64,000 nucleotides of DNA from Paracoccaceae bacterium (GTDB taxonomy: Bacteria; Pseudomonadota; Alphaproteobacteria; Rhodobacterales; Rhodobacteraceae): contig JAGWAS010000015.1 in assembly GCA_021296235.1 (NCBI GenBank), forward strand, positions 33,611 through 97,610. Reading direction: 5' to 3'. This document shows positions 1 through 64,000 of this stretch, piece by piece (position 1 is the stretch's first letter; every line of letters begins with the position of its first letter). The notes beneath the pieces were generated by a model. The model made no database searches. It was given only the letters and a program-made list of their open reading frames with translations, and was not told where the DNA came from. The position numbers were made by a program, and so were the translations under genes.

Positions 1-110
1 TTGGCATCGGCGATTCCTACGATGATCACGAGTGTGATCAAAGTAACCCACGGCAAGTGCGGCTTTGTCTTTTCCCAGACGAGATTCGCGGACTTGGTTA
101 TGGTTGCCAT
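1..110 (-). CDS. Sugar ABC transporter permease, N-terminal part only
   Basis: Too short for the ORF track. On the minus strand an ATG at 110 opens a frame that stays open to the window edge (36 codons). It begins MATITKSANLVWEKTK and runs into a hydrophobic stretch (LPWVTLITLVIIVGIA), as expected for the first membrane helix of an RbsC-type permease. It follows the ATPase gene after 11 bases, in the same direction, so the operon would be binding protein, permease, ATPase, second permease. The family assignment rests on context and the hydrophobic N-terminus; the rest lies outside the window. Confidence 0.7.
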   Translation of the reverse strand, partial: MATITKSANLVWEKTKPHLPWVTLITLVIIVGIADA

Positions 111-121
111 GTCTACGTTCC

Positions 122-1624
122 TCAAATCATATGATGGACGAGGTCATAGAGCGACGGCTTGCCTTCCCGGAATCCGCGGAAGACGCGCTGCATCTCCCCG
201 TCTTTCAGGACAATGATGACGTGCGCCAAGCCGATCGCCTCTTCGAGCGTGTCAGCCACAAGTATGATTCCGACGCCATCGGCAGATATTTCACGCACCA
301 TGTCGTAGACATCTTCCTTGGCGCCGATGTCGAGACCGCGGGTGGGGTGATCAAGCAGAATGATGTCTGATCCGGCGGAACGCCATTTGGCCAGTACCAC
401 TTTCTGTTGATTGCCGCCTGAAAGTCCTCCGCAATCCTCGTTGACACCGGGTGTCTTGATCCCCAAACGGTTGATCCAGTTCTGGGCAAGTTCCTTTTCC
501 TCGCCGATCCGAAGAACACCGCTCGAAGAGTATCTTTCCATTTGATTGAGCGTCATGTTTTCGTAAACATTCATGCCGACTACGATACCCTCGACCTTGC
601 GTTCGCGGGGAACATAGCCGACACCGCGCCTGACACCGGCCCGGGCGCGAAAACGAGTTACCTTCCTGCCCTTGATCCTGATCGTGCCGGAACTGGGTTT
701 GTCGAGCCCATAGAGCGTCCGCAGGATCGCCTCGCGACCGGAACCCTCCGTTCCAACGAGGCACAGGACTTCGCCCCTGTGCAATTCAAACGAAATGTTC
801 GAATAGCGGCTTCCGTGTGAAACGTTCTCAAAGCTCGCCAACACCTCATCGGAATGGTCGATCTGCTTGGTTTCGCGGTAGTATTCCTTGTCAACCTCCC
901 GACCAACCATCTTGTGCTGAATTTCATTTATGCTGGCATGCTCCCGGCTGACAACATCGACCACCGAGCCGTCTTTCATGACATAGACGCGGTCTGACAG
1001 TTCCAGCACCTCGTCCATCCGGTGGCTGACAAAAATGAAGGATGCCCGCTTGATCAGATCGCGGACGAGCTTGAACAGTAGCTCAACCTCCTCTTCTGCG
1101 AGAACCGATGTTGGCTCATCCAGCAATATCACCAGATCGCCGTCCACCCGTTCCTCAAGCGTCAGAACCTTGGCGAGTTCGACAAGCTGACGCTGGGCAA
1201 AGGACAGTTTTGCGGTAATCGTGGCCGGATCAATGTCAAGCTTGACCTTGGCCAGTTGTTTCCTCGCCGCTTCGGCCATCTTTGACCAATTGATGACGCC
1301 CATCGAAACGAACTGCTGTTCAAAACCCAGAAAAATATTCTCCATCACCGTGAGGTTGGTGATCAGCGATTGTTCCTGAAACACCATTCCAATGCCATGG
1401 TCCATCGCTTGGCGTGGGTTCTGAAACCGCACCGTCTTGCCGTCAATGACAATGCTGCCGCCGTCGGGTTGGTAAGCTCCGTAGATGACCTTCATAAGCG
1501 TCGATTTGCCAGCTCCGTTCTCGCCGACGAGCCCCACAATTTCGCCCCGTCCGACATGGAAATCGACGGACTTCAGCGCTTGAACGCCAGGGAAATTCTT
1601 GTCGATGGCCTTAAGTTCGTACAC
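122..1624 (-). CDS. Sugar ABC transporter ATP-binding protein (RbsA/MglA type, two ABC domains)
   Basis: Cytoplasmic ATPase of a CUT2 sugar importer; 500 residues, the usual length of this double-cassette family. The first cassette has a full Walker A (GENGAGKST, residues 34-42), a degenerate signature (LSFAQRQ) and Walker B (VILLDEPTSVL). The second has the degenerate Walker A typical of the family (GTEGSGRE), a good signature (LSGGNQQKV) and DHPTRGLD in place of DEP. It probably energises the two neighbouring permeases. The sugar cannot be told from sequence. It is one of four co-directional genes at the left edge. Confidence 0.95.
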   Translation of the reverse strand: MYELKAIDKNFPGVQALKSVDFHVGRGEIVGLVGENGAGKSTLMKVIYGAYQPDGGSIVIDGKTVRFQNPRQAMDHGIGMVFQEQSLITNLTVMENIFLGFEQQFVSMGVINWSKMAEAARKQLAKVKLDIDPATITAKLSFAQRQLVELAKVLTLEERVDGDLVILLDEPTSVLAEEEVELLFKLVRDLIKRASFIFVSHRMDEVLELSDRVYVMKDGSVVDVVSREHASINEIQHKMVGREVDKEYYRETKQIDHSDEVLASFENVSHGSRYSNISFELHRGEVLCLVGTEGSGREAILRTLYGLDKPSSGTIRIKGRKVTRFRARAGVRRGVGYVPRERKVEGIVVGMNVYENMTLNQMERYSSSGVLRIGEEKELAQNWINRLGIKTPGVNEDCGGLSGGNQQKVVLAKWRSAGSDIILLDHPTRGLDIGAKEDVYDMVREISADGVGIILVADTLEEAIGLAHVIIVLKDGEMQRVFRGFREGKPSLYDLVHHMI

Positions 1625-1636
1625 GACCGGGTTTCA

Positions 1637-2647
1637 CTACTTCACGAAGCTGACCGATTTGCGATCGGTCGAGAGAAAAACCGCCACGATCACCAAAAGA
1701 CCCAACACGCCGTCTTGGATGAATCCCGGCAGGCCGATAACCACCATGCCGTTGTTGATGACGTTCACGATCAAGACACCCACAACAGTGTTCCAGATGC
1801 CGCCAATTCCGCCCCACAGCGCCGTGCCGCCGACGACCACGGATGTGATTGAAACGAACATGAAATTGTTTCCGGTTGCGGTCTCTGCGATCCCGATCCG
1901 ACCCACTGCCAGAAGAGCACCAACGGCGTAGAATGCACCAGCAAGCATGAATCCCATGATCCGGACGCGACCAACATTCAGACCGGATGCATGAGCCAGC
2001 TCCTCGCCGCCGCCAACGGCATAGAAGTTCCGTCCCAGCTTCGTGCGGGATTGGATGAACCAGGCAACCAGCACAAGAGCCATCGCGACGTAGCACATGA
2101 TCGGGAAATTGAACCATCGCACAGTCAGGAGCGAGCGGAACAGCTCATCCTCGATCCTGATGCGGTCGCCTCCCGTAATCAGCAGCGCAAAACCGGTGCC
2201 AACAAATCCCATTGCCAGTGAGGCCATGAAGCTCGGGATTCTCAATCTTATGTGGATCAGCCCGTTTATGAAACCGATGATGGCCCCGACAATCAGGGCC
2301 ACCGGCAAGGCAAGCCAAGCCAACGAGGCCAGCGTCCCACCCAGGGCCAGGAATGCGAATGCGAAGAGTACCGCCGATACCGAAACCGTTCCCTCCATTG
2401 ACAGGTCGATTGACCCCATCAGGATGACGAAGGTCACACCAATCGCGACCATGAGGGCAGGCGAAGAGGAAATCCCGATCCGGGCGAAGTTCCGGATTGA
2501 AAGAAACCGCGGTTCCATGAGTGCGAAAAACGCAATCAAGACCAGCAGAACCAGCAAGGGTGCCCATTTGACCAACGCTTCAAGCACAATTCCGTGCCTT
2601 GGATTATCCGGCAAAGTCGGCGAATTGGTGGTCCGTACTGCAACCAT
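1637..2647 (-). CDS. Sugar ABC transporter permease (RbsC family)
   Basis: Integral membrane permease of 336 residues with about eight to ten hydrophobic segments, the BPD_transp_2 fold of ribose/xylose-type importers. Family features are the early LSIRNFARI segment, GSIDLSMEG and the late GGIGGIWNTVVGVLIV stretch. The gene follows the binding protein gene and precedes the ATPase by 12 bases. A second permease starts at the window edge, so the system probably uses a heterodimer. The start at 2647 has a GGGG-containing upstream sequence but is not strongly supported. Confidence 0.93.
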   Translation of the reverse strand: MVAVRTTNSPTLPDNPRHGIVLEALVKWAPLLVLLVLIAFFALMEPRFLSIRNFARIGISSSPALMVAIGVTFVILMGSIDLSMEGTVSVSAVLFAFAFLALGGTLASLAWLALPVALIVGAIIGFINGLIHIRLRIPSFMASLAMGFVGTGFALLITGGDRIRIEDELFRSLLTVRWFNFPIMCYVAMALVLVAWFIQSRTKLGRNFYAVGGGEELAHASGLNVGRVRIMGFMLAGAFYAVGALLAVGRIGIAETATGNNFMFVSITSVVVGGTALWGGIGGIWNTVVGVLIVNVINNGMVVIGLPGFIQDGVLGLLVIVAVFLSTDRKSVSFVK

Positions 2648-2782
2648 CCCCGTGCTCCGTCAGTTCCGTTACCTGGTGGTGGTGCCACGGACCGGGACAT
2701 CTTCCGGCAGGACCGCGACAGCCCTGCCTTTCGACTCGATACCCGGAACGCCCCTCCCGAAGGTGCCCTGACCGCGCGGTTG

Positions 2783-2815
2783 GCCGCGGCCCGGCGCGTC
2801 GTTCCGGGCCGCGGC
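2783..2815 (-). promoter_or_regulatory. Intercistronic hairpin after binding-protein gene
   Basis: A perfect 12-bp inverted repeat (GCCGCGGCCCGG / CCGGGCCGCGGC, 9-base loop) lies seven bases after the stop of the binding-protein gene and before the permease gene. There is no T-run, so it is more likely an mRNA-stabilising or partial attenuation hairpin than a full terminator. Such hairpins commonly make periplasmic binding proteins more abundant than their membrane partners. Similar hairpins occur at the same position in two other importer operons in this window. Confidence 0.75.
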
Positions 2816-2821
2816 TGGCAA

Positions 2822-3925
2822 TCACTTGTACTTGATCTGACCGTTCGACGGGCCCCAAAAGTCGGTCCAGTCGTAGGTCGGAACACTGTCGAGGTAGTTC
2901 GCTTTGAACTCGAGCGCATCCTCAGGCGTGATCATTATGGTCGGCCCGTAGAACTCGCGGTGCTCGTGCGGCTCCTCAGAAGGCCTGAATGCGCCTGTTG
3001 CCGCGTGATAGGCGAGTGAAGCGGTGATGCCGCCACCCCAATGCGGATTGGTGAAAACGGTAACCAGGAATTCGCCCTTTGCGACCAGTTCCACCGCCTG
3101 CGGATTGCCGTCATAGGCAACAATCGGAATTGAAATCCCCTCGGCCCTCAGTGCCTCAAGCACACCATACCCGATGGTATCGTTTGCACAATGCACGCCT
3201 GTGATCTCGTCGCCGTATCGCGTCAGGAAAGACGACATGACCTGGTTGGCTTTCTGAGTATCCCAGTCTGCCGGCTGAGCGTCCAACAATTCGACATCGG
3301 GATAATCCTTCAATGCGTTTTTCAGGCCGTTCAGGCGCTCGATTGCCGGGTTGTTTGAGGCGATGCCCCCCAAGTGGACGACGCCACCCTTGCCGCCAAT
3401 GGCTTCGAGCAGGATGCGGGCTGTCTGCTCGGCCGGCCCTTCGTCTGACCATGACATATGGCTGACATAGTTGTCGCCAAAATCCCAAGGGTGCAAATCG
3501 TCGGTCTTGTTCCACAGGGTCGAGACGTAGGCGCCAGCGTCGACACAAGCTTCGACGACAGGCCGGGCGTTCGGTGCGTCGTTTGTATCAATGGCAAGTG
3601 CAAGATCGCCATTGGTCTTGGCAAGAAGCGCCTTGACGTCCGCCAGCGATTTTTCGGACGAACCCTCATTGATCAAATGGACCAGCGCGTCTTTTGACAT
3701 GCCGAGTGACTCCACGAACGCTTCACCGCCCGAGACGATTTCGTTCCAGTAGGGGTTTGTCCGGTTTCTGTAGGACCATGCGATCGTTGGGTCCTGTATC
3801 GCCGCCCGGGCCATGCCCGGGCCCAAGAGTCCGGCCGCAGCAACGCCGCCAAGTCCACAGGCAGAGGCAAGCAGAAGATCACGACGATTGATCGTCTCTT
3901 GCTCGATGTACTTCTTGATGAACAT
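2822..3925 (-). CDS. Sugar-binding periplasmic protein (Peripla_BP_4), Tat signal
   Basis: Solute receptor of the CUT2 importer, 367 residues. The N-terminus has a twin-arginine motif (NRRDLLLASA) followed by a hydrophobic stretch ending in GMARA, a Tat-type export signal with a likely cleavage near residue 41. The mature part has the two-lobed sugar-binding fold seen in RbsB relatives (VHCANDTIGYGVLEAL, IVAYDGNPQAVELV). It is the first gene of the operon, just behind a short inverted repeat facing a broken TetR gene. Ligand unknown. Confidence 0.93.
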   Translation of the reverse strand: MFIKKYIEQETINRRDLLLASACGLGGVAAAGLLGPGMARAAIQDPTIAWSYRNRTNPYWNEIVSGGEAFVESLGMSKDALVHLINEGSSEKSLADVKALLAKTNGDLALAIDTNDAPNARPVVEACVDAGAYVSTLWNKTDDLHPWDFGDNYVSHMSWSDEGPAEQTARILLEAIGGKGGVVHLGGIASNNPAIERLNGLKNALKDYPDVELLDAQPADWDTQKANQVMSSFLTRYGDEITGVHCANDTIGYGVLEALRAEGISIPIVAYDGNPQAVELVAKGEFLVTVFTNPHWGGGITASLAYHAATGAFRPSEEPHEHREFYGPTIMITPEDALEFKANYLDSVPTYDWTDFWGPSNGQIKYK

Positions 3926-4050
3926 AGGGTCCTCCTTAGGTTCGTTGGTTTCGAAGTTCCTTCCGATTGGCTACCGAGAGTTCAGCCAAACATGCAGCAA
4001 CGTCTGAGCAGTCCAGAACGCCAACGGGATCGACTGATTCGATAAGTAAC

Positions 4051-4065
4051 GTAACAGTTAGTTAC
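4051..4065. promoter_or_regulatory. Probable TetR-type operator
   Basis: Inverted repeat GTAAC-AGTTA-GTTAC inside an AT-rich segment (agtaacgtaacagttagtt) between the divergent sugar-importer operon and the TetR pseudogene. TAAC/GTTA half-sites flanking a small centre are typical of TetR-family operators. Position and symmetry support an operator for the now broken regulator; the protein-DNA pairing is inferred. Confidence 0.5.
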
Positions 4066-4167
4066 ATTAATTTGGCAAATCCTGTCAAGCGGCATACAAA
4101 TCAATTCAGGATGCGTGGGGCTGAAGGCAGCCGGCGCCCGAATTTCAGGAGCAAGTGCAGCGCACCA

Positions 4168-4848
4168 ATGGCAAAGATAATTTCAAGGCCCAGAATCGCA
4201 GAGGCTGCCAACGCACGCATCCTGAGAGCCGCGAAAGAATAGTTTGCCGAGAGTGGCTTCGCCGAGGCGCGCGTGCAAAAGGATTGCCGCACGCGCAAAT
4301 GCCGGCAAACGGATGGTGTTTCACCATTTCAAATGGATCGGAATACGCGACTGTTTCAAACTGCACTTGAGGAAATCTGCCTTGACATGCGCAAAGCTGA
4401 GCAAGAATTGCGGCTTGGTTACCTCGAACCGGTTGCAGCACTCGAAGAGCTTGTGAGTGTCACTTGGAACCTTTTCCTCGCAAATCCTGAGTTTCTGGTG
4501 CCTATGAACAGCAAGAAACTGCACAGGGCGCGGTGCCTGACGCGATCAAGGAGGATTAATTTTGTCGGCTGCCATTTCGTCGCCTTGTTGGATAACCTGC
4601 TTGACCGAGGCGTCGCTGAGGGCGTGTTCCGGAATGACGTCGATCCGGTTCAGTTGAACATCACCATCGCGGCGGTTGGATGCTGCCATCTGACCAATCG
4701 CTTCACTGGCACCATTCTGTTTGGGCGGGATCTGATGGCGCCCGATGCATTGGAACAGCGCATCGCCTTCATTTTGGATGCCATGGTGAGATTGGTGCAG
4801 GCTTGGGATCTGTCTGGACGCCAGTCCAGTTGGAGGCCGCAGCTGTGA
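4168..4848 (+). pseudogene. TetR-family transcriptional regulator, degraded
   Basis: One frame reads IAEAANARILRAAKE, then a TAG stop, then FAESGFAEARVQ: the helix-turn-helix start of a TetR protein with a nonsense codon where Leu is expected. The next piece (KRIAARANAGKRMVFHHFK) continues the HTH in another frame, and the original frame resumes at about TRLFQTALEEIC and runs to the end as a good ligand-binding domain (RSRRINFVGCHFVALLDNLLDRGVAEGVFRNDVDP, TetR_C_33-like). So there is one stop plus two compensating frameshifts. It is divergent from the sugar importer and presumably once repressed it. Confidence 0.85.
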
Positions 4849-4920
4849 TCTGCAACCGGTGCAATGATGGCCAGGCAAAACCGACTTGGATACCGCAACC
4901 GCAAAACCGAACATAGGTCC

Positions 4921-5086
4921 GGTCGATTGCCCCGGAATACACGTCCGCACTTGGCCCACCTGCCCTTCGGAAAGTGAGCCGATGTGTTTGACGGTGCCAG
5001 AATGACCAGCGCATTGCTCGAACGACTTGCGCACCACTGCGATATCCCCAAAACCGGAAACGACAACTGGAGGCAGCAAAGCGGGA
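4921..5086 (+). pseudogene. istB: IS21-family istB, 3' remnant
   Basis: Too short for the ORF track. The plus strand reads HLAHLPFGK, a TGA at 4975-4977 where Trp is expected, then [20 protein letters not shown] and [12 protein letters not shown] before the natural stop. This is the conserved C-terminus of IstB, the AAA+ helper ATPase of IS21 elements. Only this tail remains. The antisense ORFs 4546-5142 and 4769-5179 in the track are its shadow. Confidence 0.8.
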
Positions 5087-5121
5087 GCTGACCACAAAAC
5101 GTCGAACCTGTGGAAAGTCGT

Positions 5122-5147
5122 GCATAATGTTGAACTCAACATTATGC
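5122..5147. promoter_or_regulatory. Orphan palindrome (operator-like)
   Basis: Perfect 12-bp arms GCATAATGTTGA / TCAACATTATGC around a 2-base centre (AC). Size and symmetry fit an operator of a dimeric regulator (MarR- or GntR-like) rather than a terminator: there is no loop and no T-run. It lies between the istB remnant and the 3' end of parE, with no gene start nearby, so it may be a control site stranded by IS insertion and deletion. Confidence 0.5.
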
Positions 5148-5262
5148 GCGCCAGTTGACAGCCAAGCAGTCGTCCTCATCGCAAGTTAACAACCGAGACG
5201 CCCGCTGTGCGTAGCAAACGAGCTGCAGGGCACTCAGCGCGAAGCAGCTATTACCGGAAAAT

Positions 5263-5598
5263 CTATTCGTCGCGCGGCTCGTTCAGCGCCACCGATCCGG
5301 CGAGATGATCACCGAGGTTCATTCGTTCGTGCAAAATCTCGGCGATGCCGATCTCACCGCTCGCTAACGCCTTCCAATAAGCGAAGTGCTTGCCGCAACG
5401 AACGTAGCGTCCGGTAACACCGTACTCTGCCTGGATCAGGCGGCCCGGCTCATCTCCGGTGCTGATGGCTTCGAACAATGCATGGAAATCCTCCAAATAC
5501 CGATCCGCCGGCGCTTCCCCCCAGCGTTGCAGGTTGTAGCGGTAGATGTCGATCTGCTGCTGCTGAGCGGCGACAGACAATCGGTAGATCCTCGGCAT
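5263..5598 (-). CDS. parE: ParE-type toxin (RelE/ParE superfamily)
   Basis: 111 residues, slightly longer than typical ParE. The N-terminal pattern MPRIYRLSVAAQQQQIDIYRYNLQRWGE and the later YRYVRCGKHFAYWKA-like strands (GRYVRCGKHFAYW) fit the ParE fold. Family members poison DNA gyrase. The start overlaps the antitoxin stop (TGATG), so translation is probably coupled and the pair is one operon. The module sits in a stretch of IS debris, consistent with acquisition by transfer. Confidence 0.85.
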   Translation of the reverse strand: MPRIYRLSVAAQQQQIDIYRYNLQRWGEAPADRYLEDFHALFEAISTGDEPGRLIQAEYGVTGRYVRCGKHFAYWKALASGEIGIAEILHERMNLGDHLAGSVALNEPRDE

Positions 5599-5846
5599 CA
5601 GGCAGTGTCGAGGGCGCGGCGTTTGATATCCGCTGCGGAAACGGCTCCATACGCTTCGTCAGGCAAACCGAAAGCCAGCTGCAATGCCGTCCGCTTGGCT
5701 TCGAACGCGGCTTGTTCGGCCCGCGCCTTGTCCTGCCGGGTCAGAGAGCGCACATATTCGCTGGCGTTGTCATAGTCGCCCTGATTGCCGGTAGCGAAGG
5801 CCAAATGCTCCGACAGTCCGCGACCGACCCGGATATTGAGGTTCAT
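5598..5846 (-). CDS. parD: ParD-type antitoxin
   Basis: 82 residues. The N-terminus MNLNIRVGRGLSEHLAFAT and GDYDNASEYVRSLTR match the ribbon-helix-helix DNA-binding part of ParD (compare the usual YxNASEYVRxLIR). The C-terminal half would wrap the toxin. It precedes parE with a one-base overlap. ParD proteins normally repress their own promoter; the region upstream (5850-5930) is AT-rich and probably holds it. Confidence 0.87.
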   Translation of the reverse strand: MNLNIRVGRGLSEHLAFATGNQGDYDNASEYVRSLTRQDKARAEQAAFEAKRTALQLAFGLPDEAYGAVSAADIKRRALDTA

Positions 5847-6121
5847 TGGTTTTGTTATTGAAATTCACTTTCAGGATAGCCGAAGGCCTTGCGCCGTCAA
5901 CTATATTGAAGATATTCTTTACGTAAGGTTCGCTCAAGCGATGTTTGTCAACCGGCACCGTGAGGGGAAAATCTGCAACGGCAGGCTGCAAGACAACTCG
6001 AATTTGGCAGGGCCACAGTCTGCAGGAGTGCAAGGCGGTTCCGTTGAACCCGAATGCGCTTGATTTGTTCCACCTTAGAGCAATCCAGCTGACAATCCAT
6101 GCAATAGCGCCATGCCCGGCA

Positions 6122-6421
6122 TCATGCGTGCGTGTCCGGCAAAACCTTGGCCTCAAGGCCGAAGCCAAGCGCCGACAGCACATTGGTCACGGTACTCAGG
6201 CGAGGATCACCCTTTTCGCTCAATGCCCGGTAAAGAGCTTCACGCGAGACCCCCGAGTCCCTGGCTACGTCAGTCATTCCGCGTGCGCGCGCAACCGTAC
6301 CAATCACGTGTGCAATAAACTTCGGGTCGCCTGTCCCGAACGCTTCGGAAATAAGCTCCGCTTGCACCTCGGGGGATTTGAGGTGCTCAGCAGGATCAAA
6401 CTTCGTGGTTTTCATTGTCAA
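6122..6421 (-). CDS. HTH antitoxin, HI1420/HigA-like
   Basis: 99 residues. DPAEHLKSPEVQAELISEAF at the N-terminus followed by a helix-turn-helix (MTDVARDSGVSREALYRALS) and NPRLST-like GDPRLSTVTNVLSALG is the pattern of the addiction-module antidote family linked to HI1419/HI1420. The gene follows the toxin and overlaps its end by 26 bases. A second ATG at 6415 (MKTTKFDP) is an equally good start. It should neutralise the toxin and autoregulate the operon. Confidence 0.87.
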   Translation of the reverse strand: MTMKTTKFDPAEHLKSPEVQAELISEAFGTGDPKFIAHVIGTVARARGMTDVARDSGVSREALYRALSEKGDPRLSTVTNVLSALGFGLEAKVLPDTHA

Positions 6422-6707
6422 TTTCCTTCTTCAGCTTTCTGGCCCTGAGAATGTCCCGTGCCTGGGAACCCTTGTCTCCACCGCAAAGCAAAATGATGAT
6501 CGTTTTGCCAAGCATGGAAAAGTTGAGCCTGTATCCGGGCCCGTGTTGAATCCTGAACTCGCTCACCCCGCCACCAAGCGATTTCGCATCGCCAAGTAGC
6601 CCGGCTTCGAACCGGACCAGCCGCTTTGCGATCGCCTCCTTGGCCTGTTGGTCCTTAAGTCCAAGAAACCACTTCTTGAACACCGGCGTCTGGCGCAGTT
6701 CAAACAT
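6396..6707 (-). CDS. RelE/ParE-superfamily toxin, HI1419-like (Gp49)
   Basis: 103 residues from the ATG at 6707; the track extends this frame to 7013 but the upstream part resembles no protein. Conserved family parts are PVFKKWFLGLKDQQAKEAIAKRL, FRIQHGPGYRLNF and IIILLCGGDKGSQARDI. Members act as mRNA interferases in complex with ribosomes. Toxin precedes antitoxin here, the order usual for this subgroup. Confidence 0.87.
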   Translation of the reverse strand: MFELRQTPVFKKWFLGLKDQQAKEAIAKRLVRFEAGLLGDAKSLGGGVSEFRIQHGPGYRLNFSMLGKTIIILLCGGDKGSQARDILRARKLKKEIDNENHEV

Positions 6708-6954
6708 GTGTAACTTATAGATTACACCGCCCGGGTTGACAATGAAATGCAAACGAGTTGCAGATGATCGTTGATCTTTGATGCCCCTGCGATCCGTAGA
6801 GGATCGACTGCGTACACCCGCCCGCAACCCCGTCCACAAAAAAGGCTTCTCGAATATTGGAAAGAACAGTAACGGATCGGGAAAGACGTTTTTGTTCTGG
6901 TGCTCCTTATCCCTGTGCGTGTCGTCCAGTTCTGATCCCAACGTCAGAACATCC

Positions 6955-7239
6955 CGCACAAAGGACGAACTGTTGCGGGTGCTTGAGTATCCGGCCACTC
7001 CACTGAATTCCAATGGTGCCGAGCGCGATATTCGCGCTCATGTTGCCCGGCGGAAGATCTCGTTCGGAACCCGCAGCGAGAGCGGGCGTGCGGCCCGGGA
7101 CGCCTGTCTCGGGACGTTGAAGATCTGCAACAAGCTCGGCGTGTCATACTGGGATTATCTGCGGGATCGCCTCGAAGTTTCCGGCGCTCCCGATGTGCCA
7201 AGACCTGCGGATCTCATCACGCAGCGCGCCGCAACCTGA
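6955..7239 (+). pseudogene. IS66-family transposase, C-terminal remnant
   Basis: Residues about 60-153 of the ORF (KDELLRVLEYPATPLNSNG, AERDIRAHVARRKISFGTRS, GRAARDACLGTLKICNKLG, SYWDYLRDRL) match the C-terminus of the IS66 TnpC transposase. The N-terminal two thirds are missing and the 60 residues before the match are unrelated. Non-functional fragment; it marks an old insertion between the two toxin-antitoxin groups. Confidence 0.85.
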
Positions 7240-7575
7240 AAACACTCACCGTCAAAATACTCTGCAACCTAACAGTAGCATTTGATCCCGCGATCGGCAT
7301 TGCGGTGCCGGGAGAAGCGCTGTGTGATCTACTATTGGATCGAGATTGGCGGGCTGAACAAGGGATCTGGTGGCCAGGGAGCGAGGGTAACGGGCATGAT
7401 ATAGGCTGCCAGGTCGTATAGTATAGCGAAAGTGTATAAATTCCCGTAATGTCGGAAAGTGTGTAGGGCGGGTATACTGGCTCCCTTGCTCCCTTGCGCA
7501 AATCCGATTGCAGTGCAATGATACGGTTGATATTCTCGAAAAGTGGGAATATTTGCTGGTAAATTGTACTTACAC
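7240..7575. other. Intergenic region before abiEi
   Basis: No supportable gene; the three minus-strand ORFs here are low-complexity shadows. A 6-bp inverted repeat ATATTC (7530-7535) / GAATAT (7547-7552) lies just upstream of abiEi, where an AbiEi autoregulatory operator would be expected. It is too short to assert. Confidence 0.4.
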
Positions 7576-8382
7576 ATGAGCAAAGAAGCCGCCATACCTG
7601 AAGGGCGTCGCAAACTGGCCGAGGTGGTCCGGGAAGCTGGCGACATTGTCCGGATCGCCGATGCTGAACGAGCTCTCGACGTCAGTCGTACCGCTGCCGC
7701 CAAGCTGCTGTCCCGGTGGAGCGGGCAGGGCTGGCTACGGCGTGTCGGCCCTGGCGCCTATGCACCGGTCAGTCTCGATTCCCTGATCAGCGAGCAGGTG
7801 CTAGACGACCCTTGGGTACTGGTGCCGGTGCTGTATGACCCTGCCTATGTCGGCGGCCGGACAGCTGCAGAACACTGGGACCTGACAGAGCAGATCTTCC
7901 GCGACATTGTCGTGATGACGGAGCGGTCGGTACGTGCAGGAAGCCAGGAACGTCATGGTGCCAGGTTCACCCTGCGGAACGTCCGGGCGGGCATGATGTT
8001 CGGCACCAAGAGTGTTTGGCGCGGCAGGACCAGGATTGCCGTGTCGGACGTACACCGCACCATCATCGACATGATGGACGATCCTGTGTCGGGCGCTGGC
8101 ATTCAGCATGTCGAGGACTGTCTTACATCCTATTTCGAGCGCAAGGACCGGGACGATGGGAAGCTGGTCGCCTACGCCGATCGGATCGGCAACGGTGCCA
8201 TATTCAAGCGGCTGGGCTTCCTGGCGGAACGCAGGTCCGGCAGTACAGCTCTTCTCGACGCCTGCCGAGAACGGCTGACGAAGGGCAATGCCAAGCTCGA
8301 TCCCGCACTCCCCTGCCGCCGGCTAGTAACGCGCTGGCGTCTCTTCGTTCCGCAGAGCTGGATCCTGGCGGCGCCTGAATGA
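7576..8382 (+). CDS. AbiEi-type antitoxin (type IV toxin-antitoxin)
   Basis: 268 residues from the ATG at 7576; the track starts at an in-frame GTG (7543) with no better ribosome site. The N-terminus is a winged-helix region (RTAAAKLLSRWSGQGWLRRVGPGAYAPV) typical of AbiEi, followed by the AbiEi antitoxin core (YVGGRTAAEHWDLTEQIFRD). These proteins bind inverted repeats upstream of the operon and counteract an AbiEii nucleotidyltransferase. The downstream gene starts at 8379, overlapping by 4 bases. That partner is broken, so this may be a surviving antitoxin. Confidence 0.85.
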   Translation: MSKEAAIPEGRRKLAEVVREAGDIVRIADAERALDVSRTAAAKLLSRWSGQGWLRRVGPGAYAPVSLDSLISEQVLDDPWVLVPVLYDPAYVGGRTAAEHWDLTEQIFRDIVVMTERSVRAGSQERHGARFTLRNVRAGMMFGTKSVWRGRTRIAVSDVHRTIIDMMDDPVSGAGIQHVEDCLTSYFERKDRDDGKLVAYADRIGNGAIFKRLGFLAERRSGSTALLDACRERLTKGNAKLDPALPCRRLVTRWRLFVPQSWILAAPE

Positions 8383-9788
8383 TCGATCGCCGCGAGATCC
8401 TCGATACGGCGGAGACCCTTGGTCTGCTGCCTCATGTCGTCGAGAAGGACTACGTGCTGGGTTGGGTTCTTGCCGGGATCTATCGGCAGACGGCTCTCGC
8501 CGAGAGTTGGATATTCAAAGGCGGGACCTGTCTCAAGAAATGCTATTTCGAGACCTACCGTTTCTCCGAAGACCTCGACTTTACGCTCACCGATCCCTCT
8601 CAAATCGATCGCGACTTCCTAGCGGGTATATTCCGCGACATCGGAGAATGGATCTACGAACAGATCGGCATCAAGCTTCCTGAAGAACTGCAGGAATTCG
8701 AAGTCTTCGAAAATTCTCGCGGCACGGTGTCCTGTCAGGGAAAACTGAGCTACCGGGGGCCGATCGCTCCTCGCTCCGGCGGTCTCCCGCGCATCAAGCT
8801 TGATTTGACGCCCGATGAACTTCTCGTGCTGCCGCCGGTCGAGCGCGCCATCTTCCACGAATACAGCGATGCGCCGGCGGAGGGGATCGCCGTCCTATGC
8901 TACGCCTATGAGGAAGCATTTGCTGAAAAGGTGCGTGCCCTCGGCGACCGCGCGCGTCCGCGCGACCTTTACGATGTGATCAATCTGTATCGCAACGCCG
9001 AAGCGCGGCCTCGGGCCGCTGTCCTGCTCGATGTCCTACAGCAGAAATGCAAACACCGCACCCTTGCTGTTCCGTCGCTCAGGGCGCTGGAGACACACAG
9101 AGGCGATCTTGTGAGGGCTCCTGGCAACCGATGCTGGGCCACCAGCTTCAGGTGTTGCCACCTGTCGAAAGTTTCTGGGAAGTACTGCCCGAGTTCTTTG
9201 CCTGGCTTCAGAGAGGCGTGACGCCGGCCGAGCCGGCCACATACCGGCTGGCTGCGGGCGAAACCCTGCTCAGGGAGCGTACCCTGCGCCTTCCGGTTCC
9301 GGGCAGAGTCCAGTCGTATCTGGAGATCATCCGCTTCGCGGCCTCAAACCGCTTGTGCGTAGACCTCGAGTATCTGGGTTCTGTCCGGCGGATCGAGCCC
9401 TACTCGCTGCGCCGCACCCGAGACGACAATATCGTGCTGCATGCCACAAGAGCCTCCGACGGTGGGCATCGGAGCTATCGCATCGACCGCATCCAGGGCG
9501 CTCGAGCGACCCGGCAGAGCTTCATTCCCCGCTTCGCCGTGGAACTGAATCCGCAGGGCGCGCCCGTCATTCCACCGACCGCGAGGCGGGAGGAATCCTC
9601 CGGGCTGTCCCGCAGGTGAGCGCATATGGCACCTCGCCGGTCCGGGTCAGTCACTTGGCCAGACGGTCCGCGATACATCTGCGAGTGCATAAATTGCGGC
9701 AAGCACTTCACCCGAAAGAAGACGACATCGCGGCTCAACCCTCACAAGGACAAGTCTGGTTATCCCTGTCCGGGCCGGACAGCCTTCC
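8379..9788 (+). pseudogene. AbiEii-type nucleotidyltransferase toxin with WYL-like and zinc-finger tail, disrupted
   Basis: The first frame (8379-about 9105) encodes the AbiEii core: KDYVLGWVLAGI, FKGGTCLKKCYF and FSEDLDFTL, the GG...DxD nucleotidyltransferase motif. Near 9100 the frame is lost; the continuation (EGSWQPMLGHQLQVLPPVE) lies in the -1 frame from 9047 and carries a WYL-like domain (VDLEYLGSVRRIEPYSLRR). That frame meets a TGA at 9617-9619 and continues as a zinc-finger tail (ECINCGKHFTRKKTTSRLNP, GYPCPGRTAF) that relatives carry at their C-terminus. One frameshift and one stop break the gene, unless the frameshift is a sequencing error. Confidence 0.8.
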
Positions 9789-9816
9789 GAGCTTTTTCTT
9801 CAACGTCTGCTTGCAA

Positions 9817-9882
9817 ATTCCGACGACAGTTGAACACGATTCCGAAAACACTTGAACGCCATTCCGACGACACTTGAACGCC
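9817..9882. repeat. Three tandem 22-bp repeats (IS21-like end)
   Basis: Three head-to-tail 22-mers at 9817, 9839 and 9861: ATTCCGACGACAGTTGAAC followed by two variants with ACACTTGAACGCC. Only a few bases differ between copies. An istA start lies about 145 bases downstream. IS21-family elements carry multiple copies of transposase-binding repeats at their ends, so this is probably the left end of an IS21 relative. It overlaps the last codons of the ORF 9626-9877, which are therefore not toxin sequence. Confidence 0.7.
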
Positions 9883-10025
9883 GTCGGCACCTCACCCGTC
9901 CCGTCCTTCCTCCTGACTTGAACCCCCGGTTTGCGGCGACGACCGCTGATTTTCAGTGTCGGTTCCCGCTCAACCGGGCAATTGTCTCCCTCTTGGTCAG
10001 ATCATCCGAGAGAGAGGAATTTTCG

Positions 10026-10265
10026 ATGAGGAGAACCGACATGCAGATTATGGAGGACATGCTGCGACATCGCCATGAAGGGCTGACGATCGCCGAGATC
10101 GCAGCTGCAACAGGAAGCTCGACCGGAACGGTTTCGCATATTCTTGAACGGGCCCTCAGCGCCGGGCCAAGTGCTCCGAGGACCGTCTTGAACCGGACTT
10201 GGCCGAAGCAGCAAGCACGCCCTTGCGCCTTGACCAAGTGCGGTTTTCAAACCCCGCCGGGCTAG
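10026..10265 (+). pseudogene. istA: IS21-family istA, 5' remnant
   Basis: From the ATG at 10026 the frame reads MQIMEDMLRHRHEGLTIAEI and AAATGSSTGTVSHILERAL, the N-terminal helix-turn-helix of IstA transposases. A good Shine-Dalgarno (agagaggaa) precedes it. After about 45 residues the match is lost and the frame ends at 10265, just before the IS1595 transposon. The catalytic DDE domain is absent. Confidence 0.75.
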
Positions 10266-10316
10266 TGGATGAGATCAACATCAAATTGCGCATTCAGAAA
10301 AATTTGATATCCGCCA

Positions 10317-10324
10317 GTATTTTA
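10317..10324. repeat. 8-bp target-site duplication, left copy
   Basis: GTATTTTA directly abuts the left inverted repeat of the transposon; the identical octamer abuts the right end at 13116-13123. Eight-base duplications are characteristic of IS1595-family insertion. Confidence 0.9.
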
Positions 10325-10383
10325 GGGACTTATATACTTGCCTAACCATTATCCTTGATAGTCAGAACGCAACAGGATATTGA

Positions 10384-10411
10384 GGGCTAGCGAAGTGCAA
10401 TTCGCTAGCCC
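10384..10411. terminator. Perfect hairpin inside transposon left end
   Basis: 11-bp stem GGGCTAGCGAA / TTCGCTAGCCC with a 6-base loop. It lies between the transposon end and the end of the endonuclease gene. There is no T-run on either strand, so Rho-independent termination is only possible, not shown. It could block transcripts entering from outside or protect the operon mRNA 3' end. Confidence 0.45.
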
Positions 10412-10456
10412 TTGTGGTTCGCCACAAATCTTGAGGCGGAAAGGAGGTGATGCCCT

Positions 10457-10516
10457 ATGGAAGGGCTTAAATCCCTGGAAGACGCCGTTAAACCTCATAT
10501 GAGGCGGTGGGTGTAA
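10457..10516 (+). CDS. Possible 19-residue peptide with perfect Shine-Dalgarno
   Basis: ATG at 10457 follows AAAGGAGGTGAT, a full complement of the 16S rRNA 3' end, six bases upstream. The frame reads MEGLKSLEDAVKPHMRRWV and stops at TAA 10514. It is opposite in direction to the transposon genes and far below the ORF-track cutoff. A ribosome site this strong in front of a short charged ORF is unlikely by chance, but no family is recognised. It could equally be part of a structured RNA or a translated leader. Confidence 0.45.
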   Translation: MEGLKSLEDAVKPHMRRWV

Positions 10517-10572
10517 GGGCGGGAAACCTCCCATAGGGGGATGGTAACAGGAGCCTAACCATAGATCAACCG

Positions 10573-11184
10573 TCATGGTTCGACTCCGATCAGAACAAGA
10601 GGCACGGCCGGGACACCCCGGCCCTGCCGGATCACGTTGAGAAGGTCGCGTTCGTAATAGGGAACCCCGCTCGACATCTCTGATTCAAGCGACTTCATGG
10701 GCAGTATCTCAATGCCCACGTCGATCAGGTCCGACACGTAGAAGCTCAGATGCTTGACGAACAGGTCATGTGCGACGAAGGCATACTTGCCGAACTGGAC
10801 CTCCACGGCAACGCGATCTTTCACAAAATCAGTCTGGTTGTATGACATGATTGGTTCGTGACCGGCTGCCTCAATTTCGCGCCTCTGTTCTGCGGCTGAC
10901 AGTTGGTATATGCCGCGCATTAGGCGTTCATCCGACGTAACCCAGAAAGTGTTGCGACGCTCCTCCCACCCCAACGCTTCGAGGCCGTCCTTGAACGCGG
11001 CATTCATATCCAACGGAGAATACAGCAACTGTCCGAGCTTCCTCTGTTCCCATGAAACTTTCGTTCTACATGCTTCCGCGTCCACAGCGTCGATGACGGC
11101 CAGAACCTCCCGCCACAGTTCAGCCCGATGGACCAACAGGTATTCTTCACCGTTTAGATGTGAGTATCGCGCACCGATCTGCAT
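10573..11184 (-). CDS. BglII/BstYI-family type II restriction endonuclease
   Basis: 203 residues. The segment NQTDFVKDRVAVEVQFGKYA contains D-x8-E-x-Q, the spacing of the catalytic residues known in BglII, where Gln replaces the usual Lys. Flanking parts (HDLFVKHLSFYVSDLIDVGI, ILPMKSLESEMSSGVPYYER) fit the same family. Known members cut AGATCT or RGATCY; the actual site here cannot be read from sequence. The start overlaps the methyltransferase stop by one base, so it should be made after the methyltransferase. Passenger gene of the IS1595 transposon. Confidence 0.88.
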   Translation of the reverse strand: MQIGARYSHLNGEEYLLVHRAELWREVLAVIDAVDAEACRTKVSWEQRKLGQLLYSPLDMNAAFKDGLEALGWEERRNTFWVTSDERLMRGIYQLSAAEQRREIEAAGHEPIMSYNQTDFVKDRVAVEVQFGKYAFVAHDLFVKHLSFYVSDLIDVGIEILPMKSLESEMSSGVPYYERDLLNVIRQGRGVPAVPLVLIGVEP

Positions 11185-12104
11185 TAGTGCCCGCCCTTGG
11201 GCAGGTCAGGATTGTAGATCGGCTTCCCCATAGGTCTGGTCTTCAGTTCACCATTGCGCCATGCCTCTACCCGTCTCTCGGCAATCGTGACGTATTCCTG
11301 AACCGTGTCGCATCCGTAGGCGTCCCTATTGTGCATCAAGGCCGCAATGACGGCTGATCCTACGCCCATGTATGGATCAAGAACGGCGTCGCCTTCGTCA
11401 GTCATTGACAGCACGAGCCTTTCAACCAGTTCAACTGGGAACTGGCAGGGATGACCTGTCTTCTCGGGATGGTTGCTTTTCACATTCGGAAACTCCCATA
11501 CATCGGTTGGGTTTTTGCCCTTCGGATTGCCTGACAATTTGCCCAAGTTTGGCCCCTTGAAGTGCCTCTTTCCGGGATACTTGGACGGCACCCGGATTGG
11601 ATCCAGATGCCACGTGTAATCGTCCGATGCGGTCCACCAGTTGATTGTCTCATATCGGCCCGACAGCCGCCGCTTGCAATGCAATCCGTGTCCAAAATGC
11701 CAAATGATCCTGTTGCGCAGCTTCAAGCCAAGACGGCGAAATATCGGGTAGGTAAGTGTGTCCAGTGGCATTATCTCTCCGTTGGAGACGTAGTTGCCGA
11801 CCTGCCAGCATATTGAGCCTTGCGGATGCAGCGTTCTTACGCATTCGGCAATCACTGCTGCCTGCTGAGCTAGGTAATCATCCAACGGCGTCCTGGACTC
11901 GTAATCCTTGCCTAGATTGTAGGGCGGCGAGGTCACTACCAGTTTGAAGTGATCGTCTGGAATTCCTCTCAAAAACTCCATGTTGTCCGCACAAGCCATA
12001 ACGGGCACGCGATTGTCCGTGAACGTCTGCGGTCGTTTTGGAAACAGCGACCGAGCCAATGCAACCGGATCGTTGATCACAGGTGGTATAACTGCATCCA
12101 TCAT
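11184..12104 (-). CDS. Beta-class DNA methyltransferase (N4-cytosine or N6-adenine)
   Basis: 306 residues. Motif IV is N-terminal (VVTSPPYNLGKDY) and the AdoMet-binding motif I C-terminal (VLDPYMGVGSAVIAAL), the beta-class permutation. TSPPY is more typical of N4-cytosine enzymes, matching the m4C partner of BglII. It would protect host DNA from the adjacent endonuclease. The start overlaps the transposase stop by four bases (ATGA) and the stop overlaps the endonuclease start, so all three genes are probably one translationally coupled message. Confidence 0.92.
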   Translation of the reverse strand: MMDAVIPPVINDPVALARSLFPKRPQTFTDNRVPVMACADNMEFLRGIPDDHFKLVVTSPPYNLGKDYESRTPLDDYLAQQAAVIAECVRTLHPQGSICWQVGNYVSNGEIMPLDTLTYPIFRRLGLKLRNRIIWHFGHGLHCKRRLSGRYETINWWTASDDYTWHLDPIRVPSKYPGKRHFKGPNLGKLSGNPKGKNPTDVWEFPNVKSNHPEKTGHPCQFPVELVERLVLSMTDEGDAVLDPYMGVGSAVIAALMHNRDAYGCDTVQEYVTIAERRVEAWRNGELKTRPMGKPIYNPDLPKGGH

Positions 12105-13075
12105 GCCTCTTCTCCCACAAGCTCTTTATACATGAGCCGCTTGCCGACCATCCCTGCAACCATGTCCTGCATCTGCCTTATGGTATCGGCATCACGGATG
12201 TTGTGGCGGCCAGCGAATTCGTTGATGTAGCGGTGCAGATGTTGCGGCGACATGTGATGGAAAGTTCCGTGGTAACCGCGCTTGAGGGCGGCCCAAAAGC
12301 TTTCCATTCCGTTGGTGTGCGCCATTCCGTTGACATACTCGGAAACCGAGTGATTAACGGTCGCATGGTGGTAATCATCCATGCCCCGATACGCCTTGGC
12401 CTCGTCCGTAAAGACCTGCGATCCCGGCTCAACATTGTCCCGGATGAAGCCCTGCAATGTCGGCTTGTCCGTGCTCTCAACGACCTTGGCGGTGATAGTG
12501 TTGGTATCCCGGTCCCTGATGCCAGCAACGGCGGTCTTCCCCACTGGCCCGCGACCGGCCCGGAGCTTCTTCCTGCCGTGCTTGTTCTTCTCTTTGCCAC
12601 CGATATAGGTTTCATCAACCTCGACCGGTCCAGAGAACAGTCCTTCTTCGCTTCCAAATGCTTCCCGGAGACGGTGTGCCATGAACCAAGCCGATTTCTG
12701 GGTGATCTTGAGATCGCGATGCAGTTTCATGCTAGAAACACCCTTGAGGCTCGTTGCATTCAGGTAGATGGCGATGGCCCACTTGCGCAGGGGTATCCGT
12801 GAATGCTCCATGACCGAACCTTGCCGGACCGAAAAGAACTTGCGGCAATCGCGGCACCGGAACGCCATCGGCTTACGGTTCTCCTTGCGCACGGTGTTGA
12901 GGCTTCCGCAATGAGGGCAGTTCCTGTCCCCGTCGGCTGGCCAGCGCACATCCTCGAACCACTTCGCGGCAGTTTCCTCGTTGGGGAACATCTCGAACAG
13001 TTCAATGACGCTCAGCCCTTCACGATGCGATTTTCCCGGTGCTTTTGCCATGGTGTTTCTCCTTTCACGAATCAA
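12101..13075 (-). CDS. IS1595-family transposase (ISXO2-like DDE)
   Basis: 324 residues, full length. An N-terminal zinc ribbon (CPHCGSLNTV ... CRDCRKFFSV) is followed by GSVMEHSRIPLRKWAIAIYL and an ISXO2-like catalytic domain with acidic residues in VEVDETYIGGKEKN, VFTDEAKAYRG and HTNGMESFWAALKRGYHGTF. The frame is uninterrupted and the element ends are intact, so it may be active. The start lies about 15 bases inside the right inverted repeat, so the promoter must overlap the transposon end or lie outside it. Confidence 0.95.
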   Translation of the reverse strand: MIRERRNTMAKAPGKSHREGLSVIELFEMFPNEETAAKWFEDVRWPADGDRNCPHCGSLNTVRKENRKPMAFRCRDCRKFFSVRQGSVMEHSRIPLRKWAIAIYLNATSLKGVSSMKLHRDLKITQKSAWFMAHRLREAFGSEEGLFSGPVEVDETYIGGKEKNKHGRKKLRAGRGPVGKTAVAGIRDRDTNTITAKVVESTDKPTLQGFIRDNVEPGSQVFTDEAKAYRGMDDYHHATVNHSVSEYVNGMAHTNGMESFWAALKRGYHGTFHHMSPQHLHRYINEFAGRHNIRDADTIRQMQDMVAGMVGKRLMYKELVGEEA

Positions 13076-13115
13076 TATAGGGCATTACGCATGGTTAGGC
13101 AAGTATATAATTCCC

Positions 13116-13123
13116 GTATTTTA
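13116..13123. repeat. 8-bp target-site duplication, right copy
   Basis: GTATTTTA immediately after the right inverted repeat, identical to 10317-10324. It confirms the right boundary of the IS1595-family transposon. Confidence 0.9.
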
Positions 13124-13170
13124 TGCAGCAAAAAGTGGATCGCGAGGGCCAAGATTTCCTGGTCTCAGGA

Positions 13171-13566
13171 TCACTGAAACAAAACCTTATACATATGCCG
13201 CCCCGGAAACAGCGTGAATGCACCCGCCAGCAGTAGCCCCCAGCAATAGAGCTGTTTCATCGCGCTTTGATGCCGCTCAACCTCGCCGCGCCGTGCTGCC
13301 ATCACACCGTTATAAAGACCATAAAGCACGTATATCGAAATCGCGTGCACGATGCTGAAAGGCCCAATCATCCGCAGCTCATGCACGAAAAACCCAGTGA
13401 CCGCGACGAACGCCATTAACACGACCCAAAGATAGCCGGTGGCGCGATGCTGAACCGTCCCCTTCGGCAAAGACAATTGCGCAATCCCAACCACCAAAGC
13501 CAATAATGCCATAATTGCGTGCGACGGAATCGGAGTTGTGGCGGAAAAGAACAGATCAAGATTCAT
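13171..13566 (-). CDS. Small four-helix membrane protein (DUF2306-like)
   Basis: 131 residues with four hydrophobic segments (about 16-33, 45-62, 70-90, 105-122). Conserved-looking features are PSHAIMALLALVVGIAQL, HRATGYLWVVLMAFVAVTGFFV and HGLYNG-like YGLYNGVMAARRGEVERHQ, similar to uncharacterised DUF2306 membrane proteins. Function unknown; the histidines in helices 1 and 2 could bind haem but this is speculation. It stands alone between the transposon and an istA remnant. Confidence 0.7.
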   Translation of the reverse strand: MNLDLFFSATTPIPSHAIMALLALVVGIAQLSLPKGTVQHRATGYLWVVLMAFVAVTGFFVHELRMIGPFSIVHAISIYVLYGLYNGVMAARRGEVERHQSAMKQLYCWGLLLAGAFTLFPGRHMYKVLFQ

Positions 13567-13849
13567 CGAATACTCTAAGGGTTTGACCCATATAACTGTT
13601 TAAGATGATTTTTACACACAGTCCTAAAAAGTTTTTCTAGATTGAATGTCAACCGGCATTGAACTTTGACCCCCATATCGGCATCCAATATTGACCACTC
13701 CTGGTGCTGAGCAGGGCCGGTGCAAAATCTGACGTATTTGACGACGAATCTGGAAACACTTGACGGTCAAATCCACTTTGACGTGTGCGCCCTTTCTCTC
13801 CCGAAACTGGTGCGGGGTTCCTTCCTCCCTGTGTTGGTCCAAAGCTGGC

Positions 13850-14223
<374 letters not shown>

Positions 14224-14280
14224 GTTGCGACGCTTTATCCAAACATTTCGGGCATTTGGATGTACAGGCCCGCAAAGCGT

Positions 14281-15228
14281 CTAAAGGACACGATTCTTCT
14301 TGAATTGAAACACCTGCAGGATGCGGGCCAACCCACCAGGTGCAAATCGCAGCACAAGGATCATGGCGACGGCGACGATGATGAAGCGAAACTCTTCCAT
14401 TCCGCGCGTGCCCGCCAATGTCTCAGTTGCGAAAAAGATGGCAAAAGCCGCGAATATTGGCCCCGTTATTGTGGCAATTCCACCGATCAGCACCATCGAC
14501 AGGACGAGGCTGAGCGTTCCAAAGCCCAGAACCTCGGGGGAAGCAACCCGCAGGTAGATTGCAAAGAAGCTTCCGGCCATTCCGGGAAAGATTGCGCTGG
14601 CCACCAGCGCCAGAACGCGTGCACGCATTATCGAGATGCCGCGCGCACCGGCATATTCTTCGTTGTCCCGCAATGCCAGCAGCGACTTGCCGAAGGGCGA
14701 GCGCGTCAGCCAAAGCAGATAGAACGTGGACAGCACCAAAAGCCCGAGTGCAACGTAGTAGTATCCAAATTTGAAATCGCGAATGAACTTGTAGTCACCG
14801 ATTTGCAGGGCGGGAATGCGAACCATGCCCTCTGCTCCGCCGGTGATGTGTGACTGGCTGAGGATCAGCTGCAACAGCACCTGTGAAAAGGCAAAAGTAA
14901 CCAGAACCACATAAATTCCCTTAAGTCGTGCAACCGGCGCCGCGACAATCAAAGCGGTCAGAGCTGCCGTTGCACCGCCCAGGGGAATGGTCAACATCGG
15001 CGAAACACCGAGTGTTTTGGCTGCGATGGCCGCGGTGTAGACCCCGGTTGCGAAGAAGGCGATGTGACCGAAGTTGAACAGGCCCGCATAGCCGAGGGAC
15101 AGGTCCCAGTTTGAAGCCAAAATGGCATAGACAAACGCCAGAATGAACAGGTGCCGAGTATAGCTGTCGGTCACGAAAAACGGGAGGATCAACAGAACAC
15201 CAAGCCCGGCGGCAAGTTTCCAATCCAC
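14281..15228 (-). CDS. livM: Branched-chain amino-acid ABC transporter permease (LivM)
   Basis: 315 residues, about nine hydrophobic segments. NWDLSLGYAGLFNFGHIAFF near the N-terminus and FGKSLLALRDNEEYAGARGI are LivM family signatures. It forms the membrane channel with LivH. It is the last gene of the five-gene importer, starting 3 bases after livH. The substrate may not be Leu/Ile/Val: this family also imports amides, urea and other amino-acid-like compounds, and the linked enzymes suggest an acylated amino compound. Confidence 0.93.
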   Translation of the reverse strand: MDWKLAAGLGVLLILPFFVTDSYTRHLFILAFVYAILASNWDLSLGYAGLFNFGHIAFFATGVYTAAIAAKTLGVSPMLTIPLGGATAALTALIVAAPVARLKGIYVVLVTFAFSQVLLQLILSQSHITGGAEGMVRIPALQIGDYKFIRDFKFGYYYVALGLLVLSTFYLLWLTRSPFGKSLLALRDNEEYAGARGISIMRARVLALVASAIFPGMAGSFFAIYLRVASPEVLGFGTLSLVLSMVLIGGIATITGPIFAAFAIFFATETLAGTRGMEEFRFIIVAVAMILVLRFAPGGLARILQVFQFKKNRVL

Positions 15229-15231
15229 CGA

Positions 15232-16095
15232 TCAACTCCTTCCGAACAGGCCGTTCGGCCGCAGCACCAGAACGGCGATTAGACCCAGAAAAATTGCAAA
15301 AGGTGTCCAGTAGAGCCCCAAAGTCAGAACCAGAAACGCCTCAGCCATGCCAATTACCAGTGCCGCGCCGACTGTGGCACCCAGCGAGCCCAACCCACCA
15401 AAGATCACCACAATCATTGCCTTGATCAATGGCTCCGAACCAAGGCTGGGCGTGATGAAACGGATTCCGCCCAGAAGCACCCCGGTCAAACCCGCCAGCG
15501 CTGCACCAAGGCCAAATGCCAATGCAAATGTCAGGGGCACATTGATACCAAGCAGTGCCGCGGCTTCCTGGTTTTGTCCAACCGCGCGCAAACTTCGACC
15601 GACTGGCGTTCGGTTGGTGAACTGCCACAGCGCAATGAGAATCAGCGGTGCCAACACCACAATCAGCGCCTCGTGAGCCGAGATCACAGCTCCCGATATT
15701 GAAATGTCACCTTCAATCATGCGGGGCAGCTGTTTCAATCGGGCACCCCAGATTATCTGAGCCGATTTCTCAAGAATGATCATTGCGGCGAGCGTTGTCA
15801 TCACCGTGATCAGCACCATGTTTCGCTGTCCGTAGAAGGGACGGATCAACAGATATTCAATTATGACACCGAGCACCGTTGTGGTGGCCACACCTGCAAT
15901 CAAACCCGGCCAAAGGCCAAACCCGCCAACTTCGCTGACTGTCCAGGCGACGAAGGCCCCCACCATCATCAACGCACCATGGGCGAAGTTGAAGACACCA
16001 ATCGTGGTCCAGATAAGGCTCAAGCCGCTGGCCATCAGCGCATAGAGGGCAGCCAAAACAAGACCGGATACGAACGTGGCCAGCAGTGTTTCCAT
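15232..16095 (-). CDS. livH: Branched-chain amino-acid ABC transporter permease (LivH)
   Basis: 287 residues with about eight membrane segments. ALMASGLSLIWTTIGVFNFA and HGALMMVGAFVAW are the LivH N-terminal signature, RTPVGRSLRAVGQNQEAAAL the cytoplasmic coupling loop. The start overlaps the stop of livF by one base. Pairs with livM. Confidence 0.93.
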   Translation of the reverse strand: METLLATFVSGLVLAALYALMASGLSLIWTTIGVFNFAHGALMMVGAFVAWTVSEVGGFGLWPGLIAGVATTTVLGVIIEYLLIRPFYGQRNMVLITVMTTLAAMIILEKSAQIIWGARLKQLPRMIEGDISISGAVISAHEALIVVLAPLILIALWQFTNRTPVGRSLRAVGQNQEAAALLGINVPLTFALAFGLGAALAGLTGVLLGGIRFITPSLGSEPLIKAMIVVIFGGLGSLGATVGAALVIGMAEAFLVLTLGLYWTPFAIFLGLIAVLVLRPNGLFGRS

Positions 16096-16808
16096 TAGGC
16101 TTGCGCACCAAAGTACATGGCCACTATCTCCGCATGGTCCGGTGTATTGGTTGCAGTGATCTCACGCACGATTTCTCCATGTTCAACCAGAACTTGCCGG
16201 TCGGTTACGGCGAGCAGCAGTTCGACATCCTGCTCAACAACCATAAGCGGAACTGAGTTTGATATCTCAATTAGCGCCTCTGTCAGTTCCTCCTTGAGCC
16301 GGGGTGAGAGGCCCAGTGTCGGCTCGTCAAGAACCAGCAGCCGCGGTGCGCACATTAAAGCAGACCCAATCGATAGCATTTGTCGCTCTCCGCCTGAAAG
16401 CGTCCTAGTTTTTTGCTTTCGACGCTCTGCAAGGCGCGGAAATAGCGCATAGACCTTTTCCAACCGCGCTGTTGCACCGGCCCGGGCGCGCTTGGTGAAC
16501 GCGGCCATTTCCAGCGTCTCTGCCACACCCATGTCCCCAAACAGCGTGTTGCCTTGCTGCGTGTGCACCAGGCCGGAGGTGACAATTTTCGAAGGGCTTG
16601 CGCCGGTGATGTCCCGCCCGTCGAATTGGATTGTTCCAGAACTGGGACGCATCAGCCCGGAGGTCATCCGCAGAAGCGTTGTCTTGCCATGGCCGTTGGG
16701 TCCAAAGAGACCCAAATTCTCGCCCGTCTCAAGCGTGAGTGTGATGTCTCTCAGGACGGTAACCGACCCATATCCGCCCCCAATTCCTTCAATCCGCAAT
16801 ATGCTCAT
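16095..16808 (-). CDS. livF: Branched-chain amino-acid ABC transporter ATPase (LivF)
   Basis: 237 residues, usual length. Walker A GPNGHGKTT (35-43), signature LSGGERQMLSIGSALM, Walker B LLVLDEPTLGLSP and the switch His region VEQDVELLL are intact. The protein should form a heterodimer with LivG and drive LivHM. It overlaps livG by four bases and livH by one. Confidence 0.95.
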   Translation of the reverse strand: MSILRIEGIGGGYGSVTVLRDITLTLETGENLGLFGPNGHGKTTLLRMTSGLMRPSSGTIQFDGRDITGASPSKIVTSGLVHTQQGNTLFGDMGVAETLEMAAFTKRARAGATARLEKVYALFPRLAERRKQKTRTLSGGERQMLSIGSALMCAPRLLVLDEPTLGLSPRLKEELTEALIEISNSVPLMVVEQDVELLLAVTDRQVLVEHGEIVREITATNTPDHAEIVAMYFGAQA

Positions 16809-17533
16809 GCGGACCGTCCCCCAAGATACGCCTCAATCACACGCTCATCCCGGATCACCTCCTGCGGGTCACCCTCCGCCAACACGGCACCCTGATTGAG
16901 CACTATGAGCCGTTCAGCCAACGACAGGAGCAAACTCAGCACATGCTCTATCAGGAGTATCGTCACTCCGCCTTTGTTGATCTTGACCAAATGCGCATTC
17001 AGTGCCGCTATTTCAGGTCGGGTCAGCCCCGAGGCGGGCTCGTCCAGCATCAGCACCTTCGGTTGCATCACAAGAGCCGAAGCAATCATCAATTGCTTGC
17101 GTTCGTAAACCGAAAGCGCTGTCGTCAGCATTCCGGCGCGGGCGCAGCCGATGCCCGCGGCCTCAAGCTGGGTTTCCGCTGCCTCCGCTGCTGCGCGCCG
17201 GTTCAACCCGCGCCCGTAAATTGCCGCCAGCGCTATGGTTTCTTTCGCCGTGAGGTCAGGGTATTCCGCGTCCTTCTGAAAGGTGCGTGCAAGACCCAGG
17301 CGGGCGATCCGGTGAGAAACCATGCGGGTAATTGGTTTTCCATCAAAGAGGATTTCGCCTGACGACGCGCCGAAGGGAATGCCGGTAACCACGTTGAAGA
17401 GGGTGCTCTTGCCGGACCCGTTGGGTCCGGCAATGCCCAGAAGTTCACCCTCTTCGACACCGAATGTTACGTCATCGACCGCTGTCAGGCCACCGAAGCG
17501 CTTGGTAACATGTCGAAGCTCAAGTACCGGCAT
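16805..17533 (-). CDS. livG: Branched-chain amino-acid ABC transporter ATPase (LivG)
   Basis: 242 residues. Walker A GPNGSGKST, long Q-loop insertion with GLARTFQKDAEYPDLT, and Walker B VLMLDEPASGLT are present. The ABC signature is degenerate (LSVYERKQ), as is common in LivG. C-terminal VIEAYLGG is the family ending. It is first in the LivGFHM set, 49 bases after the binding-protein gene, with a hairpin in between. Confidence 0.95.
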   Translation of the reverse strand: MPVLELRHVTKRFGGLTAVDDVTFGVEEGELLGIAGPNGSGKSTLFNVVTGIPFGASSGEILFDGKPITRMVSHRIARLGLARTFQKDAEYPDLTAKETIALAAIYGRGLNRRAAAEAAETQLEAAGIGCARAGMLTTALSVYERKQLMIASALVMQPKVLMLDEPASGLTRPEIAALNAHLVKINKGGVTILLIEHVLSLLLSLAERLIVLNQGAVLAEGDPQEVIRDERVIEAYLGGRSA

Positions 17534-17553
17534 GGCACCCCATTCGAGATGGT

Positions 17554-17576
17554 CGGGGCGGTGCTGCGCCGCCCCG
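17554..17576 (-). promoter_or_regulatory. Intercistronic hairpin after binding-protein gene
   Basis: 8-bp GC-rich stem (CGGGGCGG / CCGCCCCG) with a 7-base loop between the receptor gene and livG, starting six bases after the receptor stop codon. No T-run. Same position and type as the hairpins at 2783 and 29320. Confidence 0.7.
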
Positions 17577-17582
17577 CCAACT

Positions 17583-18812
17583 TCACTTCATCCATGCAGG
17601 TTCTGAAAACTCACCCGTGGCATACACCGGCGGGTAGAACAGCACCCGGTTGCCCTCATTGATCTGGTAAAACTGGATCGGAATGCCGTCGTTCGATTGA
17701 ACTGCGAGATGCGTATCGGGATCGAACTGCACCGCACCCATGGCTGTTTGGGTATTGGACTCTCCAATCGCCCTGCCGATGGCAACGTGGTCGGACGGAT
17801 CCCCAACCTTTTCCAGTGCGGCTGCATAGATCATCACCTGCTCATAGAGCGCCGGGCCGTAAGTGCCCGGCTCGTTTCCGTAGGCATCCTTGTACTTGTC
17901 CAATACCTCCCTGGCGCGCGGGTTGGTTGGCGTGTTCAGCACCCCGCCCAAGAGGTTGTAGACGATTCCCGAGGATTGCTCCTTCGTCAGTTCCAGAAAC
18001 TCCGGAACCGAGGGGGCATACTGGATGAAGACAAGACTGTCGGTTGGGTCCTCATTGAATTGAGACACGAAGAGTGCTGCGTTGGATGACACGTAGTCCG
18101 TATTGATCAGCACCGCGGGCGGATCCTGCCGAACCTTGGCGAGGAAACCGCGCCAATCGTTGATCTCGCCAAAGGGCAGAAGGTCATTGACGATTACCTC
18201 CCAACCTGCGGCTGCAAAGCTCTCGACCATGCCATCGGCAATGCCCTTGGAATAGGGATTGTCCGAGGCAATGATGGCCACCTTCCTGTTGGGAAGGTCC
18301 AGTTTGCCATCTTCGGCAAGGCCCTCAATCACTGGCACAATTTCGGTGTTGTAGCCGGCATAGGACGGGGTCAACGACCAAACGGTGGGAAAATCGTCCG
18401 GCGAAGGTGAGATTATCCCTTCAGTTTGCGATGAGTTGGCAGATATCAAATAGACCATATCTTGCTCGGCCATCATTTCGATTTCAAAGTTCGAGCCCGA
18501 GGCATATCCGGTCATGATTGCACCCATATCCCGGTCGCCAAGCAGCCGTTCGGCTGCAGTGGCCACCGCATCGGCACTGCCTTCACCGACATCCCCCACA
18601 ACCAGTTCGAACGAATAGCCGGCGACACCGCCCGCGGCATTCAACTCGTCGACGGCAAGTTGCGAACCATTGACCATCTCTTCGCCGTCCGCTGCGGCCT
18701 TGCCGCTCACCGGCGCAAGTACGCCGATCTTGACAACCTCCGCCATCGTCAATCCAGCGCTCGCCACCATCGCAATGGCAATCGCCGTTCCAAACAGTGC
18801 TCGTCTTTTCAT
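17583..18812 (-). CDS. Branched-chain amino-acid type periplasmic binding protein
   Basis: 409 residues. A Sec signal peptide (MKRRALFGTAIAIAMVASAG, cleavage after TMA) is followed by VVKIGVLAPVSGKAAADGEEM, the opening strand of the LivJ/Peripla_BP_6 fold. The ligand is unknown. It is first in the importer operon, downstream of the M20 peptidase gene by 19 bases, so enzymes and importer are probably co-transcribed from the promoter in front of the formylglutamate amidohydrolase gene. Confidence 0.92.
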   Translation of the reverse strand: MKRRALFGTAIAIAMVASAGLTMAEVVKIGVLAPVSGKAAADGEEMVNGSQLAVDELNAAGGVAGYSFELVVGDVGEGSADAVATAAERLLGDRDMGAIMTGYASGSNFEIEMMAEQDMVYLISANSSQTEGIISPSPDDFPTVWSLTPSYAGYNTEIVPVIEGLAEDGKLDLPNRKVAIIASDNPYSKGIADGMVESFAAAGWEVIVNDLLPFGEINDWRGFLAKVRQDPPAVLINTDYVSSNAALFVSQFNEDPTDSLVFIQYAPSVPEFLELTKEQSSGIVYNLLGGVLNTPTNPRAREVLDKYKDAYGNEPGTYGPALYEQVMIYAAALEKVGDPSDHVAIGRAIGESNTQTAMGAVQFDPDTHLAVQSNDGIPIQFYQINEGNRVLFYPPVYATGEFSEPAWMK

Positions 18813-18831
18813 CGTCTTTCTCCTCTTGGGT

Positions 18832-20142
18832 TCAATTCACACCGCACATGTCCAGCACAGTAGCGGCAATAACTTTCGTGGTTTCAATCAGGCTTTCGAC
18901 CTCTACGCATTCGTTGTCTCCATGAAAGCCCTCTCCTGCTGGACCAAAGATAACTGGCACAACACCCTTGCCCGCGTAGTGGGCAGCATCAGTAACTGCT
19001 TCAAAACCTTGGATTTTTGGCTGCTTCCTTTGAATTGCCTTGGCTCTCTCGAATACCGCTTTCGTAAGCGGGTGATTCACCGGCGTATCCATGGGAGGGA
19101 AGTGGAGGTCCAAATAATTCCATTCGATCTGGGGAGGGCGGCCACGCATCCAGGGATCCATTGCCGCGAAGTGAGCCACAAAATCCTCAAACTCGGCCTT
19201 CACGTCCGAAAAACTCTCCTGAGGCATGAATTTGTAGTCCAACACCAGCGTAACCACATCCGATATCATCGCGGCATTGGTCATCACCGCCGGGTTCCCA
19301 TCCTCACCCATGCCGGCACCGCCATGAATGGTGCCGGGGTTTATTGTGGCGAGACCAGCCGGCAGGAGAGGGTGATTTTGCGTCCGGCAGCGCGACGCCT
19401 CGAAATCGCGCAACGCCTGAATGAACCGGCTTGCAAGTTCGATCGCGTTGACGCCCGGCTCCAGCCGACCGGGAGTGTCGTGTTGCGGCCAGATCGAATT
19501 GAATCTCCAGCCCGCATGCGCCTGCTTGCCGAAAATTGTGACCTTGACCCAGGACAGGCCGCCCTCGGCAGGAATCACGTTGCCCCAAGTCGGCTCGGCG
19601 ATGATGGCATGTTTGGCAAGTCTGCCCTTTTCAACCAGGTCGATTGCGCCAAATCCTCCTGCCTCTTCGTCCACGACCGTGTGGACCGAAAGGCGCCCGT
19701 TCAACTCCACTCCGACCTTTCGGATTGCGCGCGCCGCAGAAATGCAGGCTGCAACGCCCCCTTTCATGTCGACCGCACCGCGGCCCCAAACCCGATCAAC
19801 TTCCAATTGGCCACCGAATGGATTGCGCGACCAAGCATTGGCATCGCCAACCGGCACCACGTCCACATGCCCGCAAAGGATCATGCTTTTTTCTTCGGTC
19901 CCCGGCAGATCGCCCGCGACATTGGGGCGGCCCGGCAATGCGTCCCAGCGCTCAAGGTCGAAACCCAGCGGGCGCAATTCCTCTTCGATCCGATCCTGCA
20001 CATCGCTTTCGCGATTGAGCCCCTGTTCGACCTGAAACTTCGGATTGACCGAAGGGATGCGCACCAGATCTTGGGTCAGGGCCACCACATGATCCTTGTC
20101 AGCTTCAATCCGGTCGAGCACGGCCTGAATTGCACTATCCAT
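18832..20142 (-). CDS. M20-family metallopeptidase/deacylase (ArgE/DapE type)
   Basis: 436 residues from the ATG at 20142, which follows GGGAGGTG; the track starts 23 codons earlier inside the preceding gene. Metal-binding motifs are ILCGHVDVVPVG (His, Asp) with GAVDMKGG, and TVVDEEAGG with the general-base Glu. The dimerisation (lid) domain occupies about residues 190-320. M20 enzymes hydrolyse N-acyl amino acids or small peptides using zinc. Relatives include acetylornithine deacetylase; a link to ornithine is attractive because the divergent operon encodes an ornithine cyclodeaminase. Confidence 0.9.
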   Translation of the reverse strand: MDSAIQAVLDRIEADKDHVVALTQDLVRIPSVNPKFQVEQGLNRESDVQDRIEEELRPLGFDLERWDALPGRPNVAGDLPGTEEKSMILCGHVDVVPVGDANAWSRNPFGGQLEVDRVWGRGAVDMKGGVAACISAARAIRKVGVELNGRLSVHTVVDEEAGGFGAIDLVEKGRLAKHAIIAEPTWGNVIPAEGGLSWVKVTIFGKQAHAGWRFNSIWPQHDTPGRLEPGVNAIELASRFIQALRDFEASRCRTQNHPLLPAGLATINPGTIHGGAGMGEDGNPAVMTNAAMISDVVTLVLDYKFMPQESFSDVKAEFEDFVAHFAAMDPWMRGRPPQIEWNYLDLHFPPMDTPVNHPLTKAVFERAKAIQRKQPKIQGFEAVTDAAHYAGKGVVPVIFGPAGEGFHGDNECVEVESLIETTKVIAATVLDMCGVN

Positions 20143-20785
20143 CAGCACCTCCCTTAAGTTCGGCAACAATTTCACCGGTCGTGACCTGCCGACAGTAGCC
20201 CTTGATTGCACGCAGGGAATTGTCGTGCTGTTCCTGGCTGTAGCTCAGGCAGGCATCCGTAACCTGGGTTACCAGATAGCCAAGGTCGCAGGCGTCGCGA
20301 ATCGCACTCTCCACACATTGTTCGGTCAAAAGTCCCGAGACCGCCAGCTGCCGCACGCCCAAGTTTCGCAATACATAGTCAATTTGTGTCGAGACAAAGA
20401 CGGAGGAAGATGACTTGGGAAGCACAATTTCGTCAATTCCAGGTGCAATCTGGTCAATGACCTTGCCGTCCCAAGAACCCTTCGGAACGTTGAAACCGGT
20501 AATTTTATGGTCAAGTGATCGATCGCGCCCGTCAAGTGTCAGACTCTCAATTGTCGTATACATCACTTCCACCGAAGCTGCGCGGAAAGCGGACTGGATC
20601 GCCTGCATGTTCGGAATTACGCGTTCCTCAAGTTGGCTGAAGTACCAACCGTAATTGGCGTTGAATGCCTCAGGGGTGAGATCCTTGAATTCTGCCCCGT
20701 TCCTGTGGGCTGAAAAATTTTGAACATCGATGAACAAAAGTGCGGATTGGTCGGGCTTAAGGGGAACCTCTCGCGTGAGACTCAT
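20135..20785 (-). CDS. Isochorismatase-like cysteine hydrolase (amidase)
   Basis: 216 residues from the ATG at 20785; the track start at 20836 lies in the previous gene. ALLFIDVQNFSAH holds the catalytic Asp, DEIVLPKSSSSVF the Lys, and SGLLTEQCVESAIRDACDLG the nucleophilic Cys with the cis-peptide segment, the triad of the N-carbamoylsarcosine amidase-like family. It probably cleaves an amide or ureido bond of a small metabolite. It overlaps both neighbours (ATGA with the upstream gene, 8 bases with the M20 gene). Confidence 0.88.
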   Translation of the reverse strand: MSLTREVPLKPDQSALLFIDVQNFSAHRNGAEFKDLTPEAFNANYGWYFSQLEERVIPNMQAIQSAFRAASVEVMYTTIESLTLDGRDRSLDHKITGFNVPKGSWDGKVIDQIAPGIDEIVLPKSSSSVFVSTQIDYVLRNLGVRQLAVSGLLTEQCVESAIRDACDLGYLVTQVTDACLSYSQEQHDNSLRAIKGYCRQVTTGEIVAELKGGADG

Positions 20786-21552
20786 GTCAGTTCCCCCACG
20801 ACATCCTTGATTGCGTTGGCCAGCAGCCCGGCCCAATGCGCAGCGCCACCGGCATGGTCGATCTGGTCGTTGCGTATCTCAATCAAGCAGTGCGGAAGGC
20901 CGCGTGCCTCGGCATGAACGGGAATGAACCAATCGGAGTCATCACCAATCCGGTAGGGTTCGTTGACCGCGATGTTCAAATTCGGGGAGGCACAGGAAAG
21001 AAACGCCCTCATCTGATTTGCCGTGTCCATGCTCCTGCGCGTGATGAAACCGGCGTGCCATGGTCGTTGCTTCCCGTTGAAATGCGGCGTGAAGGAGTGG
21101 ATTGAGAAAGCGGCGCATCGTCGCCGTGCGCTGAACACTCCGGCAATTGCCCGGTCCATGGGATCAAAAATGGCAAGCCGCCGCGCCTGTATGTCCTCGG
21201 CGGTCAAGTTCCGATTTCCGTGGATTGTCTCGCCATCGCTGATCTCCGGAATGGAGCTTTGGCTTCCCGGCGGGCGATTTGCGTCAATGACAAGGCGGCT
21301 GTAGCGCTGCAAAATCAGCGGCGCACGCAGCAGGTCGGTCAGCCGGCGTGCCACGTCCCCGGCTCCTATGTCCCAACCGCGGTGACTGTTCAGCACCGCT
21401 TCGTCGATTCCCAATGTTCCAAGTGCGGCAGGCACTTCCGACCCCGCATGTTCGCACAGCAGCAGCAGCGGCACGTCGCTTTCGGCGTGAACCACCTCAA
21501 CCGGTGCAACATCGGCCGGTGCAAGCAATGGAGAGAGTGACGCAGCCTTCAT
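20782..21552 (-). CDS. N-formylglutamate amidohydrolase family protein
   Basis: 256 residues. LLLLCEHAGSEVPAALGTLG, HRGWDIGAGDVARRLTDLL and SRLVIDANRPPGS are hallmark segments of the FGase family (as HutG-type N-formylglutamate deformylase), and AFSIHSFTPHFNGKQRPWHA carries further conserved His. It would release formate, or a similar acyl group, from an N-acylated amino acid. No other hut genes are nearby, so histidine degradation is unlikely. First gene of the minus operon, divergent from the RpiR gene. Confidence 0.9.
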   Translation of the reverse strand: MKAASLSPLLAPADVAPVEVVHAESDVPLLLLCEHAGSEVPAALGTLGIDEAVLNSHRGWDIGAGDVARRLTDLLRAPLILQRYSRLVIDANRPPGSQSSIPEISDGETIHGNRNLTAEDIQARRLAIFDPMDRAIAGVFSARRRCAAFSIHSFTPHFNGKQRPWHAGFITRRSMDTANQMRAFLSCASPNLNIAVNEPYRIGDDSDWFIPVHAEARGLPHCLIEIRNDQIDHAGGAAHWAGLLANAIKDVVGELT

Positions 21553-21583
21553 GTTCCAAGGTTAAGGAATTATTTTTTTCAAT

Positions 21584-21603
21584 GTCAACATTTTTTTGTT
21601 GAC
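21584..21603. promoter_or_regulatory. Probable RpiR operator between divergent operons
   Basis: Inverted repeat GTCAACA-TTTTTT-TGTTGAC in the 80-bp, very AT-rich gap between the formylglutamate amidohydrolase and rpiR-type genes. The position fits a single operator controlling both directions. Binding by the adjacent RpiR protein is inferred. Confidence 0.55.
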
Positions 21604-21632
21604 TGAAATTTTTTTCTCATCATTCTTCAACC

Positions 21633-22478
21633 ATGTCGATCCGCGATCAAATTGAACTCAATTCGGGTGCGCTGACGCAATCCGAGCGCAAACTGGCCTC
21701 GGCGCTGCTGGCGGACTATCCCTATGCCGGCCTCCATTCGATACAGGAACTGGCCGAACGGGCCGAGGTGTCGGCCCCCTCAATATCGCGCTTTGTCGCG
21801 AAGATCGGACTGTCCGGGTACCAGGAGATGCAACGCCGTTTGATAGCGGAGTTGGCGGAGGGTGCCCGCTCGCCGGTTGAAATTCACAGGACGGGCAAAA
21901 GGATTGAAGGTGGCTTTCTGGAGGAATTCATCGCACGCGCGGCGATACAAATGAATTCGGCAAGTGCAGCGATAACCCAAGCGCAGTTTGAACGGATATG
22001 TGCTTTGCTCTCCGAACAGAAGCGCAGTGTCTATGCAATAGGGGGACGGGTAAGCGACTCCATTGCGATGCATCTGTCGTTCCACCTGCGGCAGGCGCGC
22101 CAGGGGGTTTACCATCTGCCGCGCGATCCGGATGCCTGGCCGGAATACCTCTTGCGGATGAGATCGGGCGACATTCTCTTTCTGGTGGATTTCCGCCGTT
22201 ACCAGCCCAAGCTTGCCCGGCTGGCACAACAGGCGAACCGCAAATGCAAGGCGCAGGTAATTCTGATGACCGACAAATGGCTGTCGCCGGCCACCCGGCA
22301 TGCCTCTGAGGTGCTGGCTGTTCCTACCGAGACCGGGACTATCTGGGACAGCTACTGCGCGGCACTTGCGGTAACCGAGGCGCTGGTTACCCGCGTGGCT
22401 GAACAAAACTGGGACAAGACCCGAGCGCGCATCGAAGCCTGGGATGCCGCCGGTCAAACCGATCCGGAGACTGATTGA
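21633..22478 (+). CDS. RpiR/MurR-family transcriptional regulator
   Basis: 281 residues. An N-terminal HTH_6 domain (LTQSERKLASALLADYP ... ELAERAEVSAPSISRFVAKI) precedes a SIS phosphosugar-binding domain (YAIGGRVSDSIAMHLSFHLR). Some RpiR proteins sense non-sugar ligands, and this one sits among amino-acid enzymes. It is divergent from the importer/hydrolase operon and first in an operon with the next two genes (TGATG overlap). Likely local regulator of the whole locus. Confidence 0.92.
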   Translation: MSIRDQIELNSGALTQSERKLASALLADYPYAGLHSIQELAERAEVSAPSISRFVAKIGLSGYQEMQRRLIAELAEGARSPVEIHRTGKRIEGGFLEEFIARAAIQMNSASAAITQAQFERICALLSEQKRSVYAIGGRVSDSIAMHLSFHLRQARQGVYHLPRDPDAWPEYLLRMRSGDILFLVDFRRYQPKLARLAQQANRKCKAQVILMTDKWLSPATRHASEVLAVPTETGTIWDSYCAALAVTEALVTRVAEQNWDKTRARIEAWDAAGQTDPETD

Positions 22479-23779
22479 TGCAACCCCTGATTTTTGCAGC
22501 GACCTGTGATTTGGCGGGAAAGGTGCGGGGCAAAGCCTTTCCGGCCGGGGATCTTAAAAGAAGACTGAGCCGGGGCGTCGGCTGGACGCCAACCAACGTC
22601 CAGATCAATTGTTTCGACGGAATTGCCGAAAGCCCGTTCGGAGCTTTGGGCGATTTGCTGTTGATACCGGATGCTGACGCCGAGGTTAGATCCGATTTCG
22701 GAAGTGTGGTCGAGCACTTCATGCTTGGGGACATCGTTACGCTTGAAGGCGAACCTTGGGAATTGTGCACCCGTTCGCTTCTGAAGTCCGCACTCGCCAG
22801 GCTGGAGCGTGTTGCCGATGTGCGATTGTTGGCCGCCTTCGAGCATGAGTTCCAGTTGAAATCCGAATTTGAGTTGGAAGGAGAGGCATACGGGCGCACC
22901 GGTTTCGAAATGCAGAGGACCTTCTGTGAATCGCTCACGTCGCATGTCGCAGCCGCCGGACTTTCCACCGACAGCATCATGAAGGAATACGGATCAAACC
23001 AATATGAGTTGGTGATTGGGCCCGAGGAAGGAATCCGTGCCGCAGATGCCGCAGTCATCCTGCGCGAACTCACCCGCTCCACGGCTCGCCACTCGGGCGA
23101 GGCGGCAACCTTCACTCCGATCCGCGACCCGGCGAGCGTGGGCAATGGCGTGCATATCCACCTGAGCTTTCTTGACCGGAATGGAAATCCTGCCACATTT
23201 GACCCCGACGGCCCCTGTGGCATGTCCAGGCTTTCCGGTGCCTTCGCCGCGGGCATCCTGAAATATCTTGACAGCATCCTTGCACTGACCGCTCCATCGG
23301 TCATTTCGTATCTGCGCCTTACGCCGCACCGTTGGTCGGCAGCCTTCAACAACCTTGGTTTTCGCGACCGGGAGGCATCCTTGCGCATCTGCCCGGTTAC
23401 AACGAAAGATCCCACCGCCGTTTCCAGGCAATTCAACATGGAATACCGCGCCGCCGATGCCGCTGCCTGTCCGCATCTGGCACTGGCTGCATTGGTGCAC
23501 GCAGGTGTGCAGGGCATTGAAGAGGGGTTAAGTGCCCCCGTGCCCACCGAAGAGGACCTCTCGCTACTCTCAACAGAGGCTCTCAATGCGCGCGGCTTCG
23601 TCCGCCTGCCGGAAACACTGGAAGCCGCGCTTGGCAAATTTGGTGCCAACGCAACTGTCGCAGGCTGGTTTTCCGAACCGTTCGTGCAGGTTTACCTGGC
23701 TCACAAGGCCTCGGAAATTGCCCACCTCGCCGGGATGGACACTGCCGCCAAATGCGCCGCCTATGAGATGGCCTACTGA
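22478..23779 (+). CDS. Glutamine synthetase-family ligase (gamma-glutamyl-amine type)
   Basis: 433 residues from the ATG at 22478, which overlaps the regulator stop; the track uses the TTG one codon earlier. Active-site segments are recognisable: FEHEFQL, GSNQYELVIGPEEG, GNGVHIHLSF, RLTPHRWSA and FNMEYRAADAAACPHLALAA. The N-terminal beta-grasp part is short. GS paralogues in catabolic loci ligate glutamate to amines or ethanolamine-like compounds, as in PuuA and NMG synthetase. Here it may gamma-glutamylate a released amine; true glutamine synthesis is less likely. Confidence 0.87.
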   Translation: MQPLIFAATCDLAGKVRGKAFPAGDLKRRLSRGVGWTPTNVQINCFDGIAESPFGALGDLLLIPDADAEVRSDFGSVVEHFMLGDIVTLEGEPWELCTRSLLKSALARLERVADVRLLAAFEHEFQLKSEFELEGEAYGRTGFEMQRTFCESLTSHVAAAGLSTDSIMKEYGSNQYELVIGPEEGIRAADAAVILRELTRSTARHSGEAATFTPIRDPASVGNGVHIHLSFLDRNGNPATFDPDGPCGMSRLSGAFAAGILKYLDSILALTAPSVISYLRLTPHRWSAAFNNLGFRDREASLRICPVTTKDPTAVSRQFNMEYRAADAAACPHLALAALVHAGVQGIEEGLSAPVPTEEDLSLLSTEALNARGFVRLPETLEAALGKFGANATVAGWFSEPFVQVYLAHKASEIAHLAGMDTAAKCAAYEMAY

Positions 23780-24870
23780 TGTCGGGCTTTCCGTCGGATA
23801 AGGCACTTGTTCCTTTCGTCAGCGTTGAGAACATGCTGGCACTGATCCATCGCTGCGGAATTGACCGCTGTCTGATCGAACTTACCGACGCCATTGCTGC
23901 CGACTTTGCCCGGTGGCAGATGTTTCACAAGGCTCCGCGCGTTGCCTCGCATTCGGCGACAGGTGTGATTGAGCTCATGCCCATATCCGACGGCGTCAGT
24001 TATTCCTTCAAGTTCGTCAATGGTCATCCCTCCAACGTAAAGCGGGAATTGCAGACGGTAACGGCCTTTGGCGTTTTGGCATCGGTCGCGACGGGTTATC
24101 CCAAACTCTTTTCTGAAATGACGCTGCTTACTGCATTGCGCACCGCTGCCACCTCGGCTTTGGCCACCCGTATGCTTGCGCGTTCGGACAGCAGCACTGC
24201 AGCAATCATCGGCAATGGTGCACAGTCCGAGTTCCAGATTCGTGCACTTGCAGCCGTCTGCGGGATTACTTCGTTTCGCCTCTACGACATTGACAAACTG
24301 GCAACGCAACGGTGCGTGGCCAATTTGAGCGGCACAGCCTTGAAGCTGAAGGTCTGTGGATGCGTCGAAGCGGCGATTGAGGGGGCGGACGTTGTTACCA
24401 CCTGTACGGCGGACAAGAGCCACCAAACGATCTTGACGGACAACCTTGTCGGCGCAGGGGTGCATGTGAACGCCATTGGAGGTGACTGTCCGGGCAAAAC
24501 CGAGCTCCATCGCGATGTTCTGCTGCGATCGGACATTTTTGTTGAACATGCAGAACAGACCCGGATTGAAGGCGATATTCAACAGCTTGATCCCGATCAT
24601 CCCGTAACTGAGATTTGGGAGGTCATGGCAGGAGTTGCACCAGGCCGCATTCGCGCTGATCAGATCACTGTTTTTGACGGGGTGGGTTTTGCCATCGAGG
24701 ATTTCTCAGCCCTGCGTTGGCTCTGGTCCGCGGTTCAGGACACCACCGTTACTGAACAACTTGATCTGATCGCTGATCCGGACGACCCGAGGGATCTCTT
24801 TGGCATGATCCGCAGGTATTCCGAGCGGAACGGCTCGAACAGTCCCTCAACTGCTTCAACCATCAATTGA
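23779..24870 (+). CDS. Ornithine cyclodeaminase
   Basis: 363 residues of the OCD/mu-crystallin family. Features include the conserved Lys in SFKFVNGHPSN, Rossmann loop IIGNGAQSEFQIRAL, HVNAIGGDCPGKTEL and FDGVGFAIEDFSALRWL. The GGDCPGKTEL segment is typical of genuine ornithine cyclodeaminases (ornithine to proline plus ammonia, NAD-dependent) rather than alanine dehydrogenase-type members. Start overlaps the stop of the ligase gene (TGATG). It would funnel ornithine from an acylated precursor into proline. Confidence 0.9.
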   Translation: MSGFPSDKALVPFVSVENMLALIHRCGIDRCLIELTDAIAADFARWQMFHKAPRVASHSATGVIELMPISDGVSYSFKFVNGHPSNVKRELQTVTAFGVLASVATGYPKLFSEMTLLTALRTAATSALATRMLARSDSSTAAIIGNGAQSEFQIRALAAVCGITSFRLYDIDKLATQRCVANLSGTALKLKVCGCVEAAIEGADVVTTCTADKSHQTILTDNLVGAGVHVNAIGGDCPGKTELHRDVLLRSDIFVEHAEQTRIEGDIQQLDPDHPVTEIWEVMAGVAPGRIRADQITVFDGVGFAIEDFSALRWLWSAVQDTTVTEQLDLIADPDDPRDLFGMIRRYSERNGSNSPSTASTIN

Positions 24871-25430
24871 ATTCACTTCAGAAACGTAAAACGAACTTCA
24901 ACCACCGCTCTCCTTCCAGCCATTTTTCTCTACCGGCAGCCTGGCAGGAAATCTGCTGAACCAAAGACGTTTGAATTCCGAAGCAGGAGTTGGCGGATTG
25001 CGGTGCGTGTCTGATGAAGTGCCTACCGCTTGGGGAGGATGCCCCATCGCCAAGCTGCCGTCGAGCCCCTTCCAATTGAACACGAAAACAGCGCAAAATT
25101 TTGGATTTGACCACAACCGGCATGAAGCTCTTCGACCAATCCCGGGGTTGCGGCAACAGTGGTGGAATCGATGGGGCCGTGCACGCCGACGACATCCGGG
25201 CAGATCCGTTTGGAATGTGTTGTCATCCGGATCGGCTCAGAATTTCTGAAGTGAGTTGCAACTCCCGGAGAACACCCGAAGCCGATGGCCAACATTCCGA
25301 GATACTGCAGGCCGAAAAGACATCGCTTCCCCGACCCTTGACAGACTCGATACGAACTCACGAAACGGCTGCCAATGAAGGTTCGGTTTCCGCAGGCACC
25401 CGGTTTCCTCACCTCGTCCCGGTCCGGAAC
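24871..25430. other. 560-bp gap without a convincing gene
   Basis: Lies between two convergent operons. ORFs on both strands (24878-25195, 25023-25412) have no recognisable domain; the minus-strand one contains VVGVHGPIDSTTVAATPGLV, which is protein-like and could be a decayed gene of the racemase operon. No tRNA, terminator hairpin or repeat seen. Confidence 0.4.
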
Positions 25431-26141
25431 TCAACCCAATCCAGCCAACCGGCACATGTGCCATGCCAAGGCACGATTGCTCGACATGACCGGAAATCCG
25501 AGCTCTTGTGTCAACCCGGCCAGCACATCCGCCGTTCGCAGATTGGTGCAGGACAGGAACATCCCGTCTACATTCGCCCTCTCAGCCAGCTTCGTGGCCG
25601 CCGCCCAAACCGAGTTGGGTGAAATCCGTGCAACCCGTGCCTCCTCGGCCACACCAAACGATCCAAAGACCGGCGTTTCTATGCCTTCCTCCGCCAGCGC
25701 CTTGCGCAACCCCTCGTTGACGTCCTCAACATAAGGCGAAAGCAACGCCAACCGGCTCAGCCCCTTGTCACGGCATTGGGCGACCACCGCGCTCAGCGGA
25801 TCGGTTACGTGGGCTGTCTCGCACCCTTCCCGAATCAAATCGGCCACTTTCCCGCCACCAATCACCGAGGCTCCGGAGGTGCATCCGTAGCCGACCGCAT
25901 CGAACCGAACCGCCCGAGGAAACAACGCAGCCGCCGAAGTCAGCGTCTTGCCCATTTCGGTCAGTGTTTCACGCGTTACCTTGAGCCCGCTGGGCACCCG
26001 GCTCACATAAAGGCTCACTTCCGGATCGAATATCAGTCGGCGCAGCTCCTGCTCGATCGTTTCATCAGCCTGCAGCACGATCAGTCCCAGCGCTGCCTTT
26101 ACCCCTATCGGACCAGTCATCTCATGGGAAAAATCGCTCAT
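25431..26141 (-). CDS. Maleate isomerase/Asp-Glu racemase-superfamily enzyme
   Basis: 236 residues from the ATG at 26141, which overlaps the preceding stop (ATGA); the track start lies 17 codons upstream. AVGYGCTSGASVIGG carries the first catalytic Cys and MFLSCTNLRTADVL the second, the two-Cys arrangement of maleate cis-trans isomerase, arylmalonate decarboxylase and related racemases. It is the distal gene of the CUT1 sugar-importer operon; the substrate is unknown. Confidence 0.85.
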   Translation of the reverse strand: MSDFSHEMTGPIGVKAALGLIVLQADETIEQELRRLIFDPEVSLYVSRVPSGLKVTRETLTEMGKTLTSAAALFPRAVRFDAVGYGCTSGASVIGGGKVADLIREGCETAHVTDPLSAVVAQCRDKGLSRLALLSPYVEDVNEGLRKALAEEGIETPVFGSFGVAEEARVARISPNSVWAAATKLAERANVDGMFLSCTNLRTADVLAGLTQELGFPVMSSNRALAWHMCRLAGLG

Positions 26142-26434
26142 CCTGAGCACTCCAGGTTCGCCATCTCGGGCCCCAACGGCGTTCCGTGCCACTGCGTTCC
26201 GCTCTTGGCAATCACAACATTCCCCTCATGCACCATCAATCGACCACAGCATTTTGCAACTGCCGGTTTTGGCGTTGCGAACCTTACGGGTGTGATTACC
26301 GTTTGACTGCAGGCCATTACGAGGTTGTCCTGCGCAAGCAATTGCGGCAGCGCCAAGATCCAAGCCGGGAATTGCAGGAGAACTGCGTCCTGCGCTCCAT
26401 CTCCTTGGCCGCCTTCCATCAACCGCCACTCCAA
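26138..26434 (-). pseudogene. Possible remnant of a gene upstream of the isomerase
   Basis: A 98-codon frame whose stop overlaps the isomerase start as ATGA, the arrangement of a coupled upstream gene. The C-terminal half (CCGRLMVHEGNVVIAKSGTQ, WHGTPLGPEM) looks protein-like, the N-terminal part does not, and another frame at 26226-26444 is also open. It may be a collapsed gene between the ATPase and isomerase genes. No family identified. Confidence 0.3.
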
Positions 26435-26486
26435 CTTCCAGCAACAGGACTTCCCTGCGGATTGCGGACCAACAGTTAACTTTCCC

Positions 26487-27560
26487 TCAAGGACGGTTCA
26501 GGATCTTTCCGTCCCTGTCAAAAAAGTGAATCCGATCCTTGTTGAACCGAACATGGACGGTTTCCCCGGCACAAAGCGGATGCTCGGGCGAAGTTCTCAT
26601 CGTGAGAGGCAAATCGGAGCCATCAAACTGAAGATAAACCAAGGATTCCGCACCCAGCTTCTCAATGATCTCGACCGTTGCCGGAAAATCACCTTCTTCC
26701 GGTCCGGCAAGCTCAAGATGCTCCGGCCGGATTCCGATTGCAGTTGCTCCGGCAACTTGGCAACCGTCCAGTTCAATACTGGCGGAACCTGCCCCAAGGG
26801 ATGTGCAATTCTCCGGGCCGTGCTCGTTCACATCAATGAAATTCATTGCCGGAGAGCCAATGAATCCGGAGACGAACCTGTTTGCGGGGTGGTCATAGAG
26901 ATCAATCGGCGAGCCGACCTGTTCAATTCGGCCCCGGTTAATGACCACGATGCGGTCAGCCAGCGTCATTGCTTCCGTCTGATCGTGGGTTACGTAGATC
27001 ATTGTTGCGCCAAGGCGCTTGTGGAGCCGTGCGATCTCAAGGCGCATTTGCACCCGCAGGGCGGCATCAAGATTTGACAGCGGCTCATCGAACAGAAAAA
27101 CCTTTGGATCCCTGATGATGGACCTGCCAATTGCCACGCGTTGGCGTTGGCCACCCGACAATTGCCGCGGTTTGCGCTCAAGCAGATCCTCAATCTGGAG
27201 GATGCGGGCTGCCTCTGCGACCCGCCTGCCAATTTCCTCCTTTGGAAGTTTTGCCAAGCGAAGCCCGAAACCGATATTGTCTTCGACAGTCATGTGGGGA
27301 AACAGGGCATAGGACTGAAACACCATTGCCACACCCCGTTTCGAGGGCTTCATGCCTGTTACATCCGCTCCGCCGATAAAAATCCGGCCGCCGCCCGTTT
27401 CCTCAAGTCCGGTGATCAACCTCAGCAGGGTCGATTTTCCGCATCCGGATGGCCCAACAAAAACGACAAACTCACCGTGTTTTGCCGCGAAATCAACTCC
27501 ATTGATCACCTGAACATCACCAAAGCGTTTGGAAACATTTTCAAGGCGCAGATCTGCCAT
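26487..27560 (-). CDS. Sugar ABC transporter ATPase (UgpC/MalK family)
   Basis: 357 residues. Walker [10 protein letters not shown] (about 37-45), signature [16 protein letters not shown], Walker [14 protein letters not shown], switch VTHDQTEAM, and a C-terminal TOBE/regulatory domain with [11 protein letters not shown]. This is the CUT1-type ATPase for the two permeases that precede it; spacing to the upstream permease is 3 bases. Polyol, sugar or glycerol-phosphate uptake are all possible. Confidence 0.94.
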
Positions 27561-27563
27561 CGT

Positions 27564-28433
27564 TCAACCCTTCACCGCTCCCATCGTCATCCCCTTGATG
27601 AAGTAGCGCTGAAAGAAAAGAAACACGATCAGCGTCGGAATGCTTGCAATCAGGGACAGGGCACCCTGCACACCCCACGCAACGGAATACTGCCCCTTCA
27701 GGTTCACGATTCCGATCATGATCGTTCGTTTTTCATCGGAATTGGTGAATATCAGAGGCCACAGAAAGTCGTTCCAGATCCATGTGAACTGAAGTGTCGC
27801 CAGCACCGCAATTGCCGGCAGGCTCAATGGCAGCGCCACCCGCATGAGCACCTGCCATTCATTTGCGCCCTCCAGAATCGCCGCTTCCCGCAGAGCGTTG
27901 GGAACGGTGGCAAAGAAGTTGCGCATGAGCAGCGTGCAAATTGGAATTCCCAAGGCCGTGTGCACAATTATGATTGGCCACAGGGTGTCGATCAAACCCA
28001 TCGTGTTGAACAGCCGAAACAGCGGAATGAGAATGACCTGAGGCGGGAAGAACATGCCCGAGACAAGAATCAGGAACAAGACGTCGCTTCCCCTGAAAGG
28101 CAGTTTCGAAAACACGTAGCCCGCAAACACACCAAGCGCGATTGAGGCCGCAGTCGCAGGAACTGTAACCAAAATGGTGTTCAGGATGTAGCGATGAACT
28201 GCCGGGTTGGCGATGACTTCACCAAAGTTGCCAAGGAACAGCGTGTCCGGAATGGTCCAAAGCTCGCCAAATGCAATGTCGCGCGTTGTCTTCACTGAAG
28301 AGAGCAGAACACCAAGCGTCGGTGCCAAAAACAGCACGGCGAGACACACAAGGCAGACAACAATCACAGCAGGCCAAGGGTTGAAGTCCCTTAACGGACG
28401 GTCGATGGCAGCCGCGTCAACCATAGATCTCAT
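27564..28433 (-). CDS. Sugar ABC transporter permease (MalG type)
   Basis: 289 residues, six membrane helices, with the EAA coupling loop as VPNALREAAILEGANEWQVL. Relatives are CUT1 permeases. It overlaps the upstream permease by 17 bases and is followed by the ATPase gene. The C-terminus (QRYFIKGMTMGAVKG) is a typical MalG-family ending. Confidence 0.94.
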   Translation of the reverse strand: MRSMVDAAAIDRPLRDFNPWPAVIVVCLVCLAVLFLAPTLGVLLSSVKTTRDIAFGELWTIPDTLFLGNFGEVIANPAVHRYILNTILVTVPATAASIALGVFAGYVFSKLPFRGSDVLFLILVSGMFFPPQVILIPLFRLFNTMGLIDTLWPIIIVHTALGIPICTLLMRNFFATVPNALREAAILEGANEWQVLMRVALPLSLPAIAVLATLQFTWIWNDFLWPLIFTNSDEKRTIMIGIVNLKGQYSVAWGVQGALSLIASIPTLIVFLFFQRYFIKGMTMGAVKG

Positions 28434-29298
28434 CCACCCGGCGCAACTGGCGGAAGTAAATGCGGATTATGGTCAGGGCGATCAGAAACAGAACCACCGA
28501 AATGGCGCTGCCGTAGCCCATGAGATATTTCTTGAAGGACTCGTTGTACATGTGCATCGCCAGCGTGTCCGACGAGTGGAAGGGACCACCGCCGGTCATG
28601 ATGTAGAGAATGTCGAAACCCTTCAGCGAGTTGATGACGCTCAATGCAATCACCACCACGGTGGCCGGGGTCAGCAAAGGAATGATCAGCATGCGGATGC
28701 GTTGCCACGCCGTTGCGCCTTCGATTTCGCAAACCTCAATGAGATCCTCCGGGATTGATGTCAGTCCCGCAAGATAGATCACCATCGAAAGCCCGGTTTG
28801 CTGCCAAGCCCATGCAATGATGACCGACCCCAGCGCCGTATCCGGCTTGGCAAGCCATGGGTAACGGAATTCCTCCCCGCTGACGAGACCAATGACCGTG
28901 TTCAGCAAGCCCCAGTCCGGTTGGTATATCCACACCCAAATTTGACCCACCACGACAGCCGACAGGCAAATCGGCAGGTAGAATATCGATTTGAACATGG
29001 TGCCGCCGGGCACCCTGCTGTCAATGAGAAGCGCAAGACCGAGCCCCAGCAATGTCGGCAGCAGGATGGCAGCAACCATCCAGATCACGGTGTTTATCGC
29101 CGCGTTCAGGAACAGCTTGTCGGTAACGATCTTGGCATAGTTGGAAAATCCGACATAGTCGAATTCACGGTTGAATCCGTTCCAGTTGGTGAAACTGTAG
29201 TGAAATGAACTGAGAAGCGGCCAGATCACAAACACGGTGAATACCGCAACCGGCGCCGCAAGCAGAACTGTCCGCCAAAATCTGTTGCTTTGTTCCAT
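28417..29298 (-). CDS. Sugar ABC transporter permease (MalF type)
   Basis: 293 residues from the ATG at 29298 (MEQSNRFWRTVLLAAPVAV). The track extends the frame by 94 codons into the binding-protein gene, which is not credible. Six helices; the EAA-like loop is IPEDLIEVCEIEGATAWQRI. Partner of the MalG-type permease. Confidence 0.93.
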   Translation of the reverse strand: MEQSNRFWRTVLLAAPVAVFTVFVIWPLLSSFHYSFTNWNGFNREFDYVGFSNYAKIVTDKLFLNAAINTVIWMVAAILLPTLLGLGLALLIDSRVPGGTMFKSIFYLPICLSAVVVGQIWVWIYQPDWGLLNTVIGLVSGEEFRYPWLAKPDTALGSVIIAWAWQQTGLSMVIYLAGLTSIPEDLIEVCEIEGATAWQRIRMLIIPLLTPATVVVIALSVINSLKGFDILYIMTGGGPFHSSDTLAMHMYNESFKKYLMGYGSAISVVLFLIALTIIRIYFRQLRRVDEIYG

Positions 29299-29319
29299 AC
29301 GCCGTGCGCCGCAAAAAAT

Positions 29320-29347
29320 GGGGGAGCGGGATCCGGCCCGCACCCCC
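29320..29347 (-). promoter_or_regulatory. Intercistronic hairpin after binding-protein gene
   Basis: GGGGGAGCGGG / CCCGCACCCCC with one A-A mismatch and a 6-base loop, between the stop of the binding-protein gene (29366) and the first permease gene. A run of six A on the plus strand (29313-29318) gives a U-run on the minus-strand transcript, so this one could partly terminate transcription and explain excess receptor. Confidence 0.75.
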
Positions 29348-29365
29348 TTCAATATCAGCGAACGC

Positions 29366-30637
29366 TCAGTTGCTGAAAGCGGCCATTGCACTTTCCTGCG
29401 TGTCAGCCAGCAATGCTTCGTAGTCTGATGGATCATCCATGAACTGGGCAAACATAGAAAGCCCCACTTCAGCCACCGGTGGAGGCGTTGCCAGATCATA
29501 GTTGAACGCAAACGCTTCGGCCGCCGCCACGGCAGCAGATGCCTTCTGCATAACCGAATTATAGGCCGAAGGATCGACATTCACGTTGCCGGACAGGGCA
29601 CCTTGGACGTTGGCCCATTCGACTTGTGCGTCGGTGTTGCTGATGAAATACGCAAGCCAAGCCTCGGCTCCGGCCACGTTCTCTGCATTGGCGGAGACTA
29701 CCCATCCGTCAACCGGTCCCACGACTGCATTCGGAACACCTTCCGTTATGGTCGGGAACTCGAAGAAGTCATAATCCTCGCCCGGCACCATGCCGTTGCC
29801 GTTCCAGTAGCCGGTAATCCAGGTTCCCATCAGGGTCATTGCGGCCTCGCCCCGAGCAACACGATCGGAGGCATCCGTCCAGCTGTCGGCATTGGCGTTG
29901 GGCACAAAGCAACCTCGATTGATCAGATCCGTCCACATGGCCATGGCATTCATGACCTCCGGATCATCATAGGACGCAGTCCCGTTCATCAGGTTCGCCC
30001 GATAGTCCGGACCGGCGGTACGAAGAATAAGATAGTCGAACCAGAATTGGGCTGGCCAACGGTTCTTGGAGCCCAGGGCTATCGGCGCAATTCCCATGCC
30101 CTTGAGATTTTCGCAGAGATCAAGGAAACCTGCCCAGTCCGACGGAAAATCGGTGACGCCGGCATCGTCCATCACCTTCTTGTTGTAGAACATTCCGGCG
30201 TAGTGGTACCCTGCCGGGACAAGATAGCGATTGCCGTTGTACATTGTTGCACTGTCGGCAAGAGCTTGCGCGATCACATCATCCATGCCTTCACGCTCCC
30301 ACATGCCGTCAATGGGCGTCAGGCTGTTTGAATCGACCACAAACTGAACCCTGGCACCTGCCCAATAGCTGAATACATCCGGCAGGCTTTGGCCAGCCGC
30401 CCTTACCAGGATATCGGTCTTGAAGTCCTCATGACCAACCGGGCTGTCCTTCATTGTGTATCCGGTTTCCTCGGCAAATTTGCCGGCAATCGAGTCGATC
30501 GCCGCCTTGCCGAGTTCGCCGGTGAAATAGTGACTGATCGTCACGTCCCCTTCGGCGGACGCCATTCCGGGTATGGACAGCGTCGAAATCGGCAACACTG
30601 CCGCGGCCAGAAGAAATCTACGTTTTGTAATCTTCAT
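29366..30637 (-). CDS. Sugar ABC transporter binding protein (SBP_bac_1 family)
   Basis: 423 residues from the ATG at 30637 (MKITKRRFLLAAAVLPIST, a Sec-type signal cleaved near SAEG); the track starts 22 codons earlier. The fold is that of CUT1 receptors: VTISHYFTGELGKAAIDSIA, YHYAGMFYNKKVMDDAGVTD, GEAAMTLMGTWITGYWNGNG. First gene of the minus operon. The shared upstream region with the divergent oxidoreductase gene (290 bp) should hold the promoters. Confidence 0.92.
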   Translation of the reverse strand: MKITKRRFLLAAAVLPISTLSIPGMASAEGDVTISHYFTGELGKAAIDSIAGKFAEETGYTMKDSPVGHEDFKTDILVRAAGQSLPDVFSYWAGARVQFVVDSNSLTPIDGMWEREGMDDVIAQALADSATMYNGNRYLVPAGYHYAGMFYNKKVMDDAGVTDFPSDWAGFLDLCENLKGMGIAPIALGSKNRWPAQFWFDYLILRTAGPDYRANLMNGTASYDDPEVMNAMAMWTDLINRGCFVPNANADSWTDASDRVARGEAAMTLMGTWITGYWNGNGMVPGEDYDFFEFPTITEGVPNAVVGPVDGWVVSANAENVAGAEAWLAYFISNTDAQVEWANVQGALSGNVNVDPSAYNSVMQKASAAVAAAEAFAFNYDLATPPPVAEVGLSMFAQFMDDPSDYEALLADTQESAMAAFSN

Positions 30638-30928
30638 TTCACTACCTCCCTTTCGCAAGAGTTCCAAGGAACGGATCATAGACAACGAATTCGGAAACCA
30701 CAATAAATCGGCCAGCTCTCCGGTGTACAGAACAGCACAGGCCGATGACTACAGAACGAAACCTTGCGAAACCTCACTTGCGGAAGGGAATCCAGCCGTA
30801 AAGGAATCCGCCGAAACGCCGAAGCTGAACCTGTCCCTTTGTCCCAGCGTCCGGAATGCCCAACATGCTTGTGAACCCGCAACAACGGCGTAAGCTGGGG
30901 CGATTGGAGTCTGAATTGGGGGCAGCGA

Positions 30929-32005
30929 ATGGCCGACAGAACCATCGGAGTGGGAATCGTGGGAACAGGGCGGATTTCCGACCTTCACGCAATGGAGTAT
31001 CTGCAAAATTCTGGTGCCCGAATTGTCGCTCTCTGCGACCGCAACGGGGACCGGGCCAGGCAAAAGGCACTGCAGTGGGGAATTCCAGACGTTGCGGTAA
31101 CCGACGACCCATCACAGATCCTGGCCAATCCGGCGGTGGATCTTGTGGAAATCCTTGTCCCGCATGATCTTCACCTTGAAATCGCCCTTGACGCAGCGGC
31201 TGCGGAAAAGGCCGTGTCGCTGCAAAAACCGATCTGCGTTTCCCTGGAGGAGGCTGATCGCCTGGTCGAGGCTGTCCGGGATGCGGAACGGCCATTCAAA
31301 CTGTTCGAGAATTTTCTATTCTTTCCGCCAGTTCTCAAGGCGGCACAATTGATCAAAGAGGGTGCGATCGGGGAACCTCTGTCAATCAGGATCAAGAGCA
31401 ATCCGGGAACCAGCCAAACAGCGTGGGAGATTCCAATCGATGCCGAGACCTGGCGGCAAAGCGGGACAAGATCCGGTGGCGGGCCTTTGGTTTTCGACGA
31501 CGGACACCACAAATTTGCCCTTGCCTGGCGCTTCATGGGGGATCCGCAAGAGGTTCATGCGTTCATCGGCAACACGGACCGGGGCGATGGGCTCTTTTTC
31601 GACGCTCAGTCAATTGTTTCGTTTCGGTTTCCAGGTAACCGGATTGGCAACCTGGAGGTTGTCTATTCACCTGAACTTGAAATCCAAACTCGTCACTATG
31701 CTCAGGATGACAGGGTCGAGATCACCGGAACACGGGGCGTTATCTGGATCAATTGCGGTCACGGACGCTTGGCGGATGCCATGCCGCTGGCGGTTCACAG
31801 CGAGGGCCGCACGACCAAGTTTCCGGATGTCGAAACCGGATGGGAGCAGAGCTTTATTCTGTCGACACGTCATTTCATTGATGTCGTGCGGAATGGCGGC
31901 AAACCGGTACTCACCGCCGATGAAGGACGACGGATTCTGCGCTTTGCCCTGGCAGCCGAACGCTCTGCCGCCGAAAACAGAACAATCAGGTTGGCCCCCC
32001 GTTGA
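30929..32005 (+). CDS. Gfo/Idh/MocA-family oxidoreductase
   Basis: 358 residues. N-terminal Rossmann GIVGTGRISDLHAMEYL; SLQKPICVSLEEADRLV holds the catalytic Lys (QKP instead of the common EKP); the C-terminal domain contains GGGPLVFDDGHHKFALAWRF with the conserved Asp/His. Such enzymes oxidise or reduce sugars and inositols with NAD(P). Divergent from the CUT1 sugar importer, so probably handles the imported sugar. Preceded by a 290-bp gap where no regulator gene or clear operator was seen. Confidence 0.9.
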   Translation: MADRTIGVGIVGTGRISDLHAMEYLQNSGARIVALCDRNGDRARQKALQWGIPDVAVTDDPSQILANPAVDLVEILVPHDLHLEIALDAAAAEKAVSLQKPICVSLEEADRLVEAVRDAERPFKLFENFLFFPPVLKAAQLIKEGAIGEPLSIRIKSNPGTSQTAWEIPIDAETWRQSGTRSGGGPLVFDDGHHKFALAWRFMGDPQEVHAFIGNTDRGDGLFFDAQSIVSFRFPGNRIGNLEVVYSPELEIQTRHYAQDDRVEITGTRGVIWINCGHGRLADAMPLAVHSEGRTTKFPDVETGWEQSFILSTRHFIDVVRNGGKPVLTADEGRRILRFALAAERSAAENRTIRLAPR

Positions 32006-32304
32006 GGAAGAGCACGCTGCGGTGCAGATTCCAAGATATCCGCTGTGAATGGATTGAACATCCGATTGATTTTCGCAGTGCATTCTTCAATGTCTGGCCA
32101 TTGGGGATCCACCTGACGAATGGCCAAATGTTCCTGAACCATTCCCCGTCCAAAACCACGTTGAGTGCAAACGCCAATTGTGCAACCAATGTCGATCAAA
32201 TCGCGGGCCCGGATTTGATCAGTGTCTGAACCATCAGCCAAGGCTGTCGTGTATCTGACCGGCGATTGAGGCTTACGCGAACGATACAGTCAAACTGCCG
32301 GAAC

Positions 32305-32898
32305 ATGAGCATGGACCATTCGAACCACGCGCTGGCCACTCGCTTCCTGGACGTGGTTGAACACGACATCATTCCTCTAACGAGGGAGGGCGTGGAGCGC
32401 GGCGACAAAGTTTTCGGCGGTGCGATCCTCCAAAAGTCGGATTTGTCCCTCGTCATCTCCGCCACCAACCGCGAGACCCTGAACCCGCTCTTCCACGGTG
32501 AGGTAGCAACACTGAATGCGTTCTTTGCCCTGCCCGAGTCCGCGCGCCCTGTGCCCGCGGATTGCCTGTTCCTTTCAACCCATGAACCCTGTTCCATGTG
32601 CCTGTCGGCCATAACCTGGGCCGGCTTTGACAATTTTGTGTACCTCTTCGGCTATGAAGACACTCGAGATGCCTTCAACATTCCCCATGACCTGAAAATC
32701 CTGAGTGAGGTTTTCCGCATCAGGAACGGCCAATATGCCCGCCATAATGCATTCTGGCGAAGTCAATCGATTGGCGATCTCATCGGAGACAAGAACGAAG
32801 AACTGGAGATGAGGGTACGATACGTCAAATCGCTCTATGACGATCTCTCCACCGTGTATCAATCATCGAAGCGGAGCAGCAACATCCCGCTAAGCTGA
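32305..32898 (+). CDS. Cytidine/deoxycytidylate deaminase-fold protein
   Basis: 197 residues from the ATG at 32305 (in-frame ATGs also at 32266 and 32311). Zinc-site motifs are HGEVATLNAFF (His and catalytic Glu) and HEPCSMCLSAITWAGFD (PCxxC). This is the guanine/nucleoside-type deaminase family, cytosolic. The substrate could be a base, a nucleoside or an N-compound. It stands about 300 bp after the oxidoreductase gene; that gap holds no clear gene. Confidence 0.82.
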   Translation: MSMDHSNHALATRFLDVVEHDIIPLTREGVERGDKVFGGAILQKSDLSLVISATNRETLNPLFHGEVATLNAFFALPESARPVPADCLFLSTHEPCSMCLSAITWAGFDNFVYLFGYEDTRDAFNIPHDLKILSEVFRIRNGQYARHNAFWRSQSIGDLIGDKNEELEMRVRYVKSLYDDLSTVYQSSKRSSNIPLS

Positions 32899-33006
32899 CG
32901 AGTGAAGTTGCGATGCGACCTCCGGGCAGAAGGATTGTTGCATGCGGATGTTTCCGCAAAATGATACTTAGCACTCAACGGGTGACAGTGATCCTGCAGC
33001 GACTGC

Positions 33007-33255
33007 TCACCGAAGCTCCTGTGCACGGGAGTGCGCTGACAAGCAAGAAATCATGATTTTGTCCAAAATTGATCCACCTGCCGGTCCCTTTGGATAATCT
33101 GAACTGTTGATGACACGGAACGGCAGACTGCCGATCACAAGCGATCTCGACCCATTCGAATGCCGGAAGTCATGAATTCGCACATCGTCAATTCTGAAAT
33201 GCAGCCGCAGATTTATCCCAGCCGAATTGAGAGTTTTATCAGGCTCAGAGCGCAC
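33007..33255 (-). pseudogene. Tyrosine recombinase (integrase), C-terminal remnant
   Basis: Residues 22-42 read RIDDVRIHDFRHSNGSRSLV, the box II HxLRH region of phage/ICE integrases (usual form VRIHDLRHSFASRAL). The catalytic Tyr segment and the N-terminal two thirds are missing. It sits at the distal end of the helicase/DotA block, where an element's integrase would be expected, suggesting the block is the remains of an integrated element. Confidence 0.55.
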
Positions 33256-33826
33256 GCAGCGATCTTTCGAGATCGCGGATCAGTTGTTCACAATTCCGGT
33301 TGACCAGCCTAACCGTGTCCACTCCCAAATTCGCAAGGTCGAGGACTTTGCGACTGTCGGACATGCTGCCTGCTCTTGCAATCGCTGCTTCAACCTGGAT
33401 GTGAAGGGTGCAGCGAGGTTCCGCCGCCTTGACCATCGGCATCACCTCATCGGCAAATCCGACGCCGGAGACAATCGAAACCCTGCCGATATCCCTGTTT
33501 CTGACGACCCGCCGACCGGCGACGACCCCAAGGTAACCGCTTCCGAATCTTGGTTTCATGATTTCCTCGCTGAACCTGATATATGCTTGACGCGGCGTCA
33601 AACCGCCGAATTGGGGCGCAGGCAAATCCTTCATATCCTCAAAATGAAGCGGCGGCAGATTGGTCCCGAGTCCATAGTGGTCATGCGTCATTCTCTTGAG
33701 ATTGTTGGACAGGGCAAAGTGATCGCCGTCAAGCCACCCCTTCAGGCAATTGCCGGCACGGTTCTTGCCGGCACGCGGTGGCCCTGAGACAAGGATCAAC
33801 TGATATCCGAACTGAATTTCGGTCAC
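33245..33826 (-). CDS. P-loop kinase-like protein (dNMP-kinase-like)
   Basis: 193 residues. An N-terminal Walker A (LILVSGPPRAGKNRAGNCL) is followed by GDHFALSNNLKRMTHDHYGL and RQAYIRFSEEIMKPRFGSGY, resembling phage-type deoxynucleoside monophosphate kinases. The exact substrate is unknown. It lies about 200 bp after the helicase gene in the same direction and may be co-transcribed with it. Confidence 0.65.
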   Translation of the reverse strand: MTEIQFGYQLILVSGPPRAGKNRAGNCLKGWLDGDHFALSNNLKRMTHDHYGLGTNLPPLHFEDMKDLPAPQFGGLTPRQAYIRFSEEIMKPRFGSGYLGVVAGRRVVRNRDIGRVSIVSGVGFADEVMPMVKAAEPRCTLHIQVEAAIARAGSMSDSRKVLDLANLGVDTVRLVNRNCEQLIRDLERSLRAL

Positions 33827-34028
33827 TGCTGGCCGGTGCCATTCTGAGTCCGCGTGCAGAACGAACCATTTGCCATGTGCCTGACGGGTCGGTTTCGCTT
33901 TCGCCCGGCTACATGAAAGGCAACGGAAGTGTCAGTGCTGAATTCCATCTCAACATTCCACAATTCACAGACCGGCGCGCCAATTTCCGCCGCTGAATTC
34001 CGGAATGCCCGTTGGAACCAAATCCGTC

Positions 34029-37000
34029 TCATGTCTCTGCTGCTGCGGCAATGTGCGACAATTCCATCTCTGGCGGAAGTCCGCCATGTTCCTCAATAAT
34101 GCGGGTCAGGGAATTGACACTGTTGCGGTTAACGCCATCCGTGAGCATGTCATGACCTTCGATCGCATTCAAAACGCGCTCCAATCCGTCCGGGTGTTCC
34201 GGCCAAGACAGCCTTAGCAGGGTTCTGCCGTTGAAATCGGCCTCCAATTGCGGAACCCCCTTGAGGAACGACCGTTTGGCATTAACGAATATGTTTCTGA
34301 TTTGTCTGCTGTCCTGCCAAGAAAAATTGGAAAAGCGGACGCTGAATTCCGGCCTCTCGCGCCTGCCGATCCATATCGTCAGATTGTTGAGACTGCGCCC
34401 TTCCAATCTTTCGGCTGCGAGGCCGACGGCAACCCTGCAGGAAGGCACGATCGCCGGCAGGCGATCAAGATCGACCTTTGACCTGTCCACCACAATGCCG
34501 CGCCGCATTTGACCTTCCATTTCGCGAAACAGACTCATGGTTCCGAGCTTGTGGCTCTGAGCCTCAGTGATCGCCGCCAGCAGATTGCCGCTTAGCACCT
34601 GCACCGGGTAGCGCCGACCCAAATTGAGCTGGTTCGCAAATTCCTGCATATGCAATTCGTTCACGCCCATTGAGAGGCCGGGGTGAATCCGCAGACCGTC
34701 CGGCCATGCCGCCAGCAGGCGCTTCAGCGTGTGAATCTCCGGCCTTCCGTCCCCAGGGCATACGGTCCGAACCCGGTAGGCCTGCGGAAGGTGCAGATGC
34801 TCTTCACGAGGCATGGTCAGCTTTACCACGGTTCGCAGAAGCCCGCTTATACCGCCATCCTCCCCGTCAATCTCCAAAACCACTCCTGGCCGGATCAATT
34901 GCAGCAGTTCAATGAATTTAACCAGGAGCGCATGACGGTTCCTGAGCAGATGAAATCGGTTCGGAGTCGCAAGCGCCTCTGCGATGGTCATTCCCGAAGG
35001 AACCAAATGTGCCAGAATTGTCGGCATCATCGTCTCAATGCGAGTTGCGTGGTTCGAAAATCCATCGGTTCCGTCGGTGATCCTCGACCTTTCAACCATC
35101 TGCAGCAGTTGGTCCCCGGTTATGGGCTCGTCATTCATGTGGTGCGTTCCGGTTGAAATGTAGAGCGGCGCAAAGAAGGCCGAGGTCTCCAGATCGGAGA
35201 TTTCGGTTTCAACTCCGGAAAACAACGTCGTCGCGTGAATCTCGACCTCTCCCGGCATTTCCTTCGGCCGCAGAGGGTTTGAATTCCGGCTTTCCAGTTC
35301 CTCAATAATCGCTTCGAATTCAATCGTGATGAGGTCCACAAGGCGTTCCTGGTCAGCGGCCGACAACACAAGGGATCGCGTCAGCGCCTTGTTGGCGATT
35401 GACTCAACCAAGCTCTTCGATGCCCCGGAATCGAACATCATCCAATCAAATTGGTTTTCGTCACCTTCATTGTCTCCCGAAAGAAACTCCGTGAAGCCAA
35501 GACGTCTCGCCAGATCCGGGTTCGAGCGCAGGATTTGCGCGGTCGCCCGATCTCCGACTCTGTTCAGAAGATCAGGAACATCGTCCATGAGCAGCGGATG
35601 AGACCTGTTTCCGTCGACACTGGCCCCAAGTGCCCTCAATTTTCGATTGCGCTGCTGGAGGATCCGCATTTCCGGAATGAGCCCGGTCAATACGGAAACA
35701 ATTCTTGGTTTGGCAATTTGGCCGTAGCGGTTTCCGCGTCCCTGCGACTGTATGTATTTGATGATGTCAACCGGTGTTTCCATCTCAATCAGCGTGCGGG
35801 GCCGCGGGTCGCCGAAATCCGGCGAAGCGTGATAGGAGCCACCGGTTGCGCCTGCTGAATTGTAGATCAGAACGTCAATGCCTCCGTCATTGAAGGCATC
35901 CACAACGGACCTTCGGTCGGACGCGCTGCGCCGAACAATGCGCCGATCCCTGTAGGCCAGGCTGCGCCCGGAGATCTCGCCGGCCACAAAGCCCAATTCA
36001 GCAAGCTTCTCAATCACAGAGTCGACCGGCGAAGCCGGAAGGTCGTCGGGCATCTCGGCAATCATGGAAGAAAGCCGGTGCGAAATGTTCCCAATCTCCC
36101 GGTCGCGCTGCCTTGCATCCTGAATCTGGTCATCAAGCTTGATTCGGAAAATGCTCTCTGCAACCCTTGCTATCTGATCCGACAGGGAGAGCTTCACATC
36201 GGGCGACGCCTGATTGTCGGCAGCAAGCTCATTGAACAGCGATGCCCCCGTGGAGTGGAAGGTAATCAGGGGTTTTCGGCCTTCATTGAGTTCGTTGACC
36301 GCCTCTTCGACAACCTGATCCACCTTGATGGCGTTTATTGTTACCCTCGCCAGCCGAACCAGAGGGCTGCCAATGGCACCGGAATATTGAAATAGTGCGT
36401 TGCATTGCGTGCGGGCAGTTTGCTCATCAACCCCATCATTGATCATTTGAGCATATCGTTGGCTCTGTGCCCTTCCGACGAGGGCACCGACCCGAAGCGA
36501 TGCATCAATCATGAGTTCAACCACCGGGGTCATCCGGTTCATGATCTCCTGATACGCGGCGATGCGGCCGTCGTCCGGCAGCCTGTATTCAAACTCCAGA
36601 TTGGACAGGTCGTGATCTCTGCGGAGGTAGGTGCCATCCTCGCCCAGCATGGTGGCGAAGCTCTCTTGCGCGGTTTCCCCGCCGGGAGCCAAGTCTGCCA
36701 GAATCCTGTCAAGCCGGCCGCCCTCGGCATCAGGCAAAAGTGGAATGTAAAGGTTCGCGCCGGCCGGATTTCGCATGGGCGTTGCAGTGGCATAGACGAC
36801 GTTCCTGCGTCCGACCAATTCGATCATGTTCCTGACCGCCTTGCCGGTATTGGAAGAAGGATTGATGGCGTTGTGGGACTCGTCGAGGATAAGAAGCGTA
36901 TGCACATCGGGTGCAGTCGAGGCCCAAGTTGCGGCGGGGCTGTCCGGACCGCGGCTGAAAAGGCTGTAGTTGGTCAGGATCATGTTGCAGCCCGGAGGCC

Positions 37001-38951
37001 ACTCGCCCGACTCGAAGACCACCTTCCTTTTGGCTGCCGCAAGAGCCGTGTAGCACTCCGGCCGTGACGTCTTGCCGGGCGGAACGCCCGACGATGCAAT
37101 TGTCGGCAGGTTCACCGGCTTGCCGGCAAGAACCACCGGCCTTATTTCGGCAAGGGCACCAACCGCTTCAAGATCCCGCCAGACATCCGGAATGTTGATC
37201 TCGGCATTCTCAGTCAAGTAGAGAACCCTCCCACCCTCGCGAATGTGCAGGCGAGCCATTGCCGCAAGGCTGCGTCCCTTGCCGATGCCGGTCTGGTCGC
37301 CGAGCAGGAACCCGCGATTCCTGGAACTTGCGGAATTTCGCATTGCCACCGCATCGACCTGCTCGGCCGTCAGCACCGATCCCAGCAGTTCAGGTGAAAT
37401 GCCGAGGGAATTGGCAACTGCTGTGTCGACACCTCCGAGTTTTTCGCAATCGGCGGCGACTCGTTGCAACGCCTTGGCAGTGGCACCGTCAAGCGATTTG
37501 GGAATCATGGTGAAGGGAGTAGTGGTCTGCGAAAGAGCCACATAGGGCCGCTGCCTCTCATTGTCCTCAAGCACGGACTCTCGTTGTCCGGCTGCTTTCC
37601 CAATTCCGCGATGCCAATCCCGGATCTTGCGCCGGGATCGAAGAATCTCAGTATGCAGCCTGTCCAAATCGTCCCTGCTGAACACCGAAAATGTACGGAG
37701 TGCCGCAAGCGGCAAACCTTCACTCAGCTCCGGTCGCCGTTCCCCGACCATGAAGAGGGTAACCGGTTCCTGTTCATGCCGACCGGTTGCAACAAGCGGG
37801 GATATCTCTGCAACCGTCTCCAGCGCGTAGCTCTTTCCGACCACCGATCTTGTTGTGGTGGCCTGTGCGCTTTCGGCGGATCCAGAAACAATCAACGTGC
37901 TGGACCCGTCATCACAACGGCCAGCAAGAATGTTGATCACCCTTTCACGAATTCCGGAAGCGGGTCCGGTGGTAAGGTCGCAGAGCTGATGCGAGACGTT
38001 TCCGCTTGCCTTCAAAAGCGGGGTCGCCAAGCCAAGCCTGCTGTTGCCCAAGAATTCAATCTCGGATGCAGTGATGTTGAGGCGCCTCAGAAAGATCAGC
38101 AAGCTGGCCGATGGGTTGAGTCCTTCAACGTCGGATCGATCCGGATCAATCACGGCGTGAGAGTTCTCGGCGAGCTTCATTGCCCTGCGATAGCTGTCTC
38201 GGGAGCCGTCCTCCTCCAAGGTCGCCTCAACGATTTGCTTTAGAAGCTCCTTCCGCAGCGCAATGGCCGCATCGAACCGGTCTTCCCGAACATCCGCCCC
38301 GGGCAGCGTCTCCTGCGCTGCAATTGCCACCCGCTGGAAATCAATCTCGGATACAGAACCAGTTTCCGCCATCGCCAAGAGGCCCGCGGCAATGGCAGGC
38401 AGGTCTCCGATCCCTTCGGACCGCAGGAATTCCGTCGCAAATTCACTTCCGGATTCACGAATGAATTCCGGTTTTCCGGCTTCGTTTCTGACCTTTCTTG
38501 ACCGGAAGCCATTTGCGTCTCGAAAGACACCCTCACCCCGAAAATTCCTGCCAATGAACTCTGGCCGCTGCGACGTCGCAATATTTCGGTAGCTGTTGGC
38601 CTTTCCCTTGTCCGGCGCAGTGTAGTCGATTGTCCAAGGATAGGATTCGAGCTTTTGCCGGGGCATCGTGTGAATGACCCCGCCGAGCATCTTCGCCAAG
38701 GCATCGGCATCAAACCGTGACCGGCGGGCGGGTGCCATCAAATAGAGATCACCCGTGTCCCCGAATTCCAGGAAGCCCGCTTCAAGCGCAAGGCGCCTGA
38801 CCTCCCTGCGCCTGCCTCGGCTTGTGAACTGAAGGAGCAGGCCCTTGGCGCCACTGGACCGAACCATCCTTCTCAGCACGGCGCAATTGTCGTTGAAGAC
38901 CACCCATTTGATGGATGCATCCCCGGAAGCGGGTCGCTTTGACACGCTCAC
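34029..38951 (-). CDS. Strawberry-notch-type SF2 helicase, very large
   Basis: 1640 residues. The helicase core lies in the middle: motif I FLLGDQTGIGKGRSLAAMAR (about residue 550), motif II LLILDESHNAIN (about 690), motif III YATATPMRNPAG, and in the second RecA lobe IYNSAGATGGSYHASPDF and QSQGRGNRYGQIAKPR (about 1070). This matches bacterial strawberry-notch (SBNO-like) proteins found on plasmids, phages and ICEs. The N-terminal 500 and C-terminal 450 residues match no domain I recognise. Probably acts in DNA handling of a conjugative or phage-like element, or in defence. No frameshift in 4.9 kb argues for recent function. Confidence 0.85.
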   Translation of the reverse strand: MSVSKRPASGDASIKWVVFNDNCAVLRRMVRSSGAKGLLLQFTSRGRRREVRRLALEAGFLEFGDTGDLYLMAPARRSRFDADALAKMLGGVIHTMPRQKLESYPWTIDYTAPDKGKANSYRNIATSQRPEFIGRNFRGEGVFRDANGFRSRKVRNEAGKPEFIRESGSEFATEFLRSEGIGDLPAIAAGLLAMAETGSVSEIDFQRVAIAAQETLPGADVREDRFDAAIALRKELLKQIVEATLEEDGSRDSYRRAMKLAENSHAVIDPDRSDVEGLNPSASLLIFLRRLNITASEIEFLGNSRLGLATPLLKASGNVSHQLCDLTTGPASGIRERVINILAGRCDDGSSTLIVSGSAESAQATTTRSVVGKSYALETVAEISPLVATGRHEQEPVTLFMVGERRPELSEGLPLAALRTFSVFSRDDLDRLHTEILRSRRKIRDWHRGIGKAAGQRESVLEDNERQRPYVALSQTTTPFTMIPKSLDGATAKALQRVAADCEKLGGVDTAVANSLGISPELLGSVLTAEQVDAVAMRNSASSRNRGFLLGDQTGIGKGRSLAAMARLHIREGGRVLYLTENAEINIPDVWRDLEAVGALAEIRPVVLAGKPVNLPTIASSGVPPGKTSRPECYTALAAAKRKVVFESGEWPPGCNMILTNYSLFSRGPDSPAATWASTAPDVHTLLILDESHNAINPSSNTGKAVRNMIELVGRRNVVYATATPMRNPAGANLYIPLLPDAEGGRLDRILADLAPGGETAQESFATMLGEDGTYLRRDHDLSNLEFEYRLPDDGRIAAYQEIMNRMTPVVELMIDASLRVGALVGRAQSQRYAQMINDGVDEQTARTQCNALFQYSGAIGSPLVRLARVTINAIKVDQVVEEAVNELNEGRKPLITFHSTGASLFNELAADNQASPDVKLSLSDQIARVAESIFRIKLDDQIQDARQRDREIGNISHRLSSMIAEMPDDLPASPVDSVIEKLAELGFVAGEISGRSLAYRDRRIVRRSASDRRSVVDAFNDGGIDVLIYNSAGATGGSYHASPDFGDPRPRTLIEMETPVDIIKYIQSQGRGNRYGQIAKPRIVSVLTGLIPEMRILQQRNRKLRALGASVDGNRSHPLLMDDVPDLLNRVGDRATAQILRSNPDLARRLGFTEFLSGDNEGDENQFDWMMFDSGASKSLVESIANKALTRSLVLSAADQERLVDLITIEFEAIIEELESRNSNPLRPKEMPGEVEIHATTLFSGVETEISDLETSAFFAPLYISTGTHHMNDEPITGDQLLQMVERSRITDGTDGFSNHATRIETMMPTILAHLVPSGMTIAEALATPNRFHLLRNRHALLVKFIELLQLIRPGVVLEIDGEDGGISGLLRTVVKLTMPREEHLHLPQAYRVRTVCPGDGRPEIHTLKRLLAAWPDGLRIHPGLSMGVNELHMQEFANQLNLGRRYPVQVLSGNLLAAITEAQSHKLGTMSLFREMEGQMRRGIVVDRSKVDLDRLPAIVPSCRVAVGLAAERLEGRSLNNLTIWIGRRERPEFSVRFSNFSWQDSRQIRNIFVNAKRSFLKGVPQLEADFNGRTLLRLSWPEHPDGLERVLNAIEGHDMLTDGVNRNSVNSLTRIIEEHGGLPPEMELSHIAAAAET

Positions 38952-39022
38952 CCTCCAACTGGAAGGGCTTCAAGCCGGCGATGCTGCCCCGATTGTGGCC
39001 GCAAGCCCCAACCGGCCGACCA

Positions 39023-40387
39023 TCAAAAATCCAAATGTCCGCCGTCTTCCGGTTCGATCCTATCGTTCACTTCCCTGAACACACCTTCAACGCGCTTGGC
39101 ACTTTCAGGACCGGAGGGTGCCTTCTTCGCATGTTCGGCGACATTGTCAATCCCGATCCCGGGCGAAACACTGCTGTCCGGACCATCGGGAAGGACTTCG
39201 AGAGCATGCGCAACAGCCCGCGAAATCGTTGCATGAAATCGCGACACCGCCTTCGGATCGGATGGGGTCGGAACAGCATTCCTTGGCACCGCCGCGCTCA
39301 TTGTCCGGGCCTTCGCCAGAAAGCTGCCGGCGGACGGATCCGCCCCGTACGGCTTGAGCACTGCCGTCGACACCGCAAACCCGTATCTTGCGACACGTGG
39401 AAGCGTAATCCCCATATTGCTGAAGAAGCGTTCAACATCGCAGTTCCAGACACCCTTCCAGCCGATTGACGCAAATGCCGATTTGGCATTGGGATGAGCC
39501 TGCGCAAGAAAGGCGGCCTCCAGCCGGGCCGCATCAGGGGAATCCAGGCGCCGGAGCGTACCCTCGATTCTGGCACCCAGGCCTCCGGTCTGAAAGCTCT
39601 TCAGCGGGATTGCACTCCTTAGCCCGAGATCCATCGACTCGGCGACCTTCGAACCGACTTTCACCACCTCCATCGGAATGACGTCGATCACCCCTCCGGC
39701 CTCATAGACCTGCCTGAACTTCGAAACCGGATTGACTGCAAAGAACCGCTGCAGCGCTTCATCAACCGGAGCCGGTTCACCGTCGCTCCAGCCGCGCAGT
39801 GCTGACAGGGTCTTTCTGCTGACACCCTGCTCGGTCTGTAAAACAACTGCCAACGCCGCAGCACCGGAACACTTCATAGCTGCAGCCAGTGTTTCGCGCA
39901 TGGCCCCCAGTTCCGAGGTTTGCTCGGATCCACCCATGTGCATCAGGAATCCGTTGTAGATGGTTGCGCCGTTCGATCGGAATTGCCTGACACTTCCGTC
40001 GGCGCCAATTGATGGAGAAACCTGCATCGGAATTCCTGCCCTCAGGTCGGCACCGGGATCACCCATCTTGTTGATCCATTGTGCGGTGAACCTGCCACCA
40101 TCAACCCGAAGGTTCTCAAGTGCGAGATAACCTCCCGGTGAAGTCCGAACCATACTCGTTTCGTCCTGAAGATCCGCAACGGTCGAAACACTCGAATTGG
40201 TGGGGGTGATGCGCGTCCATGCATCAATTCGCCTCCCGTCCAGTTGCCCACCCATTACGGTTCCGGAAATGACGCCAGGATGGCAATCTTCGCAAACGGC
40301 ATCGCCATCGTAGGATTCCACCCTGAGCACGATATTGCCGATCGGTCGCGACGGACCCGCCGGCGTTGCATTTGAAACTCTTTTCAT
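39023..40387 (-). CDS. Conserved-looking protein of unknown function
   Basis: 454 residues with no recognised domain. The N-terminus has a CxxC pair (VCEDCHPGVISGTVMGGQLD) in a beta-rich region; the middle is mixed (SALRGWSDGEPAPVDEALQR) and the C-terminus is Pro/Ser/Lys-rich and probably unstructured. No signal peptide or membrane helix. It lies between the helicase and DotA-like genes in the same direction (71 bp and 234 bp gaps), so it is probably part of the same element's machinery. Confidence 0.7.
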   Translation of the reverse strand: MKRVSNATPAGPSRPIGNIVLRVESYDGDAVCEDCHPGVISGTVMGGQLDGRRIDAWTRITPTNSSVSTVADLQDETSMVRTSPGGYLALENLRVDGGRFTAQWINKMGDPGADLRAGIPMQVSPSIGADGSVRQFRSNGATIYNGFLMHMGGSEQTSELGAMRETLAAAMKCSGAAALAVVLQTEQGVSRKTLSALRGWSDGEPAPVDEALQRFFAVNPVSKFRQVYEAGGVIDVIPMEVVKVGSKVAESMDLGLRSAIPLKSFQTGGLGARIEGTLRRLDSPDAARLEAAFLAQAHPNAKSAFASIGWKGVWNCDVERFFSNMGITLPRVARYGFAVSTAVLKPYGADPSAGSFLAKARTMSAAVPRNAVPTPSDPKAVSRFHATISRAVAHALEVLPDGPDSSVSPGIGIDNVAEHAKKAPSGPESAKRVEGVFREVNDRIEPEDGGHLDF

Positions 40388-40621
40388 TGATTGCCTCTTC
40401 CGGTCTGCGCGGGCTTGACCGCCCGATTGACCGGGAGACTCTTCGGGTCAGCCGGTGAAAATCGAAAGCGCAGCTGTCACGATTGGCGCATTCCCTGTTG
40501 AAAACCCTTCGAGTGCATTGGCTGAGGCACCTTCTGCGCCTCCATGTTTCTCACACTCTCGAAAGCCGTGCGGGCATGGTCCGGCAGGTTTAGTCCGGCT
40601 GCTGGTTTTGGAAATGCAACG

Positions 40622-42853
40622 TCAAAGCCGGGCCGGAACGAGTCGGCCCAACTGTCGCGTTGCGGATGCGACTGATGTGGACATCAGCGATGCAGAGGCA
40701 CGGAACTGCCGTTCTCCTGAACCGTCTCCCACGCCAGCGGCAGCACCGACCCATTTTAGGATCCGGTCCGGAAAATCCGCAATGAGGGAAAAACTCCTTT
40801 CAATGATCACAATATGTGCCGCGACGGAAAGAAAGCCGGTGGCAATCAGCCCAAATACCCCAACTATCGGGGAGGCGGAAACAAGAGCGCCCATGGCGAA
40901 GTGCATGCCAAGGTCGAGCAGCCCTGCAACAACCCGGTAGATCACCATGCCGAGAAAATATCCCATGATCATGAGTGCCGGGGTGAGCACGAGCGCAAGC
41001 AGCATGAGCCAACCCTGACGGCCGGCATCCCCTGAGATGCCGTCGCCGTCCAGCCGAAAATGCATCAGGGCCCAAAGGGTCGCAGCAATCACCGCCTCGG
41101 CGACAAGGAGGAAGTATCCGGCGATGCCAAGAATCCAGTAGATGAACGGAAGCATCGGAATGATGAAAGATTGCGCAATCCCGATCGCCGCCATTGGAGC
41201 GGCGATCATGAACACAATTGTCGTTCCGGCACCACCGGAGAAAAGTGAAACCGTTGCACCACCAAAGATCAGGACACCTGCCGCCTCAAGGAACCAGTTG
41301 CCCATGTTGACCAGTCCAACGATCGGATCGCGGCCAAAACCGGCGGGTGAGAGCATTCCCAGAAGAGATTCAATGTCGTCGGCAAACCCGACCTGCCAAA
41401 TGCGGCCGAGAAGGCCGGTCGGGCCGGCAGGCAATGCATCTTCAATGATCCTGCCGGGCAAGCCCATGCCGAGCGGTGCCAGCCTCGCTGCAGCGGACTC
41501 CAATCCTGCATTGGCTGCGGTCCAGATCCGGCCAGCCTCCTCCACATGCATGTATTTGTTCACGTCGGACTTGCCAAACAGGTCGGAGAACCATCCGGAT
41601 GCGTCGGCCGCTGATACGACCTGCTTGTTTAACCTGCGCCAATTTTCCGCAACATATCCCGACTCTGATGCGGTGATTGATGCGTTCATCATTCCCATCA
41701 GTTCCGAATTCAACCGTGCAAGGGTCATGTGCCAGTTGCCCGCTCCGACCCAACCCTCGCCGCCACAGCCCGAATTCCTGACGCAAATGCCTGTCATGAA
41801 ATCGCCTATGGCCTGCCTTGCTGCGCCCCGTTCCCCCTCGCTTCCGGCAACCACGCGGATCAGGCGATGGTTGCCGTCTTTCAATGTGCTGTTTATGCGC
41901 GCAAGCGTCTCCCTGATGTCGCCGGAAATGTCGGGCACCTCCGGATTGCCCACCAGAACAGCCGGCCACTGCCGGGAGATCGCTCTGTTCGATCCGTCAA
42001 TGACGATCTCAAGTATTTCGGCGTGCAGGGCCCGGAATTCCCGCGCCACATCGGAACCGGCATCGGAACGGCCGCCGGAAAGATGGTTCGGCAAGGTTGG
42101 AATTGCGTATGCACCACAGATCTCCGGATTTCTGCCTCCCAGAGATGAGACAACACGAACTGAGTCCCTAACCTCAACCCGTTCAAAGCGAACGCGAAGC
42201 GGACTTCGGGCCGCCTCCAACTGGTGGTTGGCCAGCCAGGCACAAAGCTGGTTGCGATAGACCGTTTTGAACAGTTCGCCGTCAAAGCGAGCCGAAACCC
42301 CTGAAATCGGCAGATCACCGGACACCAGGAGGCCCGCGCCGAGGCCCCAAAGTTCCGAGGCCATCATCGTCGATCCCTTCACGATCCATGCAACTCCGGC
42401 CTGAACCGAATTGTAGCCGCCAAGACCGGGGACGGGAATCAGGAGTGCAACCGCAAAGATCACCCTCAGCGGTGCCCAGAGTGAGGACCAGCGGCGACCA
42501 AGCACCTCACCCTCATGGGCTGATTGAAGAACGCCCGCCACAATGCTCCAAGCAAACAGGAGACCACCAATGGCAAGAACCGCGACGTTGAGGTTGCCGG
42601 CGAGGACGGAAATCGCGGTCGATGAAACCGAGCCTGATTCCGCCGGAAACAGGGAACCAAAAATCCTGTTGAGCAGATTTGCGCTGTTTGCATCGCCGTA
42701 TTGTGTTCCGAAAATCCCGGAAAGGTCGCCGGACATCAACGTTTGGGAATTCTCCTGGGAAAGTGACTGTCGGGGACAGATTGCGGCAACTACTGCAACC
42801 GCATACCCGATGGCACGGCAATACGGTCTCTGACCGGAATGGGAATTGTCCAT
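40622..42853 (-). CDS. DotA/TraY-family membrane protein (type IVB secretion)
   Basis: 743 residues. A signal-like N-terminus (AIGYAVAVVAAICPRQSLSQ), a membrane pair with the family segment EGEVLGRRWSSLWAPLRVIF and GGYNSVQAGVAWIVKG, a large soluble (periplasmic) part at about 180-480, then at least four further helices (FLEAAGVLIFGGATVSLFSG, MLPFIYWILGIAGYFLLVAE). DotA/TraY proteins are inner-membrane parts of IncI-type conjugation and Dot/Icm systems. None of the other Dot/Icm genes is in the window, so it is either an orphan or linked to genes elsewhere. Confidence 0.82.
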   Translation of the reverse strand: MDNSHSGQRPYCRAIGYAVAVVAAICPRQSLSQENSQTLMSGDLSGIFGTQYGDANSANLLNRIFGSLFPAESGSVSSTAISVLAGNLNVAVLAIGGLLFAWSIVAGVLQSAHEGEVLGRRWSSLWAPLRVIFAVALLIPVPGLGGYNSVQAGVAWIVKGSTMMASELWGLGAGLLVSGDLPISGVSARFDGELFKTVYRNQLCAWLANHQLEAARSPLRVRFERVEVRDSVRVVSSLGGRNPEICGAYAIPTLPNHLSGGRSDAGSDVAREFRALHAEILEIVIDGSNRAISRQWPAVLVGNPEVPDISGDIRETLARINSTLKDGNHRLIRVVAGSEGERGAARQAIGDFMTGICVRNSGCGGEGWVGAGNWHMTLARLNSELMGMMNASITASESGYVAENWRRLNKQVVSAADASGWFSDLFGKSDVNKYMHVEEAGRIWTAANAGLESAAARLAPLGMGLPGRIIEDALPAGPTGLLGRIWQVGFADDIESLLGMLSPAGFGRDPIVGLVNMGNWFLEAAGVLIFGGATVSLFSGGAGTTIVFMIAAPMAAIGIAQSFIIPMLPFIYWILGIAGYFLLVAEAVIAATLWALMHFRLDGDGISGDAGRQGWLMLLALVLTPALMIMGYFLGMVIYRVVAGLLDLGMHFAMGALVSASPIVGVFGLIATGFLSVAAHIVIIERSFSLIADFPDRILKWVGAAAGVGDGSGERQFRASASLMSTSVASATRQLGRLVPARL

Positions 42854-43291
42854 TCGGAAATTCTATCCGGCCCCGCAAGGAAATCTGCAATTCCCGGCAG
42901 AGGCTGCGACGGTTCCCTGTGGATAACGCAGGCACAGCCGCGTTGATCAGCCTGAATGCAATGGGCCGGACTCATGTTCAGGAATTCAAGGCCAGTCCCA
43001 CGGTACACCACCGCGCGAATCGCCAAGGCCATATTGATCTCCCAGACGCATCAGCCATGTCCAATCTCTTCTGCAATATGGCTCACGGCATGTGGTAAGC
43101 GGTGGAGAAACCCTCCTTTTCGTCAGACTTGCTCCAACTCCCCCTCGCCAGTTGGCTCGGCGCAAATCATCTCTCACTACAGGAAATTGGAGTTTTACAT
43201 GTTGGCTGGGCGGCCGTTTGGCGCCGAAGCCGGCGAAAAGGGCTGTCAGCGCTATCTTCAATCCCGGCCGGGAAAAACCTATATTCCTGCC
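42854..43291. other. 438-bp gap upstream of dotA-like gene
   Basis: No supportable gene; the long plus-strand ORF from 42956 is non-coding until the small gene at 43292. Probably contains the promoter for the DotA/helicase transcription unit. No repeat or tRNA seen, so the right edge of the element is not defined here. Confidence 0.4.
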
Positions 43292-43557
43292 ATGACCAAG
43301 CTTTCCATCGATCAACGCTTCAGCTGCGGTGCAGAGTTGCGCGCCGCGCGCTTCGGAATAGCGTTGCAATACGATGACATCGGCGAGCGGCTGATGGAAC
43401 TGCGCAAGGTTGCCTGGGACCGCTATGACGCCAGCGCCCTGTGGAGCGTGCCGCCACAGTCATCGACGGTCTGCGCAGCTATGGCGATCTTGAAGCGGCC
43501 TATCTGGCAGCAGCGATACTCCAAGAAATCGAGCGCAGGACCGGCGATGCCACTTGA
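43292..43557 (+). pseudogene. Small partner gene of nucleotidyltransferase, frameshifted
   Basis: The frame starting at ATG 43292 reads LQYDDIGERLMELRKVAWDR then YDASALWS; near 43450 it loses sense while the -1 frame continues ATVIDGLRSYGDLEAAYLAA, AILQEIERRTGDAT and stops at 43557, overlapping the next gene's start by 11 bases. The combined product, about 88 residues, resembles small proteins found in front of AbiEii-like nucleotidyltransferases. Role as antitoxin is unproven. Either a real frameshift or a sequencing error. Confidence 0.6.
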
Positions 43558-44509
43558 CGAGTTTCAGAAGAGTGTCATTGCAGTCATCAGCTGCAATCGG
43601 GATTCTCAAAGTGCTTTCGCTGGCGGCAGCGTGATCCAGCAGCACGGGGTTCGTCTCACTGACGACCAGGACATATTTGCTGTCAGCGATGAGCGTCTGG
43701 ATGGCCTGGCGGAAACTGACCAGTCGGCGCTGGAGGCCGCGGGTTATATTGTCCAGCCTCGCCGCAGTTTCGACGGATTCCGGGAGTGCCTTGTGATGAA
43801 GCCGCTGGTCGGGACAACGACCCTGCAATGGACAGCGGGCCTCGCAAGTGAGTTTTATGCGCCGGTTCCCGATTCTCTGTTTGGCCGACGGCTGCATTTT
43901 GCCGACCTCGCGGTCAACAAGGCGCTGGCCGCCGGATCCAGGATAAAGAAGCGCGATTTCTTGGATCTGGTGATGTTGGACCGGTACGTCATGCCTCTCT
44001 GGCGGATGGCCTGTGCAGTACCAGGCAAACGGGCAGACCTGAATCCGTTTTCCCTCGTTGAACGCATGTCGCACAACTGGGATATGGCAGTTCGCAGGAC
44101 CACACCTGACGACAGGCTGGTTCTGACAGCAGAAGTTTCATTGGAAGAGATCGGGGAGAGACTGCATTCCGCCCTGAACGAGGCGCGGACCACTTTGCCC
44201 GACGCGCCGCCGGAGAGCTACGGCCGCTTGGAAGTCAAGTCCGACGGCCAACCGGTGTTCAGCCGGAAAATTGCATCCGGCGGAGATTGGAGAGCGCCCA
44301 GACCCGGAGGCGCTCTTCCGGCCTTCGAAGGTATAGATAACGAGATGATCGCCCGGCTGATTGCCGAATTCGGACCTGAGGGCAGCCGCTACACCGCAGG
44401 AACCTCAGAGAACAGCGACCGCCCCGGCAAGGACTTTCGCAGTCCATTCACGACTCCCGACCCGGCCAGACCGAAGCCGGACGACGACGGGCCGGACTAC
44501 GACATGTAA
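43547..44509 (+). CDS. Nucleotidyltransferase-fold protein (AbiEii-like toxin candidate)
   Basis: 320 residues from the ATG at 43547; the track extends the frame upstream through the frameshifted partner. FAGGSVIQQHGVRLTDDQDI is the GGxxL...DxD nucleotidyltransferase motif and FADLAVNKALAAGSRIKKRD FLDLVML the supporting helical part with Lys and Asp. The C-terminal 80 residues are Pro/Asp-rich (ending GPDYDM). Related proteins are toxins of type IV systems or abortive-infection factors. Function inferred from fold only. Confidence 0.75.
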   Translation: MPLDEFQKSVIAVISCNRDSQSAFAGGSVIQQHGVRLTDDQDIFAVSDERLDGLAETDQSALEAAGYIVQPRRSFDGFRECLVMKPLVGTTTLQWTAGLASEFYAPVPDSLFGRRLHFADLAVNKALAAGSRIKKRDFLDLVMLDRYVMPLWRMACAVPGKRADLNPFSLVERMSHNWDMAVRRTTPDDRLVLTAEVSLEEIGERLHSALNEARTTLPDAPPESYGRLEVKSDGQPVFSRKIASGGDWRAPRPGGALPAFEGIDNEMIARLIAEFGPEGSRYTAGTSENSDRPGKDFRSPFTTPDPARPKPDDDGPDYDM

Positions 44510-44775
44510 AACGGATTGACGGTAGCCTCGTGAGGTTCGTTTCCAGGGCCGTTACGGGTGATTTGTCCGCTGTCATTCACGATAAAAGGGCAGCGTCAAT
44601 CAGGATGACAAAATGGGCAGACGGAGGGCGGGGTCAACGTCTCACATTTGGAATTCTTCGGAATCCGTTGTGCCCGGAACCCGACGACGACGCCTCACGG
44701 CTGGCCGGGCCCCAAACGCTGAGAAGCGTTCCGAAACAACCAATGTCGGCAGAGATTTCCCAATTGCAAAGATTG

Positions 44776-44805
44776 TTGTAGGCAGAATTGAATAAATGCC
44801 TACAA
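44776..44805 (+). promoter_or_regulatory. Perfect inverted repeat over a probable promoter
   Basis: TTGTAGGCA / TGCCTACAA, 9-bp arms with a 12-base centre. The right arm contains TACAAT (44801-44806), a good -10 box, placing transcription start around the GTG/ATG of the next gene, so the message may be leaderless. A repressor bound here would block the promoter. The 250 bp before it hold no gene. Confidence 0.55.
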
Positions 44806-44811
44806 TAACGT

Positions 44812-45906
44812 GTGACGATGGTTGACATGCCTCCCGAACGATTGCCGGTATCAATCCAGACGCTCTATGCGGATCTGGCCGACCGGGCGTGGACCGGAAA
44901 TTTCCGGGAAATCATGGAGGCAGGCGGCAGCGCATACAAGCGCACGGTAAAGGGCCGCATTTACTGGTACTGGCAGCCACCGAGCAAGGGAGGCACACGG
45001 CCATCGGCGAAGTATCTGGGACCGGATTCACCGGCAATTCGTCGGCGTATGCAGGATCGGTCCGATTTGGCGGCGGCCCGCAGGGATCGTCTGGAGCTCG
45101 TCCGATGCCTGCGAGCCGCACGGCTTCCGTCTCCGGACGCGATAAGCGGTAATGTGTTGTCGGCGCTTGCCGAAGCAGGGGTTTTTCGCCTGCGTGCGGT
45201 GCTCATTGGTTCGGTGGCCTTCCAGTGCTACGGTCCGCTGCTCGGCTTCCGGACGTCAAGGGAACTGGGCCGTACGGGCGATCTGGACATTGGCCAATGT
45301 CATTCGATCGGCCTTGCCGTTGAGGATGAGATCGACGCGGACCTGCTCACGGTCCTGCAGCGGGCCGATCCCCGGTTCGAGGCGGTTTCATCGCCGTACG
45401 ACACGCGCCGGGCAGCGCGTTATGCCGTCAGGGTCGGCCAGCAGCAGATTTTTTCCGTTGATATTCTGATGCCCCAGCGCGGCTCTCCCCGGTTGGGGCC
45501 GACAAAGCTGAGGGCGCTGAAAGGTCATGCGCAGATCCCGTGCTATCTGGATTTCCTGATCCATCGGGAGACTAAGGCAGTTGCGGTGCACGGGCCGGGG
45601 ATTCCAGTCCGTGTTCCAACTCCGGAGCGGTTTGCCCTTCACAAACTGCTTGTGTCCCGATTGCGCGGTAAAGCGACGGTAAGTCAGGCGAAGGCCCGCA
45701 AGGACATCGAACAGGCGGGTGCGCTGCTACAGGTGCTGGCGGCGGACAGGCCGGATGAGTTGGCCGCAGCATGGCAGGAACTCCTTGGCCAGGGCCCGGC
45801 CTGCAAACGAACGGCGGAAAGTGGTCGTAATGCGCTTAGCGAAAACCTCAGAGATCTATTGGCGGCGCCTGCAAACTCATCTCACCGTGCACCTGCGACG
45901 GAATAA
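44812..45906 (+). CDS. Nucleotidyltransferase-fold protein (GSU2403-like)
   Basis: 364 residues from GTG 44812; ATG 44818 is the likelier start. The N-terminal region has GRIYWYWQPPSKGGTRPSAKYLG, a substrate-like segment typical of the family, followed by the transferase core LIGSVAFQCYGPLLGF ... GRTGDLDIGQCHSI with GS and DxD. The C-terminal part is helical (ALHKLLVSRLRGKATVSQAKAR KD). Members of this family occur in toxin-like or defence islands; biochemical role unknown. Monocistronic, with its own inverted-repeat promoter. Confidence 0.78.
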   Translation: MTMVDMPPERLPVSIQTLYADLADRAWTGNFREIMEAGGSAYKRTVKGRIYWYWQPPSKGGTRPSAKYLGPDSPAIRRRMQDRSDLAAARRDRLELVRCLRAARLPSPDAISGNVLSALAEAGVFRLRAVLIGSVAFQCYGPLLGFRTSRELGRTGDLDIGQCHSIGLAVEDEIDADLLTVLQRADPRFEAVSSPYDTRRAARYAVRVGQQQIFSVDILMPQRGSPRLGPTKLRALKGHAQIPCYLDFLIHRETKAVAVHGPGIPVRVPTPERFALHKLLVSRLRGKATVSQAKARKDIEQAGALLQVLAADRPDELAAAWQELLGQGPACKRTAESGRNALSENLRDLLAAPANSSHRAPATE

Positions 45907-46228
45907 TCCGAGCTCCAACAGCTCCATGTGAGACCCATTTGCCATCACGGACCGGCCCCGGCGGCCCTGAAAGAACTGACAGGGCGGGCAGGTTCGCAGC
46001 CATCGTCAATCCGGAAGCGGGGTGTTTCGGTTCAGGAAATGTGTTTTCGGGCTCGTGTTGTCGTAACAATGCGACGAAGCAGATCAGGCCGTAGCCCGAA
46101 TCAAGGCCGGTTGTAGGCCAGAAATTTCCGGCAAAGCGGATTGCGGCATGGAAGGCTCTGATACGGATTTCCGGAGTGTTTTTCACGACCATGTCAGGGT
46201 CAAGGTTACAGATATGTTGAGGGTGCCT
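45907..46228. other. 322-bp gap without a convincing gene
   Basis: The minus-strand ORF 45848-46192 covers it but resembles no protein and overlaps the end of the previous gene in antisense. Nothing else seen. Confidence 0.4.
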
Positions 46229-46453
46229 TCACCAACCGGGTTGGGGAACATTCCGGTAGATGTGCTTGAGGTGACCTGAACCGCTTTCATCGATTCTGAG
46301 CCATGCATCTTGGCAGAGCGAGTTCGGCCATGATTGGAGTTCCGACAGGCGCTTGGCGAGATCCTCCCGAACGGTTTCCGGCACCCGGTCATCCCCGGTC
46401 AAAGTTCGGTAAAGCTCTAAAATTAGGCCGCCAACCGACGGAACTTCTTCCAT
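46229..46453 (-). CDS. Small hypothetical protein
   Basis: 74 residues from the ATG at 46453 (alternative ATG 46525 would overlap the divergent gene). MEEVPSVGGLILELYRTLTG and VPETVREDLAKRLSELQSWP have the composition of a real helical, acidic protein. No domain recognised. It is divergent from the MsrQ-like gene, the two starts about 40 bases apart. Confidence 0.45.
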   Translation of the reverse strand: MEEVPSVGGLILELYRTLTGDDRVPETVREDLAKRLSELQSWPNSLCQDAWLRIDESGSGHLKHIYRNVPQPGW

Positions 46454-46494
46454 TGAACGTATAATGATTGGTTGCGCACGATCAGGACAGGCCG

Positions 46495-47106
46495 ATGTCA
46501 AGATTATACTCTGCAATTTCCCCATACTGGCTGTGGGCTCTGCTCGCCCTTCCCGCCGCCGGGATGATCGCAGAGGTCAGCGAATCCCCCACTCCGAGTG
46601 TGATTCAGGGGCTCTTGCACCCGACCGGTGAATTCGCCGCGCGCTTCATGATTATCGCACTCATGGCAACACCGCTCGCAATAGTCTTCAAAGGTTGGCG
46701 CGGTCCGAGGTGGCTAATGAAGAACCGGCGATATTTTGGCGTGGCGGCCTTTGGCTACGCGCTTGCGCACACGACACTCTATCTGGTGGATGCCGGAGCA
46801 CTGGCAGAGATTCTTGGCGAAGCACTGCGACTTGATATCTGGACAGGATGGCTTGCCTTTTTCATCTTCATCCCTCTGGCCGCCACCTCGATGGATTATT
46901 GTGTTCGTACCATGGGCCCCCGATGGAAGGCGCTGCACCGCTGGGCTTATGGTGCCGCCATCCTGACACTAGTGCACTGGTCCGCTCTGCATGACTGGGG
47001 TGGGCTGGGACCAGCGCTTGTACACTTCGTGCCTCTTGGTTTGCTGCAAGCATATCGCATCTGGCACCAGTTCACCCGCCGGCGCAAAATGGCCTTCACG
47101 AGATAG
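46495..47106 (+). CDS. MsrQ-like haem-binding membrane protein (ferric-reductase-like domain)
   Basis: 203 residues from the ATG at 46495. Six hydrophobic segments; His residues in ALAHTTLYLVDAG, ALHRWAYGAAILTLVHW and SALHDWG would ligate b-type haem as in MsrQ/YedZ. HPTGEFAARFMIIALMATPL is the family's first conserved helix. MsrQ normally feeds electrons to the molybdoenzyme MsrP for methionine sulfoxide repair in the periplasm, but no msrP is adjacent, so partner and role are uncertain. Confidence 0.82.
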   Translation: MSRLYSAISPYWLWALLALPAAGMIAEVSESPTPSVIQGLLHPTGEFAARFMIIALMATPLAIVFKGWRGPRWLMKNRRYFGVAAFGYALAHTTLYLVDAGALAEILGEALRLDIWTGWLAFFIFIPLAATSMDYCVRTMGPRWKALHRWAYGAAILTLVHWSALHDWGGLGPALVHFVPLGLLQAYRIWHQFTRRRKMAFTR

Positions 47107-47521
47107 CCACGTCATTGTCTGTAACCGATCAAGTTGATGCCCCAATCTAACGGTTGAGTCCAACGCCATTTTCTGGGGAAATTGCCTTCAATTTGCCCCG
47201 CCGACACGCTCGGAATGGCTTTTGTTCGAAACCAAACTGCCATCCGCCGAATGTTCCGTCTTTGCTCCTTGGGTAAGGTGAATTTTCGGCTGCCGGCTGG
47301 GACTTCCGGCACGCCGCATGCTTATGAACAGAGCAAAACTGCACGAGCCCCATGAGCATCGTGTGGCATCGGCAATTTGAATTTGGCAGGCGAACATTGG
47401 ACGGCCAACGGGCCCAATCGGCAATCGCATCTGTTGTGGCCTTCCCCGTCAGGTGCGGTTATTTCGGGAATGCGCGGATGACGGCGTCTGCGGACGCCTG
47501 TGCCTCGCCCGGGAGGTGGGA
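47107..47521. other. 415-bp gap upstream of TRAP operon
   Basis: No gene supported. Minus-strand ORFs here overlap in several frames and lack domain signatures. The promoter of the TRAP-TAXI operon is expected in the last 100 bases; no clear -10/-35 or operator was identified. Confidence 0.4.
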
Positions 47522-47623
47522 ATGACGGACAGGGCGCGAAATTGGGAAGTGCGGGTCGCCGATGCGTTGGCTGCGCTCTTTGCAGTTGTGATCCTGATCT
47601 ATGCGGCTTCGGGACCAGATTGA
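47522..47623 (+). CDS. 33-residue single-helix membrane peptide ahead of TRAP permease
   Basis: Below the ORF-track cutoff. ATG 47522 follows GGGAGGTGGGA; the frame reads MTDRARNWEVRVADALAALF then AVVILIYAASGPD and stops at TGA 47623. About 18 residues form one membrane helix preceded by a charged N-terminus. Its end overlaps the track start of the TRAP permease (47601) and lies four bases before a second ATG (47628), so the permease is probably translated by coupling to it. It may be a small accessory subunit. Confidence 0.6.
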   Translation: MTDRARNWEVRVADALAALFAVVILIYAASGPD

Positions 47624-49628
47624 ATCCATGGTTGCGGATTTTGAGGAACTTTCCCGCCGCGACCAACGGCTGCTGCTGAAAAATCACTGGTTGGGCGCAG
47701 GATTCAAGGCCTTTGAACGCGGATTCTTGCTGCCCACCGGATTGATACTCGGCCTGCCCATTCTTTTTTCGTTCGTGATCAGCTTCCTGAAATTGCCCGC
47801 TTCCCCGCAGTGGCGTTGGGTAAACACTCTGCTCGCCTGTGCAACGCTTGTTACATTCACCATGTGGACGGCGACGCTCTTTTCCATCGATGCAGGACTT
47901 CTGCCGAATGCAACTGCGACAGACTATATCCTGTTTCCGGTTGCGACGGCCCTAACCCTTTATCTGACCTGGCGGCATTTCGGCGGCTTCATCGTTGCGT
48001 TCTGCGTTTTCTGGATCGTGTATTTCTTCATGCGGGGCCACCTTCCGGACTGGACGGGGGTCTTTGCCGGTTCCGAAGCCAGCTTCGCCCAGAATCTCCG
48101 ATCCATGGTCCTGAATTTCTGGTCGCAGACCGGTGGAATGTTCGGCAAGCCACTGCAGGTGGTTTCGGGCAATGTGCTGATCTTCATCGTGTTCGGCGCG
48201 GTGCTGATGGCATCGGGGGCGGGCGATCTGTTGATGAAGATTGCAAACCGGCTTACCGGGCGCTTTACCGGAGGTGCCGCACATGCGGCGGTGGCTTCCT
48301 CGGCACTGTTCGGAACCCTATCGGGTGCTGCAATCTCGAACGTGGTCTCGACGGGCGTCATGACCATTCCTGTGATCAAGCGTTCCGGCTTCAGGCCTGC
48401 ATTCGCAGCCGCGGTCGAAGCATCCGCCTCAACGGGCGGCCAACTGATGCCGCCGGTCATGGGCGTCGTTGCGTTCTTCGTTGCCGGCCAGATCGGACTT
48501 GAATACCGCTACATCGTTGTTGCGGCCATCATTCCCGCCCTGTTCTACTACCTTGGAACATTCCTGACGGTTTACTTCGAGGCGCGAAGGCTTGGAATTG
48601 GGCCGTTGCCGCAGGAAGCCCGCAAGCGCCTCACTCCAGTCGAAAGACTGCAATGTCTGGTTTTCATCGTTCCGCTTGGCGTGCTCAGCTATTTCCTGTT
48701 TGTTCAGCCTTCGGTTCCAAAGGCGGGATTTTACGGATTCTTGGCCGCATTGGTCAGCGCACTCGCGCTTTTTCCTGCATTCCGGTCGTGGTCCCGTGTT
48801 TTCCGCGCTTTCGCAGAGGCGGGAAGGATGGCCGCGACCATCATTGTTATCGTCGCCGCGATCGGGTTGATCGTTGGCCTCATACAAGTTTCCGGTTTCA
48901 CCGGCCGGCTGTCGCTCCTTCTTGTGCAATTGGCATCGGGGCCGCTGCTGCTGACCCTGATTGTCGTGGCGCTCGGAGCCATTGTACTTGGAATGGGCCT
49001 GCCGCCGGGCGCCACCTATTTCATAATCGTCATTGCGCTCAGTTCAGGAATAGAGGCGGTTGGGATACCGCAGCTTACGCTGCACCTCTTCGTTGTGTTC
49101 TTTGCAGTCATTTCCACGGTAACTCCTCCGGTCGCGCTGGCTGCGTTTGCGGCCGCACCGATTGCTGGGGCCTCACCAATGCACACCGGACTGCAGGCGG
49201 CGAGACTTTCGTTGGCCGGCTTCGTGATTCCCTTCGTTGTCGTCTACCATCCGGCAATGCTCTACAAGTTGCAGGTTCTCTTTGAATGGTTTGGCGGCGA
49301 GCCTGTCGATTCCGCAGCAATGATGGATATCTCGGCGGTAAGCTGGACCGATCTTGGCTGGGCTGTCCTTGCCACGTCGGTTGCGTTGTGGCTGTTCACG
49401 ACCGCACTGACGGGATTTGAGAGAAACCGGCTCCTTCCGGTTGAGCGATTGGCAAGGGTTGTTGCCGGAACGGCGCTGCTGATTCCCATCACTGGAATTG
49501 CCGCACCGGCATTGGTGGTTGCCGCGGCACTGATATTCGGGCACAGGATCCTGCATCCGAAAAGGGCGGCGCCCGAAACATTGGGAACGGCGATGCCGCC
49601 CGCAGGGGAAGACAAGAACTCAGAATAG
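47601..49628 (+). CDS. TRAP transporter fused permease (TAXI type, DctQM-like)
   Basis: 675 residues from ATG 47601 or 666 from ATG 47628, which lies just after the small peptide's stop. About 16 membrane segments: a DctQ-like N-terminal part fused to a DctM-like part with GGAAHAAVASSALFGTLSGA, EASASTGGQLMPPVMGVVAF and VLGMGLPPGATYFIIVIALS, all typical of fused TAXI permeases. Uses a sodium or proton gradient to import a solute delivered by the TAXI receptor encoded next. Substrate unknown. Confidence 0.93.
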   Translation: MRLRDQIESMVADFEELSRRDQRLLLKNHWLGAGFKAFERGFLLPTGLILGLPILFSFVISFLKLPASPQWRWVNTLLACATLVTFTMWTATLFSIDAGLLPNATATDYILFPVATALTLYLTWRHFGGFIVAFCVFWIVYFFMRGHLPDWTGVFAGSEASFAQNLRSMVLNFWSQTGGMFGKPLQVVSGNVLIFIVFGAVLMASGAGDLLMKIANRLTGRFTGGAAHAAVASSALFGTLSGAAISNVVSTGVMTIPVIKRSGFRPAFAAAVEASASTGGQLMPPVMGVVAFFVAGQIGLEYRYIVVAAIIPALFYYLGTFLTVYFEARRLGIGPLPQEARKRLTPVERLQCLVFIVPLGVLSYFLFVQPSVPKAGFYGFLAALVSALALFPAFRSWSRVFRAFAEAGRMAATIIVIVAAIGLIVGLIQVSGFTGRLSLLLVQLASGPLLLTLIVVALGAIVLGMGLPPGATYFIIVIALSSGIEAVGIPQLTLHLFVVFFAVISTVTPPVALAAFAAAPIAGASPMHTGLQAARLSLAGFVIPFVVVYHPAMLYKLQVLFEWFGGEPVDSAAMMDISAVSWTDLGWAVLATSVALWLFTTALTGFERNRLLPVERLARVVAGTALLIPITGIAAPALVVAAALIFGHRILHPKRAAPETLGTAMPPAGEDKNSE

Positions 49629-49638
49629 GGAGAAACCG

Positions 49639-50616
49639 ATGCACAGAGCCATATTTGCCGCAGTAGCCGGAATTGGCATGGCCGCAGGAGCGGTTGCGCA
49701 GGAAACGACTTTGAAGATGGCCACGATCGCACCGAGCCTTAATCAGGCGATCACCATGGCGACCTTCGCAAACATCGTTACCGACAACCTTGATGGCGTT
49801 TCAATTGAGGTTGCGGCCGGAGGTGCAGCAACTCTGCACATGATGGAAGTTGCCCGCGGAAATCTTGACATGTCCATGACGTCGCCCGTTGTGGCCAATC
49901 TCATGACGGCCGGAAAGGCGATGTATGCCAAGGAAAAGGACGCACCGGAATTGGCCAAAAACCTGCATCTGCTGATGTGGTTCCCCTATGGGGCCTATCA
50001 CTTTGCAGTGCGGGCCGAGAGCGACATTCAGACGCTTGACGACATCGAGGGCGCAACGGTCTTCCTTGGTCCGCAGGGCGGCGGCGCCTACAATGCCGCC
50101 AAAGGCTGGGTAGAGGCAACAACAGGTCTCGTGGCCGGCGAGGATTATGAAGCCATAACCGCCAACTGGCAAACCGGGCATCAGGCATTTCTTGACGGCA
50201 AGGTGGATGTCTACACCATCGGTTGCATTGATCCCTGTGGCCAATTCGTGCAGTTCACGGAAACCGAGGACATTCGGTTCATTGGTCCCGAGGACCCCAC
50301 CGGTGATCATGTCGAAAAATGGTTGGGCGCATTCCGCTATCACGAGGACATTCCGGCAGGCTCATATGACGGCCAGAAGAATGACGGCCCCGTAGCCTCC
50401 TTCGGAACGGCAGTTGGCATTGCCGTTCGGGGCGACCTCGACGAGGATACGGTCTACAGCGTTACCCGCGCATTCTGGGACAACATTGAGCAGGTTACCT
50501 CCGAGGCGCCATGGGCCAAGGCCATCAAGATCGATTTTGCGGTGCGCAAGCAGGGGGTCATTGAACTTCACCCCGGTGCCGAACGCTACTACCGCGAAGT
50601 TGGCGCAATCCAGTGA
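49639..50616 (+). CDS. TAXI-family TRAP solute receptor
   Basis: 325 residues with a signal peptide (MHRAIFAAVAGIGMAAGAVAQ). Family features are LNQAITMATFANIVTDNLDG, GGAATLHMMEVARGNLDMSM and LGPQGGGAYNAAKGWVEATT. It follows the permease by 10 bases and is the last gene of the operon. Ligands known for TAXI receptors include glutamate-like compounds and other carboxylates; this one is undetermined. Confidence 0.92.
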   Translation: MHRAIFAAVAGIGMAAGAVAQETTLKMATIAPSLNQAITMATFANIVTDNLDGVSIEVAAGGAATLHMMEVARGNLDMSMTSPVVANLMTAGKAMYAKEKDAPELAKNLHLLMWFPYGAYHFAVRAESDIQTLDDIEGATVFLGPQGGGAYNAAKGWVEATTGLVAGEDYEAITANWQTGHQAFLDGKVDVYTIGCIDPCGQFVQFTETEDIRFIGPEDPTGDHVEKWLGAFRYHEDIPAGSYDGQKNDGPVASFGTAVGIAVRGDLDEDTVYSVTRAFWDNIEQVTSEAPWAKAIKIDFAVRKQGVIELHPGAERYYREVGAIQ

Positions 50617-50804
50617 ACCATACGGGCGGCGGACTTTGTCCGCTGCCCTCCCGCAAACGGTGCAGGCCCGGATGCCAAGGCCTTGGACATTGTCCGGGAG
50701 CAGCAAATCGAGCAATTCACTGGGGCCTTGCCGACCATCGACGAGCATGTGCCTGCCAAGTGCGAGTTGGACTTGAACCGGGTTGGAATGGTCAATCCAT
50801 CACT

Positions 50805-52313
50805 TCAGGAGGCGTGCTCCGGCAGTGCCTCCGGACACGGATACAGTTTGTCCATCCGGACCGACCTGCCATCCGACAGCACCAGGCGAACATGCTCCCG
50901 AGTCATCAGGCGAGGTCTGACAACGCCGCATGAATGGGAAATCATCTGCACTTCCCGGATGACCTTCCTGCAATAGTTGGCAACCCGCACGGATTTTTCC
51001 GTCGGATCAAGTCCTTTCTGCAATCTCGCATTGTGAGTGGTAACTCCGGTGGGACACGTGTTCCTGTTGCATTTGAGAGATTGAATGCACCCAAGGGAGA
51101 ACATGAACCCGCGTGCGGAAGTCACAAAATCGGCACCGGTCGCAATTGCCCATGCCACCTCCGCCGGCGTGATGAGCTTGCCGGACGCAATCAACCTGAC
51201 CCGCTCACCCAAACCGTATTTGTGGAGCGTGTTGGAGGTCAGGGGCAGCGCCTCCTTCACCGGAAGGCCCACATTGTCCATCAACGGCATCGGTGCAGCA
51301 CCAGTTCCGCCATCGCCGCCGTCAACCGCAATGAAGTCGGGAGCGCTCTCGGAACCCCGGGCGCGGATCTCCCTGCACATGTCCTCAAGCCAACCAGTGT
51401 CTCCCACAACAGTCTTGAAACCGACGGGCTTTCCCGAAACGTCGCGAATGCGCTCAATGAAGTCGAGCAATTGCGGAATGTCCTGAATTTCCGGATGCCG
51501 GTTGGGTGATATCGAGTCCTGACCCTCGGGGATGCCCCGGATTGCGGCAACCTCCGAGTTCACCTTTGCGCCCGGAAGAATGCCCCCCTTACCCGGTTTT
51601 GCACCTTGACTTAGCTTCAGTTCGAACATTCGAACATTTTCGTGGGACGCGATTTCGCGCAACTTTTCGTCGCTCATTTTGCCGTCGAGGTCTCGCACCC
51701 CGTATTTTGCGGTCCCGATCTGGAAAACAATGTCGCAGCCACCCTCCAGATGGTGCTTTGACAATCCGCCCTCACCGGTGTTCAGCCAGCAGCCCGCCAA
51801 GGTCGCACCCTTCGACAGCGCCCTGACGGCCGGCGTCGAAAGTGCCCCGTAGCTCATTCCGGAGATGTTGAAAAAGGAGGGCGCGTTGTATGGATGCCGA
51901 CAGTTCTCTCCTATCAACATCGGAACCATTTCCACGGCGTCCTGCGTAAGGGTTGGGAACGGGCAATTCACAAAGATCGCCGTTCCCGCCGGTGTCAGGT
52001 TTTTCGTCGAACCGAAGGCAACGGTGTTGTCGAGGCTCCTTGCCGACCGGTCAACCCAGTCCCGCTCGGCGCGATTGAATGGCATCTCCTCCCTGTCAAG
52101 TGCGAAGAAATACTGGCGAAAGAACTCGCCAAGCATTGAGAACAGATATCGGAACCTGCCAATGACGGGGTAGTTGCGTCGGACGGCATCGCGCGTCTGG
52201 CTGACATCAAGAATGAACAGCACCGCTGCCACCGCGACGGCCAAACCGACAAAAAATATGAAGAGTGCGGAGAGGAATTCGATACCACCCATAACGAAGC
52301 TGTTCAGGATCAT
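50805..52313 (-). CDS. FMN-binding glutamate-synthase-family protein
   Basis: 502 residues. One or two N-terminal membrane helices (FLSALFIFFVGLAVAVAAVL FIL) precede a GltB-type FMN barrel: GMSYGALSTPAVRALSKGAT, NTGEGGLSKHHLEGG, SQGAKPGKGGILPGAKV, AVDGGDGGTGAAPMPLMDNV. The cluster motif GCIQSLKCNRNTCPTGV suggests a 3Fe-4S centre. The glutaminase domain of true GOGAT is absent; such stand-alone proteins may be membrane-linked amidotransferase or N-methylglutamate-synthase-like enzymes. A GGGAGGAA site supports the start. Confidence 0.9.
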   Translation of the reverse strand: MILNSFVMGGIEFLSALFIFFVGLAVAVAAVLFILDVSQTRDAVRRNYPVIGRFRYLFSMLGEFFRQYFFALDREEMPFNRAERDWVDRSARSLDNTVAFGSTKNLTPAGTAIFVNCPFPTLTQDAVEMVPMLIGENCRHPYNAPSFFNISGMSYGALSTPAVRALSKGATLAGCWLNTGEGGLSKHHLEGGCDIVFQIGTAKYGVRDLDGKMSDEKLREIASHENVRMFELKLSQGAKPGKGGILPGAKVNSEVAAIRGIPEGQDSISPNRHPEIQDIPQLLDFIERIRDVSGKPVGFKTVVGDTGWLEDMCREIRARGSESAPDFIAVDGGDGGTGAAPMPLMDNVGLPVKEALPLTSNTLHKYGLGERVRLIASGKLITPAEVAWAIATGADFVTSARGFMFSLGCIQSLKCNRNTCPTGVTTHNARLQKGLDPTEKSVRVANYCRKVIREVQMISHSCGVVRPRLMTREHVRLVLSDGRSVRMDKLYPCPEALPEHAS

Positions 52314-52453
52314 CGAAATTCCTCCCTGTTTTTTTTGGTTGCGGCCTATGCCTGTCCTACCGGCGGCTGCACCAATTGGCAGACCCGGTGCAACAATTCA
52401 GGATTTTCCTGCTGCAGTCCGACAAGCCATTGCGTCCCTTCATTGGACATTCC

Positions 52454-53254
52454 TCATTCCAACCCCAACGACAGCAGCCTCTCTTCGACCCTTGCGATGT
52501 CGTCGGGATTGTTGACCTCCCAGAAGAGGTTATGCGCCGCCTCGACCTCCACGCAGAGCACATCCATGCCATGCTCAAGGAAGCGAAGCTGCTCCAGCCC
52601 CTCGCATGCCTCAAGCACGCCCGGCTTGCACCGGCAGTACCAGCGCAGCGCCTCGGGCGTGTAACCATAGACCCCGGCATGATGAAACACCGGGAAGGGA
52701 TCATCGGAAATGAAACTGAAACCGGTCCAGGGAATGATCTCCTTGGAAAAATAGAGGGCACGGTTTCTGGCATTGAACACAGCCGTTGTACCGCCCACGC
52801 GATTGTTTCTCCGGTCTTCCGCGAACCCCTCAAGTGTTTTGCGGTCGAAACGAACGACAGGGGTTGCAACCTGCACACCAGGGTCGGCCCGCATTGCCTC
52901 AATCAGGCTCTCGACAAAAGAGGGCGGGGTGAGCGGTGCATCTCCCTGCAAATTGATCACAATGTCATGGCGTCCGCCTAACCGCTCGATGGCTGCAAAG
53001 CATCGTTCGGTTCCGTTTCTGCAGGTCGGGCTGGTCATCACACATTCACCGCCGAACGCTTCAACCGCGTCGCGGATGCGTATGTCGTCGGTGGCAACCA
53101 CCACCCGGTCAACCCCGCGGGTGGCGGCTGCGGCCTCCCAGGTTCGCTGAACAAGCGTCCTTTCGAGGCCGGTCGCCCCGCGCAGCATCTCAAGCGGCTT
53201 TCCGGGAAACCTCGAAGAGGCAAAACGGGCCGGTATGACGATCAGGACCGACAT
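52454..53254 (-). CDS. kdsB: 3-deoxy-manno-octulosonate cytidylyltransferase
   Basis: 266 residues, normal length. IPARFASSRFPGKPLEMLRG holds the nucleotide-binding RxxxxRxPxKPL loop, RNGTERCFAAIERL and VINLQGDAPL the CTP/metal site. It activates KDO as CMP-KDO for lipopolysaccharide synthesis in the cytosol. The next gene in the same direction is cysQ, starting 12 bases upstream of its ATG side. This pair is common in Rhodobacterales-like genomes. Confidence 0.94.
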   Translation of the reverse strand: MSVLIVIPARFASSRFPGKPLEMLRGATGLERTLVQRTWEAAAATRGVDRVVVATDDIRIRDAVEAFGGECVMTSPTCRNGTERCFAAIERLGGRHDIVINLQGDAPLTPPSFVESLIEAMRADPGVQVATPVVRFDRKTLEGFAEDRRNNRVGGTTAVFNARNRALYFSKEIIPWTGFSFISDDPFPVFHHAGVYGYTPEALRWYCRCKPGVLEACEGLEQLRFLEHGMDVLCVEVEAAHNLFWEVNNPDDIARVEERLLSLGLE

Positions 53255-53265
53255 TCAACAATCAC

Positions 53266-54057
53266 TTAGACAACTGTTCCGGGAGCATGAGCAATGAACC
53301 CGGGATTTTCGAATCCAGGTTTTCCGTATTCAAGCACCCGCCTGTCATCAAACCGCACTAGCCTCCCTCCAACCGCCCTCAATATGGCATGACCAGCCGC
53401 CGTATCCCACTCCATTGTACGCCCAAATCTCGGATAAAGGTCCGCTTCGTGCGCCGCAATCAGGCAAAACTTGATTGAGGACGACATGACCTCGACATTC
53501 CTTACTTGAATTCCCTTGAGAAAATCCGCCATGCGGCTGTCGGAGCGAAGAGCTCGCGATGCCACCACCCGGACCGCGGAATTGTTGCGTCCCGACACCG
53601 CGTGCCGGGCAACAACACGGCATGACGAAGCTTCGGGATCAACGCTGCGTTCAACCACCTTTCCGCCCGCATCAGTGCAAAAATGGCGACCCATGGCAGG
53701 TGCATGAACAACGCCCATGACCGGAATTCCGTCTTCGATCAGCGCAATGTTGACCGTAAACTCCGTTTTCCTGCGCCGAAATCCACTTGTGCCGTCAAGC
53801 GGATCAACCAGAAAGAACCGGCTTGCGCTCCCCGCATGGCTGCCCGAATTCTCCTCGCTGACAACAAGGGTGCCGGGGAATGCCTGCTTCAGCCCTTCTC
53901 TGATCAACTCGTCCGCGGCCAGGTCGGCGGCTGTAACCGGGCTTCCGTCATCCTTCCAACTGGTTTCGATCTCAGGTGCATTGAAAGCGTCAAGAATCAA
54001 TGAGCCTGCCCGCAGCGACAGATCAATGAATGTTTCCTCAACCGCCGAATAATCCAT
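53266..54057 (-). CDS. cysQ: 3'(2'),5'-bisphosphate nucleotidase
   Basis: 263 residues from ATG 54057 (MDYSAVEETFIDLSLRAGSL); the track start is 85 codons upstream in non-coding sequence. Li-sensitive phosphatase motifs are FLVDPLDGTSGF and WDTAAGHAILRAVGG, with SEENSG for metal binding. It hydrolyses PAP to AMP, clearing an inhibitor made during sulfate assimilation. Note that SlcC/ComDE-type sulfonate genes lie 4 kb away, though not linked as an operon. Confidence 0.92.
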   Translation of the reverse strand: MDYSAVEETFIDLSLRAGSLILDAFNAPEIETSWKDDGSPVTAADLAADELIREGLKQAFPGTLVVSEENSGSHAGSASRFFLVDPLDGTSGFRRRKTEFTVNIALIEDGIPVMGVVHAPAMGRHFCTDAGGKVVERSVDPEASSCRVVARHAVSGRNNSAVRVVASRALRSDSRMADFLKGIQVRNVEVMSSSIKFCLIAAHEADLYPRFGRTMEWDTAAGHAILRAVGGRLVRFDDRRVLEYGKPGFENPGFIAHAPGTVV

Positions 54058-54170
54058 CCGTTGCGCTTCCGTCGGGCATCCCTTCCTGTTCACTACAGCT
54101 CCGGCCGGAAAAATTGCACCCCAATTTTGTATTGGACCAACGGCACCGGCAACGCGGTTGCACCAAAGGC

Positions 54171-54797
54171 TCATCCTGCAACCCGAAGTGTCAGGTTCAG
54201 CCTGCCACCCTTGGCAAGAAGCCGCGAGGTGCCGAATTTGATCCTGTCGACCCCGTGATGCAACAGCCGAGCCGAGCCGCCCATCACAACCACATCGCCG
54301 GATCGGAGCCAAACCGATTCCGTCGTGCCTCCCCGGGTTTTGTTGCCGACCCGAAACAGCGCATCATCGCCGAGCGATATCGATACAACCGGCCAGGCAA
54401 GGTTGGCCTCGTCGGCATCCTGATGCATCCCCATGCGGGCGTTTTGTCCATAAAGATTGACGAGGCAGGAATCCGGCTCCGTTTTGCATTCCGCAATCCT
54501 TCGCCAGACATCAAGGACCGACTCCGGAATTGGAGGCCACGGCCTTCCGGATGGATGCGTCGGCTGGTAGCGATATCCCTTCCGGTCGGCAACCCATCCG
54601 AGTGAGCCCGCGGATGTCATCCGCACGGACATTCTTTTTCCCGAAGGCGTTACCGGCTCAAACAGCGGTGCCGCAGCTGCCACATCGCGGATATCGTCAA
54701 TAATTCGAAACTGCTCCGGTTCCGTCAGCAGGGCACTGAAGAATCTGAAGCCGCGGATCGTGCGGGAACCTGCATCCCCATTGGTGTTGCCATGCAT
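54171..54797 (-). CDS. alkB: AlkB-type 2-oxoglutarate/Fe(II) dioxygenase (DNA dealkylation)
   Basis: 208 residues from ATG 54797, which has GGAG six bases upstream; TTG 54836 is the track start. Iron ligands are in GMHQDADEANL (HxD) and RLLHHGVDRIKFGTS (His), the 2-oxoglutarate Arg in GGRLNLTLRVAG; NLYGQNARMG is the family's substrate-strand motif. It repairs 1-methyladenine and 3-methylcytosine in DNA by oxidative demethylation. Divergent from dnaK. Confidence 0.92.
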   Translation of the reverse strand: MHGNTNGDAGSRTIRGFRFFSALLTEPEQFRIIDDIRDVAAAAPLFEPVTPSGKRMSVRMTSAGSLGWVADRKGYRYQPTHPSGRPWPPIPESVLDVWRRIAECKTEPDSCLVNLYGQNARMGMHQDADEANLAWPVVSISLGDDALFRVGNKTRGGTTESVWLRSGDVVVMGGSARLLHHGVDRIKFGTSRLLAKGGRLNLTLRVAG

Positions 54798-54850
54798 GCC
54801 TGACTCCAGCATCGCGCCGAGGCCGCCCAAAATCAAAATTCCGGCGAATT

Positions 54851-54880
54851 CTTGATGGAAGGGTATCGCACACCTATATA
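54851..54880 (+). promoter_or_regulatory. Probable dnaK promoter (sigma32-like)
   Basis: CTTG at 54851, 18 bases, then CCTATATA at 54873: close to the alphaproteobacterial heat-shock consensus CTTG-N17/18-CYTATNT. The same element can be read as a housekeeping promoter (TTGATG, 17 bases, TATATA). No CIRCE inverted repeat is present. It lies about 100 bases before the dnaK start. Confidence 0.6.
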
Positions 54881-54978
54881 GCGCGCCGTGATGGTGACCA
54901 CCATCTTCGCAATCTACCGAGATCCGGCCGTTCCGCGTTTAAGGCCCGCGTAGATGGAGGTTTGGAAAGGAATTTGAA

Positions 54979-56919
54979 ATGAGCAAAGTAATCGGAATCG
55001 ATCTGGGAACCACGAACTCGTGCGTAGCAATCATGGATGGCTCTCAGCCGAAGGTCGTTGAGAATTCGGAAGGCGCAAGGACGACGCCCTCAATCGTGGC
55101 CTTCACCGACAATGAGCAACTGGTGGGACAACCGGCAAAGCGCCAAGCCGTAACAAATGCCAGCAACACAATTTTTGCGGTCAAGAGACTTGTCGGCCGC
55201 CGGTTCGATGATGCGGATCTGGCAAAGGACAAAAAGAACCTCTCTTATGAGGTTGTTGACGGCGGTAACGGCGATGCATGGGTCAACGTCAAGAGCGAAA
55301 AATACTCACCGTCGCAGATTTCAGCCGCCATTCTCCAGAAGATGAAGGAAACCACCGAGAGCTATCTCGGCGAAACGGTTTCCCAAGCCGTAATTACGGT
55401 TCCCGCCTATTTCAATGACGCGCAACGTCAGGCGACCAAGGACGCCGGCAAAATTGCCGGACTTGAGGTGCTTCGCATCATCAATGAGCCGACGGCGGCG
55501 GCGCTTGCCTACGGTCTCGACAAGAAGGAAAACAAGACCATCGCCGTCTATGACCTTGGGGGTGGCACCTTCGACATCACAATCCTTGAGATTGATGAGG
55601 GGCTGTTCGAGGTCAAGGCAACGAATGGTGACACCTTCCTCGGGGGCGAGGATTTCGACATGTGCATCGTCAAGCACCTCGCCGATCAGTTCAAGAAGGA
55701 ACACGGCGTCGACCTGACCAAGGACAAAATGGCGCTTCAGCGGCTCAAGGAGGCCTCGGAGAAGGCCAAGATCGAACTGTCCTCCAGCCAGGAAACGGAA
55801 ATCAACCAACCGTTCATCTCCATGGATCCGAGAGGAGGTCAGCCGCTTCACCTCGTAACCAAGCTGACGCGGGCGAAGCTTGAAGGTTTGGTCGGCAGCC
55901 TCATCAAGAAATCCCTGAAACCCTGTGCGGCGGCCCTCAAGGACGCGGGCCTCTCAAAAACCAACATCGACGAGGTCGTGCTGGTCGGCGGAATGACCCG
56001 TATGCCCAAGGTGATCGAAGAGGTTTCCCAATTCTTCGGAAAGGAACCCCACAAGGGCGTGAATCCGGACGAGGTCGTTGCCATGGGCGCGGCCATCCAG
56101 GCGGGTGTCCTCAGGGGAGATGTGAAGGACGTTGTTCTTCTGGATGTAACCCCGCTTTCGCTTGGCATCGAAACTCTCGGTGGCGTGTTCACCCGTCTGA
56201 TTGAGCGCAACACCACGATCCCAACCAAGAAATCCCAGATATTCTCGACCGCCGAGGACAACCAGAGCGCCGTTACCATCAGGGTGTTTCAGGGCGAAAG
56301 GGACATGGCCGAGCACAACAAGATGCTGGGACAGTTCAATCTTGAACAGATCCCGCCGGCACCGCGCGGCATGCCGCAGATCGAAGTTGCATTCGACATT
56401 GATGCCAATGGCATTGTTTCCGTGTCGGCAAAGGATAAGGGCACCGGCAAGGAGCAGAAGATCACCATTCAGGCATCCGGAGGTCTCTCCGATGATGACA
56501 TCGAACAAATGATCGCTGACGCCGAAGCCAATGCCGAGGCCGACAAGGAACGCAAGCTTCTGGTCGAAACCAAGAATCAGGCGGAATCGCTGGTTCATTC
56601 GACACGCAAGAACCTTGAGGAGCATGGCGACAAGGTCGATCCCGCAACCGTCGAAGCGATTGAGCTTGCCATGAAGGCACTTGAAGAGCAAAGGGAGACA
56701 GATGACGTCGAAAAGATCAAGGGCGGCATCCAGAACCTGACCGACGCTGCCATGAAACTGGGTCAGGCAATCTATGAAGCTGAGATGAAGGAATCGGCTG
56801 AAGCGGCCGAGGCTGGCGAAGGAGAGGCAGAGAATGAAGCTGGAACCGATGCCGGAGAGGACGTCGTGGATGCCTATTTCGAGGATGTCGAGGACGAGAA
56901 AAAGGGCAAGAAGGGCTGA
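54979..56919 (+). CDS. dnaK: Hsp70 chaperone DnaK
   Basis: 646 residues, full length. ATPase-domain signatures [32 protein letters not shown] and [20 protein letters not shown]; substrate-binding domain from about residue 390 and a helical lid to 605. The acidic C-terminal tail ends [12 protein letters not shown] rather than the common EEVDD-K form. Cytosolic chaperone working with DnaJ (next gene) and GrpE. Ribosome site GGAAAGGAA. Confidence 0.98.
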
Positions 56920-56968
56920 ACGAACGGCCTGAAGCCCGCATCTCAGCCGCTGACGCTCCAGGTGTCGA

Positions 56969-58099
56969 ATGGAAAAGCGCGACTTTTATGAAACTCTGGG
57001 AGTCCCTCGAGGGGCATCAGGGGACGAAATAAAGAAGGCATATCGCCGCAAGGCGCGCGAATTGCATCCGGATCAGAACAAGGACAATCCCCAGGCGGAA
57101 TCACACTTCAAATCCGTCAACGAAGCCTATGACGTGCTCAAGGACCCGCAGAAGAAAGAACTCTATGACCAGTTCGGCCACAGCGCGTTCGAAGGCGGCG
57201 GTCCCTCCGGTTCAGCAAACTTCTCGTCGGCATTTTCCGATGTGTTTGAGGATTTTTTCGGGGATTTGATGGGCGGTGGCCGGCGGCAGGGCCGGCGCGG
57301 ACAAGGCAATCGCGGTTCCGACCTGCGCTATGATGTCGGGCTGGAACTTGAGGAAGCCTTCACCGGTGTTCGAAAACGGATCACCGTTCCCGGCTCGATA
57401 TCCTGCGAATCCTGCAACGGAATGGGAACAGAGGGAGGATCCGCTCCCAGCACCTGCCCAACATGTTCGGGTGCCGGCAAGGTGCGTGCTCAGCAGGGCT
57501 TCTTCACCATGGAACGCACCTGCCCGACATGCTCGGGCGCCGGACAGGTCATTCGAAATCCCTGTTCCCACTGCGCCGGAGCCGGAAGAGTCAGGAAGGA
57601 TCAAAGCTTGGACGTCGACATTCCGAAGGGTGTCGAAACCGGATCCCGCATAAGACTCAGCGGCAAGGGGGAAGCCGGTCTGCGCGGCGGCCAGAATGGC
57701 GACCTCTATATTTTCGTGACCGTCAGAAACCACGAGGCGTTCGAGCGATCCGGCGATGACATCCATCATGTTGCGAGAGTTTCCATGCCACAGGCTGCAC
57801 TCGGATGCGACATTCAAATCCCGACCATTGACGGCGGTGTTTCCAAGGTCCGAATTCCAGCAGGAAGCCAACCCGGAAAGCGATTGCGGCTTTCCCGAAA
57901 GGGAATGCCATCGCTCAGAGACCGAAACTCCACACGGGGTGACATGTATGTCACACTGTCCGTCGAAACCCCGACCGACCTTTCAGCCGAGCAGAAAAAG
58001 CTGCTGGAACGATTTGAGGAACTGTCTCAGTACAAGCATGCCAAGGACGCCTCACTTGGAGAAAAAGTCAAGGGATTGTGGGACGATCTGAAGGGTTGA
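56969..58099 (+). CDS. dnaJ: Hsp40 co-chaperone DnaJ
   Basis: 376 residues. J domain with HPD in RELHPDQNKDN (about residue 32), a Gly/Phe-rich region, four zinc-binding repeats (CESCNGMG, CPTCSGAG, CPTCSGAG, CSHCAGAG at about 145-205) and C-terminal substrate-binding beta domains. It delivers clients to DnaK and stimulates its ATPase. Follows dnaK by 49 bases with no terminator seen, so the two probably form one heat-shock transcript. Confidence 0.98.
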   Translation: MEKRDFYETLGVPRGASGDEIKKAYRRKARELHPDQNKDNPQAESHFKSVNEAYDVLKDPQKKELYDQFGHSAFEGGGPSGSANFSSAFSDVFEDFFGDLMGGGRRQGRRGQGNRGSDLRYDVGLELEEAFTGVRKRITVPGSISCESCNGMGTEGGSAPSTCPTCSGAGKVRAQQGFFTMERTCPTCSGAGQVIRNPCSHCAGAGRVRKDQSLDVDIPKGVETGSRIRLSGKGEAGLRGGQNGDLYIFVTVRNHEAFERSGDDIHHVARVSMPQAALGCDIQIPTIDGGVSKVRIPAGSQPGKRLRLSRKGMPSLRDRNSTRGDMYVTLSVETPTDLSAEQKKLLERFEELSQYKHAKDASLGEKVKGLWDDLKG

Positions 58100-58145
58100 G
58101 CTGTGCATCCAACCCTGCGTACTGCAAAAATCTGCGGCACCCATC

Positions 58146-59072
58146 ATGATACTCATCACTGAATTTATGGACGATGCGGCGATTGCTGCCCTCCGGAAAT
58201 ATCATGATGTGGTTCACATTCCCGACTTGGCGGACAACCCTGATGAACTGGCGCGGCATGTGGAATCCGCCAGCGCACTGATCGTCCGAAACCGGACACT
58301 GGTTACCGAAAAACTGCTCCTTCACGCCGATCGTCTCGAATGCATCGGCCGACTCGGGGTCGGGCTGGACAACATTGATCTTGCCGCATGCAGAAAAAAG
58401 GGCGTTGCCGTCTATCCCGCAACCGGAGCAAACGACCGGAGCGTCGCCGAATACGTGATCGCCGCCGCCATGATGCTGCTTCGCCGGGCTTATTCGGCAA
58501 ATGAAACCATCATTGCCGGCGGTTGGCCGCGCCAAAATTGCGTTGGCAGCGAAATCCACGGCAAAACACTGGGGCTTATCGGATTTGGCTCCATTGGGCA
58601 GCTGACCGCGGAAATGGCCGGGGCACTTGGCATGGAGGCCATCGCCTTCGATCCGCATCTTCCCCCGAACAATGACGCCTGGAAACTTGCTGCCCGTCGG
58701 GAGCTTGACGTGCTGCTTTCCGAGGCAGATGTGATTAGCCTGCATGTCCCGCTGGCACCCGAGACCAGAAACCTGATTGGCGCCGCCGAGCTTGCCTCAA
58801 TGAAGTCCGGCTCCATCCTGATCAACACTTCCAGAGGTGGCACGGTAGATGAGGACGCAGTTGCGGACGCCATCAAATCCGGGAAGATCCTGGGGGCAGC
58901 ACTGGATGTCTTTGGAACCGAACCGCCCGGTCGAGCCGGCGGCGCCCGTTTCAAGGGCGTTCCAAATCTGCTGCTGACCCCGCACATTGCCGGCGTTACG
59001 TTGGAATCGAACCAACGCGTCAGCATGCTGATCGCCGAAAAAGTGTTGGTGCATCTGAAGGATTGTGACTAG
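58146..59072 (+). CDS. D-2-hydroxyacid dehydrogenase, likely (S)-sulfolactate dehydrogenase (SlcC-like)
   Basis: 308 residues. NAD-binding loop GLIGFGSIGQLTAEMAG, catalytic Arg in LINTSRGGTVDEDAV, Glu in DVFGTEPP and His in LTPHIAGVTLESN. The sequence itself only gives the SerA-like family. The next two genes encode a ComD/ComE-like thiamine-dependent decarboxylase, so oxidation of sulfolactate to sulfopyruvate is a reasonable role. An alternative is another hydroxyacid feeding a 2-oxoacid decarboxylase. It starts 46 bases after dnaJ. Confidence 0.8.
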   Translation: MILITEFMDDAAIAALRKYHDVVHIPDLADNPDELARHVESASALIVRNRTLVTEKLLLHADRLECIGRLGVGLDNIDLAACRKKGVAVYPATGANDRSVAEYVIAAAMMLLRRAYSANETIIAGGWPRQNCVGSEIHGKTLGLIGFGSIGQLTAEMAGALGMEAIAFDPHLPPNNDAWKLAARRELDVLLSEADVISLHVPLAPETRNLIGAAELASMKSGSILINTSRGGTVDEDAVADAIKSGKILGAALDVFGTEPPGRAGGARFKGVPNLLLTPHIAGVTLESNQRVSMLIAEKVLVHLKDCD

Positions 59073-59075
59073 GGG

Positions 59076-59609
59076 ATGTCTGTTGTTCAACCGGGGATGG
59101 TAATGGCAACCGAAACCGACACCAGAATCTTGCAGAGCCTGATCAGCAATCGGGTGGCATTCGCAACTTCGGTGCCGTGCAAGCAACTCGCCGGGGTCAT
59201 TGAACTTGTCGAGGATTCAGGGGACATCCTCCACGTGCCCTGCAACAAGGAGGATGAGGGCATGGGGCTCTGCGCCGGTGCCTACATGGGCGGAATGCGC
59301 CCATGCATCATCATGCAAAACACTGCTTTGGGAGTTGTCATAAACTCGCTGGCCACACTCATTCAGTTTTATCACTTTCCGCTTCCGATGCTGATCAGCT
59401 ATCGGGGTGAGGTCGGGGAAAAGGTCGCCTGCCAGGTCGAAATGGCACTTCACACCAAGGCCATCCTTTCACAGCTGCACATACCCACCTATCATTTCAG
59501 GCACCGCTCTGACGCAAAGGATCTGGATGACATCCTCGGTCATTGCTTCATGTCGAACAAGCCCGTTGCGATTCTTGCCGATGCGATGTTCTGGGGGTCA
59601 GCCTCATGA
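59076..59609 (+). CDS. comD: Sulfopyruvate decarboxylase alpha subunit-like (ComD)
   Basis: 177 residues, the usual length of the separate TPP pyrimidine-binding subunit. VPCKQLAGVIELVEDSGDIL, VPCNKEDEGMGLCAGAYMGG (with the activating Glu) and NTALGVVINSLATLIQFYHF match ComD-like proteins; relatives also include phosphonopyruvate decarboxylase. ATG 59103 with GGGGATGG upstream is an alternative start. The stop overlaps the comE start (ATGA). Confidence 0.8.
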   Translation: MSVVQPGMVMATETDTRILQSLISNRVAFATSVPCKQLAGVIELVEDSGDILHVPCNKEDEGMGLCAGAYMGGMRPCIIMQNTALGVVINSLATLIQFYHFPLPMLISYRGEVGEKVACQVEMALHTKAILSQLHIPTYHFRHRSDAKDLDDILGHCFMSNKPVAILADAMFWGSAS

Positions 59610-60140
59610 TACGATACGATGTCCTCAAGGAGATCATTCCTTTGCTCGACGGTCGGCTGGTGGTCTGCAACATCGGCTCACCATCCCAGGAATTGTTTGA
59701 ACTGCATGATCAGCCTTCGAATTTCTACATGCTGGGAACGATGGGACTGTGCTCGTCCATTGGTCTTGGCCTTGCCCTTGCCCAAAAGAAGGATGTCATC
59801 GCAATCGACGGTGATGGTTCGGTGCTGACAAACTTGGCGACCCTGAGCACGATCGCCAACAATCCCGCCTCCAACTTTACGCTGCTGATCATCGACAATG
59901 GCAGCTATGGCTCAACCGGCGACCAGCCGACCTACGCCGGCGCCAAGACATCCCTTGCCGGAGTGGCCAAGGCCTGCGGTTGCGAAAATGTGGTTGAAGT
60001 TTCGGCCAAAGATACGGCCAAGGAGCTTGAGCGGGCTCTCGCATCTGTCCGGAAACAGGCCCGTTCCGGTGATTTCGATGGACCCCGTCGTCATTGCCGA
60101 CCGCTTCATGAAAAATGCAGGGACCGGACCGGACAGCTGA
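59606..60140 (+). CDS. comE: Sulfopyruvate decarboxylase beta subunit-like (ComE), frameshifted near C-terminus
   Basis: Start ATG 59606 (MIRYDVLKEIIPLLDGRLVV). The TPP-binding part is intact: GTMGLCSSIGLGLALAQ, IDGDGSVLTNLATLSTIANN (GDGS-x-NN) and IIDNGSYGSTGDQPTYA. After about ELERALASVR the original frame continues into implausible Arg/His-rich sequence to 60319, while the +1 frame reads NRPVPVISMDPVVIADRFMK then NAG and stops at 60140, as ComE-type proteins end. I therefore place the natural end at 60140, with a one-base insertion near 60045-60055, either real or a sequencing error. Confidence 0.7.
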
Positions 60141-60191
60141 ATCACAGGACCGCGGCCGGCACGATTGGCTGGTATCTCACGGGGCCGCTGG

Positions 60192-61928
60192 CTACACATC
60201 CCCTTGAACAGCACTTTCATGAATGGCAGCGATCGCGTCCAGTTTTTCGCCGACCTCATGATCAATCTCATTCTCAGGAACAAAGTTGGCAAGTTCGTAG
60301 AAGTTCTTTTTGTCCATGAGATTGTCCAATCCGATTTTGTCGAAGTACTTTACAAACAATGGGGTCAGGAAGTCATCACTCACTTTGACATCGTGGCTCC
60401 AAGGCGACCCTTTTCCCAATGTGTGCAGGGCATGTTTGACCTCTGCAATTGAGTCTCTCATTGCCTGCAATCGCTTGCCAACTTCGGACGAAGTGAAAAG
60501 CGGCAGCGGTTGTTCTGACATCGCCGAGGCGCGCGCGTAGGCCTCAAGAGTCGCTTCAGTGCACAAATAGTTCTCGATCTCTCGCCTGTCCCAGACCAGA
60601 TGCTTGAACGAAACGTTGTCGGGTATGCCTTTCTCCAAACGATCAAAGAGGGCAATTCCCTTGAGATTTTGGTGTGCTTCCTTGAGACCGTGAAAGTGGC
60701 GTGCAGCTCCCGGGGGATTGTTTCCGACGTAGTGCACAAAGGGCCTTTCCAAAGCTTGAACGGCGTTGTTCTTGCCGAGACATTTGGCGAATGCTCTCAA
60801 AATTGCCAAATCCGTCGAACCTTCGAGATAGAGCACCCAGCCAGTCTGTTCGGCTTGGTAGTATTGATCAAACCCGATCTCCACGAGTGCCTTGCGCACT
60901 TGGCTCTTTCTCCCTCCCAACCGGTGCGGCTTGCCAACAAAGGCAATGACCAGATCTTTGTCGGCCGCCTCCTGCAGTAAAACTTCCGAATGGCTTGCGG
61001 CGATAATCTGATTGCCGGTTTCCGTGGCAACTTCGGTAATCAATTCATAAATCTGGCGCTGGCGAAGGATCTCAAGATGTGCATCGGGTTCATCCAACAG
61101 AATGACCGAGCCAGGATTGTCGTGCATATAGGCAAGAATCAGGAGAGTCTGCTGCAATCCCCGTCCACTAGACGAGAGATCCAGATCCGACCCGCGCTCT
61201 CGATACCCCAAAGTTATTTCGCCCCGTTCCTCCACGTAGCGGGGATTGCCAAGCTCAACTCCGAACAGCGCTTCAATCCGTTCCGTTAACGATGTCCACA
61301 GATCAGGATTTTGGGCAAAAATGCGAAAACACAGATTACGGAGAACTTCGGCCGTGCGACCTTCTCCTATCCTAACGTTCAAAGCACCCTGATCGAGTCG
61401 AGTTTCGGTCGCAGCAAGGCCGGACATTGGAGGAAGAAAAGCAATGCGTACAGAAACGGCTTCCTTTGGAACCTGCATCCTGCTGGGATGGTTACATCCA
61501 TCAAGCCGAAGTGGTCGGCAATAGAACGACTCCTCGTTGGCGTAATCAAACTCAAGACCGCAGGTCCAAGGCCTATCCTCGGTGATCCCCTTGACAATCA
61601 GGTCGATACGCACATTGCTCGTTTGCTGTTTGCCATCAATCTTCTCGACGTTTCGAACATGCAAATCGTGCCATAAGTGTCTTGCACTCGAATGAGGAAT
61701 TGAGAACGCATCTCTTCGGTTGACGGTTACGCCGGATCGCTTCCCCGGCACGCTCTTTCCCGCACGTTTCTCACTCCACCGTTTCACGCCGATGTCCCAC
61801 AGGGTCAAAGCTTGCATGGCTGTGGTCTTACCCGAGTTGTTCGGGCCAATGAACACGACCGGGTTTCCCAACTCGACCTCGACTTCGCCAAAGCGTTTAA
61901 AGTTGCGGATGGTGAGATTGGTAAGCAT
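60192..61928 (-). CDS. AAA ATPase with TOPRIM domain (OLD-like)
   Basis: 578 residues from ATG 61928; the track start is nine codons upstream. N-terminal SMC-like ATPase: MLTNLTIRNFKRFGEVEV, Walker A GPNNSGKTT (28-36), signature DLSSSGRGLQQTLLIL, Walker B SVILLDEPDAHLE and AASHSEVLL. A TOPRIM-like part follows with GWVLYLEGSTDLAILRAF, ALFDRLEKG and WDRREIENYL. OLD-family proteins are ATP-dependent nucleases, several of them anti-phage (P2 Old, GajA). No GajB helicase or other partner is adjacent, so this may be a single-gene (class 1) OLD. Confidence 0.83.
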   Translation of the reverse strand: MLTNLTIRNFKRFGEVEVELGNPVVFIGPNNSGKTTAMQALTLWDIGVKRWSEKRAGKSVPGKRSGVTVNRRDAFSIPHSSARHLWHDLHVRNVEKIDGKQQTSNVRIDLIVKGITEDRPWTCGLEFDYANEESFYCRPLRLDGCNHPSRMQVPKEAVSVRIAFLPPMSGLAATETRLDQGALNVRIGEGRTAEVLRNLCFRIFAQNPDLWTSLTERIEALFGVELGNPRYVEERGEITLGYRERGSDLDLSSSGRGLQQTLLILAYMHDNPGSVILLDEPDAHLEILRQRQIYELITEVATETGNQIIAASHSEVLLQEAADKDLVIAFVGKPHRLGGRKSQVRKALVEIGFDQYYQAEQTGWVLYLEGSTDLAILRAFAKCLGKNNAVQALERPFVHYVGNNPPGAARHFHGLKEAHQNLKGIALFDRLEKGIPDNVSFKHLVWDRREIENYLCTEATLEAYARASAMSEQPLPLFTSSEVGKRLQAMRDSIAEVKHALHTLGKGSPWSHDVKVSDDFLTPLFVKYFDKIGLDNLMDKKNFYELANFVPENEIDHEVGEKLDAIAAIHESAVQGDV

Positions 61929-62454
61929 CCGAATTCTCTCCGATTGGCGATGCATGAACCGTTACCGGAAACAGGTTGAACACACACCCGCCATCTTACT
62001 GGCTACTGCGTTCTTGGCGCCGCACACGCGGATATCATCGGTTGTGAGCTTGGACAACTGAGTGTTGTTGCCTTCGACCGATGACAAATCCTCGGCTGCG
62101 GACCTTAACATATTCGATGCTCGGTCATCTTGGCCACACGAGCCGCTGCCGACACTTCGCCTGCACTCTCATGACTGCACATGCACGGCTTAGGGTGAAG
62201 GTGGCGTGTTAACCTGTGTCGAGTGGGGCAATGGCGTGCTCCCTTGTGCAGAGAATTTCCAGCCCCGCCCTTTCCGTTGCGAAGTGGGTCCACATTTCTG
62301 CCCCAAGTCAGATTTCCGGCCGCCATTCCCTGAGATGTTGGGTAAGCCGCCAATGCACGAATTCTTGGGTGGAGGCTTGTCCGGTCCCGATCTTTCGACT
62401 TCGGGCGAGCGCGCAGATCCAACATGGACCATGTTTCCGGCAACCTGAGTGGAT
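61929..62454. other. 526-bp gap without a gene
   Basis: Upstream of the OLD-like gene; ORFs on both strands overlap and carry no domain. Probably holds its promoter and eroded mobile-element sequence. No repeat or RNA gene seen. Confidence 0.4.
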
Positions 62455-62757
62455 TTACTGATCTGCGCCGAGGATTGAAGTTAGAACTGGAGAGCACCTG
62501 CCACAAACATTCGCTTCCGTCGGTGTGCAACCGCGGGAATGAACAACCAAGTCTATCGCTCCGCCTCCGCCAGATCCCTGCAGGTGGTCAAAGAACTTCG
62601 CACCCTTCACATTGACAACCGAACCCTTGCGGCGCCACCGAGAACGGTCAACCGTGTCCTGCCGATACCCCAGCAACGGTGCCAACTCCACAAGAGGGCG
62701 CGTCCTCAATTCGTCGGCCAACTCCCGAAGACCAAAACCCGACTTCCTTCCCATCAA
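62455..62757 (-). pseudogene. DUF3991/TOPRIM mobilisation protein, N-terminal remnant
   Basis: Residues 20-75 (PLVELAPLLGYRQDTVDRSR, WRRKGSVVNVKGAKFFDHLQ, GSGGGGAIDLVVHSRG) match the N-terminal part of DUF3991/TOPRIM proteins found with relaxases on alphaproteobacterial mobile elements. The frame then degenerates and the TOPRIM part is absent. Marks an old element insertion beside the OLD-like gene. Confidence 0.65.
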
Positions 62758-63017
62758 ACCAACTTCCCAAAACCCAGCTTCCTGAATAAGCTACCGGGAA
62801 AAGGCTACTGGGAAAGAAAACCGGCACAAGACGGGTCAATTTTGCACTCCAGATGGTGGGTCCCCTTTTGTGTGCCGGTTGACACAGGGCGGGCCCCTGT
62901 CGGTTCATTTTCCATGTCCAGTTCTCCGTGTTGACTGCATGCAACGCACGCGCGTCCGAATTATCGAGAAACGGAATTCCGGGCTCAATGGCAAAGGAAC
63001 ACGTCGCGGAATGGCCG

Positions 63018-63300
63018 GTTACGGAACAACAGCGTGATGCCCTGATCGCCCAGCGCAAGGAACTTGCACACAAGAACGCCGTGAGCGAGAGGATCATCGG
63101 CTTCTCGGCAACGGTGGGATCCAACATTGACCAACTCGATTTTGACCAGAGACAGAGACTGCTGCGACTGGTCGTCGACCAAGTCCGCGTCCAGGGCTGG
63201 CGCGTCGACATCAGTCTTCATATTCCCCCGGACAATGCTCCGGATCCGCCGAATCCGAAACTGTCCAGCATTGACCGTTTACGTTCCGTTGATAGAGATG
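63018..63300 (+). pseudogene. Large serine recombinase, C-terminal remnant
   Basis: VTEQQRDALIAQRKELAHKN, ERIIGFSATVGSNIDQLDFD, QRQRLLRLVVDQVRVQGWRV and DISLHIPPD match the coiled/C-terminal region of resolvase-family recombinases. The catalytic N-terminal domain is missing and the frame after 63300 is unrelated, Arg/Lys-rich filler up to 63539. Confidence 0.75.
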
Positions 63301-63590
63301 AATGTCGAAAGCTATCGTCGGCGCTCCGCACTCGAGACCTGCAATCGCCGTCGACCGGCGACAAAAGCCACGGAAAAAAACACTTCCGCCGACTGAGCCG
63401 GACAACCCGGAAAACATGCGGCCCGCGGCATCCCAAACCCGCGAGCCGTCTTCGTTCCGGGAAAGAGAGAAATCAGCGACATACAAGACCGGCGGGAAAA
63501 GCACTTGCAATCGACAACAAAGCCGGAAATTATCCCTGATTGACGCCCTATAGTGGGGTGCTCGCTGCACTTACCTCTAACTTTGTTGTC

Positions 63591-64000
63591 ATGTTGAACG
63601 ATATTCATAAGACCATTTCGGCGGCGGCCAAGAGCCCCCTTGGCATTTGGGCGCTCATAATCTTTATCCTCGGAGCGGTCGCATTAGCGTTCTTTCGCGA
63701 ATCGCCGCTTCCCTACAAGGTCGGCATATACATTTTGATGTTTTTTGGTCTCGGGATTTTCGGTCTTGCCGCTTCCCGCACCAAGGCAGGGGCATCTGAC
63801 TCCCCGACGGATGTCCCGGACGATAGCAAGACCTCGCATGCTCATGAGGTGCCCCAGGCCGCGGAGCACGTCGGTCTCGCCTTGTCTGAACCGCGGCGGC
63901 TCTTGGAGAGCGCAAATCGATATTACCGATCAGGCCGCCACGACAAGGCCCGCGAGGCCTTCGCCGAGGCGCGCACCCTCTTCCGGGCAGTCAAAAACCG
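63591..64000 (+). CDS. Membrane protein with possible TPR region, 3' end outside window
   Basis: Not in the ORF track because it has no stop inside the window. From ATG 63591: two hydrophobic helices (SPLGIWALIIFILGAVALAF at about residues 15-34, YKVGIYILMFFGLGIFGLAA at about 43-62) with a short loop, an acidic Ser/Asp linker, then LESANRYYRSGRHDKAREAF, which looks like the start of a TPR-type helical repeat. 136 codons visible. Function unknown. Confidence 0.7.
   Translation, partial: MLNDIHKTISAAAKSPLGIWALIIFILGAVALAFFRESPLPYKVGIYILMFFGLGIFGLAASRTKAGASDSPTDVPDDSKTSHAHEVPQAAEHVGLALSEPRRLLESANRYYRSGRHDKAREAFAEARTLFRAVKN

What the first reader, a model, noticed from the sequence alone, without database searches (positions are those of the whole stretch)
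34029..42853. Strawberry-notch helicase, unknown 454-residue protein and orphan DotA/TraY in one block
Three large intact co-directional genes: a 1640-residue SF2 helicase with long unassigned N- and C-terminal regions, an unknown protein with an N-terminal CxxC, and a type IVB secretion membrane protein without any other dot/icm gene nearby. Large intact frames in an otherwise eroded neighbourhood imply selection. The set could be the cargo or DNA-processing end of a conjugative element, or a stand-alone DNA-uptake/defence module using a DotA-like pore.
Basis: partly seen in the sequence, partly recalled or inferred. Interest (0 to 1): 0.7.

Follow-up and report, generated by a model that had tools for sequence, protein, structure and literature searches.

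The report
Piece of a scattered chromosomal transfer machine
Three genes that looked like an orphan block are one fragment of a conjugation-type (IncI/Dot-Icm-like) transfer machine whose parts are scattered over the chromosome and kept at the same addresses by several Rhodobacteraceae, probably sponge-associated, which suggests a transfer machine that the host has kept as its own.

Summary
The three genes are real, intact and under purifying selection: DotA/TraY, an uncharacterised 454-residue protein and a Strawberry-notch (SBNO) helicase. A dNMP kinase gene (33245-33826) belongs with them. They are not an orphan module. The same genome holds dotO-dotN 10 kb left of the window, and dotH-dotG, icmT-dotB-dotC and a TrbC-like coupling protein on other contigs. 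Six related genomes show the same dispersed layout; on a closed 3.64-Mb chromosome the parts span two regions about 0.5 Mb apart. Islands keep chromosomal addresses: the dotA block sits beside dnaK in the window, G061 and G062. So this is a chromosomally fixed, scattered MPF-I (R64/Dot-Icm-type) system with, in relatives, a type IVb pilus. No MOBP, MOBQ or MOBF relaxase was found in the window's genome; a conserved tyrosine recombinase beside dotB-C-D is a candidate. The SBNO N-terminus resembles N6-adenine methyltransferases but lacks the catalytic motif. Most likely function (inferred): the DNA-handling end of a conjugation-type machine; DNA versus protein export is undecided. A 2011 survey called scattered T4SSs rare (Rickettsiales) and chromosomal MPF-I essentially Legionella/Coxiella.

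The parts
40622..42853 (-). dotA/traY: polytopic inner-membrane protein of an MPF-I (type IVB) transfer system, 743 aa
   Evidence: TIGR04346 220.7 bits, cut-off 100; NF033886 (Legionella-type DotA) 162 bits, far below its cut-off of 500. Homologues 48-54% identical in six relatives.
39023..40387 (-). 454-residue protein of unknown function, always found with an SBNO gene beside or near it in this clade; no library match
   Evidence: Homologues in six other species; directly upstream of SBNO in six of seven species, loosened by inserted genes in G001. AlphaFold pLDDT only 55.8; CxxC not conserved.
34029..38951 (-). SBNO (Strawberry-notch) SF2 helicase/translocase, 1640 aa
   Evidence: PF13872 residues 519-788, PF13871 residues 1015-1220; 48-51% identical homologues in six relatives.
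37392..38951 (-). N-terminal region of the SBNO protein (residues 1-520), containing a fold like type I restriction-modification N6-adenine methylases, without the [NDS]PP[YFW] catalytic motif
   Evidence: Model pLDDT 74.2; Foldseek best 3lkd E 2.2e-4 prob 1.00, also 2f8l, EcoR124I, EcoKI; motif absent here and in five relatives, present as NPPF in Pseudomonas and Xanthomonas plasmid homologues.
35292..37397 (-). helicase core of the SBNO protein (AAA_34 and Helicase_C_4 domains)
   Evidence: Pfam matches; Walker A GIGKGR at residue 555, DESH at 690, GRGNR at 1071.
33245..33826 (-). deoxynucleoside monophosphate kinase, 193 aa, last gene of the block
   Evidence: phrog_139 E 2.7e-20; downstream of SBNO in G001, G002, G003, beside the dotO island in G061.
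50805..58099 (.). chromosomal address marker, not part of the machine: glutamate-synthase-like, kdsB-like, inositol-phosphatase and AlkB-like genes followed by dnaK and dnaJ
   Evidence: Same neighbours beside dotA in G061 and G062 (with dnaK) and G002 (kdsB-like and inositol-phosphatase genes abut dotA).

Best explanation
The block is one of about five islands that together encode a nearly complete MPF-I type IV secretion (conjugation-type) machine, fixed in the chromosome of this Rhodobacteraceae lineage. SHOWN: DotA, DotO, DotN/IcmJ, DotG, DotH, a TraQ-like protein, IcmT, DotB, DotC and a TrbC-like coupling protein are encoded in the same genome, and in relatives also IcmL/DotI, DotD and PilN-PilS of a type IVb pilus; islands keep chromosomal addresses; the proteins are under long-term purifying selection. 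INFERRED: DotA/TraY is the inner-membrane part of the channel; the SBNO protein, a translocase with a probably dead adenine-methylase domain, acts on the DNA being transferred, like the DarB-type proteins of mobile elements; the 454-aa protein is its cytosolic partner; the dNMP kinase and the DnaG-zinc-finger protein support second-strand synthesis; a conserved tyrosine recombinase beside dotB-C-D stands in for the missing relaxase. Because its parts are dispersed, the machine cannot move itself as a unit and probably serves the host, exporting chromosomal or co-resident mobile DNA to neighbours.
For: Own genome: DotH/DotG/TraQ-like on C1, DotO/DotN on C34, coupling protein on C1, IcmT-DotB-DotC on C42. 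Same islands in G001, G002, G003, G017 and on one closed chromosome, G061. Conserved addresses at dnaK, at an exonuclease/SIS-CBS pair and at an alcohol dehydrogenase gene. Purifying selection. DNA-handling genes retained with it: SBNO, dNMP kinase, DnaG zinc finger, tyrosine recombinase. SBNO genes lie in the dot/icm regions of Pseudomonas and Xanthomonas MPF-I plasmids.
Against: No MOBP, MOBQ or MOBF relaxase in the window's genome. IcmL/DotI not found in the window's own genome (the assembly is 91% complete and the dotH contig is cut just there). No oriT known. No experiment of any kind; T4SSs without a relaxase are usually protein exporters (PMC3158045).
Confidence: 0.62

Rival explanations
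1. The machine is a domesticated protein-secretion T4BSS (works like Legionella Dot/Icm) that delivers proteins into the animal host or into other bacteria; the DNA-handling genes are leftovers or serve something else.
For: No standard relaxase; relaxase-less chromosomal T4SSs are mostly protein exporters and chromosomal MPF-I is typified by Legionella/Coxiella (PMC3158045); MAG names suggest animal-associated bacteria.
Against: Helicase, dNMP kinase, DnaG-type protein and a tyrosine recombinase are co-conserved with the machine in several species; the DotA is TraY-like in score, 162 bits on the Legionella-type model against a cut-off of 500.
Confidence: 0.25
2. The islands are the decaying remains of an integrated conjugative plasmid or ICE and have no present function.
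For: Dispersal with unrelated genes inserted between parts; MOBF fragments in G002 and G061.
Against: Intact frames in seven species with third codon positions near saturation; conserved addresses, so the dispersal is old.
Confidence: 0.06
3. The three genes form a stand-alone DNA-uptake or defence module using a DotA-like pore.
For: The three genes are adjacent in the window, G017, G061 and G062; very weak DrmD match of the helicase (E 0.007).
Against: The block was seen only in genomes that carry the rest of the T4BSS; no PADLOC match worth the name; the helicase's plasmid relatives lie in MPF-I regions.
Confidence: 0.04

Closest known systems
I-type (MPF-I) conjugative plasmids: Shinella NZ_CP132309, Martelella NZ_CP054859, and the R64/IncI prototype
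   Same: Same core parts: IcmT, DotB, DotC, DotD, IcmL, DotH, DotG, DotO, DotA; 28-30% identical DotA. R64's thin type IVb pilus (own knowledge) matches the PilN-S genes of the relatives.
   Different: Plasmid genes lie in one or two clusters on a replicon, Shinella with a TraA relaxase; here five dispersed chromosomal islands, no MOBP/MOBQ relaxase, and dotA followed by 454-SBNO.
pND6-2-type and Xanthomonas MPF-I plasmids
   Same: SBNO helicase gene preceded by a gene of about 430 codons in the dot/icm region; a tyrosine recombinase next to dotD-C-B-icmT in pND6-2
   Different: Plasmid SBNO keeps the NPPF methylase motif; the 433-aa protein could not be shown to be homologous to the 454-aa one; dotA is not next to SBNO; on plasmids.
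Legionella/Coxiella Dot/Icm
   Same: Chromosomal MPF-I system split over separate regions
   Different: DotA far below the Legionella-type cut-off; DNA-handling genes and PilN-S genes kept with it; no effector searched for.
Rickettsiales vir T4SS
   Same: Vertically kept and scattered on the chromosome (PMC3158045)
   Different: VirB/VirD4-type (own knowledge), not MPF-I.
Phage P1 DarB and related methylase-helicase polyvalent proteins (PMC5512222)
   Same: Adenine-methylase fold followed by an SF2 helicase; Strawberry-notch-like helicases occur in a few of them
   Different: Methylase motif lost; no evidence that this protein is transferred.

Membership tests
MPF-I / type IVB secretion system | DotA/TraY | tested here: met
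   TIGR04346 220.7 bits, cut-off 100
MPF-I / type IVB secretion system | DotO/TraU ATPase | tested here: met
   C34:23239-26193, E 1e-193 to the Martelella DotO/TraU
MPF-I / type IVB secretion system | DotG, DotH and IcmL/DotI core | tested here: inconclusive
   DotG and a truncated DotH at the edge of C1; IcmL absent from the assembly but present in all six relatives
MPF-I / type IVB secretion system | DotB ATPase, DotC, IcmT | tested here: met
   C42:56197-59445
MPF-I / type IVB secretion system | Coupling protein of the TrbC/DotL kind | tested here: met
   C1:41650-44661, NF041447 E 4e-93 though 313 bits is below its cut-off of 800
Conjugative plasmid or ICE | One contiguous, self-mobile unit | tested here: not met
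   Parts dispersed over a closed chromosome; conserved addresses
Conjugative plasmid or ICE | Relaxase of the MOBP, MOBQ or MOBF family | tested here: not met
   None in the window's genome; partial unlinked matches in G001, G002, G061 only. MOBH, MOBC, MOBV not tested
Legionella-type Dot/Icm effector secretion | DotA of the Legionella kind (NF033886) | tested here: not met
   162 bits against a cut-off of 500
Legionella-type Dot/Icm effector secretion | IcmS/IcmW chaperones and effector proteins | not tested
   -
DarB-like methylase-helicase dyad | Adenine-methylase fold fused to an SF2 helicase | tested here: met
   Foldseek 3lkd E 2.2e-4, prob 1.00; PF13871/PF13872
DarB-like methylase-helicase dyad | Catalytic [NDS]PP[YFW] motif of the methylase | tested here: not met
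   Absent in the window protein and five relatives; present in plasmid homologues
Tyrosine-recombinase-like relaxase (MobK, TcpM, MpsA; PMC8152469), for the 467-aa protein beside dotB-C-D | Catalytic R, K, HxxR, GH and Y residues | tested here: inconclusive
   Pattern visible in the alignment of four species, but N replaces the first H in the window's genome; Pfam match below cut-off
Tyrosine-recombinase-like relaxase (MobK, TcpM, MpsA; PMC8152469), for the 467-aa protein beside dotB-C-D | Site-specific nicking at an oriT | not testable with these tools
   Needs biochemistry

The most novel reading that the evidence does not exclude
A host-owned, Hfr-like DNA-exchange machine: a dispersed, vertically kept MPF-I apparatus that cannot mobilise itself, nicks chromosomal DNA with a tyrosine-recombinase relaxase, and exports host DNA accompanied by a pseudo-methylase SBNO helicase and the 454-aa partner, a conjugative counterpart of gene transfer agents.
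Probability: 0.25. Interest if true: 0.82.

Novelty: new variant of a known kind. Interest (0 to 1): 0.6.

Why it matters
A 2011 survey called scattered chromosomal T4SSs rare (Rickettsiales) and chromosomal MPF-I systems essentially Legionella/Coxiella (PMC3158045). This would be a separate lineage, in Rhodobacteraceae that are probably sponge symbionts, and cluster-based detectors would miss it: a sponge-MAG survey reported that few lineages encode secretion systems (PMC8163846). It bears on when a conjugation apparatus becomes a host organelle, and it makes a tyrosine recombinase a concrete relaxase candidate for MPF-I plasmids of the pND6-2 type, to which typing assigns no relaxase.

Tried and rejected
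(1) Truncated IncI plasmid: rejected by the closed chromosome. (2) Homology of the 454-aa protein to the 433-aa protein upstream of SBNO in Pseudomonas/Xanthomonas plasmids: similar by eye, but profile-profile comparison failed with one sequence (E 0.06), with four (E 0.24) and on re-run; kept only as a positional analogy. (3) Structure of the 454-aa protein: pLDDT 55.8, no Foldseek match below 0.001; weak SSB/OB-type hits not used. (4) Functional CxxC: not conserved. (5) Defence system: PADLOC gave only a 12-bit DrmD match. (6) Viral or plasmid origin of the 454-aa protein: no relatives found. (7) A single-sequence search of genome contigs found nothing; the alignment query found 6 loci. The Pil genes were not searched genome-wide in the window's own genome.
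Full report
WHAT IS THERE. The window is bases 33611-97610 of contig C34 of a 3.16-Mb, 42-contig assembly, 91% complete. On the minus strand it holds, in transcription order, DotA/TraY (743 aa), a 454-aa protein, an SBNO helicase (1640 aa) and, about 200 bases on, a 193-aa protein. DotA is secure (TIGR04346, 220.7 bits), as is the helicase (PF13871, PF13872). The 193-aa protein is a dNMP kinase (phrog_139 E 2.7e-20). The 454-aa protein matches no library. Its family was found in 5 of 61 genomes searched among relatives, counting the window's own, and in 6 loci of the GTDB r220 genome scan, all Rhodobacteraceae/Paracoccaceae MAGs. Across seven species the proteins are conserved while third codon positions are near saturation, so the genes are real and selected.

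NOT AN ORPHAN. The same genome encodes dotO, a 489-aa protein, dotN/icmJ and a small gene conserved in the plasmid clusters at C34:23239-28973, about 10 kb left of the window's first dot gene-free stretch (its left edge), followed by GcrA-like and DnaG-zinc-finger genes. DotH (cut by the contig end), DotG, a 676-aa protein and a TraQ-like protein open contig C1. Two further conserved T4BSS proteins and a TrbC-like coupling protein lie at C1:39528-44661. IcmT-DotB-DotC lie on C42 at 56-59 kb, next to a tyrosine recombinase. G001-G003 and G017 show the same islands, with IcmL and, in G001-G003, PilN-O-P-Q-R.

A CLOSED CHROMOSOME SETTLES THE LAYOUT. In OY282431.1 (3,644,635 bases, G061) the system occupies 2.898-2.919 Mb (pil, IcmL, DotH, DotG, TraQ), 2.967-2.986 Mb (coupling protein, IcmT-DotB-C-D, recombinase, DnaA_C-type protein), 3.464-3.472 Mb (DotO island with the kinase) and 3.518-3.526 Mb (SBNO-454-DotA). 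The islands keep addresses. dotA lies 5-12 kb from dnaK, in the same relative orientation, in the window, G061 and G062; in G002 it abuts the kdsB-like and inositol-phosphatase genes that flank dnaK elsewhere. The dotO island lies near an exonuclease gene and a SIS/CBS isomerase gene in G000, G001 and G061. The dotH island lies near an 87-91% identical alcohol dehydrogenase gene in G000-G003. In the window about 8 kb of other genes (nucleotidyltransferases, ferric-reductase-like, TRAP transporter) separate dotA from those neighbours. The simplest reading is that the system entered the chromosome before these species split. G003 carries a second, plasmid-like T4BSS on C142/C38 and G025 a distant one.

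WHAT THE HELICASE IS. Residues 1-520 were modelled from seven homologues (pLDDT 74.2). Foldseek's best hits are type I restriction-modification methylases (3lkd, E 2.2e-4, prob 1.00, TM-scores low at about 0.25). Plasmid relatives carry the catalytic NPPF there (pND6-2 position 395, Xanthomonas 354); the window protein, five relatives and Bosea do not. So it has the architecture of a methylase-helicase dyad, of which DarB is the archetype (PMC5512222), with a probably dead methylase. In Pseudomonas and Xanthomonas MPF-I plasmids an SBNO gene, preceded by a gene for a protein of about 430 aa, lies near the dot/icm genes. Whether that protein is homologous to the 454-aa one could not be shown.

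RELAXASE. No MOBP, MOBQ or MOBF match in the window's genome; unlinked partial matches elsewhere. Divergent to dotB-C-D sits a tyrosine recombinase with a conserved R, K, HxxR, GH and Y pattern, N replacing the first H in the window's genome. pND6-2, to which MOB-suite assigns no relaxase, has a related recombinase next to dotD-C-B-icmT. Tyrosine-recombinase relaxases exist (MobK, TcpM, MpsA; PMC8152469; PMC12857230). This is a candidate, not a demonstration; a superfamily match alone would also fit an integrase.

FUNCTION. Shown: a mostly complete, dispersed, conserved MPF-I machine. Inferred: DNA transfer, because helicase, dNMP kinase, DnaG-type protein and recombinase are retained with it. 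The main rival is protein secretion, the usual reading of T4SSs without relaxases (PMC3158045). Sequence cannot decide. The link to sponges rests on MAG names (CAR, COS, RHO, APA) that resemble sponge species in PMC8163846; it is an inference, and the source of the window's own assembly is not known.

NOVELTY. PMC3158045 (2011) found chromosomal MPF-I essentially in Legionella and Coxiella and scattered T4SSs only as a rare, mainly Rickettsiales, condition. I found no report of a scattered MPF-I system in Rhodobacteraceae in the held library, which is not exhaustive.

Noticed in passing
L074:1650-4661 (G000:C1:41650-44661) and homologues in G001-G003, G017, G061, G062: The TrbC-like coupling protein carries an apparent intein in its Walker A motif (GTTGAGK|ALPLDTLVLTTEGW ... 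ATHN|TELLLG). The C-terminal HN-[ST] junction is visible in all seven genomes, the N-terminal junction by pattern in G000 and G017.
   Followed up: partly
L042 (G003:C142) and L043 (G003:C38): G003 holds a second, diverged, more plasmid-like T4BSS (IcmL 39% identical, with DotM and a second DotA) besides the dispersed one.
   Followed up: partly
window 42956-44509 and 44812-45906: Two neighbouring plus-strand genes beside dotA, a 517-aa protein without Pfam match and an NTP_transf_8 nucleotidyltransferase; not found beside dotA in relatives.
   Followed up: no
L004:15044-16764 (G000:C34:29043-30763): A GcrA-like 126-aa protein and a DnaG-zinc-finger protein (446 aa) run divergently beside the dotO island and are conserved with it in G002, G003, G017 and G061.
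   Followed up: partly
L076:828-2081 (G001) and homologues in G000:C42, G002:C5, G061, G017:C37: A protein of about 330-420 aa with a DnaA C-terminal DNA-binding domain, far below the DnaA cut-off, lies near the dotB-C-D island.
   Followed up: no
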